Shown here piece after piece: positions 1-39,577 of a stretch of DNA of 39,577 bases. The stretch covers positions 1 to 39,577 of the forward strand of contig JADLHZ010000066.1 of the NCBI GenBank assembly GCA_020848545.1, read 5' to 3'. A program made the position numbers and the translations under genes. Under the pieces are notes generated by a model. It searched no databases and was not told the origin of the DNA. It worked only from the letters and a program-made list of their open reading frames with translations. The DNA comes from Deltaproteobacteria bacterium. Its GTDB lineage: Bacteria > Myxococcota > JADLHZ01. Positions within the stretch are counted from its first letter, which is position 1. Every line of letters starts with the position of its first letter.

Positions 1-2
1 AC

Positions 3-2384
3 AAAAAGGACTCGTTGCTTCGGCTGCAACGTCTCGCGAAAGCCCCAGGGGTAACTAAAGCTGGTCCTCGCTACGTATCAGTTCGGCCACGTCTGTTCGC
101 TACACCGATGTTTGTAACGGCCTGGGCAAACCACGTAGAGCCGGATGTTGATGCCTTTCTGGACGCCTTGCCACCCGCACTGCTTCAAGCGCTGTTGGTC
201 CAGGCGGGGGTTCACGGGTCAAAAGAAATTCGGGATGCGTTGGCGAAGTGGGCCGAGCCATGGCTAGAGGAACTGAAATCCTCCGACTTGCTCGATGAGT
301 CTATGCTGCCGAAAGTTCTCGCTCTGGTTGATGTGTCTTCGTCGATCGTTGGGCCAAGACTCGTGGATCTTGTTCTTGGTCTTTCGTCATCGCAGATCGG
401 AGGCCGTGAATACTCGTCCCTTGTCTGGAAGCTACAGGGGCTCCTACAGCAGAGGGCGTCTCACCCGCTCGCCGAGTCTGCCTTATTCTGGCTCGCACAG
501 GCGGAGAAACAGCAAAGCGATACACACTTTTCTCCCAGCGCCGCCGGCACGTGGGCTGCGTCATTTCGTATGTTTCTTTCCGGCACCGAGTTGTCCTTCA
601 AAGAACGCCTTGCTGTGCTGGAGAGGAGAATTGATGCTGCTGATGATGCATCTTCGCCTCTGATGATTTCCGCATTGAATTGCACTCTCGAATCGCAAGC
701 GTTCAAGATCTCCGGTTCGCCAATCGTCGGCGGAGCGATTCAACCGGCAGATTGGCAGCCGTCTACCTACGAAGAGGTGTGGCATGGACTGGATGACGCG
801 ATTGCCCTGCTTGGTAAGTGCCTGCGGAAGCCAAAGATGCATTCCGATGCGATTGAAATTCTGTCGAAGCAAATAAGATCGCTCTTGCATGCCGGGCGTA
901 TTGACGCGCTTCGCAAATGTCTCGATGGGGTGCAGTTAGAGCAGAAAGAACGGATCAAACTGCTCGACGCGGTCAACGATTTTGTATTGTTCGCGGAGCG
1001 GGATCGCTCTTCCAACCAAGACAAGTACCCCGACGGCTACCTCGACTCGGTGAAGAATTGGCAAAAGCGCTTCGCCAAAAGCGACCTGGCCAGTCGGGCG
1101 CTTGAAGTTCTCGCTGTCAATTCCTACTTCCGGCAAACGGAAGATAGCGCAGGGTGGGAGAAAGAACTTCAAGAATTGGCTCACGGCTTGGTCGCGGACA
1201 AAACTGCGACGCGATCCATTTTGCCAAGCTTGCTTGGAGACGACTTTGTGACCGGCTCCGCTTTCGCGTTGGGCAAGGCGCTCGGATACGAAGATGAAGA
1301 AGCCACCTTTCTAGCTGAAGTTGTCGATGGATCCGGCGGAACGAAGCGACCGTTGTTCGCACGCGGGTACGTCGCAGGCTTAACCAAGCGCGCTAACCGC
1401 CACGATGAGACGTTGAAATCGCTGCTTGATGGCATGGAACGAAAATTTCCCGAAACGACGATTGAGCTTCAGTCGCAGAATGCGCGCCTCGGTAATCCGT
1501 TGCAGCGCGCGCTTCGGCTCGTGAAGGACGATCTGCTTTCTCCGACCTATTTGACGAATTTCGTCTCGGCGAGCGACGAGGGCTCGTTGAAGGACGTGCT
1601 CAAGACGGTACTTGAAAAACTGATCGCAAGTCCGAAGCAAGCGGCGGGGATTGCGTTAGACATCTTGAGCCCGATGGCATGGGACAGCAAATCGACTTTC
1701 CCAACGGATGCCGAAACGATCGCCGTGATCTGGGACGTGCTCAATCTCGCTATCGGCGGAGTGCAGGGCCAGAGTCATGGTTGGGGAAAAACGGTTCAGC
1801 GACTATCGGAGATTGACGCCGATCGCGCAGCGCGACTCTCATGTCTTGCTGCTGTTCACGGCGACCTTGCGATTCAGGACGAGGCCATGGCCATTCTTGG
1901 TGGGTTCGTTCGTCAATCACCACAGCTCGTTCTTGATACGTTGACGCCACTATTGCTCGATCCCAAGACGGGATTTCTCTTCGCTGCGGATCGAGGCGCG
2001 AGTGTGTTGAACAGCCTTCCTCTCGAAATGCTCAAAAAATGGATGTCGGACCACGGTGAAGCTGCGGCAAGAATCATCGCTCGAAATTTGCCGATGCCGT
2101 ACCTCGATGGAACAGGGACGCCGCAGGTCCCGCCGCTGACGGAATATGTTTTTGAGAGGTTCGAAAACGACGACGAGGTTTTTTCTGCTTTTTTGTGCGG
2201 CAATCACAGCTTGCAGGTCTACTTCGGTGACATCGCCGGACAGCACGAGGCAGAGGCGAAGGTCGCAGAAAAGTTCAGAACACATCGACTGAAGCGCATC
2301 AGGGAATGGGCGTTGAAGGAAGAACGTGGCTCTCTTTGGAGTGCGCAAAGGTGGCGCGCCCGCGACGACGAGTATGATGACTAG
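3..2384 (+). CDS. C-terminal part of a large helical-repeat protein, possibly a STAND/NACHT-like NTPase sensor region (5' end outside window)
   Basis: The reading frame is open to the left edge, so at least 794 residues of a longer protein are visible. The first possible start inside the window is a TTG at 15, but it has no ribosome binding site and is probably internal. No Walker A/B or nuclease motif is visible. What is seen is a long run of Leu/Ala-rich amphipathic helices of HEAT/TPR-like character. It ends in a charged tail (FRTHRLKRIREWALKEE near residue 760, numbered from 15) that resembles the C-termini of big STAND-type ATPases. Assignment to a STAND/NACHT defence ATPase is inference from this architecture, since the diagnostic ATPase domain would lie upstream. 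Base composition is near 53% G+C with mixed third positions, unlike the ~67% G+C genes further right, which suggests transfer. A 77-bp gap separates it from the next gene on the same strand. Confidence 0.6.
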   Translation, partial: KKDSLLRLQRLAKAPGVTKAGPRYVSVRPRLFATPMFVTAWANHVEPDVDAFLDALPPALLQALLVQAGVHGSKEIRDALAKWAEPWLEELKSSDLLDESMLPKVLALVDVSSSIVGPRLVDLVLGLSSSQIGGREYSSLVWKLQGLLQQRASHPLAESALFWLAQAEKQQSDTHFSPSAAGTWAASFRMFLSGTELSFKERLAVLERRIDAADDASSPLMISALNCTLESQAFKISGSPIVGGAIQPADWQPSTYEEVWHGLDDAIALLGKCLRKPKMHSDAIEILSKQIRSLLHAGRIDALRKCLDGVQLEQKERIKLLDAVNDFVLFAERDRSSNQDKYPDGYLDSVKNWQKRFAKSDLASRALEVLAVNSYFRQTEDSAGWEKELQELAHGLVADKTATRSILPSLLGDDFVTGSAFALGKALGYEDEEATFLAEVVDGSGGTKRPLFARGYVAGLTKRANRHDETLKSLLDGMERKFPETTIELQSQNARLGNPLQRALRLVKDDLLSPTYLTNFVSASDEGSLKDVLKTVLEKLIASPKQAAGIALDILSPMAWDSKSTFPTDAETIAVIWDVLNLAIGGVQGQSHGWGKTVQRLSEIDADRAARLSCLAAVHGDLAIQDEAMAILGGFVRQSPQLVLDTLTPLLLDPKTGFLFAADRGASVLNSLPLEMLKKWMSDHGEAAARIIARNLPMPYLDGTGTPQVPPLTEYVFERFENDDEVFSAFLCGNHSLQVYFGDIAGQHEAEAKVAEKFRTHRLKRIREWALKEERGSLWSAQRWRARDDEYDD

Positions 2385-2461
2385 CGTGAGCGGGCGCAGA
2401 ACGTCCCTCGTTCCTCATGTGAAGAAAGCGATGTTGGTCCAACTAGCCGGACGAGACAAAC

Positions 2462-3046
2462 ATGCCGAAGGGAAACTCGAAGTTTACGAAGCGTTTGCGA
2501 GCGGCGACGCACGCGGTGCAGGACAAGATGTCGCTCGTGCCCCACGATAGTGGCTCTCTGTTTTCCCCAGTGTATCGGAGCGGCAACAAGTACGTCTGGG
2601 CCAAATTGATGGACTCGGATGGCCTTCTCCTTGGTCGCCGCGCAGTTGGCGCCGGCGAAGGAAGCGTTCCAGCGAGCGATGTCGAGCTGCTGCTGGGAAT
2701 CGTTGTCCAGTCAGAGGATGCCACCTCTCAGACCAAGCCAAATCCCCTGGGGAAGGCGGCGTTGTCCCATATCCCCAACGGCGTCTGGACAGACGTTTCC
2801 GATAGAGGCCGTTGTCGAATCGACAGAGTGCTCGTTCTGTTTGTTCTGCCAAAAGGTACGGCAGCCAAGCGAAGGAAAAAATTCGAGACTGCGAAACGAA
2901 ACGTTGAGAACGCCGCTGAGCTCATGCCCGATGCCGAAATATTAGTGATTTCGCGCGGCGCCAGCGCTGCACAAATGTCGAAGTTGTTGCAGAAGGTGGC
3001 CGGGAAGTTCCTTCGAGGTCGAGGCCGACCGGCGCTCGTCAGCTAG
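2462..3046 (+). CDS. Hypothetical protein, 194 aa
   Basis: I do not recognise this protein. It is 194 residues, soluble, with a basic N-terminus (MPKGNSKFTKRLRAATH), a central mixed region with hydrophobic strands (DRVLVLFVLPKG near residues 121-132), and a Lys/Arg-rich C-terminus ending RGRGRP. There is no signal peptide or membrane segment. It follows the large helical-repeat gene on the same strand by 77 bp and shares its lower G+C composition, so the two may have arrived together and may function together. The ATG at 2462 lacks a strong Shine-Dalgarno; an internal Met at residue 23 is an alternative start. If the upstream gene is a defence ATPase, this could be an accessory protein, but nothing in the sequence proves it. 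Confidence 0.5.
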   Translation: MPKGNSKFTKRLRAATHAVQDKMSLVPHDSGSLFSPVYRSGNKYVWAKLMDSDGLLLGRRAVGAGEGSVPASDVELLLGIVVQSEDATSQTKPNPLGKAALSHIPNGVWTDVSDRGRCRIDRVLVLFVLPKGTAAKRRKKFETAKRNVENAAELMPDAEILVISRGASAAQMSKLLQKVAGKFLRGRGRPALVS

Positions 3047-3223
3047 ACAGGTGGGCTAACCAGCGAAGGTTCTTCTTACTTTCCAGGTTCGATAAATCTT
3101 CGAATCGGCCCGCCATTTTTCACCCGAACGACACGCACCTGCGTTCCCGGCGCGCAAGTCACGTGCGCGTGCCAGTCCGACGCGGAACAGCACCTGGTCA
3201 GTACGCAGCGTCGATCAAAGCGT

Positions 3224-4129
3224 TCACCCCGTTTGCGGATAGGCATCGCGGATGGCACCGGCGATTTGGCGCAACGCATCCACCATGGGTGATTGTTTCC
3301 GCCACACGAGCGCCAAGGTTCGGTGCGGCGCAGGATCGGCAAATGCACGTACACGCAACTTGGCGCGTTTGACTTCGGTGGCGACCGCGAGCTGAGGAAG
3401 CAACGTCACGCCGGAACCACCGGCCACCATCTGCGTCAGCGTGGGCAGGCTGGTGGCGCGAAAGGCGAGCTCGTGAGCCTTGGCCTTGGTGCAAAACGCC
3501 AACGCTTGCTCGCGAAAGCAGTGCCCATCGTCGAGGAAGAGAACGTCTGCGTTGCGCAGCGCATCGGCGCGTAACGGTGTCGGCGAGCTCGCCAATGGAT
3601 CCCGAGGACGCGCCACGAGCACGAAAGGATCGATCGCCACCGTGGCATGAGAGAAGTCACCGAGCTTCGCTTCGAGCGCGAGCAGGGCCGCATCGAGCGT
3701 GCCTTCCTCCACGCTGTGCGAAAGAGCCAACGTCTTGTCCTCGGTCCATTCGGTGATCAGCCGCGGAAACTTCGCTCGCAGCGCGGCCGTCGCACGCGGG
3801 AGCAAGTACGGAGACACCGTCGGGATCACGCCGATGCGCATCGTGCCGACCAGCGGATCTTGCGCCTGACGCGCGGCGCACATCAGATCGCTCGCGTCGA
3901 TCAGCATGCGGCGTGCACGCTCGATCAACGGTCTTCCTGCCACGGTCACGAGCACGCGGCGTCGATCGCGCTCGAAGAGCCGGACGCCGAGTGAGCCCTC
4001 GAGCTGCTGCAGCTGCACGCTCAACGAAGGCTGCGACACATGGCAGCGCTCGGCGGCCTTGCGAAAGCTGAGAAGATCCGCGACCGCGATGGCGTATTCC
4101 CACTGGCGCAATGAAAAGTTGATAGTCAC
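3224..4129 (-). CDS. oxyR: OxyR-type LysR-family peroxide-sensing regulator
   Basis: A 301-aa LysR-type transcription factor. The N-terminal winged helix-turn-helix covers about residues 5-65, including RKAAERCHVSQPSLSVQLQQ, and a periplasmic-binding-protein-like sensor domain follows. The redox cysteines of OxyR are visible at Cys204 and Cys213 in GHCFREQALAFC, with the same 9-residue spacing as Cys199 and Cys208 of E. coli OxyR. Oxidation by H2O2 in that family forms a disulfide and activates antioxidant promoters. It is divergent from katG, its expected target, and a perfect OxyR-like dyad lies between them. The GTG at 4129 gives a normal family length but sits inside that dyad and has no clear ribosome binding site. 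A TTG at 4111 is an alternative start, still keeping the HTH. An in-frame TAG lies two codons upstream of the GTG. Confidence 0.93.
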   Translation of the reverse strand: MTINFSLRQWEYAIAVADLLSFRKAAERCHVSQPSLSVQLQQLEGSLGVRLFERDRRRVLVTVAGRPLIERARRMLIDASDLMCAARQAQDPLVGTMRIGVIPTVSPYLLPRATAALRAKFPRLITEWTEDKTLALSHSVEEGTLDAALLALEAKLGDFSHATVAIDPFVLVARPRDPLASSPTPLRADALRNADVLFLDDGHCFREQALAFCTKAKAHELAFRATSLPTLTQMVAGGSGVTLLPQLAVATEVKRAKLRVRAFADPAPHRTLALVWRKQSPMVDALRQIAGAIRDAYPQTG

Positions 4130-4139
4130 TAACTATCAA
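4119..4139. promoter_or_regulatory. OxyR-type operator between oxyR and katG
   Basis: A perfect inverted repeat with 8-base arms (TTGATAGT and ACTATCAA) around a 5-base centre. It contains ATAG-N7-CTAT at 4122-4136, which matches the OxyR half-tetramer consensus and the general T-N11-A LysR rule. It overlaps the chosen oxyR start codon, which suits negative autoregulation, and ends 68 bp before the katG start, a position suited to activation of katG. The regulatory role is inferred from motif and gene context. Confidence 0.8.
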
Positions 4140-4144
4140 AATGA

Positions 4145-6343
<2,199 letters not shown>

Positions 6344-6384
6344 AACGGGCGTGTGACCGGCCCAATGTCGGGTAGGATCGACGG

Positions 6385-7821
6385 GTGATCCGCTTCGTTC
6401 TGCTCGCCGCGCTGCTCACGTCTTGCACGCGCTTGGCGCTGCCAAAGGAGCGCGTCCAGACCAAGTGGCTCGACTACTACTTCGAAGCGGGTGAACGGCC
6501 GTGCCAGGAGGTGCTGGAGCGCGCCGACGCGTTTGTCGATGCGCTCGTAGCGTATTGGGAGCTGACGTTGCCCGGGGACTTTCGCATTCGCTACTACAAG
6601 TTCCCGAACGCACGATGGCAGGAGCTGAGCGCGTACTGCAAAGGCGCGGCGTGCACCGCGTATCCGTCCGGAAAAGTGTACACTGTCGATTGGCTGCACG
6701 AGCACGAGCTCACCCACGCGGTGCTCGGCACGCTCGGGCTTCCGCCGTCGCTGTTCACTGAGAACGTCGCTTACATGTTCTCGTGCGGCGCGGCGCGCTG
6801 GATCGGCGAGCCCATCGATCGCTCCGCGGCGATAGAGACGCGCTTCGACGCCGACTACTCGCGACCGGCGATGGCTTTCGTGCGTTTCCTTGGCGATCAC
6901 TACGGCAAGTCTGCCTTCAAACGCTTCTATGCCGCAGCCAGCGAAGACGACACACCGGCGCGCGTCGAAGAGCAGTTCCTCGCAGCGTTCGGTGAGACGA
7001 TCGCCGAGGCCGCGGCGAAGTGGAGAGAGAGCCCACCGCAGCGAGAGGGCGAACCGTGCGTCTTCCTCGCCGACGCTTGCGAGGCGCCGCCGCTCTCCGA
7101 TCGCGCTGTCAGAGCCGGCGACGTCGTCGAGCTCGAGGACGACTTTGCGTGCCTCGGCCGGGCGCGGACGCTCGAGGTGCAAGAGCCGGTGTTCGCCACG
7201 CTCAGCTATTCCGACGCACCGGCCGTCTGGGGCATCACCCTCACACAGTGCGACGCGCCAAACGACGCGGAGCGCGCAGTCGGCTTCCCTGGCGCCGTGC
7301 ACCACCCGTCAAAGCTCGATCTCTCTCGCGACCAGTATGAGGGCAAGCGCGTCGAGCTGTGGACCACGCTCGCGCCAGGGCGCTACAGCGTGAGGTACGG
7401 GCCGGGCTATTACGACCAATCTGCGCGCGACGAGGGTCACGCTGCGCTGCGCTTTTCGTTCGAAGATGAAGGCGCCGCGCCGTCAATGGCCGCGTGCGAT
7501 GCGACGCTCGCTCGGCCGATTGCCGCCGACCTTTGGAGCGTCGTGCTCGCGTTGCCCGGGCCGCCGACCGTCCCGTTCGGCCGGCCGGAGTTGTTCTTGC
7601 GCCTGACGTTTCCGGCGTCGCGGCGAGTCGCCATGTACGGTGGCGGGTCCGCCGACTTCTGCGCGGGCGGCTGCGCGTCGCTCGCCGGCAAGCATAGCGA
7701 AGCAAAAGCGGGTCCGTGTCCGAACGTGGGTGACTGGGCAGACGCCGGTATCGAAGCGCTCTTCACCGTTCACCAGCCGAAGCCAGGCCAATTCTTCGCC
7801 GGCATTCTCTTCGGCCAATAG
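6385..7821 (+). CDS. Putative lipoprotein with HExxH metalloprotease-like motif
   Basis: A 478-aa exported protein. The N-terminus is a short hydrophobic signal with a lipobox-like LTSC (Cys14), so it is probably lipid-anchored. Residues 107-111 (HELTH) form an HExxH zinc motif preceded by a hydrophobic strand. Glu126 in TENVAYMF, 15 residues after the motif, could be a third ligand as in gluzincins, although the spacing is short. The region from about residue 220 to the end is Cys-rich with beta-type sequence and could be a binding or carbohydrate-recognition module. I do not recognise the family. The GTG at 6385 is the first start giving a complete signal sequence. It lies 41 bp after katG on the same strand but shows no functional link. 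A peptidase role is inferred from the motif only. Confidence 0.75.
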   Translation: MIRFVLLAALLTSCTRLALPKERVQTKWLDYYFEAGERPCQEVLERADAFVDALVAYWELTLPGDFRIRYYKFPNARWQELSAYCKGAACTAYPSGKVYTVDWLHEHELTHAVLGTLGLPPSLFTENVAYMFSCGAARWIGEPIDRSAAIETRFDADYSRPAMAFVRFLGDHYGKSAFKRFYAAASEDDTPARVEEQFLAAFGETIAEAAAKWRESPPQREGEPCVFLADACEAPPLSDRAVRAGDVVELEDDFACLGRARTLEVQEPVFATLSYSDAPAVWGITLTQCDAPNDAERAVGFPGAVHHPSKLDLSRDQYEGKRVELWTTLAPGRYSVRYGPGYYDQSARDEGHAALRFSFEDEGAAPSMAACDATLARPIAADLWSVVLALPGPPTVPFGRPELFLRLTFPASRRVAMYGGGSADFCAGGCASLAGKHSEAKAGPCPNVGDWADAGIEALFTVHQPKPGQFFAGILFGQ

Positions 7822-7870
7822 CCCCTTGCGCTCAAATCGCGCCCAGCCTCGCCCGTTCCCTCGGGCGCCC

Positions 7871-10800
7871 TCAGCGCGTCAAAGTCACGCGGGACTCCGC
7901 GCGCACGGTCGGCACCATCGTCTGCAGCGTGTTCCAAAGGTCCTCTCGGCCGACGTAGACCGTCGGATCCTCGGGCGGATCTTGACGCGGCGGCCGCGCC
8001 ATCGTCATCGGCGGATTCACCGTCACCGAATAGGTCAGCGTGCGGACGACGGTCGTCGCCGGAGCCGCGCCCGGGATCGCCGCGTTCCACACGATCGTCC
8101 CGTTGTTGAAGAAGCACTCGTCGGGCACCTGGCAGATCGGCACGACCGGCGCCGCCAGGCTCCACAGCGCGTTCGGCACCACGTCGACGAGCGTCTCGAT
8201 GTGCGGCGTCGCGACCTTGCTCTCGACCGCGAGCGTGTAGGTGACCGTGTCGCCGGGGATGACATTGTACTTGTCGGGCGTCTTGTGCGGGATCCAGGTG
8301 TCGAGACAGGCGATGATCAGCGGCGACTGTGACAGCTTCCAGTTCAGCCAATAGGGTTTCTCCATGTGCTGCGCCGCGATCGTGTTCGTCTGATCCCAGA
8401 CGACGACGCTGTGATAAAAGATGCCGGCCGCCGGGCACGTCCACATGACGGTCGAGCCGAATGCATCGGGGTCGTCGTCAGCGTCGTCGACCTCGTCGCG
8501 GTCGCAGTCCTCCGTGCAGGGCATGTCGAAGAGCGCGCCGCCCGGCGGTGCCGGATAGGCCGGCAGCGGCGCCGGGATGTCGTTGGCGTTGTCGTGATCC
8601 CAGATGTAAACGGCAGCGCCCGTGTCCGGCACGTCGTTCTGCGGAGTGCCGTCGGTGTCGCTCGAACCCATCGCCGACAGGGTGAAGAGTTGGCCGACGA
8701 AGCCGGCGATCACTTTGACGCAGCCGCCGCCGGCGACCCGCACGCAAGCGTCGGCGGTCGGCTTGTAATAGCGGTGCAGGAGCTCGTCCCAGGTCGTGCT
8801 CGCCGGGAAGAGAAACTGCGCGACGGCCGGGCGCGGGTGGTTCGTGCCGCGCAGGCGCGCGAGAAGCAGCGCGGCGTCCTCGGCGTAGATCTTCGGCGAG
8901 GGAAAGGGATTGTCGAAGCTCGGCTCGTAGTCGTTCAGATCGGCCAAGCGCTCCGGCAGGAGCTCTTCGTGCGGGAAATAGATCGACAAACCGCGGGCGT
9001 CTTTGAACCCTGGCCCGTGTTTTTCATCGAGCACGACGGCCCCGCCCTTCGCCAGCTTGTCGACGAGCCCCGGCGCATGCGCGCGGTAAGGCTCGGGGAC
9101 GCCCGACTTGTACACCTTGTAGGCGAAGTCGCGCAGGTCGATGAAGCCCCTGTCCTGAAACTTCAGCGCGAGCTCGAGCCCTTGGTGCTTGAGCAGGATC
9201 TCGACGTTGTCGCTTGGATCGTCGAGCTTCTGTACGTCTTCGCAGCCCGTGCGCAGCTCGGTGGCGAGCGCCGATAGGTCGGTGCGCATCTCGACCCACG
9301 GCGACGCGCCGGTGGCGCCCGGGCGCGGCGACAGGCGCACGGCGCTGATCGTGCGGCCGTCGAACATGGTCTTCGTCGAGAAGTAGGTGTCGTAGGCCGC
9401 GACGATGTGCTTGCCGAGATCCTCGCCGTTCCACATCTTGGCGTTCGTCGCGAGCCCCGAGAGGATCTCTTCGTACGGCCAGCCCTCGGCGTGCTCGCGC
9501 GCCTCCGAGCCGACCATGACGCCGACGCTGACGCCGCCCGATTCGCGGATTTGCTCGCCCACCTCGGCCATCTGCATCATGTCCATGTCCCAACCGACGA
9601 GGTCGACGAACGGCGCCTTGCCAGTGCCCATCTTGTACTGGCTGCCGGCTTCGATCTTCTTGCCAAACGAGACGATCGCTGGCGTCACTTCGCTCCACTC
9701 GAGCGCGTCGTTGGCGGCGCCGCCGGCCGCCGTGCGATCGGCGCCGGGGCCGATGGGCGGCGCGTCGATGGCGATCTTCCAACCATGCCCGGCGCCCCAG
9801 AAGATCAGCGCGTAGTGCTCGGCTGGGAAGTGATCGACGCCCCACTTGACGAAGTCTTCGAGCGCCTGCTGCGAACCCATGTTCACTTCGCCGAGATCTT
9901 TGTTGCCGGCACGCACGCTGTACTGGCTCTCCATCTTCTTATGATCTTTGCGCACGCAGTAACGCACGGCGCGGCCGTTGTTCATCGCGTCGCCGTCGTA
10001 GCTGCGCGTTTGGTAGTCAATCTGCGCGAGCACCTGCACGTCTTTGGTCGCCTCGAGCCCGGAGCCCGTCGCCTCCATGTCGTTGAGCGCTTCGAACGCG
10101 CGCGTATCCAGATCGCCGCCTTTGCCATCGCTCTCGGCGGCCATGTAGACGAGCGTCGTCCACTGCGTCGGCGAAACCAGCCGCACGGTGAAGGCGCCGG
10201 CGCCGCTCACGCGTCGCGCCACGATGAAGTAGCGGCCGTCGGCAGGCACTTCGAAGCTGAGCTCCTCGTCGGCCTTGTCTTTGGTGATCGCGCGCTGCTC
10301 TTTGCCGCTCGCGTCTTTCAAGAGCTCCGGCTCGCCGGCGGTGCCGCGCGGGAGCGTACCGCGGTAGACGTAGAGATCGAAGTCGGCGCCCATGTCGGGG
10401 CCGTCGAGGATCACTTTGTACTGCCGGCCGGAATAGAGCTGCACGTGGCGCACCCAGACCTTGCTGTCGGCGACGCCGCCGCCGAAGGTGCCCTCTTCCT
10501 CGCCGCAGAATTCCTTTTCGACGGCGTCGATCGCGGCGTCGATCTGCAGATGGCCGTAGCCTTCGCGCGAGTCCTTGCCTCCGCGATCGTAACCATCGCC
10601 GTTACCGAACGGCGATCGCATCGCGCCAGCGTCGTCGCGCCGCGGGTTGTTCCACGCGAGCCCGTTTTCGAAGAGCGGCCCGACGATGTCCGCCGGATAG
10701 CCTGTGGCGGCAGCGAGCGGCGGGCGCTGGATGCCGCCGGCGGCGGGCTGCGGGGCGTAGTTGATGTCGGCCGGCGGATCGAACTGGCGGTTTCCGTTCT

Positions 10801-12727
10801 GATCGTAGAACAGCTCGTCGGGTGGGCCGGAGCGCAGCTCGCCATTGCCGCTGCGGTCGTAGATCGAAAAGTCATCCGGCACGCGCTCGCCGTCTTCGAG
10901 CTCGTAGGTCGGCATCAACAGGAGCGACTTCAGTCGCAGCGCGTTCTCTTCGCGGTACTGCCAAGGCCCGACGTCCTCATCGATGATGCCGTCGCCGTCT
11001 TCGTCGACGCCGTCCCACCGCGTCTCTTCGTCGGTGGTGCCATCGGCGTCGCTGTCGTCGGCGGCATAGTCGGTCAACACCTCGGCGACGAGCATCGCGG
11101 CGCCGGCGACCATCGGCGACGCCATCGACGTTCCTGACATCTCTTCAGAGTCGTTTGCCGGAGGCGCGGGCGGCGCCGGCGCGCCGAACGCACCCCCCGG
11201 CGCCGGTGCGGCGTTCGAGCGAATCGAGCGGATCTCGGACTGCTGCAGCAGCGTCGGCAACAAGCGCGAGATTCCGCCAGGTGCCGTGACGTCGGGCTTG
11301 GTGCGAGCGCCGCCGAAGCCGTTCGAGGAATACGACGCGAGAATGCCGGCGTCGATCGCCGCGGCGACGGTGACCACCTTCGCGGCGGTCCCCGGCGAGC
11401 TCACGTAGCCGGTGCTGTCGAACTCGTTGCCCGCGGCGACGACGAAGAGAATGCCGGACTCGACGAGGTGATTGGCGCGCCGCTCGCTGACGACCTGGGG
11501 CACCGAGCTGCCCATGCTCATGTTGGCGACGATGGTGTGCATGCCGGCGGCGCCCATCTCGAGCCAGCGAAACGAGCGCAGCGACGAGTTCGAGGTGCCG
11601 CGCACCCGTAACCCGACGAGCTTCGTGTCGCGGGCGATGCCGGGCGGCGTGGCGGTGCCGCCCATCGGCGCCGCCACACCCGCCCCGGCCGCGATACCGC
11701 CGACGTGCGAGCCGTGTCCCACGACGTCCGTCGGTACCGCGGCGGCTGGGAGGAGGTCGTCGTTCCAACCGATCACCTTGGCGGCGCCGGCGCCGAGCGC
11801 ACCCGCGGCAAACTGAAGGCCCGCGTGCGTCGAATCGAGGCCGCTGTCGACGATCGCGACCGAGGTCTGCGGGTCGCCGCGATGCTGCGGGTTCGCCGCC
11901 CACACCTGCGTCGCCCGCAGGTTCGTGGCGGCGACGTCCAAGTAGTAGACGAGCTCGGCGTCGGGATCGATGAACGCGAGCCGCGAGCCGAGCGCTTCGC
12001 GATACGCAAAAACTTCGCCCGCGGGCAGCGTGCCAGTGAACTCACGCTCGCCCTCGAGCGCGTCCTCGATCTCGCCGCCATGGGCTTCGAAGAGCGGGCG
12101 GTCGACGGCCTCCATGTAGTCGTCTTCGAGGCTGACCGCGATCGCGACGCGATCGCTCGGCATGCGCGCGATTTGGGCCGCGAGAAAGTCGTTCACTTGA
12201 TCGAAGTCGACGTCGGCGATGAACGGCGTCGGCGTCACCCGCGTGCGCACGCCGTCCAGGCGCCCCGCCGGGATGCGGGCGTCGCACGCGAGCGTGGCCG
12301 TGGCGCCGACATCGAAGACACCGCCGGCGGGGAGGGTGAACGCGCACGTCGGGTCGTTCGAGGTCGTGGCGACGAAGCCGTCGCCCGACGCGCCTTCCGC
12401 CGTCGCGACGCCCCCGATCACGTCGACCATGACATCGATGCGCAGGTGATCGATCGCGCGCGACGTCGTGTTCGCGATCGGCAGCACCACATGCACCTTC
12501 GTCAGGTCGTTCGGGTCGATCTGCACGATGCGCTGGACGTCGGGCCACGCGCTCACGCGCTCGGCGCCGTCCGCGACCGGCAGCGGAGCTGGTACGCTCG
12601 TGCGGCGAAACGGCGGTAGACGATCGCTCGCGCCGTCGCCGCCGATCGGCGCGGGCGGGGGCGGAGCACAAAAGCTGAGCGTCACGAGGGCGGCGAGTCC
12701 GATCCTTTGCATGGCGCGGGCTAACAT
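7871..12727 (-). CDS. Exported subtilase (S8) with a clostripain-like domain and C-terminal DUF11-like domain
   Basis: A 1618-aa secreted protein. The ATG at 12727 is preferred because GGAA lies just upstream and it leaves a clean signal sequence (LARAMQRIGLAALVTL); the frame is open 15 codons further to 12772. The subtilase triad is Asp294 (AIVDSGLD), His338 (GHGSHVGG) and Ser534 (GTSMASPMVAG), so that domain should be active. Asp-rich calcium-loop sequences follow at about 555-590 (DEDGDGIIDED). A prepeptidase-like beta domain lies near 720-840. A clostripain (C11)-like domain spans about 860-1200, with His981 in WGAGHGW. Asp1049 falls where the family has its catalytic Cys (GWDMDMMQMAEV), so this second domain may be inactive. 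A DUF11-like beta domain is near the C-terminus. It lies 79 bp after the sterol-operon genes on the same strand but need not share their function. Confidence 0.9.
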   Translation of the reverse strand: MLARAMQRIGLAALVTLSFCAPPPPAPIGGDGASDRLPPFRRTSVPAPLPVADGAERVSAWPDVQRIVQIDPNDLTKVHVVLPIANTTSRAIDHLRIDVMVDVIGGVATAEGASGDGFVATTSNDPTCAFTLPAGGVFDVGATATLACDARIPAGRLDGVRTRVTPTPFIADVDFDQVNDFLAAQIARMPSDRVAIAVSLEDDYMEAVDRPLFEAHGGEIEDALEGEREFTGTLPAGEVFAYREALGSRLAFIDPDAELVYYLDVAATNLRATQVWAANPQHRGDPQTSVAIVDSGLDSTHAGLQFAAGALGAGAAKVIGWNDDLLPAAAVPTDVVGHGSHVGGIAAGAGVAAPMGGTATPPGIARDTKLVGLRVRGTSNSSLRSFRWLEMGAAGMHTIVANMSMGSSVPQVVSERRANHLVESGILFVVAAGNEFDSTGYVSSPGTAAKVVTVAAAIDAGILASYSSNGFGGARTKPDVTAPGGISRLLPTLLQQSEIRSIRSNAAPAPGGAFGAPAPPAPPANDSEEMSGTSMASPMVAGAAMLVAEVLTDYAADDSDADGTTDEETRWDGVDEDGDGIIDEDVGPWQYREENALRLKSLLLMPTYELEDGERVPDDFSIYDRSGNGELRSGPPDELFYDQNGNRQFDPPADINYAPQPAAGGIQRPPLAAATGYPADIVGPLFENGLAWNNPRRDDAGAMRSPFGNGDGYDRGGKDSREGYGHLQIDAAIDAVEKEFCGEEEGTFGGGVADSKVWVRHVQLYSGRQYKVILDGPDMGADFDLYVYRGTLPRGTAGEPELLKDASGKEQRAITKDKADEELSFEVPADGRYFIVARRVSGAGAFTVRLVSPTQWTTLVYMAAESDGKGGDLDTRAFEALNDMEATGSGLEATKDVQVLAQIDYQTRSYDGDAMNNGRAVRYCVRKDHKKMESQYSVRAGNKDLGEVNMGSQQALEDFVKWGVDHFPAEHYALIFWGAGHGWKIAIDAPPIGPGADRTAAGGAANDALEWSEVTPAIVSFGKKIEAGSQYKMGTGKAPFVDLVGWDMDMMQMAEVGEQIRESGGVSVGVMVGSEAREHAEGWPYEEILSGLATNAKMWNGEDLGKHIVAAYDTYFSTKTMFDGRTISAVRLSPRPGATGASPWVEMRTDLSALATELRTGCEDVQKLDDPSDNVEILLKHQGLELALKFQDRGFIDLRDFAYKVYKSGVPEPYRAHAPGLVDKLAKGGAVVLDEKHGPGFKDARGLSIYFPHEELLPERLADLNDYEPSFDNPFPSPKIYAEDAALLLARLRGTNHPRPAVAQFLFPASTTWDELLHRYYKPTADACVRVAGGGCVKVIAGFVGQLFTLSAMGSSDTDGTPQNDVPDTGAAVYIWDHDNANDIPAPLPAYPAPPGGALFDMPCTEDCDRDEVDDADDDPDAFGSTVMWTCPAAGIFYHSVVVWDQTNTIAAQHMEKPYWLNWKLSQSPLIIACLDTWIPHKTPDKYNVIPGDTVTYTLAVESKVATPHIETLVDVVPNALWSLAAPVVPICQVPDECFFNNGTIVWNAAIPGAAPATTVVRTLTYSVTVNPPMTMARPPRQDPPEDPTVYVGREDLWNTLQTMVPTVRAESRVTLTR

Positions 12728-12806
12728 GAGTTCCGGTGGGGTTTCTACGAGCGGCTTTCGCTCGAAGGGCACCTGCGGGTTCAGATGTCGGACCTCAGGG
12801 CGAGGA

Positions 12807-13055
12807 CTAACGATTCTCGCCCAGAATGCTCATGCGCCGCGCCATTCCTTGCACCGCGAGCGGCAGGCGCGGCAGCACCAAATCCGCGAGCAACTTGGCG
12901 CCGAGCTGGACGCTCGCTCGGACGTCCTCGAGCGAGAGCTCGACCGTCATTGGCATCATCTCCTTGACGGTCCCCTCGACGACGAGCTTGCGTCCGGCGA
13001 GGCTCATCTTGATGAGGCGAACGTCGGCGGTCAGGAACTTACTGACGACCCTCAT
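12807..13055 (-). CDS. Small hypothetical protein at the end of the sterol-reductase operon
   Basis: An 82-aa protein that I do not recognise. I chose the ATG at 13055 because AGGAG lies 8 bases upstream and the start overlaps the stop of the SRPBCC gene by 4 bases (ATGA), a sign of translational coupling. The longer frame to 13121 would overlap that gene by 70 bases. The sequence has a short beta-like first half (VRLIKMSLAGRKLVVEGTV) and an amphipathic helical second half rich in Leu and Ala, with no clear membrane span. Its fixed place behind a lipid-binding-type protein suggests a partner role in the same pathway, which is inference only. Confidence 0.7.
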   Translation of the reverse strand: MRVVSKFLTADVRLIKMSLAGRKLVVEGTVKEMMPMTVELSLEDVRASVQLGAKLLADLVLPRLPLAVQGMARRMSILGENR

Positions 13056-13672
13056 GAGCCAGCTCCTTTTCGCGAAGGTGATAGCCAGCGGCGCAACCAG
13101 GCGAAGAAGCGCGCGAACCAAGGCCGGCGCCGGATGGCGGGGACCGCGGGCGGGACCGGCGCGAGCGGGACCGCCGGCGTCTCGGCCTCGAGCGTCCGCT
13201 TGATGTTGACGGCGAACTCGTCCATCATCGCGGGCGCCTTGTTCTTCAGGATCGACTCGTAGATTCGCCGCAGACGGCCCTCGGCCTCGACCTCGGCATG
13301 AAAGATGACCCAGGTTTGCTCGATCTGCTCGCCGGCGCGGAGATCGAGGTGGAGGCGTAGCTGGCCGACCGACTCCTTGTCGATGCCGACGTCCTTGCTC
13401 GTCACCTGCGTGCGGATCGTTTCGCCGAGATAGGAAACACCTTGCGCCTTCAAGCAGGCGAAGGGCTTGCGCTCGGTCACCTGCAGGGTGATGCGACTCG
13501 ACACGAACAGCTTACCGAGGTGCACGCCGACCCGGCCGTTGACGGTGTCGCCCGAAACCTCGACGTGCTCCACCGAGGGAATGAGCTTGGCGACGTCGCC
13601 GAAGCGACAGAAGAGATCCCAGGCCTCATCGAGCGTGCAGTGGACTTCGATCTTGCCGTCGAGCGCAAGCAT
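13052..13672 (-). CDS. SRPBCC/CoxG-like hydrophobic-ligand-binding protein with amphipathic C-terminal tail
   Basis: A 206-aa protein whose first ~150 residues look like the CoxG branch of the SRPBCC (START/Bet v 1-type) superfamily. It begins with a beta strand and helix (DGKIEVHCTLDEAWDLF), and the IPSVEHVEVSG stretch is typical of CoxG. The fold forms a cavity for hydrophobic ligands, in some families lipids or sterols. The C-terminus has a Pro/Ala linker (about 165-180) and a Trp/Arg-rich segment (RRRPWFARFFAWLRRWL) that probably sits on a membrane surface. The ATG at 13672 has GGAG at 6 bases and follows the upstream stop by 2 bases. No CO dehydrogenase genes are nearby, so a CO role is unlikely. 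In this operon, ligand shuttling for the sterol/isoprenoid enzymes is a reasonable inference. Confidence 0.82.
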   Translation of the reverse strand: MLALDGKIEVHCTLDEAWDLFCRFGDVAKLIPSVEHVEVSGDTVNGRVGVHLGKLFVSSRITLQVTERKPFACLKAQGVSYLGETIRTQVTSKDVGIDKESVGQLRLHLDLRAGEQIEQTWVIFHAEVEAEGRLRRIYESILKNKAPAMMDEFAVNIKRTLEAETPAVPLAPVPPAVPAIRRRPWFARFFAWLRRWLSPSRKGAGS

Positions 13673-13674
13673 GA

Positions 13675-15249
13675 TCAGCTCCACCACCGGGCCACGCCGA
13701 GGTCGGCGCAGATCTTCTGCGCCGCGATGTAACCGCAGGCGCCGAGGATGCCGCCGCCCGGGTGCAGCGAAGCCCCAGCGAGGTAGAGGCCGGCGACCGG
13801 CGTCGAGGCGTCGGCAAGGACCGGTAGCGGCCGAAAGCGCTCGATTTGATCGAGGCTCAGCCGGCCATGAAACACGCCTCCGCGCGGCATGCTCTGGAGC
13901 TTGCGTTCGATGTCGAGCGGGGAAAGCACGCGCTTGGCGAGGATGTTGCTCCCCGTCAGGTTCGGCGCCTCTGCCGCCCACGTCGCCAGGCAGCGCTCGG
14001 CATACGCGGGACCCACGCGATCCCACGCCGCCGCGCCCCCATCGCGCAACGCGTAGGGCACGACCGCCCACAGAAACGCCGTGTGGCGACCGGGTGGCGC
14101 CTGCGAGGGATCGTGAAGGCTCGGGCAGCACACGTACATCTTCGGTTGCTCGGGCAGGGCGCCGCGGCGGACGTCGTGCCAGAGCGCGGCGAAGTCCTCC
14201 GTGCGCTCGAAGCCGATGCCGATCTTGAAGGCGCGGTCGAGGTCTGGATCGAACGCCGTGGCGCGGTAGCGCGGGGCCTCTTCGAGCGCGAGGTGCACGC
14301 CAAAGAGCGAGAATTCGTCGAGCTTGTAGGTCTTCACCGACTCGACGAAGGCGGGGTCGAGCGCGCCGGGGGAGAGCAGGCGCAGGAAGGTCTGCTTGAG
14401 ATCGATCGCGCTGACGATCGCTTTCTTGGCAGCAATACGCTCGCCGCTCGCGAGCTCGACGGCGCTGGCGCGACCGCCCTCGACAACGATGCGCGTGACC
14501 TCGCGCGTGCCGCGCACGCTGCCGCCGGCTTTCAGCACCACCCGCCAGAGCGCATGCGCGATCGCGTGCGAGCCGCCTTTGGCGAGGTGCGAACGTTCGA
14601 CCTGCGAGACGACGAGCGGCACGAGCATTCCGAGCCCGGCGCTGTCGGTGATGGCGCCGCGCGGCACGGCCAGCTGAAAGAGCGCGGCCGCCTGCGCCGC
14701 GTCGCTCTCGAAGAGCTCGCGGACGACGTCCTCGGGGCTCTGGCGCGACAAGCGCAGATAGGCGAGCCCTTCCGGCGTTCGCTCGAGCGCCATGGTCTGC
14801 TCGGAGGGCGTCGGCGGCGGCGCGTAGAGCGCCGGGATGACGATGGTCGACATGAACTCGCCGTAGTCGTCCTTGAGCGCCATCCACGCCCGCGCGTCGC
14901 GCTCCGAGAAGCGGGCGAGCGACGCGCGTGTCTTTTGGTGATCGGTGTGGACGGTGAGAGCGCGGCCGTCGGTGAACGCCAGACCCACCTGCACTGGGGG
15001 CAGGATGTACTCGGCGCCGTGGGCCGCGAGCGCGAGGTCGGCCATCGCCGGCATGTGCTCGACGGCGTCGTGAAAGACCGAGTGCAAGTTGTGGTAGAAG
15101 CCGGGCTCCGTCGCTTCCTCGGTCGACAGGCCGCCGCCGATCTCGAGGCGCTTCTCGAAGACGCAGACGCTCAGGCCCGCTTTGGCGAGGTAGGCGGCGC
15201 AGATGAGGCCATTGTGTCCGCCGCCGATGATGATGACGTCGTAGCTCAT
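13675..15249 (-). CDS. CrtO/PYROXD2-like FAD-dependent oxidoreductase (second copy)
   Basis: A 524-aa flavoprotein of the phytoene-desaturase superfamily. The N-terminal dinucleotide fold is MSYDVIIIGGGHNGLICAAY (GGGHNG at 9-14), followed by the Glu that binds ribose (VFEKRLEIGGGLSTEE). The C-terminal FAD motif is in GLYLAGASLHPGGGILGACG. The GHNG variant and TEE motif point to the CrtO/PYROXD2 branch rather than classic CrtI. Family members desaturate, oxidise or isomerise long hydrophobic substrates. The ATG at 15249 overlaps the stop of the first copy by 4 bases, and the longer frame to 15336 is not needed. The two copies are clearly paralogous but well diverged, so they may do successive steps. 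The substrate is unknown; sterol, carotenoid or other isoprenoid are candidates from context. Confidence 0.88.
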   Translation of the reverse strand: MSYDVIIIGGGHNGLICAAYLAKAGLSVCVFEKRLEIGGGLSTEEATEPGFYHNLHSVFHDAVEHMPAMADLALAAHGAEYILPPVQVGLAFTDGRALTVHTDHQKTRASLARFSERDARAWMALKDDYGEFMSTIVIPALYAPPPTPSEQTMALERTPEGLAYLRLSRQSPEDVVRELFESDAAQAAALFQLAVPRGAITDSAGLGMLVPLVVSQVERSHLAKGGSHAIAHALWRVVLKAGGSVRGTREVTRIVVEGGRASAVELASGERIAAKKAIVSAIDLKQTFLRLLSPGALDPAFVESVKTYKLDEFSLFGVHLALEEAPRYRATAFDPDLDRAFKIGIGFERTEDFAALWHDVRRGALPEQPKMYVCCPSLHDPSQAPPGRHTAFLWAVVPYALRDGGAAAWDRVGPAYAERCLATWAAEAPNLTGSNILAKRVLSPLDIERKLQSMPRGGVFHGRLSLDQIERFRPLPVLADASTPVAGLYLAGASLHPGGGILGACGYIAAQKICADLGVARWWS

Positions 15250-16895
15250 CTCATGACCCCCGCCTGGCGCAAGCGCAAGAGCCAGTCGGCGCGGGCCTTG
15301 TCCCAGATCTTCGGCTTGAGCTGGGCGCGGCTCCACAGGGCGAAGTCGTCGGCGAGGACCTGGAAGCAGTTGTAGCCCGGGGCTGCGAGGATGCCGCCGT
15401 GCGGATGGGCCGAGGCGCCGCCGAGATAGAGCCCTGGCACCGGCGAGCGCATCTCGCCGAGGTCCGGCGTCGGCCGGTTGAAGGCGCCTTGGACCTGCGA
15501 GACGGCCGCGCAGTGAAAGCCGCCCCGGCGCATGTTGATCATCTTGCGCGCGATGTCGTCCGGCGAATAGGCGTAGACTCCGAGGATCTTGTCCGGCGTC
15601 AGGTTCGGCGCGTACGCGCGCCAGGCTTCGATGCAGCGCTCGGCATAGTCCTTCTTGAGGGCGCGCCAGCTCTCGGCGCTCTTGCCGCCCGGCTCGAAGG
15701 GCACGAACTGCCAGAGCAAGCCGGTGTGCTTCCCGGGCGGAGCTTGGGTCGGGTCAAACAGGGTATTGCAGCCGACCTCGAGGCGCGGGTGCTTGGGCAG
15801 CTCGTTGCGATCGATCTCTTCGTAGTGCTCGACGAGATCTTCGGGCGTTTCGTAGCCGATGTTGACGTTGAACGTGCGATCGATGTCCGGGTTGAACTTC
15901 GCGGCGCCGTAGCGGGGTGGCTCGCTCAACGCAAGGTGCACGCCGAAGAGCACGTCGCCGTGGCCATACTCGATCGCTGAGATGCGCGCGCGCGCGTCGG
16001 CCGCCAGCGCGCTCTCGGGCAGCATTTCGAGGAAAGTCTGCGTGGGATCGATCGTCGAGACGACGGCCTTCTTGGCGTCGACTTCGCTGCCGTCTGCGAG
16101 CGTCACGCCGCAGGCCTTGCCGTTCTCGAGACGGATCTGCCGCACCGGGCTCAGCTCGAAGAGGTCGCCACCCGCCTTCTGAAAGACGGTGCCGAGCACG
16201 TGCGCCAAGTGGTGGGAGCCGCCGCGGCAGAGCTGCCAGTTGGTGATGTAGCCGACGAACGCCATGCCGAGCATCGCCAGGCGCGGCCGGCGGATGTCCC
16301 AGCCGCCGACGGCCATGTGAAAGAGCAGCAACGCCTGCACGTGCGGGTTCTCGAATCGGCTCTTGACGAAATCGAGCGCGCTCATCTGTGAGAGGTCCTG
16401 GCCGAACCAGCGCTTCATCTCCTCGGCGAGCAGCGCCTCGGCGTCGGGCGCGCGAATCGGCGGCGAGTAGCCGGCGGCGAGCAGGTCCTCGAGGTGCGTG
16501 ACGAGCTGACCGCGAAGCTCGAGCCAGGCGTCGGCGTCGTGCTTCGAGAAACGGGCGATTTGCTCGTAGGACTCGAGCTCGTCGACATAGAGCACGAGCG
16601 CGCGCCCGTCGGCGAGCGGCATGCCGATGTTGGCCTTTGGGTGGATGTACGTGAGCCCGAGCGCCTCGAGCTCGAAGTCATGGTAGGGCGGAAAGAATGG
16701 CATCGCGCCATGAAAGTTCGAGTGCAAGTTGTGCGAGAAGCCGGCGATCGTGGACTCCTCGGTCGACAGGCCGCCGCCGAACTCGGCGCGCCGCTCGAGG
16801 ATGACCACGTCTTGGCCGGCCCGCGCCAGGTAGCAGCCGAGCGTCAGCCCGTTGTGGCCGGCGCCGATGATGACGAAGTCGTAGGCGCGTTTCAT
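15246..16895 (-). CDS. CrtO/PYROXD2-like FAD-dependent oxidoreductase (first copy)
   Basis: A 549-aa flavoprotein, paralogue of the next gene in the operon. The N-terminus has GAGHNG at 11-16, then LERRAEFGGGLSTEESTIAG for the FAD site. The C-terminus carries GLYLGGASAHPHGGILAAPG. The central region includes RGGSHHLAHVLG, which corresponds to the substrate-binding domain of this superfamily. I chose the ATG at 16895 because it overlaps the stop of the sterol reductase gene by 4 bases (ATGA) and starts directly at the dinucleotide fold. Known relatives act on carotenoids or other polyenes, or are uncharacterised (PYROXD2). Coupling to an ERG4-type reductase makes an isoprenoid or sterol substrate the best guess. 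A soluble or peripheral membrane location is expected. Confidence 0.88.
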   Translation of the reverse strand: MKRAYDFVIIGAGHNGLTLGCYLARAGQDVVILERRAEFGGGLSTEESTIAGFSHNLHSNFHGAMPFFPPYHDFELEALGLTYIHPKANIGMPLADGRALVLYVDELESYEQIARFSKHDADAWLELRGQLVTHLEDLLAAGYSPPIRAPDAEALLAEEMKRWFGQDLSQMSALDFVKSRFENPHVQALLLFHMAVGGWDIRRPRLAMLGMAFVGYITNWQLCRGGSHHLAHVLGTVFQKAGGDLFELSPVRQIRLENGKACGVTLADGSEVDAKKAVVSTIDPTQTFLEMLPESALAADARARISAIEYGHGDVLFGVHLALSEPPRYGAAKFNPDIDRTFNVNIGYETPEDLVEHYEEIDRNELPKHPRLEVGCNTLFDPTQAPPGKHTGLLWQFVPFEPGGKSAESWRALKKDYAERCIEAWRAYAPNLTPDKILGVYAYSPDDIARKMINMRRGGFHCAAVSQVQGAFNRPTPDLGEMRSPVPGLYLGGASAHPHGGILAAPGYNCFQVLADDFALWSRAQLKPKIWDKARADWLLRLRQAGVMR

Positions 16896-18328
16896 GACGA
16901 AGATCTCCCGACGAGTGATGCGAACGCGACGAGCACCGTCCAGACGCCTGGAATGAACACCCACGGGACCGCCTCTTCGTAACGCTTCCAGTCGGCGCCG
17001 TACTTCTTCCGGCAACGGGCGACGTCGCGCGAGGCGCGGTGGGTGATCATCACAACGAAGAAGCAGAAGTAGAGATAGGGCAGGAAGGCGTCGAAGCCGC
17101 AGACGAGGCCCCACGAGAGCGCCATCACGGCGTCGGCCACGTTCGGCACTTTGCGGGCGTAGCGCCACCAGCCGTCGACGAGCAACCGGTTGCCATGCGC
17201 GGTCTGGATGAAGCGAGGATTCTCGAGCGTGTTCCACGGCAGCTGCGGGAAAGCCTTGCGCTTGATGTAGGTCCCGCGCTCCTGCATGCGGAAATGCACG
17301 CGCTGCGCGAGCGAGGTGTCCCAAACATAGTAGGCCGCGAGCAGCAACGAAAAACAGAAGATCGTGTACGCCGCCGAGTGCGCGATCGGCGGGCGCGAGG
17401 CGAGGTACATCGAGTTGAAGCAGTAGAGGAACGGCACGCCGGCGAGGTTCCAGAAGATGAGCATCCAGCCCCACTTCTCGTAGAAGAAGTCCCAGGTGGC
17501 GGGAATGCACTCGTCGCCCTTCATGCACGCGTTGGTGTACAGCCCGTGCGCGAGCAGCATGAAGATCAGGGGTGCGCTGAGCACGCCGTGGGTCGCATAC
17601 TGGTGCGCCGCAGCGCCGGCCGTGAGCAAGAAGAGCAGAATCCACGAGACGCGGATCTCTGCCCACATCTTCAGGTCGAGGGCGCCGATGCGCGGGTTCA
17701 GCTCGGCGCCCATGAAGAAGTCGTAGATGAAGCTCCCGGACATCCGGTGCGTCCGTCTTCGCAGGTGCGCCGCCACGAACGCCGCGACGGCGACGGCATT
17801 GCTCGCGAGGATCGCCACGGTCATCAGCTCGCCGAAGCGTTCGTACAGGCGCTGCAGCGGAAAGATCCCTGAAAAGTGCAGCGCCGCCGCGAGGACGAGC
17901 GTGCCATACCAGCAGGCGAGCGCGTTGCAGCGATAGTCGAGGCGCCGCCCGTTCTCGGACGGGATGGGCAGCCCCTTGACGTCGAAGCCAGGCATGACGA
18001 CGGCGAAGATCGACTGCTGCGCGAGAAACGCCGCGTAGATGCCGAGCGCCCACAGACTCGGCGAGGCGCCTTCTACGACGTGCGCCCACATGCGCCCGAG
18101 CCAAGGCCCGATGTCCGCGACGCCCACTGGGTGCGGAGCTGAGCCGCCCGCATAGCGCCACGCGATCCACATGTAATAGAGGAGCGCGTGCGAGAGCACC
18201 ATGATGGCAGCGACGCCCTTGGTGCCTCCGAACTCGCGGACGACGTCGCTGTCGTGGGCGTGCGGGTGTGCGCCTTCGTTCGTCTTCGCCTGTGCGCCGG
18301 GCGCTGCGCACGGTTCAGCGTCAGTCAT
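16892..18328 (-). CDS. ERG4/ERG24-family sterol reductase, ERG4 (C-24(28))-like
   Basis: A 478-aa multispanning membrane protein with about nine hydrophobic segments. It carries the signature blocks of the ERG4/ERG24/DHCR7 family: LNPRIG at 210-215 within YDFFMGAELNPRIGALDLKM, KGDECIPATWDFFYEKWGWM at 270-289, LLVDGWWRYARK at 382-393, and the C-terminal HRASRDVARCRKKYGADWKR at 430-449. The ECIP-TWD-FYEK and AYYVWDT blocks fit the ERG4 (Delta24(24(1))-sterol reductase) branch better than the C-14 reductases, from memory of those families. Those enzymes use NADPH to reduce sterol double bonds. The gene leads a five-gene operon with flavoproteins and an SRPBCC protein. The ATG at 18328 follows AGGAA almost directly, and the N-terminus is His-rich and soluble for ~35 residues. 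Bacterial members are sporadic and their substrates are mostly unknown. No sterol cyclase or epoxidase is in the window. Confidence 0.9.
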   Translation of the reverse strand: MTDAEPCAAPGAQAKTNEGAHPHAHDSDVVREFGGTKGVAAIMVLSHALLYYMWIAWRYAGGSAPHPVGVADIGPWLGRMWAHVVEGASPSLWALGIYAAFLAQQSIFAVVMPGFDVKGLPIPSENGRRLDYRCNALACWYGTLVLAAALHFSGIFPLQRLYERFGELMTVAILASNAVAVAAFVAAHLRRRTHRMSGSFIYDFFMGAELNPRIGALDLKMWAEIRVSWILLFLLTAGAAAHQYATHGVLSAPLIFMLLAHGLYTNACMKGDECIPATWDFFYEKWGWMLIFWNLAGVPFLYCFNSMYLASRPPIAHSAAYTIFCFSLLLAAYYVWDTSLAQRVHFRMQERGTYIKRKAFPQLPWNTLENPRFIQTAHGNRLLVDGWWRYARKVPNVADAVMALSWGLVCGFDAFLPYLYFCFFVVMITHRASRDVARCRKKYGADWKRYEEAVPWVFIPGVWTVLVAFASLVGRSSS

Positions 18329-18335
18329 TTCCTAA

Positions 18336-18357
18336 TAATAGATATTTTTATCCGGTA
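18336..18357. promoter_or_regulatory. Imperfect AT-rich dyad in the sterol operon/cytochrome divergent promoter
   Basis: The gap between the two divergent genes is only 51 bp (18329-18379). It holds TAATAGA, an 8-base spacer, then TCCGGTA. The left arm and the spacing are the same as in the perfect dyad TAATAGA-N8-TCTATTA before the hemerythrin gene; the right arm matches 4 of 7 bases. On the minus strand a possible promoter is TTGGCG, 17 bases, GATAAA, so a bound protein would cover the -10 region. Operator function is inferred. Confidence 0.35.
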
Positions 18358-18379
18358 TGCGATTTTTTGCGCCAAGGCT

Positions 18380-19570
18380 ATGTTCGTCAGGCATGATCTG
18401 CTGATGGCCCGCAGCGTTCACGTCGGCCTGGGTTTCGCCATCTGGGTGTTGTCTGCGGCTTCCCTCGCGACCGGGTGCCAGTCGCGAGCGGTGTCGAAGG
18501 CGGCGCCCGTCACCGCGCTCAACTTCGACTCGCACGATCCACACTTTCCCATCGCCAACGGGACGCATGGCGGCGCCGACTGCAACACCTGTCACGGCGC
18601 CTTCGAATCATTCGCGCGCTTCGATTGTACGGCGTGCCACGAGCACGACGCGGCGATCGTCGACGCCACGCATGCTGGCATCGTCACCGGCTACAGCTAC
18701 TCGCCGACGTCCTGCTATGAATGTCACCCGCGTGGCCAACGCGCGTCGTTCGACCATGCGCAGCGCTTTCCCATCGACGCCGCCAGCCATCACGCGCTCG
18801 TCGCGTGCGCGAGCTGTCATCCGAACGCGAGCGATCGCAAGGCGTTCGATTGCACGACGTGCCACACCGACGCGCAAACGACGCCGAACCACGCCGGCGT
18901 CAGCGGGTACGCGTGGTCGAGCGCGAGCTGCTATCAGTGCCATCCGACCGGCCAGGCGTCGGGCTCGGGATCGAGCCACACGCCGTTTCCGATCGGCCCA
19001 GCCACGACGCACGACAACGCGAAGATCCCATGCGCGTCGTGTCACCCGACAGCCGACAAGAAGGTGTTCGACTGCACGACGTGTCACACGCAAGCGGCGA
19101 CGGATCCCTGGCATACGACGGTCACCGACTACGCCTGGTCGAGCCCGAGCTGCTACCAGTGTCATCCGCAAGCGGAGGTGACGGGCTTCGATCACAACCC
19201 GTACTTTCCGATCGACATGGGCGCTACGCACGGCGCGCTCGGGTGCAGCGAGTGCCACAAGAACCCGGCGAACCGCACGCAGGTCGCCTGCACCGGCGCT
19301 TGCCACACGTCGCCGGCGATGACCAACGAGCACACGCCCGTCGGTGGCTACAAGTACGACACCGCGAGCTGCCTCGCCTGCCACGCCGACTCGCAAGTGA
19401 CCCTCGTGGCGACGCATCCGGTCTGCCCGATCAACCGAGGGCATCACCAAAAAGAGCCGTGCCTCGTCTGCCACGGCGCGAAGCGCAGCGACAAGCCGTT
19501 CGGACAAGACTTCACCAAGGTCAACTGCCTCGCGTGTCACGGCAACAAGGGAGCGATCTGTGAACCCTGA
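18380..19570 (+). CDS. Exported multihaem cytochrome c with 14 predicted haem sites in ~62-residue repeats
   Basis: A 396-aa exported protein with 13 CXXCH motifs and one CX3CH (CTGACH), so up to 14 covalent haems. The ATG at 18380 has AAGG 5 bases upstream and gives a signal sequence (GLGFAIWVLSAASLATGC). Cys in LATGC may be a lipid-attachment site. The mature part is built of four repeats of about 60-65 residues, each with the order FPI, CxxCH, FDCTTCH-like, GYxW, SCYQCHP, that is three haems per repeat. A final shorter unit carries two haems. The CX3CH replaces the second motif of repeat four. Many His residues outside the motifs could be distal ligands. It should act in the periplasm or at the outer membrane in electron transfer. 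It lies beside a cbb3 oxidase locus, though a direct link is not shown. Confidence 0.92.
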   Translation: MFVRHDLLMARSVHVGLGFAIWVLSAASLATGCQSRAVSKAAPVTALNFDSHDPHFPIANGTHGGADCNTCHGAFESFARFDCTACHEHDAAIVDATHAGIVTGYSYSPTSCYECHPRGQRASFDHAQRFPIDAASHHALVACASCHPNASDRKAFDCTTCHTDAQTTPNHAGVSGYAWSSASCYQCHPTGQASGSGSSHTPFPIGPATTHDNAKIPCASCHPTADKKVFDCTTCHTQAATDPWHTTVTDYAWSSPSCYQCHPQAEVTGFDHNPYFPIDMGATHGALGCSECHKNPANRTQVACTGACHTSPAMTNEHTPVGGYKYDTASCLACHADSQVTLVATHPVCPINRGHHQKEPCLVCHGAKRSDKPFGQDFTKVNCLACHGNKGAICEP

Positions 19571-19719
19571 CGGCCGCTTCACCCGCGCAAGATCTGGCGC
19601 AGCATGCTGTCGCCGTCATCGGCGAAGCGCAAGGGCTTGGGATCTTCGATGGCGTCCTCGGCGAAGGCGGCCCAGGATTCGTCCGAGGAACGCGACGAAC
19701 ACGCCCTTCCTCCATGTCT
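19571..19719. other. Short region between the cytochrome and TauE/SafE genes
   Basis: These 149 bp separate two convergent genes. No terminator hairpin with a T-run is seen. On the minus strand the TauE/SafE frame continues after its stop for 46 codons (to a TGA at 19579-19581), with strongly GC-ending codons and an acidic, protein-like sequence (SSDESWAAFAEDAIEDPKPL). It has no ATG or GTG start before that stretch, so it is not called as a gene. Confidence 0.3.
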
Positions 19720-20454
19720 TCATTTGGCCACCGCGGCGCCGTGGCAGTGCATCGGCTGCGCAGACGCTTCGCTGACGCCGGCAGACGGAGCCACGAACGC
19801 GATCCGCAAAACGATGAACAGCGCTGCGAGCGCAGCCACGACGCGCCGGACCGATTGCGCGCGCGGGCGGCGCATCCACGCGAGCGAGCCGAACGCACTC
19901 GTGGCGACGAGCGCCGGCGCCGTCCCGAGGGCGAAGGCCGAGAGCAACGCGGCGCCGCGCGGTGCATCGCCTGCGGCGATCGCGAGGGGCACCGTGCTGT
20001 AGAGAAATCCGCACGGGATGAGCGCCGTGATGCCGCCGATGAACGCCGCGAGCGGAATGCCTGGCGGTGGTCGAAAGCGCGCGAGGCGTTTGAGCGGGAG
20101 GTAGGGCAAGAGGACCTTCGGCACTTCGAGATCGATCGCCTGCGCGACGAGCCATGTTACCAAGAGGAAAGGTAGCAGTTTCGAGACGGTAACATCGAGG
20201 CTCAGATCGAGGGCGTGTCCGAGCGCGCCGAAGATCGCGCCGATCGCCGCATATCCTGCGAGCCGCGTCACTTGGTACGTGAGCTGGCCTGCCTTCTGCA
20301 CAGGCACCGCATCGCTCGCGACGACTGGCAATGCGGCCCGTCGCCGCGAAGGAGACGAGGCGACGATGGTCAGCGGACCGCACATCGCGACACAATGTAG
20401 GCTGCCGGCGAGCCCATATGTGAAAGCAGCGAAGAGCGATGCGACGTCGAGCAT
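19720..20454 (-). CDS. TauE/SafE-family membrane protein of the cbb3 oxidase locus
   Basis: A 244-aa polytopic membrane protein with about six hydrophobic segments. The N-terminus has the family motif LHCVAMCGPL at residues 19-28, and ALIPCGFLYS lies in the middle. Proteins of this type (annotated as sulfite exporter TauE/SafE family) are common beside ccoI/ccoNOP and are thought to help copper or thiol handling during cbb3 assembly, a family-level inference. The C-terminal PMHCHG could bind metal. The ATG at 20454 shares the palindrome CATG with the ATG of the divergent ccoI gene, and no better start exists before the first membrane helix. Neither direction has a convincing ribosome binding site, so leaderless translation is possible. 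Confidence 0.85.
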   Translation of the reverse strand: MLDVASLFAAFTYGLAGSLHCVAMCGPLTIVASSPSRRRAALPVVASDAVPVQKAGQLTYQVTRLAGYAAIGAIFGALGHALDLSLDVTVSKLLPFLLVTWLVAQAIDLEVPKVLLPYLPLKRLARFRPPPGIPLAAFIGGITALIPCGFLYSTVPLAIAAGDAPRGAALLSAFALGTAPALVATSAFGSLAWMRRPRAQSVRRVVAALAALFIVLRIAFVAPSAGVSEASAQPMHCHGAAVAK

Positions 20455-22693
20455 GGACGCCGAAAATGCAAATGCGCGACCAAGGTCGCGTTGCCTCCAC
20501 TGTGGATCGCCGAGCACCGACACGTACTGTTGCGCCGGGTGCCGCCAAGCGAGCGAGCTCGGTGGTGCGCTCAGCGTCGAAGAGCAGGAGCCCGACGCCG
20601 CGTGGCTCGTCTGCGATGTCGGCGGCTTGCACTGCGCCGCGTGCGTCTCGCTGATCGAAGCGACCTTTCGCGCGCAGCCTGGCGCTCGCGAGATCACCAT
20701 CAACCCCGCCCTCGGCAAAGCGGCGTTGCTCGTCGACGATCGTGCCTTCAAGCTCGACGTTTTCGCACGCGCGCTGGATCCGATGGGCTATCGCATCGGC
20801 GTCGCGCGCAAGCCCGAGGTGCCGGAGTCGCGCGCGTTGCTGATGCGTCTCGGCATCTGCTTCGCGCTCGCCGGCAACAGCATGGTTCTCTCCTTCGCGA
20901 TCTACTTCGGCTTGTCGCCGGCGGATCGCACGCTCTTTCTGACCGTCGGCTTTCTGAACTTCACGCTCGCGATCGCCTCGCTCTTCGTCGGCGGGAGCTA
21001 CTTTCTGCGCAACGCTTGGCAGGCGATCCGGGCGCGGGCGTGGCACATCGACATTCCGCTCGCGCTCAGCGTTGTCCTCGCGTTCGGCGGCGCCACGTGG
21101 ATCTTCTTCTCGAGCGGGTTCGGCGCCACCTACTTCGACACGTTCACGGCGTTCATCGCGTTGATGCTGCTCGGCAAGTACGCGCCGGCGCGCATCGTCG
21201 AACAGAATCGCGCGTCGCTGCTCGAAGACGACGGCATCTCGTCGCTGCCTCAGACGCGGATGAGGGGCGACGAGCGCGAGCAGATCGCCGCGAGCGAGAT
21301 CGTCGCTGGCGATACCTTGGTGTTCGCGCCGGGGGACCTCGTCTCGGTCGACGCCGTGCTCCTCGATGCTCAGGCGCTGTGCTCGCTCGATTGGATCACC
21401 GGCGAGCCGCGTGCCGTCGGCTTCGTGCGCGGCGAGCGCGTTCCGGCCGGAGCGTTCAACGTGGGCGACAGCGCATTTGCGGCGCGTGCGCAGACGGCGC
21501 TCGTCGCTTCACCGTTGCCGCAGCTCTTGGCCGGCGGTGCCCGCACGACGAGCGAGAAGCGACAGGCGCGCTCGTTCGCCACGTTCAGCCGAGTGTTCGT
21601 GCTGGCGGTGCTCGCGATCGCGCTCGTGACCTTCGGCGCGTGGGCGTTCTTCGACGTCGAGCGCGGACTGTGGGCCGCGGTGTCGGTGCTGATCGTCGCG
21701 TGTCCATGTGCGATTGGGCTCGGGACGCCGCTCGCGCGCGAGATCGCGGCGCGGCGCCTGCGCTCGTCGGGCGTCTTCGTCAGAAACGAGCGCGCGTTCG
21801 ATGCGCTGGCAGCGGTCGAGACGATCGTCTTCGACAAGACCGGCACGTTGACCGAGATCTCGGTGTCGCGAGAAACAGCGGCGCAGCTCGAAGCGCTCGC
21901 GGGTCTGCACCGGCCCGTGCTCGCGACGATGGTGAACAGCAGCAACCACCCGGTGGCGCGCGCGGTGCGATCGGCGGTCGACGACACCATGCGCGCGCCG
22001 TGCAAGGTGCGCGAGGTGCCTGGCCTCGGCCTCGAGGCGGAGCTCGGCGACGGCATCGTCTACCGCTTGAAGAGCGCGGGAGGCCGCACCGTGTTCACGA
22101 TCGACGAGGGACTGCGCGAGGATGTGCTCGCCGAGATCGATCTCGACGAAGTCGTGCGCTCTGACGCGATGAGTGAAGCCTCACGCCTGCGCGCGCTCGG
22201 CTTTCAGCTCGGCATCTTGAGTGGCGATCGCCAGGAGCGCGTCGACGCCATCGCGGCGCGCCTCGGCTTCGAGGGCTCGCGGTGCATCGGCGAGCTGAAG
22301 CCGCGCGACAAGGCCGAGTGGCTCTCGCGTCACGGCGATGCGCACACCCTCTTTCTCGGCGACGGCATCAACGACGTGCCGGCGTTCGAGGCCGCGGCGT
22401 GCTCGGGCACCCCGGCGATCGATCGGCCCTTCGTGCCGGCGCGCACGGACTTCTACTACCGCGCCGCCGGGCTGTGGCCGATCCGCGAAGCGATTACGGC
22501 GAGCCGCGCGTACGCCGGCGCCGTGCGCTTCAACTATGGGTTCGCGCTCGTCTACAACGTCGTCGTGCTCTCGGTGGCCGCCGCCGGCGTGATGTCGCCG
22601 CTGATCGCCGCCATCGTCATGCCGGCGAGCTCACTGGCGATCGTGCTGTGCAATGCGCTGATGATGCGGAGGGCGCCGTGGAGATCCTCTTGA
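20453..22693 (+). CDS. ccoI: CcoI/FixI-type copper-transporting P1B ATPase
   Basis: A 746-aa P-type ATPase that exports Cu for assembly of the cbb3 oxidase. The N-terminus has the CcoI-type Cys cluster (Cys14, 17, 26, 27, 30) and a heavy-metal domain with HCAAC at 60-64. The transport motif CPC is at 417-419, the phosphorylated Asp is Asp461 in DKTGTLTE, the nucleotide-binding HP is in SNHPVARAV, and the hinge is GDGINDVPA from 636. About eight membrane helices are expected. The phosphatase motif reads TGEP instead of the usual TGES. The ATG at 20453 is the only start before the Cys cluster, and it overlaps the TauE/SafE start on the other strand. It is the first gene of the cco operon and overlaps ccoS by 16 bases. 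Confidence 0.95.
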   Translation: MDAENANARPRSRCLHCGSPSTDTYCCAGCRQASELGGALSVEEQEPDAAWLVCDVGGLHCAACVSLIEATFRAQPGAREITINPALGKAALLVDDRAFKLDVFARALDPMGYRIGVARKPEVPESRALLMRLGICFALAGNSMVLSFAIYFGLSPADRTLFLTVGFLNFTLAIASLFVGGSYFLRNAWQAIRARAWHIDIPLALSVVLAFGGATWIFFSSGFGATYFDTFTAFIALMLLGKYAPARIVEQNRASLLEDDGISSLPQTRMRGDEREQIAASEIVAGDTLVFAPGDLVSVDAVLLDAQALCSLDWITGEPRAVGFVRGERVPAGAFNVGDSAFAARAQTALVASPLPQLLAGGARTTSEKRQARSFATFSRVFVLAVLAIALVTFGAWAFFDVERGLWAAVSVLIVACPCAIGLGTPLAREIAARRLRSSGVFVRNERAFDALAAVETIVFDKTGTLTEISVSRETAAQLEALAGLHRPVLATMVNSSNHPVARAVRSAVDDTMRAPCKVREVPGLGLEAELGDGIVYRLKSAGGRTVFTIDEGLREDVLAEIDLDEVVRSDAMSEASRLRALGFQLGILSGDRQERVDAIAARLGFEGSRCIGELKPRDKAEWLSRHGDAHTLFLGDGINDVPAFEAAACSGTPAIDRPFVPARTDFYYRAAGLWPIREAITASRAYAGAVRFNYGFALVYNVVVLSVAAAGVMSPLIAAIVMPASSLAIVLCNALMMRRAPWRSS

Positions 22694-22824
22694 TGCTCAT
22701 TTTCATCAGCTTCGTGTTCATGGTCGGCGCCATTCTTGCGTTCGTCTACAGCGTCAAGAGCGGCGAAGCCGACCACGCCGATCGTTTGGCCCTGATGCCT
22801 TTCCGTGAGGAGGAAAAAAAGTGA
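22678..22824 (+). CDS. ccoS: CcoS-like cbb3 oxidase maturation protein
   Basis: A 48-aa single-span membrane protein with N-terminal helix MEILLMLIFISFVFMVGAIL, followed by AFVYSVKSGEADHAD, similar in layout to the W-x-x-x-x-GQF-x-D region of CcoS. CcoS is needed to insert cofactors into cbb3 oxidase. The GTG at 22678 has GGAGGG 6-7 bases upstream and lies inside the end of ccoI. Its stop overlaps the GTG of ccoNO by 4 bases. The family assignment rests mainly on size, position and the short motif. Confidence 0.85.
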   Translation: MEILLMLIFISFVFMVGAILAFVYSVKSGEADHADRLALMPFREEEKK

Positions 22825-25112
22825 AACAGATCGAGATCACCTACGACGATCGCATCAGCCGGCAGTTCATCGCGGCGTCGATCATCTTCGGGCTCGTCGG
22901 CATGCTGGTCGGCGTCTTGGCGGCCGCGCAGCTCTCGTTCTTCCAAGCGAACCTCGGGACGTCGTTTCTGAGCTTCGGCCGCATCCGGCCGCTGCACACG
23001 AACGCCGTGATCTTCGCCTTCGTCGGCAACATGATCTTCGCCGGCATCTACTACTCGACGCAGCGGCTCTTGAAGGCGCGCATGGCGTCGGACTTGCTCT
23101 CTCAGTTTCACTTTTGGGGCTGGCAGGCGATCATCCTGGCCGCCGCGATCACGCTGCCGCTCGGCATCACCCAGGGTAAAGAGTACGCCGAGCTCGAGTG
23201 GCCGATCGATCTCGCGATCGCGATCGTGTGGGTGGCGTTCGCCGTGAACTTCTTCTGGACCCTCGCGCGCCGGCGCGAGAAGCAGCTCTACGTCGCCATC
23301 TGGTTCTACATCGCGACGATCCTGACGGTCGCGTTGCTGCACATCGTCAACAACCTCTCGCTGCCGACGAGCATGACGCACAGCTTCCCTGTCTTCGCGG
23401 GCGTTCAGGGCGCGCTCGTGCAGTGGTGGTACGGCCACAACGCCGTCGCCTTCTTCCTGACGACGCCGGTGCTCGGCATCATGTACTACTTCCTGCCCAA
23501 GGCGGCCGAGCGGCCTGTCTATTCATACCGGCTGTCGCTCGTGCACTTCTGGTCGCTCATCTTCATCTACATCTGGGCCGGTCCGCATCATCTATTATAT
23601 ACGGCGCTCCCGGACTGGGCGCAGTCGCTCGGCATGCTCTTCAGCTTGATGCTGTGGGCGCCGAGCTGGGGCGGCATGTTGAACGGCCTCCTGACGCTGA
23701 AGGGCTCGTGGGGCAAGCTGCGCACCGATCCCGTGCTCAAGTTCTTCGCGGCGGGCGTCACGTTCTACGGAATGGCCACCTTCGAAGGGCCGCTCTTGTC
23801 GATCAAGAGCGTCAACGCGCTCGCGCACTATACGGACTGGATCATCGGCCATGTGCACGCCGGGGCGCTCGGCTGGAACGGCTTCATGGCCGCTGCGATG
23901 TTCTACTGGATGGTGCCGAAGCTCTACGGCACGAAGCTCTACTCGCGCGCGCTCGCCGACATGCACTTCTGGCTCGGCACCTTCGGCATCATCCTCTACG
24001 TCGTCGCGATGTGGGTGAGCGGCGTGACGCAAGGTCTCATGCTCAAAGCGGTGACGGCGTCGGGCGCGCTGCAATACCCGAGCTTCCTCGAGACGCTCGA
24101 GGCGGTGAAGCCGTTCTACATGATGCGGCTCATCGGTGGCTCATTCTACGTCATCGGCTTCGTGCTGATGATCTACAATCTATGGAAGACGGTGAAGAGC
24201 GGCGCGCCGGTCGAGGCGAGGTTGACCGTCACCGAGCCTGAAGCGGTGGCGCACGTTCCTGCGGGCAGGCTCGTTTTTTCCAAGCCGATCGCCATCATCT
24301 TCGTCATGCTCGGGTTGCTCCTCGGCTTTGCGACCCGGAATCATGGCCATTGGGTCGTCTACCTCGTCGCGCTCGCGATCACCTGCGTCGTCGCGTACGC
24401 ATGGAGCCCGCGCGAGGGCGACTACAGTTGGCATCGCATGCTCGAGGGCAAGGCGTTTTTGTTCAGCGCCTTCACCCTGCTCGCCGTGCTCATCGGCGGC
24501 ATCGTCGAGTTCGTACCGGCGCTCGCGTTGAAGCAGGCTGTTCCGACCGAAAACGCGCAGCGGCCGTACTCCGCGCTCGAGCTCGCGGGGCGCAACATTT
24601 ATGTCCGCGAAGGCTGCTACACCTGCCACTCGCAGATGGTGCGCTCGCTCGTCGGCGACACCGCGCGCTACGGCGAAGCGTCGAAGCCCGAAGAGTTCAT
24701 CTACGACATGCCGTACCAGTGGGGCAGCAAGCGCACCGGGCCCGACTTGCATCGCCTCGGCGGCAGGTATCCGGACCTATGGCACTACCAGCATATGCTC
24801 GACCCGCGCGCGACGTCACCGGGATCGAACATGCCGAGCTACGCATTTCTGAAAGACGCGGTGCTCGATACGAACGCGCTCGCGACGAACGTGCGCACGA
24901 TGCAAGCGCTCGGTGTGCCGTACCCCGCGAAGGCCGTGCTCGAAGCGGAGGCGCAGGCCCGCACAGACGGTGAGCGCATCGCTGCTGGTTTGAAAGCGCA
25001 GGGTGCGGACGTCGCCGCGAACAGCGAGCTCACCGCGCTCATCGCCTACCTGCAAAGCCTCTCATCGAAGGAGAAAGCGAATGTTTCAAGCGGCATTTCG
25101 CGCGCAGAGTGA
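22821..25112 (+). CDS. ccoNO: Fused cbb3 oxidase subunits CcoN-CcoO
   Basis: A 763-aa fusion of the catalytic subunit (CcoN, about residues 1-460) and the membrane-bound cytochrome c subunit (CcoO, about 480-763). CcoN ligands are visible: the haem b His in RIRPLHTNAV, the CuB and active-site region in WWYGHNAVAFFLTTPVLGIMYY, the paired His in AGPHHLLYTALPDW, and the high-spin and low-spin haem His in IGHVHAGALGWNG. CcoO has one haem c site, CYTCH at 599-603, followed by SQMVR, and a likely axial Met in PGSNMPSY. The joined region adds two extra helices around 485-540. The GTG at 22821 is set by GAGGAGG 7 bases upstream. It reduces O2 with high affinity and pumps protons in the inner membrane, for micro-aerobic respiration. 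Confidence 0.96.
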   Translation: MKQIEITYDDRISRQFIAASIIFGLVGMLVGVLAAAQLSFFQANLGTSFLSFGRIRPLHTNAVIFAFVGNMIFAGIYYSTQRLLKARMASDLLSQFHFWGWQAIILAAAITLPLGITQGKEYAELEWPIDLAIAIVWVAFAVNFFWTLARRREKQLYVAIWFYIATILTVALLHIVNNLSLPTSMTHSFPVFAGVQGALVQWWYGHNAVAFFLTTPVLGIMYYFLPKAAERPVYSYRLSLVHFWSLIFIYIWAGPHHLLYTALPDWAQSLGMLFSLMLWAPSWGGMLNGLLTLKGSWGKLRTDPVLKFFAAGVTFYGMATFEGPLLSIKSVNALAHYTDWIIGHVHAGALGWNGFMAAAMFYWMVPKLYGTKLYSRALADMHFWLGTFGIILYVVAMWVSGVTQGLMLKAVTASGALQYPSFLETLEAVKPFYMMRLIGGSFYVIGFVLMIYNLWKTVKSGAPVEARLTVTEPEAVAHVPAGRLVFSKPIAIIFVMLGLLLGFATRNHGHWVVYLVALAITCVVAYAWSPREGDYSWHRMLEGKAFLFSAFTLLAVLIGGIVEFVPALALKQAVPTENAQRPYSALELAGRNIYVREGCYTCHSQMVRSLVGDTARYGEASKPEEFIYDMPYQWGSKRTGPDLHRLGGRYPDLWHYQHMLDPRATSPGSNMPSYAFLKDAVLDTNALATNVRTMQALGVPYPAKAVLEAEAQARTDGERIAAGLKAQGADVAANSELTALIAYLQSLSSKEKANVSSGISRAE

Positions 25113-25251
25113 CGCCTTGCTCATCTGGCCCATCGCCGGCCTCGTGTTGTTCGTCGCCGTGTTTCTGTTGAATGTCATCGTCATCATGCGCCGGTCGAAG
25201 GAAGACATCGCCGCGAAGAGCCGGCTGCCGCTCGAAGGAGATCAGTCATGA
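25081..25251 (+). CDS. ccoQ: CcoQ-like small membrane subunit
   Basis: A 56-aa protein with a single membrane helix (LLIWPIAGLVLFVAVFLLNV) and a charged tail with RRSKEDI. Size, position between ccoNO and ccoP, and layout fit CcoQ, which stabilises the cbb3 complex. The ATG at 25081 has AAGGAGA upstream and lies within the last 32 bases of ccoNO. Its stop overlaps the ccoP start by 4 bases. Sequence similarity in this family is weak, so the name is based on position. Confidence 0.82.
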   Translation: MFQAAFRAQSDALLIWPIAGLVLFVAVFLLNVIVIMRRSKEDIAAKSRLPLEGDQS

Positions 25252-25775
25252 GCGATCATCACGACGGCATCGAAGAGCACGACAACCACTTGCCGAACTG
25301 GTGGCTCGTCACGCTCTTTGGCAGCATCGTCTTTTCGTTCGCTTATTGGACTTACTACGAGACGCTCGGGGTTGGCGCGGCGCAGGCGCAGGAGCTCGCG
25401 GGCGAAGAGGCGGCGTTGCGGGCGTTGCGCGAGAAGAGCGCGCCGCCGATCTCGGACGAGTCACTCCTCGCGCTGAGCAAGGACCAGAAGGTGGTCGCGA
25501 GCGGCGAGACGATCTTCAAGACGAACTGCGTCGCGTGCCACGGCATGCGCGCGGAAGGCTCGGTCGGTCCGAACCTCACCGACGCCTATTGGCTGCACGG
25601 CGGCAAGCCCATGCAGATCCACGGCGTGATCACGAAGGGCGTGACCGAGAAGGGCATGCTCGCGTGGGGCAACGTGCTCGGCGACGCCAAGGTGCGCGAC
25701 GTGACCGCGTTCGTGCTTTCACTGAAAGGGACGAATGTTCAGGGCAAGCCGCCGCAAGGAGAGAAGGATCCGTGA
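25248..25775 (+). CDS. ccoP: CcoP-like cbb3 oxidase cytochrome c subunit with a single haem
   Basis: A 175-aa membrane-anchored cytochrome c. The N-terminus is typical of CcoP (HDGIEEHDNHLPNWWLVTLF), followed by one membrane helix at about 20-38. It has only one haem motif, CVACH at 94-98, whereas common CcoP proteins have two. A likely axial Met is in EKGMLAWGN. At 175 residues it is clearly shorter than the usual ~300. The missing domain does not look like a recent truncation, since the single cytochrome domain is complete and the stop overlaps ccoG by 4 bases. It should deliver electrons to the fused CcoNO. The ATG at 25248 overlaps the ccoQ stop. Confidence 0.93.
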   Translation: MSDHHDGIEEHDNHLPNWWLVTLFGSIVFSFAYWTYYETLGVGAAQAQELAGEEAALRALREKSAPPISDESLLALSKDQKVVASGETIFKTNCVACHGMRAEGSVGPNLTDAYWLHGGKPMQIHGVITKGVTEKGMLAWGNVLGDAKVRDVTAFVLSLKGTNVQGKPPQGEKDP

Positions 25776-27139
25776 GCACCCGCGACGCTCCGGCGATCGA
25801 CAAGCTGTACACGATCGGTGAGGGTGGGCGTCGCAATTTCCTGCACCCGGCGGACGTGAAGGGCCCGCACACGACGCGGCGGCGAGTCATCGGCATCCTG
25901 CTCATTGCGTGGCTCTTCGCGCTGCCGTTCATCGAGATCGGTGGCTATCCCGCGATCTTCCTCGACGTAGGAACGCGCCGCTTCCACGTCTTCGGCGTCA
26001 CCTTTGGGCCGACCGACAGCATCTTGCTCTTCTTCCTGCTGACCGCTGTTGGCTTCGCGCTGGTCGTCGCGAGCGCGCTGTGGGGCCGCGTGTGGTGCGG
26101 CTACGCATGCCCGCAGACCGTGTTTCTCGAGCAGCTCTATCGGTGGGTCGAGCGCCTGATCGAAGGCTCGCGCGATCAGCAGATCCGGCTCGACAAAGCC
26201 CCGTGGTCTGCGGCGAAGGTGCTGCGCAAGGCCGCGAAGCACGGCGCGTTCATGCTCTTGTCGTTCATCCTCTCGCACTTGTTCCTCGCCTACTTCGTGG
26301 CGCCGAAGCCGCTCGCAGCCTTGATGAGGGCGGGGCCCATGGTCGAGCCGGCGATCTTCATCTGGGCGATGGCCGTGACCGCGTTCATGTACTTCAACTT
26401 CGCGTGGTTCCGAGAGCAGATGTGCATCATCATCTGCCCATACGGGCGCCTGCAATCAGCCCTCTCGGATCGCGACACGGTCGGCATCGCGTACGACACG
26501 CGGCGTGGCGAGCCTCGGGGTCGCGGCGAGAAGGACGGCGATTGCGTCGACTGCTTCCGCTGCGTGGCGGTGTGCCCGACCGGCATCGACATCCGTCAAG
26601 GCATGCAGCTCGAGTGCGTCGGCTGCGCTGCGTGCATCGACGCCTGCGACGACGTGATGGCGAAGGTGCGGCGGCCGCCCAGGCTCATCCGCTACGACAG
26701 CCAGCGCGGCGTGGAGGAAGGGCGCCGGCGTTTTTGGCGCCCGCGCGTCGGCGTTTACGCTGCGCTCGCGCTCGTCGGGCTCGCGGCGCTGTCGCTGACT
26801 GCCTTTTCGCGCCGGCCGCTCGGCGTCGCGTTGGTGCGGCAACCCGGGCTGCCCTACGTGATCGACGGTGATCTCGTGCGGAACGCGTTTGTCATCGCGG
26901 CGCACAACCAGAGCGACGAAGCGAAGACGCTCACCCTCATCGTGCACCTGCCGCCGTCGGCGCGGGTGCTCGGCGCGTTGGACACCGTCATGATCGCCCC
27001 GCGCGAGGATCTGCGCCAACCGGTGTTCCTGGAAGCGCCGCGATCGGTCGGGCCCTTCGACTTCTCGATCACGATCCGCGACGCTGCCGGCAAGGAGACG
27101 GTGCTGGCCGGCCGCTTCACCGCGCCGGTGGCGAAGTGA
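25772..27139 (+). CDS. ccoG: CcoG (RdxA/FixG) cbb3 oxidase accessory iron-sulfur protein
   Basis: A 455-aa membrane protein with about five helices. It has the CcoG order of Cys motifs: WCGYACPQ (Cys109, Cys113), IICPYGR, and two ferredoxin-like sets (Cys258, 261, 264, 268 and Cys282, 285, 288, 292). The last ~110 residues form the periplasmic immunoglobulin-like FixG C-terminal domain. The family reduces cupric to cuprous ion for the oxidase copper centre. The GTG at 25772 has GAGAAGGA upstream and overlaps the ccoP stop by 4 bases. The stop TGA abuts the stop of the convergent CBS gene. No ccoH gene is found next to it. Confidence 0.95.
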   Translation: MSTRDAPAIDKLYTIGEGGRRNFLHPADVKGPHTTRRRVIGILLIAWLFALPFIEIGGYPAIFLDVGTRRFHVFGVTFGPTDSILLFFLLTAVGFALVVASALWGRVWCGYACPQTVFLEQLYRWVERLIEGSRDQQIRLDKAPWSAAKVLRKAAKHGAFMLLSFILSHLFLAYFVAPKPLAALMRAGPMVEPAIFIWAMAVTAFMYFNFAWFREQMCIIICPYGRLQSALSDRDTVGIAYDTRRGEPRGRGEKDGDCVDCFRCVAVCPTGIDIRQGMQLECVGCAACIDACDDVMAKVRRPPRLIRYDSQRGVEEGRRRFWRPRVGVYAALALVGLAALSLTAFSRRPLGVALVRQPGLPYVIDGDLVRNAFVIAAHNQSDEAKTLTLIVHLPPSARVLGALDTVMIAPREDLRQPVFLEAPRSVGPFDFSITIRDAAGKETVLAGRFTAPVAK

Positions 27140-27571
27140 TCACTCGGTCCGGATGACCTCGCGCAAGACGTCGACGTAGCTGACGATGCCGACGAGCTCG
27201 TCTTCGTGGGGATCGACGACCGCGACGGCGCCGATGCGATTGTCGACGAGCGTCTCGGCGATCTCCGCCAGCGACGCGTCGGGATCCACGCTGATCACGT
27301 TGGTGTTCATCACGGTCGCGACGCGCCGCTCGTCGTGTTGGCCGGGGTCGCCGTTCTTCACGTCGCGATCGCTGAGCATGCCGGCGAGCGCGCGCCCGCG
27401 CATGACAGGCAAGTGCCGGATCTCGAGCGTCGCGAGGACCTCGACCGCATCGGCGATCGACGCGCTCACGTCGATGACCATCGGATCTTCGGTCATGATG
27501 TCGCGTGCGACGCGGGCGCGCGAAGAGGGGCGGCGGGATTTCTTGGCGGCGGCTGCTCGGGCTCGGGGCAT
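27140..27571 (-). CDS. Two-CBS-domain protein
   Basis: A 143-aa protein made of two CBS motifs forming one Bateman module, at about residues 25-75 and 82-140. Landmarks are RDIMTEDPMVIDVSASIADAV, HLPVMRG, GMLSDRDVK, then IVSYVDVLREV. The N-terminus is a basic, Ala/Arg-rich tail of ~20 residues. CBS pairs bind adenosyl nucleotides and act as energy or redox sensors. The ATG at 27571 has AGGAG about 9 bases upstream. It is convergent with ccoG with no bases between the stop codons. Small CBS proteins often sit near respiratory genes, but the target is unknown. Confidence 0.93.
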   Translation of the reverse strand: MPRARAAAAKKSRRPSSRARVARDIMTEDPMVIDVSASIADAVEVLATLEIRHLPVMRGRALAGMLSDRDVKNGDPGQHDERRVATVMNTNVISVDPDASLAEIAETLVDNRIGAVAVVDPHEDELVGIVSYVDVLREVIRTE

Positions 27572-27722
27572 GACAGCTCTCCTTTATGGTGATGGTGTCG
27601 TTGCTGTGCATGCCGCATGCCGTCGCTGAGCTCTCGAAACAGTGACGCTGAAGCGTTACCGCGCGGAAACACCGCCTTCGCCAGCGCTACAGAGTGGAAA
27701 CCACCAATTCCGGCCCATGGGA

Positions 27723-27746
27723 ATAGTAGACATGAAAGTCCAGTAC
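27723..27746. promoter_or_regulatory. Imperfect Rrf2/IscR-like dyad upstream of the acyl-AMP ligase operon
   Basis: The 205-bp divergent gap between the CBS gene and the acyl-AMP ligase gene (27572-27776) contains ATAGTAGAC, a 6-base spacer, then GTCCAGTAC. The arms match as an inverted repeat at 6 of 9 positions with GAC and GTC inside. The layout resembles the type 1 IscR site (ATA-GAC-N7-GTC-TAT) but with one base fewer in the centre. It ends 30 bp before the start codon. A role as an operator for an Rrf2-family protein is a guess based on layout. Confidence 0.3.
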
Positions 27747-27776
27747 TAGTAGCACGCCGCTTCGAAAGGGGTTAGG

Positions 27777-29372
27777 ATGCAGGACGACGCCTTGCTCTTC
27801 GGGCCGACGCCCGAGCCGACGCGCTTCGAGAGCCTCGTCGAGGCGCTGCAAGTACGTGCGTCGAGCCAGCGCCCGTGGCTCGTCTTCCACGAGGGCGGCG
27901 ACGCGCGGCCGCTCGGCTTCGCCGAGGCGTACGAGCTCGCGCTCGGTTACGCGCGTGCCTATCGCCGGCTCGGGATCGGCGCCGGATGCCGTGTCGGCGT
28001 GCTGCTCCCGAACAGCGCCGACTTCATCGGTGCGTTCTTCGGTGCGCTCGTCGTCGGCGCGGCAGCGGTTCCTCTCGCGTGGCCGGCGGTGCCCGGAGCG
28101 GCCGAGCTTCGCGCGGTCTCCGAGCTGCAACCGCTGATCGACGCAGCGAAGCTGTCGGCGCTCGCGACGACGGAGGCTGTCGTTGCGGGCAGCGCGCTCA
28201 CGGTGCCCGCGATCATCGGGCCGGTGACGGGCGAAGCCATCGCGGCAGCGGCGGTCTCGACTCGAGCGCCCGCGTTCCTGCAGTTCACTTCGGGCTCTAC
28301 GTCCACGCCGAAGGGCGCGGTGATCTCGCATCGCGCGGCGTTGACGTCGGCGCAGATCATGGCGCAGACGCTCGCGCTCGGTCCGACAGACGTGGGCGTC
28401 AGTTGGCTGCCCTTCTTCCACGACATGGGTCTCGTCGGCGTCGTGCTGTGCTCACTCGTCGCAGGGTTCCGGGTGCACGTGATGCGGCCGAGCGAGTTCC
28501 TCTTACGGCCGCGGCGCTGGCTCGAGCTCGCGAGCAGCGCCGGCGCCACGATCACGCCGGGGCCGAACTTCGCCTACGGCCACGCCGCTAAGCGCACGAA
28601 GTCGACCGAGGGCCTCGCTCTCTCGTCGCTGCGCTGGGCGCTCAACGGCTCGGAGCCCGTCCACCGCGCGACGATGCGCGACTTCGGCGAGCACTTCCGC
28701 GGCTGCGGATTCTCGCCAGGCGCCTTTGCCCCCGTCTACGGGCTCGCTGAGTACACGTTGGGCGTCGCGTTCGAGTGCAAGGGCGATCCGCGAAACGATC
28801 TGCTGCGCGCAGGTCGCTTGCTGCCATCGGTAGGGCAACCGCTCGCCGGCACCGCCGTCGCGATTCGCCGCGAAGACGGCTCGCTCGCTGCCATCGACGA
28901 TGAGGGTGAGATCGTCGTGCGCGGCCCGTGCGCCATGAGTGGCTACTTCGACGCACCCGAGGCGACCGCCGCGGCGCTCGATGGCGGCTGGCTGTACACC
29001 GGCGATCTCGGGATCATCAGCGGGGGGCGGCTCTACGTGAGCGGGCGGCAGAAAGAGCTCGTGATCAAAGCCGGGCGAAAGTTTCACCCCTACGAGATCG
29101 AGCGCATCGTCGCCGAGAGCGTGGAGACGACGCCGAATGGCGTCGCGGTGTTCTCGGCGCGTGGCGAGCGAGCGGAAGAGATCGTGGTCGTCGTCGAGCA
29201 GCGCGTGGCGCCCTCGAAGACGACCGAGCGCGTGATCCGCGGGCGCGTCGTCGAGGCTCTCGGCGTCAGCGTCGATCGTGTGGAGATCGTTCCGCCTGGC
29301 TCGCTGCCGCGCACGACGAGCGGCAAAGTACGACGCGCCGATTGCGCGCTCCGCTTTGCGAGGTCCATGTGA
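27777..29372 (+). CDS. Fatty acyl-AMP ligase (FAAL)-like adenylating enzyme
   Basis: A 531-aa ANL-family enzyme. The P-loop is TSGSTSTPKG at 171-180. The FAAL-like motif SWLPFFHDMGLVG includes His215 and Asp216. The C-terminal hinge region is GRQKELVIKAGRKFHPYEIE, and the catalytic Lys is in TTSGKVRR near the end. The HDMGL motif and a carrier-protein gene two genes downstream favour an acyl-AMP ligase that loads a fatty acid onto an ACP rather than making acyl-CoA. Whether the FAAL-specific insertion is present cannot be judged by eye. The ATG at 27777 follows AAAGGGGTTAGG. It is the first gene of a seven-gene operon, and its stop overlaps the next start by 4 bases (GTGA). Chain length and type of substrate are unknown. 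Confidence 0.9.
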   Translation: MQDDALLFGPTPEPTRFESLVEALQVRASSQRPWLVFHEGGDARPLGFAEAYELALGYARAYRRLGIGAGCRVGVLLPNSADFIGAFFGALVVGAAAVPLAWPAVPGAAELRAVSELQPLIDAAKLSALATTEAVVAGSALTVPAIIGPVTGEAIAAAAVSTRAPAFLQFTSGSTSTPKGAVISHRAALTSAQIMAQTLALGPTDVGVSWLPFFHDMGLVGVVLCSLVAGFRVHVMRPSEFLLRPRRWLELASSAGATITPGPNFAYGHAAKRTKSTEGLALSSLRWALNGSEPVHRATMRDFGEHFRGCGFSPGAFAPVYGLAEYTLGVAFECKGDPRNDLLRAGRLLPSVGQPLAGTAVAIRREDGSLAAIDDEGEIVVRGPCAMSGYFDAPEATAAALDGGWLYTGDLGIISGGRLYVSGRQKELVIKAGRKFHPYEIERIVAESVETTPNGVAVFSARGERAEEIVVVVEQRVAPSKTTERVIRGRVVEALGVSVDRVEIVPPGSLPRTTSGKVRRADCALRFARSM

Positions 29373-30370
29373 GCGTTTGCATTCTCGGCGCCAACGGCTT
29401 CATCGGCACGAACCTCGTCCGCGTGCTCGCCGCGCGCGGCGCCGACTTTCGCTGCGTGCGCAGGAAGACGAGCAACGTCCTCGCGTTGCGGCAGCTAAAG
29501 GCGAAGCTGGTCGCAGGCGATCTCGACGATCCAGAATCGCTCGTGCGCGCGTTCACCGGCCATGAGGTCGTGATCCACGCGGCTGGCCACTATCCGCGCT
29601 CGTCATTGCGGCCGCGTGAGAGCACGGCGCTTGCGCTTCGCCAGACGCAGCACGCGCTCGACGCTGCCGCGCGCGCGAAGGTGAAGCGCCTCGTCTTCGT
29701 CTCGACCATGGCCACCGTCGCTGCGCGGCCCGGTGGGCTGAGCGATGAGCGCCATCGCCACGCAGGTGCGCCGGGCTTCGGGACGTATCACGACCTCAAG
29801 TGGGAGATGGAGACGCTCGTCGCGAACGAGGCGCGCTTCGAGACCGTGGTCGTTTGCCCGGGCGCCTGTCTCGGTCCGGACGATTGGCGCATCGGCACGC
29901 AGGCGCTGCTCCTGGCCCTCGCGCGCGGGATTGATCCGCCGCATCCAGACGGAACGATCAACACCGTTGACGTGCGCGACGTGGCGCTCGCGCTGGCGAC
30001 GATCGCCGATCTCTCGGGGCCGCCTCGCCGCCTGCTGATCGCGAGCGAGAACCTCTCGCTGCACGCGATGTTAGCAGCGCTCTGCGACCGCTACCGAGTG
30101 CCGAAGATCTCGCCGCCGATCTCCGCAGACGCGGCGCGCGCGATCGCCGACGCTGAGGAGCGCGCAGTCGATGGCACGCCGCGCCGGGCTGCCCTCGCGC
30201 GCGAAATCGTAGACCTCGTGGTCCACGGTGTTGCCGTCGACGCGACCTTGTCTCGCCGCGTGCTCGGGCTGCGTTACCGAAGCCTGCACGAGTCACTCGA
30301 TGCCTTCGACGCATGGGCGCGTCGAATGGGCTTGTTGAATCCACCGCCCGTACCGGAGACCCATCCATGA
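29369..30370 (+). CDS. NAD-dependent epimerase/3-beta-HSD-like extended SDR
   Basis: A 333-aa extended short-chain dehydrogenase. The nucleotide motif is GANGFIG (Gly7, Gly10, Gly13), and the catalytic pair is Tyr140 and Lys144 in TYHDLKWE, with Ser112 (VFVSTMA) completing the triad. The acidic/basic selectivity loop starts RRKTSN, so NADP use is possible. Relatives include dihydroflavonol reductases, 3-beta-hydroxysteroid dehydrogenases and HpnA-like proteins, which oxidise or reduce hydroxy/keto groups. The GTG at 29369 is inferred from the 4-base overlap with the ligase stop, and the frame directly enters the Rossmann strand. The stop overlaps the ACP gene by 4 bases. In this operon it may act on an ACP-bound or released lipid, a role that is inferred. 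Confidence 0.85.
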   Translation: MSVCILGANGFIGTNLVRVLAARGADFRCVRRKTSNVLALRQLKAKLVAGDLDDPESLVRAFTGHEVVIHAAGHYPRSSLRPRESTALALRQTQHALDAAARAKVKRLVFVSTMATVAARPGGLSDERHRHAGAPGFGTYHDLKWEMETLVANEARFETVVVCPGACLGPDDWRIGTQALLLALARGIDPPHPDGTINTVDVRDVALALATIADLSGPPRRLLIASENLSLHAMLAALCDRYRVPKISPPISADAARAIADAEERAVDGTPRRAALAREIVDLVVHGVAVDATLSRRVLGLRYRSLHESLDAFDAWARRMGLLNPPPVPETHP

Positions 30371-30618
30371 TCCGCGCCGAGCTCGAAGGAAAAGTCTTGT
30401 CCCTCATTTCGCAACTCTCGACGCTGAAGGCGCACGAGCTTCGTCGCGAGCAACGGCTTCGCGAGGATCTTGGCATGGACTCGGTGAGCTCGATGGAGCT
30501 CTTGTCGATGGTGGCCGAAGAGCTCGATCTCGACATCTCCGTTGAGGACGCCGCCGGCATCACCACCGTGGGTGGAACGCTCGAGCTCGTGGCGCAGCAC
30601 TACGAGAGGAGCGCGTGA
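30367..30618 (+). CDS. Acyl carrier protein
   Basis: An 83-aa acidic helical protein of ACP size. The phosphopantetheine site is Ser39 in LGMDSVSSMEL, where Asp-Ser-Val replaces the usual Asp-Ser-Leu. Helix two (SMELLSMVAEELDLDI) and the following loop fit the PP-binding fold. The ATG at 30367 overlaps the SDR stop by 4 bases. The stop TGA shares one base with the start of the acyl-CoA dehydrogenase gene. A dedicated ACP next to an acyl-AMP ligase implies that the chain is processed as a thioester on this protein. No phosphopantetheinyl transferase is in the window, so a general one would have to act. Confidence 0.92.
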   Translation: MIRAELEGKVLSLISQLSTLKAHELRREQRLREDLGMDSVSSMELLSMVAEELDLDISVEDAAGITTVGGTLELVAQHYERSA

Positions 30619-32030
30619 TGCTGGCCTCTGCCTCCGCTGCGGCCAAGGCACCCGAACCGGACAGCGTCGTGGCCGCGCTCTGCGAGAGCGTCGATCGCTT
30701 CTGTGCGCGGCACGTGCGGGCGCAGGAGATCGACGCCGCTGGCCGCATTCCACTCGTGGTCATCGAGGGGCTCGCCGCGCTCGGCGTCTTCGGGGCGACG
30801 CTGCCAGCCGAGCACGGCGGCGGCGACCTCGGCCTGGTTGGCGCCGCCGAGCTCATCGAGACCTTGGCGCGCCACGATCGCTCGGTCGCGACGACGGTCG
30901 GCTTGCACCTCGGGCTCGGCACGCGCGCGCTCGTCGAGCACGGAAGCGCCGAGCAGCACGCGCGCTATCTTCCGAGCCTTGCCAGCGGCGAGACGATCGC
31001 CGCGTTCGCGACGACGGAGCCCGCGGCGGGCAGCGATCTCTCTGCGATCGGAACGACGCTGACCGAAGAAGGGGACCTGCTCCGTTTGCGCGGACAAAAA
31101 GCGTTCGTGACGAACGGCGGCCTCGCGTGCCTCTTCACCGTGGCTGCGCGCACGAAGACGAGCGCCGGCGCGGCCGCGACGACCCTCGTGCTCGTCGAGC
31201 GCGGAGACAAAGGCGTCGTGCAGCTCGGCGAAGAGCGAAAGCTCGGGCTGCGCGGCTCGTCGACGACGGGCTTCGTGTTCGAGGATGTGGCGCTGCCGCG
31301 AGAGCGCGTGCTCGGCGCGCTCGGCAGCGGCCAAGCGCAGCTCGATCGCGTCCTTGCGTGGGGGCGCCTGCTCATGTCCGCAGGCTGCGTCGGCACCGCG
31401 CAGGCGGCGCTCGATCGGGCCCTGCGGTACACGGCCGAGCGCCGGCAGTTCGGCAAGCGGCTCGACGAGCAGCCCGTGGTGCGCATGCTGACGGACGGTA
31501 TGCGCGCGCGTGTCGCCGCGATGCGCGCCATGGTCCGCGCGGCTGCGGCGACTGACGGTGAAACGCTGGCGCGCTTGTCGGCGAGCGCCAAAGTCTTCTG
31601 CAGCGAAAGCGCCTGGCGCGTGGGCGACACGGCGCTGCAGCTCCACGGCGGCAGCGGTTACATTGAGGACACGGGGCTCGCTCTCTTGCTGCGCGACGCG
31701 CGCGTCACGCGGATCTTCGAGGGTGCGAACGAAGTCTTGCTGACGCAGCTCGGCCTCTTGGAGCTGTCGCAGCGCACGACCTTCGCCGAGCGCACGGCGG
31801 GAGCCGTGCACGAGCTTGCGCGTCGCGTCGAGGCGCACCGGCAACGCTTGCACGAAGAACAAGGCGTTCGCGTCGTGCGCGACAAGCTGGCGCTGTACCG
31901 GCTCGGCCAAGCCGTGATCCTGCGGGACGCAGCGCTGGCCGCAGAGCGCACAGCCGATCCGGATCTCGCGCGCGCGTTCGCAAACGATGCGCTGCGCGAC
32001 GCCGTGCTGCACCTCGGGGAGTGGCCATGA
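30618..32030 (+). CDS. Acyl-CoA (or acyl-ACP) dehydrogenase
   Basis: A 470-aa flavin-dependent dehydrogenase that introduces an alpha,beta double bond into an acyl thioester. The flavin-contact motif is FATTEPAAGSDLSAI. RRQFGKRLDEQP and QLHGGSGYIEDTGL are family blocks. The catalytic base is Glu368 in RIFEGANEVLL, equivalent to the IYEGTNE motif. About 80 extra residues after that block form a helical tail. I prefer the ATG at 30618 over the GTG at 30615 because GAGGAG then lies at a better distance. Its place after the ACP gene suggests an ACP-bound substrate, as for some secondary-metabolite dehydrogenases. The stop overlaps the radical SAM gene by 4 bases. Confidence 0.9.
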   Translation: MLASASAAAKAPEPDSVVAALCESVDRFCARHVRAQEIDAAGRIPLVVIEGLAALGVFGATLPAEHGGGDLGLVGAAELIETLARHDRSVATTVGLHLGLGTRALVEHGSAEQHARYLPSLASGETIAAFATTEPAAGSDLSAIGTTLTEEGDLLRLRGQKAFVTNGGLACLFTVAARTKTSAGAAATTLVLVERGDKGVVQLGEERKLGLRGSSTTGFVFEDVALPRERVLGALGSGQAQLDRVLAWGRLLMSAGCVGTAQAALDRALRYTAERRQFGKRLDEQPVVRMLTDGMRARVAAMRAMVRAAAATDGETLARLSASAKVFCSESAWRVGDTALQLHGGSGYIEDTGLALLLRDARVTRIFEGANEVLLTQLGLLELSQRTTFAERTAGAVHELARRVEAHRQRLHEEQGVRVVRDKLALYRLGQAVILRDAALAAERTADPDLARAFANDALRDAVLHLGEWP

Positions 32031-33319
32031 AGATCCTCTTCGTCTACCCGCGCTTCAACCGCCACGCCGAGGATCACCCGGAGCTTAGGCAGTGGGTGCC
32101 GATGAACGAGTACTTGGGATCGCCCTCACTCGGTATCGCCGCGATCGCCGCCATGACACCGGCCGGCGTCGAGCTCGAGTTTCGCGATGATCGCGTCACG
32201 CCCGCCGACCGCCCGACCGACGCCGACCTCGTGGCCTTCTCGTTCTTCACCCCGGCAGCGACCCGTGCCTTCGAGCTCGCACACTACTTCCGCGCGCAGG
32301 GAAAGACGCTCGTCTGCGGCGGGATCTTCCCGACGATGATGCCCGGCGAGTGCGCGCCGCACTTCGACGCCGTCGTCGTCGGTGAAGGCGAGGGCCTCTG
32401 GCGCACGCTGCTCGACGACTTCGCGCATCAACGCCTGCGCCCGCGCTACGAGGAGGCCGCGAGCCTCTGCTTGGATGATCTGCCGCCGCCGCGCCTCGAT
32501 CTCTACTTCGCTGCCGAGCGCGGCAGCTTTCAGCCGGACGACTATCCCCTGCAGCTCTCGCGCGGCTGCCCGCTCACCTGCCAGGCGTGCGTGCTGCCGA
32601 CGTCGATGACGAAGACGCTGCGTCAGGTGCCGCTCGACCGCGTGTTCGCGCAGCTGCGGTCGATGGTCGCGGCAAAGAAGCGGGCCTGCCTCACCGAGGA
32701 CACCAGTTGGTTCGCGGGACGCCAGACCCACCGGCTCCGCGACTTCTTCAACCGGATCATCGAAGAGGGGCTCGTCGCCGAGGTGAGCTACATCGGCATC
32801 TCGATGCCCATGCTCCTGACGGCGTCGCCCGAGCTGCTCGCGCTCGCCCGCCGCGCCGGCGTGTCGATGTTCTACCTCGTCGGCGGCTTCGATCCGATCA
32901 CGATGAAGGCGTTCACCGGCAAGGACCAAAAGGCGCTCGCTCGCGCACACTTGGCGATCGAGAAAGCCCACGCCGCGGGCATCGAGCCGTACACGTCGTT
33001 CCTCATCGGCAACGATGACGACGACGAGGGCACCGCCGATCGCATGCTGGAGTTCGCCGAGCGCGCGCGGATCGCAAAGGCCGAGTTCGCGATCTTCACG
33101 CCGTACCCGGGGACGCCTGCGTGGCGCCGTCTCGAGGCCGAAGGCCGCATCCTCGACAAACGCTGGGCGCGCTACAACGACAGCAACGTCGTCTTTCAGC
33201 CGGCGAAGATGAGCGTGCGCGCGCTCGAAGACAGCTACCTCCGCCTGTGGCGCGAGTTCTACGCGCCGAAGGCCCACTACCGCGATCTGCCGCAGGCGGC
33301 TCGCACCATCCAATTCTGA
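32027..33319 (+). CDS. Cobalamin-binding-domain radical SAM enzyme
   Basis: A 430-aa protein. Residues 1-135 look like the Rossmann-type B12-binding domain (MKILFVYPRF, then SPSLGIAAIAAMTP, then GEGEGLWRTLL). The radical SAM core follows with the cluster motif CPLTCQAC (Cys181, Cys185, Cys188) in the CxxxCxxC form. No DxHxxG His for base-off cobalamin is seen, so B12 may bind base-off without His or may be absent. Relatives include HpnJ/HpnP of hopanoid synthesis, methylases, and ring-forming enzymes. Methyl transfer or C-C bond formation on an unactivated carbon is possible. The ATG at 32027 overlaps the dehydrogenase stop by 4 bases, and the next gene starts 7 bases after the stop. Confidence 0.92.
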   Translation: MKILFVYPRFNRHAEDHPELRQWVPMNEYLGSPSLGIAAIAAMTPAGVELEFRDDRVTPADRPTDADLVAFSFFTPAATRAFELAHYFRAQGKTLVCGGIFPTMMPGECAPHFDAVVVGEGEGLWRTLLDDFAHQRLRPRYEEAASLCLDDLPPPRLDLYFAAERGSFQPDDYPLQLSRGCPLTCQACVLPTSMTKTLRQVPLDRVFAQLRSMVAAKKRACLTEDTSWFAGRQTHRLRDFFNRIIEEGLVAEVSYIGISMPMLLTASPELLALARRAGVSMFYLVGGFDPITMKAFTGKDQKALARAHLAIEKAHAAGIEPYTSFLIGNDDDDEGTADRMLEFAERARIAKAEFAIFTPYPGTPAWRRLEAEGRILDKRWARYNDSNVVFQPAKMSVRALEDSYLRLWREFYAPKAHYRDLPQAARTIQF

Positions 33320-33326
33320 GGGAACG

Positions 33327-35045
33327 ATGACGACAGCCGTAGAAGCCGTACCGATCCGTCGCCACGAGCGCCGCGCGATCGAAAAGCCGCTCTTCTGGAG
33401 TGACGGGCGCCAACACGAGGGACCGCCGCTGCTCGCCCGAGACGCGCAGGCGAAGCAGCGCTACCGGCCGCCGAAGAGCTACCTGCAAAACCCGGACGCG
33501 ATCGTGATCGGTTCCGGCATCGGCGGTTTGTCGATCGCGTCGTTGCTCGCGCAAAAACGCGGCATGCGTGTGCTCGTGCTCGAGGCGAACGTCGTCCCTG
33601 GCGGCTGCACGCACGTGCACGAGATCGACGGCTTCGAGTTTCCGAGCGGCATCGACTCCATCGGCGACATGGATCCGCGCGTTGGCCGCGGCTTGTTCAG
33701 GCCGACGATCGATCTCGTGACCGGCGGCAAGCTCGCGTGGGCGAAGATGCCGGACATGCACGAGACGGCGTGCTTCGGCGAGGACGTCTACGAGTGGTTC
33801 TCGGACCCAAAGAAGAACATCGAGTGGGTCGAGCGCATGTTCCCCGGCGAGGGCGACGTGCGCGCGTATTACGATCTCGAAGAGAAGATCGAATGGTGGG
33901 CGTGGTCGTGGGGGCTGTCGAAGCTCTGGCCGCAGTGGGTGCCGGAGGCGCTGCGCGAGGGCGTCTACAAGTCGACCGGCGGCGCGTGGCGCAAGTACAT
34001 GGGCCGCTCTACGAGCAGCGTCTTGAAGGGCGAGCTCGGCTTCTCGGATCGACTCTCGGCGATCTTCTCGTACATGTACGGCAACCACGGGCGCACGCCG
34101 GACCACGCGCCCTTCGCGTTTCACGCCGTCAACATGTACCACTACCGCTACGGCGCCTATTACCCGGTGGGCGGCCCTGGCCAGATCGCCGAATGCATCG
34201 TGCCGATCGTCGAGGGCGCCGGCGGGCAAGTCGCGGTGTCGAGCGCGGTGAAGCAGATCCTCGTCAGCGGCGACCGCGCCGTCGGTGTCGAGCTCGAGAA
34301 CGGCGAGAAGATCTTCTCGAAGCTCGTGATCAGCGACGCCGGCGCCTACAACACCTTCGTCGAGATGCTCCCCGCCGAGATCTCCGAGGCCCATGGCTAC
34401 GCAAAGAAGCTCGATGAGGTAGGCCCGAGCCCGTCGCACCTCTACTTGATGCTCGGCTACGACGAAGCCATCACGCTGCCAAAGCACATCATCTGGCACA
34501 TGCCGTCGTACCCCGAGGTGTCGCGCTACGACTTGTCGAAGGCAGACGATCTCTACAAAGGCTCGCGCCGCTTCGAGGGTATGGGCGGCTATCTCTTGGC
34601 GCCGTCCGCGCGCGATCCACTGCACGGCGAGCGCTACCCGAACCAGTCGACCGTCGTGGTGCTCGCCGAAGCGATCCCGGAGTGGGTGCAGCGCGCGAAG
34701 AGTGACGCGGGTTACCGCAAAGACTTCGAGGCCGCGGCCGCCGAGAACTTGATGAAGCTCGTCGATCGTCACATGCCGATGCTGCGCGGCAAGACCCCGA
34801 AGGTGCGCCGTGCCGGCGTGCCGATGGGATGCAATCCGCGCGCATGGCACGGGTGCTCGCTCGGGCTGTCACCGAGCGGCGATCGCTTCGTGAAGCACAC
34901 GCACTGGCTGAGGCATCGCACGCGCATCGACGGCTTGTGGCTCACCGGCCAAGACGCGTTCTCGGCGGGCTTCGCCGGATCGATGGTCTCGGCGAGGCTC
35001 TGCTACGCCGCGATGATGAACGATTGGTTCTTCATGTTCCCCTGA
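33327..35045 (+). CDS. Retinol saturase-like FAD-dependent oxidoreductase (first tandem copy)
   Basis: A 572-aa flavoprotein of the phytoene desaturase/retinol saturase superfamily. The FAD fold starts with DAIVIGSGIGGLSIASLL (GSGIGG at 62-67), then LVLEANVVPGGCTHVHEIDG and FPSGIDSIGDMD, a pattern close to the GGCxHTF and GIHYIG blocks of retinol saturase. YYPVGGPGQIAE and GLWLTGQDAF give the substrate and C-terminal flavin regions. Such enzymes saturate, desaturate or isomerise conjugated polyenes. The N-terminus has a ~50-residue polar extension. The ATG at 33327 follows GAGGGAA, 7 bases after the radical SAM stop. The substrate in this operon is probably a lipid chain, which is inferred from context. 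Confidence 0.9.
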   Translation: MTTAVEAVPIRRHERRAIEKPLFWSDGRQHEGPPLLARDAQAKQRYRPPKSYLQNPDAIVIGSGIGGLSIASLLAQKRGMRVLVLEANVVPGGCTHVHEIDGFEFPSGIDSIGDMDPRVGRGLFRPTIDLVTGGKLAWAKMPDMHETACFGEDVYEWFSDPKKNIEWVERMFPGEGDVRAYYDLEEKIEWWAWSWGLSKLWPQWVPEALREGVYKSTGGAWRKYMGRSTSSVLKGELGFSDRLSAIFSYMYGNHGRTPDHAPFAFHAVNMYHYRYGAYYPVGGPGQIAECIVPIVEGAGGQVAVSSAVKQILVSGDRAVGVELENGEKIFSKLVISDAGAYNTFVEMLPAEISEAHGYAKKLDEVGPSPSHLYLMLGYDEAITLPKHIIWHMPSYPEVSRYDLSKADDLYKGSRRFEGMGGYLLAPSARDPLHGERYPNQSTVVVLAEAIPEWVQRAKSDAGYRKDFEAAAAENLMKLVDRHMPMLRGKTPKVRRAGVPMGCNPRAWHGCSLGLSPSGDRFVKHTHWLRHRTRIDGLWLTGQDAFSAGFAGSMVSARLCYAAMMNDWFFMFP

Positions 35046-35053
35046 GGCGCAAA

Positions 35054-36712
<1,659 letters not shown>

Positions 36713-36715
<3 letters not shown>

Positions 36716-36734
36716 TAGATAGCATGGTCTATTA
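36713..36734. promoter_or_regulatory. Perfect AT-rich dyad before the hemerythrin-Rrf2 genes
   Basis: A perfect inverted repeat TAATAGA-N8-TCTATTA. It begins at the TAA stop of the retinol-saturase-like gene and ends 17 bp before the chosen hemerythrin start. The AT-rich tract stands out in the local high-GC sequence. A dyad of ~22 bp next to an Rrf2 gene fits NsrR/IscR-type operators, so autoregulation of the hemerythrin-Rrf2 pair is likely. A related imperfect copy lies at 18336-18357. Confidence 0.6.
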
Positions 36735-36751
36735 TTGGGATGGAGGGAGCG

Positions 36752-37315
36752 ATGGACATCTTCGAACAGCTCAAGCGGGAGCACGGCCTCATCCTCGACG
36801 TGATGGACGCCTTCGACGCGTATGCGCAGGGCCTCCTTGCCGGCTCGGAAGACCAGCACGGGCTTTCGCCGTTCATCGTCTTCGTTTCGGACTATATGGA
36901 CGGCCTGCACCACGCGGCGGAGGAGAAGATTCTCTTCAGGGCGATGAACGAGCACGGCTTCGCGGCGGAGGTCGGCCCCATCTCGGTGATGTTGCGCGAA
37001 CACGATAGCGGTCGCTCGTTCACCGAGACGCTGGCGGCGATGGAGGCCGCGAACGCGTCGTGGACCGGGGTCTCTCGCGCCCGGGCCGCGCATGCGATCG
37101 CGGCGCTCAGCGGGCTCCTGCGCGCGCACATCGCCCAGGAGGAGCGCATGCTCTATCCGCTCGCGTGCCAGGCGCTCCCCGAGCATGCGCTGCGCGCGAT
37201 CAACGCGGAGGGCGAGCGGCTCGTGCGCGAACAAGGTCCGCTGCGTCTCGAGCTCGAACGGCTCGGTCTCGAGCTGTGTGGGCGCTTCACACCGAAGGCC
37301 GCGTCGGTGGCGTGA
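36752..37315 (+). CDS. Hemerythrin-like (HHE domain) protein
   Basis: A 187-aa all-helical protein with the layout of a di-iron HHE domain: His11 (KREHGLI), His53/His54 with Glu57/Glu58 (LHHAAEEKILF), His84 (LREHDSGR), and His126 with Glu130 (RAHIAQEERMLYP). These residues would bind a diiron centre for O2 or NO sensing, or for iron-sulfur repair as in YtfE/RIC. The ATG at 36752 is preferred over that at 36740, because GGAGGGA lies between them at a good distance. A perfect dyad precedes it, and the Rrf2 gene follows after 62 bp, so a shared nitrosative or redox stress role is plausible. Confidence 0.9.
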   Translation: MDIFEQLKREHGLILDVMDAFDAYAQGLLAGSEDQHGLSPFIVFVSDYMDGLHHAAEEKILFRAMNEHGFAAEVGPISVMLREHDSGRSFTETLAAMEAANASWTGVSRARAAHAIAALSGLLRAHIAQEERMLYPLACQALPEHALRAINAEGERLVREQGPLRLELERLGLELCGRFTPKAASVA

Positions 37316-37377
37316 TACAAGGCAAAGCTTCCCGCGCGGTGGTATGACTCGACGCATCTCCATGCTAGTCGGAGCCG

Positions 37378-37815
37378 GTGAGCCATCTTTCACAAACCGC
37401 AGAATACGCGCTCCGGGCCATGAGTCAGCTCGCGTCGGCAGATTCGAATGACGCCCTCCCCGCCGCGGCCTTGTCGAAGCAGGCAGACGTGCCGCAGCAC
37501 TATCTGTCGAAGATCATGCGCAAGCTCGTCGCGGCGAAGCTCGCGTCGGCGACCAAGGGTCCCGGCGGCGGTTTTCGGATCGCGCGTCCTCCGAGCACGA
37601 TTCGCTTCCTCGACATCATGGCCGCAGTCGGTGAGGAGCCCGTCCCCGACCACTGCGCGTTCGGCTGGGGCCGCTGCGACTTTCGCGCGCCGTGCCCCAT
37701 GCACCCGGCGTTCACCAAGCTCAATGAGGAAGTGTGGCGCTGGGCGACGTCGACGACGCTCGGCGAGGTGCGGTCGACGGGCGCGCTCCGCCGCAGACGG
37801 CGAGCGCGTCGCTGA
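37378..37815 (+). CDS. Rrf2-family transcriptional regulator with a three-Cys cluster motif
   Basis: A 145-aa winged-helix regulator. The N-terminus is typical of Rrf2 (LSQTAEYALRAMSQLAS), the recognition region includes VPQHYLSKIMRKL and GPGGGFRIAR. Cys93, Cys100 and Cys106 (C-X6-C-X5-C) lie where NsrR, IscR and RirA bind a 2Fe-2S or 4Fe-4S cluster. It therefore probably senses NO, iron-sulfur status or oxygen. The GTG at 37378 has GGAG upstream and gives the normal N-terminus. The C-terminal tail is Arg-rich. NsrR is favoured by the neighbouring hemerythrin gene, but the exact subfamily cannot be decided by eye. Confidence 0.9.
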   Translation: MSHLSQTAEYALRAMSQLASADSNDALPAAALSKQADVPQHYLSKIMRKLVAAKLASATKGPGGGFRIARPPSTIRFLDIMAAVGEEPVPDHCAFGWGRCDFRAPCPMHPAFTKLNEEVWRWATSTTLGEVRSTGALRRRRRARR

Positions 37816-37824
37816 GGTGAGCGC

Positions 37825-39577
37825 GTGACGCCGGCGCGTGCGGGGGCGTTCTTGCTCGGCGCGGCGCTGATGATCGCCGAGGTGGCGCTGCTCCGCGCGT
37901 TGTCATTCGCCGCTTGGTATCACTTCGCATTCTTGGTGACCGGCATCGCCATGCTCGGCGGCAGCTTCGCCGGTGCTTGGCGCAGCGTTCGCCCGACACC
38001 TTGGCCGCGGAGCGCTTGCGTGGCTGCGCTCTTGCTCGCGCTCGTCGTCGTCCTTCTGCACACGCTCTCTTTCGGCGGCGGGGCGCACCCGTGGCTCGCG
38101 CGCGCTGCGATCGTGCTCGCGATCGGCGCCGCGGCCTTCGCGCTTTCGCTCGGCCTCGCGGACGCGTTGCTCGCCGAGGATGCAGCGCGCGTCTACGCGG
38201 CGGATCTCGCGGGGGCTGCCGGCGGCGCCGTCGCCGCGCTCGCGTTGCTGCCGATCGCCGGCGCGCACGGAACGCTGTGGATCGCGGCTGTGCTCGCAGC
38301 GAGCGCCGCGGTGCTCGGCTGGCGGGGCCGCCGCGCGCTCCCTGTCCTCATCGCACTGGTCCTCGCTACGGCCACACCGCTCGCGCGCGCGTCGCTCTCT
38401 CCCCGGGTGGCGGCGAACAAGAGCATCGGTCGCGAGGCGACGGACGATCTGCTGGCGCGCCGCACGCTGTTCAGCGCCGAGGACGCCGTCGCCCGCATCG
38501 ACGTCGTCACGACGGCCGAGGGCGCGCGCATCTTGATCGACGGCGGCAGCGCGATGAGCCGCGTGCCGGCGAACCCGGAGCGACCGCCGGCAGACGCGCT
38601 CTTCCCCGAGCTGTGGGAGCGTGCGCGCGGGCAGCGTGTCCTCGTCATCGGGAGCGGCGGCGGCTTCGAGGTGGCGCTCGCTCTGCAATACGGTGCCGCG
38701 CACGTGGTTGCGGTCGAGCTGTCCGGCGCGACGCTCGACTATGTTCGCCATCACGCGGGCGCCGGGCTTCGCGCGATGTTTGCGGATCCGCGCGTGACCG
38801 TGGTCCACGACGAAGCGCGGAGCTTCCTCGAGCGCCACGCCGATCGCTTCGGGCTCATCGTCGCCGCGCACACGATCGCCAACGCTGCCGCGACGAGCGC
38901 GTTGTTTCTGACCGAGGACATGCTACTCACGCGCGAGGCGATCGCGACGCTGCTCGCGCACTTGGATGAGCAAGGCGTCCTCTATGTGTCGCGGCCAGCC
39001 GTGCAGATCGCCACCTTGCACGCGCTCGTCGCGAGCGTGACCGCGGGGGCGCGGAGCTGGCGCTGGCCGTCCGGCGACGGCTTCTTTGCTGCGGTCGTGG
39101 TCGATCGACGAGGGACGTTGGCGCCGGCGCGCGCGGAGGAAGGCGTGGCGGCGCCTTCAGTCACGCTCCCGAGCGATGACCGCCCGTACTTTCACGCCTT
39201 CGCCACCCGCGCGTCCGTTCGCGAGGCGTTGGTGGCAGGCGCCCAAGTCGGTGGCGCCCAAGCGACGAGGCGCGCGCTCGAAGAGCTGCCGCTCGGGTGG
39301 GCTGCGGCGTGGGCGAGCGCGATCGCCGCGTTCTTGTGTCTCGCCTTGCTCGGCTGGCGTGCCCGGGCGCGACCGCCCGCGATCGGCGCGGCGATCTGCA
39401 CCGGCATCGGTTTTCTGCTGATCGAGCTGCCGGCCATCGCACGCATGACGGTGCTCGTCGGCGCGCCAAGCCGTGGCTTCGCCGCGGTCGTCGCCGGCAT
39501 GCTCATCGGGGCGGCGGTCGTCAGCGCACGCCGCCAGCGCCCGCACGCGCTGCGCCCGTTCCTTTTCGCGTGCGCGG
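37825..39577 (+). CDS. Membrane spermidine-synthase-like protein (3' end outside window)
   Basis: The frame is open from the GTG at 37825 to the right edge, at least 584 residues. GAGGTGA lies 4 bases before the GTG. The N-terminal ~190 residues form about six membrane helices (first: AGAFLLGAALMIAEVALLRA). They are followed by a spermidine synthase-like methyltransferase fold with the SAM/decarboxy-SAM motif VLVIGSGGGFEVALAL and VVAVELSG. An SDDRPYFHAF block matches the conserved DDRP of the family. Another membrane segment (AAAWASAIAAFLCLALLGW) begins near the edge. Family members with this fused membrane architecture are widespread and mostly uncharacterised. It is 9 bp after the Rrf2 gene and could be in the same transcript. 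Confidence 0.85.
   Translation, partial: MTPARAGAFLLGAALMIAEVALLRALSFAAWYHFAFLVTGIAMLGGSFAGAWRSVRPTPWPRSACVAALLLALVVVLLHTLSFGGGAHPWLARAAIVLAIGAAAFALSLGLADALLAEDAARVYAADLAGAAGGAVAALALLPIAGAHGTLWIAAVLAASAAVLGWRGRRALPVLIALVLATATPLARASLSPRVAANKSIGREATDDLLARRTLFSAEDAVARIDVVTTAEGARILIDGGSAMSRVPANPERPPADALFPELWERARGQRVLVIGSGGGFEVALALQYGAAHVVAVELSGATLDYVRHHAGAGLRAMFADPRVTVVHDEARSFLERHADRFGLIVAAHTIANAAATSALFLTEDMLLTREAIATLLAHLDEQGVLYVSRPAVQIATLHALVASVTAGARSWRWPSGDGFFAAVVVDRRGTLAPARAEEGVAAPSVTLPSDDRPYFHAFATRASVREALVAGAQVGGAQATRRALEELPLGWAAAWASAIAAFLCLALLGWRARARPPAIGAAICTGIGFLLIELPAIARMTVLVGAPSRGFAAVVAGMLIGAAVVSARRQRPHALRPFLFACA

Follow-up and report, generated by a model that had tools for sequence, protein, structure and literature searches.

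A lipid-anchored cytochrome of tandem triheme units from a Myxococcota genome as the probable outer component of a PCC3-like porin-cytochrome conduit

The porin-cytochrome conduits designated PCC3 and PCC4 are recognized by an inner-membrane protein that contains an SGxxG-type motif in addition to two copies of WX3HX13H (He et al. 2017, PMC5566968), and PCC3 further comprises a periplasmic cytochrome of approximately 21 haems, a porin, and a repeat-bearing surface cytochrome with 10-35 haems in Gallionellaceae (PMC10734462). Within the Myxococcota, a 2014 survey recorded a conduit of Anaeromyxobacter, and that only as a two-gene cluster of a porin and a 12-14-haem cytochrome (PMC4245776). A separate class of tandem triheme cytochromes is represented by Geobacter GSU1996, a monomeric periplasmic nanowire of 12 haems with one His-Met haem in each domain, for which a capacitor function has been proposed (PMC10138318).

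The window considered here is a stretch of 39,577 nucleotides, contig JADLHZ010000066.1 of a Myxococcota assembly, and it harbors a gene (‘C’, Table 1) whose product is probably the displaced outer-membrane or surface cytochrome of a PCC3-like conduit. The gene stands alone, with a divergent gene upstream and an opposite-strand gene downstream. A second in-frame ATG is found at 18380, and the start at 18404 is the likelier of the two because it yields a lipoprotein signal: the N-terminus, MARSVHVGLGFAIWVLSAASLATGC, fits the PROSITE-style lipobox pattern, as do 14 of the 19 other family members that were checked. The single reading frame contains 13 CXXCH motifs and one CX3CH motif, arranged as four triads plus two; the 14 haem motifs claimed in a preliminary description of this DNA are thus all present, and 2,000 shuffles of the mature sequence gave a mean of only 0.22 CXXCH motifs and a maximum of 4. 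All three of its class III (c3/c7-like) Pfam matches exceed the curated cut-offs (PF14537, 55.7 bits against 25; PF02085, 51.4 against 22.9; PF14522, 48.2 against 24.8), although haem motifs inflate the scores of profiles of this type. Membership of the DmsE/MtrA decahaem family was rejected, since the window protein scores 23.3 bits with NCBIfam TIGR03508, whose curated cut-off is 192.2. AlphaFold models, whether of units 3-4 from a four-row alignment (pLDDT 48) or of the full protein from its single sequence (pLDDT 33), were unusable.

Table 1. Coordinates of features in the window and of the conduit genes on contig C85 of the same genome
Feature	Position	Strand	Details
14-haem lipoprotein cytochrome gene (C)	18404..19570	+	388 aa
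Signal peptide of C	18404..18475	+	ends before lipobox C25 (SLATGC); +2 residue Q
Triheme unit 1 (N-type: GAFESFARFDC)	18533..18745	+	CNTCH, CTACH, CYECH
Triheme unit 2	18746..18967	+	CASCH, CTTCH, CYQCH
Triheme unit 3	18968..19186	+	CASCH, CTTCH, CYQCH
Triheme unit 4, penultimate type, ending ..CLACHADSQV	19187..19402	+	CSECH, CTGACH, CLACH
Incomplete fifth unit, terminal-type	19403..19567	+	CLVCH, CLACH; signature RSDKPFGQDF; matched to relatives’ terminal units
CX3CH site CTGACH, second haem of unit 4	19289..19306	+	residues 296-301
ERG4/ERG24-family sterol reductase, diverging upstream of C	16892-18328	-	PF01222, E 2e-122
DsbD_2-type gene, downstream of C	19720-20751	-	
CcoI, cbb3 locus	20279-22693	+	
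CcoNO fusion (CcoN + CcoO)	22821-25112	+	763 aa
CcoP, cbb3 locus	25248-25775	+	
CcoG, next after cbb3 genes	within 25172-27139		
Subtilase (S8) + clostripain (C11) domain protein	7871-12772	-	1633 aa
AMP-binding, epimerase, carrier protein, acyl-CoA dehydrogenase, B12-binding radical SAM, two amine-oxidase-type genes	27777-36715	+	
Inner-membrane protein (IMP), contig C85	L033 6254-8749		
A, 20-haem cytochrome, contig C85	L033 8737-10413		
B, 10-haem cytochrome, contig C85	L033 10410-11201		
D, putative beta-barrel, contig C85	L033 11171-12802		

The protein reads as four complete triheme units followed by one incomplete terminal unit. Landmarks of the FPI type at residues 48, 122, 195, 268 and 341 place the repeat period at 73 residues, and not at the approximately 62 residues given previously. 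The final segment, which had been described as a two-haem tail, does carry two haem motifs, and it is not a separate element: it displays the signature of the relatives’ terminal units, R.DKP[FYW]..DF..C..CH, and ends after the second haem, at the same point where the terminal units of several relatives also break off. A frameshift concealing a third haem of this unit was rejected, as no such motif is found in any downstream frame.

Alignment of 27 units from the window protein and related proteins demonstrated that the three haem motifs are invariant and are accompanied by exactly three invariant histidines outside the motifs, in the order H-H-C1-C2-H-C3, which supplies the one distal histidine per haem that is characteristic of class III cytochromes, with ligation predicted. 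In the window protein 14 positions match distal histidines for the 14 haems, so that full bis-His ligation is possible and all of the haems, if loaded, could be of that kind; only three methionines occur in the entire protein. The order of ligands and motifs corresponds better, if marginally, to haems I-II-III of cytochrome c3 than to haems I-III-IV of c7, and the unit profile, which returned only marginal c3/GSU1996 matches from the PDB, aligns (E about 0.01) to a stretch of cytochrome c3 that covers haems I-III. Given these histidines, three for every three haems, and the class III matches, the previously suggested role of electron carrier is plausible.

The search for orthologues with the same repeat that the preliminary description had called for, conducted with profiles and BLAST, recovered lipoproteins built from the same triheme units in other Myxococcota, most with 3-5 units and some with up to 17, and with 8 to 51 haem motifs. 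The longest, with 51 CXXCH motifs in approximately 17 units, are found in genomes G022 and G043 (L034 9181-13413, minus strand, and L035 8913-13589, plus strand). A distinct architecture was seen at L048 9679-17130 (plus strand), where a 2483-aa frame with 57 CXXCH motifs opens with a single triheme unit, after which a different long repeat takes over. Named genomes, when scanned, yielded one relative, and the nearest relatives of the source genome among the genomes searched have only the phylum in common with it.

Across 195 Myxococcota genomes the C profile matched 45, every one of which also matched D, a protein of approximately 550 residues that is a putative beta-barrel and was itself matched in 48; this co-occurrence corresponds to a hypergeometric P of about 5e-41 when shared ancestry is ignored, and the figure of 45 overstates the number of true C genes, because some matches represent a related module that ends the 10-haem cytochrome B. 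A 20-haem cytochrome, A, was matched in 49 genomes (46 of them with D). In 17 genomes C and D are adjacent and co-directional, with C first and 6-198 bp between them in the 16 that were measured between match ends, the 17th (G014) having been read from its open reading frame. The usual order, established from six loci read in detail (L032, L033, L036, L038, L041 and L042), is an inner-membrane flavo-cytochrome b with FAD, 4Fe-4S and transmembrane domains, then A (approximately 20 haems), B (approximately 10), C and D. Variations upon that order include a fusion of A and B (in G033), A-B-D sets without an adjacent C in some genomes, and a cluster in Abyssobacteria that has no separate C and in which B itself ends in one triheme unit.

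The source genome encodes the same inner-membrane protein, A, B and D contiguously on another contig, C85, where B abuts D and leaves no room for a C gene between them. The profile search recovered no C-type lipoprotein from this genome other than the product of the window gene, and the placing of that gene on one contig and of A, B and D on another departs from PCC3, where the surface cytochrome belongs to the same cluster. Contamination is an unlikely cause of this separation, since C85 and the window match in composition (both 66% GC; tetranucleotide r 0.95). Because the genes are unlinked, the partnership of the window protein with the conduit is one that we infer from its relatives. Three points go beyond what had been described before: the 73-residue repeat, the lipid anchor, and the connection to a putative porin-cytochrome cluster elsewhere in the genome. 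The assignment of D as a barrel would follow from its gene position together with an amphipathic alternation score devised for this analysis, for which D proteins gave z values of 1.4 (the weakest member) to 3.8, with controls lying between -1.3 and 1.3; D matched neither Pfam nor the PDB.

Comparison of the cluster with PCC3, by motifs and published descriptions, suggests a shared plan: an inner-membrane protein with paired WX3HX13H motifs, an approximately 20-haem A, a putative porin D, and a surface candidate of variable haem number. The pair, together with [ST]GxxG, is present in the inner-membrane proteins of the source genome (with T in place of S), G061, G035, G033 and G014; that of the Abyssobacteria cluster carries one WX3HX13H. 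The clusters from Myxococcota and Abyssobacteria differ from PCC3 in the fusion of the inner-membrane protein to FAD and 4Fe-4S domains, in the additional 10-haem cytochrome, and in having a lipoprotein of triheme units as the surface candidate; neither A nor B reaches the cut-off of TIGR03508. On the favoured reading the window protein would be an outer-membrane, probably surface-facing lipoprotein of c3/c7-like triheme modules. It would serve a PCC3-like conduit, whose other parts (the inner-membrane protein, A, B and putative barrel D) are encoded on C85, as its port for electrons on the outer side, and its closely spaced, predicted bis-His haems would relay electrons to an acceptor outside the cell or from a donor there.

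Two other roles can be weighed against that of an outer port. The protein might instead be a wire or electron store facing the periplasm, anchored in the inner leaflet of the outer membrane and without a part in crossing that membrane, as GSU1996, which may be regarded as its nearest structural analogue, also consists of tandem triheme domains (four in both), is of similar size and haem count, and is in keeping with the class III Pfam matches. This reading is unlikely, since GSU1996 is without the lipid anchor that the window protein’s signal predicts and its one His-Met haem per domain contrasts with three invariant distal histidines per unit here, while the relatives consistently lie beside D and a PDB search with the single sequence returned no significant match; a lipid-anchored tandem array without a close PDB relative also sets the protein apart from the known class III c3/c7 cytochromes. 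Its use as an electron donor to, or partner of, the cbb3-type oxidase encoded just downstream is very improbable: the oxidase possesses its own CcoP, an opposite-strand DsbD_2-type gene intervenes, and in the nine other genomes checked FixO was not found, or lay some 90 kb distant or on a separate contig, and a functional link was rejected on the ground that the proximity is not conserved.

A further alternative, compatible with any of these functions, concerns the CX3CH site, where the preliminary description had correctly placed CTGACH in the second motif of the fourth repeat and had suggested different processing by the haem lyase. The extra residue reflects one additional in-frame codon, and is therefore not a frameshift error. 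With that codon, and with CXXCH in the same slot of most members, the site could be degenerate and the protein reduced to 13 haems; such a loss is distinctly improbable, as unit 4 retains all three of its distal histidines (H264, H276 and H310) and the second-haem slot carries CX3CH or CX4CH in four other members. At least three others have CX3CH at a unit’s second haem (CTTTCH in G033, CGGTCH in G066 and CATSCH in G121), and CX4CH is found at the second haem in G061 and at the last haem in G066, G172, G146, G164 and G188. In cytochrome c3, second-haem sites are often CX4CH. A conserved CX3CH is also retained by homologues of ImcH (PMC6295460), which otherwise differs from the window protein, being an inner-membrane multihaem quinol-oxidising cytochrome of unrelated architecture with three transmembrane segments. 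The haem-maturation genes found in the genome form a single Ccm set of the System I type, comprising CcmF, CcmC and CcmB; a search for an additional CcmF/CcsA-type lyase or CcsBA found none, PF01578 matching only the adjacent CcmF and CcmC and a weak ResB match falling inside CcmF. With this single general set, the recurrence of CX3CH in the family and the precedent of ImcH, special processing is unsupported, and a dedicated lyase for CTGACH was rejected. Most likely the general Ccm system attaches a haem covalently at this site in the usual way, and the spacing of the motif appears to be a tolerated variant, a minor detail that recurs in the family.

Taken together with its relatives, the window gene, at four and two-thirds units, may have left the operon of a previously undescribed Myxococcota conduit, one that would combine a PCC3-like cytochrome b bearing fused flavin and Fe-S domains with a surface lipoprotein of 3 to 17 modules, a proposal that we advance tentatively. 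The papers found in a search of the open-licence literature give no description of such a conduit in Myxococcota, and an earlier one could have escaped that search; the two-gene conduit of Anaeromyxobacter in the 2014 survey (PMC4245776) differs from the cluster reported here. If the reading is right, a candidate conduit for extracellular electron transfer is present in approximately one quarter of the sampled Myxococcota genomes, namely those that encode the putative barrel, and the modular outer cytochromes would form a natural series for relating the length of a haem chain to the reach of electron transfer.

Elsewhere in the window, two FAD-dependent amine-oxidase-type genes adjoin the sterol reductase on the same strand, neighbours that suggest bacterial sterol or isoprenoid chemistry, and the run of genes from AMP-binding to amine-oxidase type resembles a gene cluster for a lipid or natural product.
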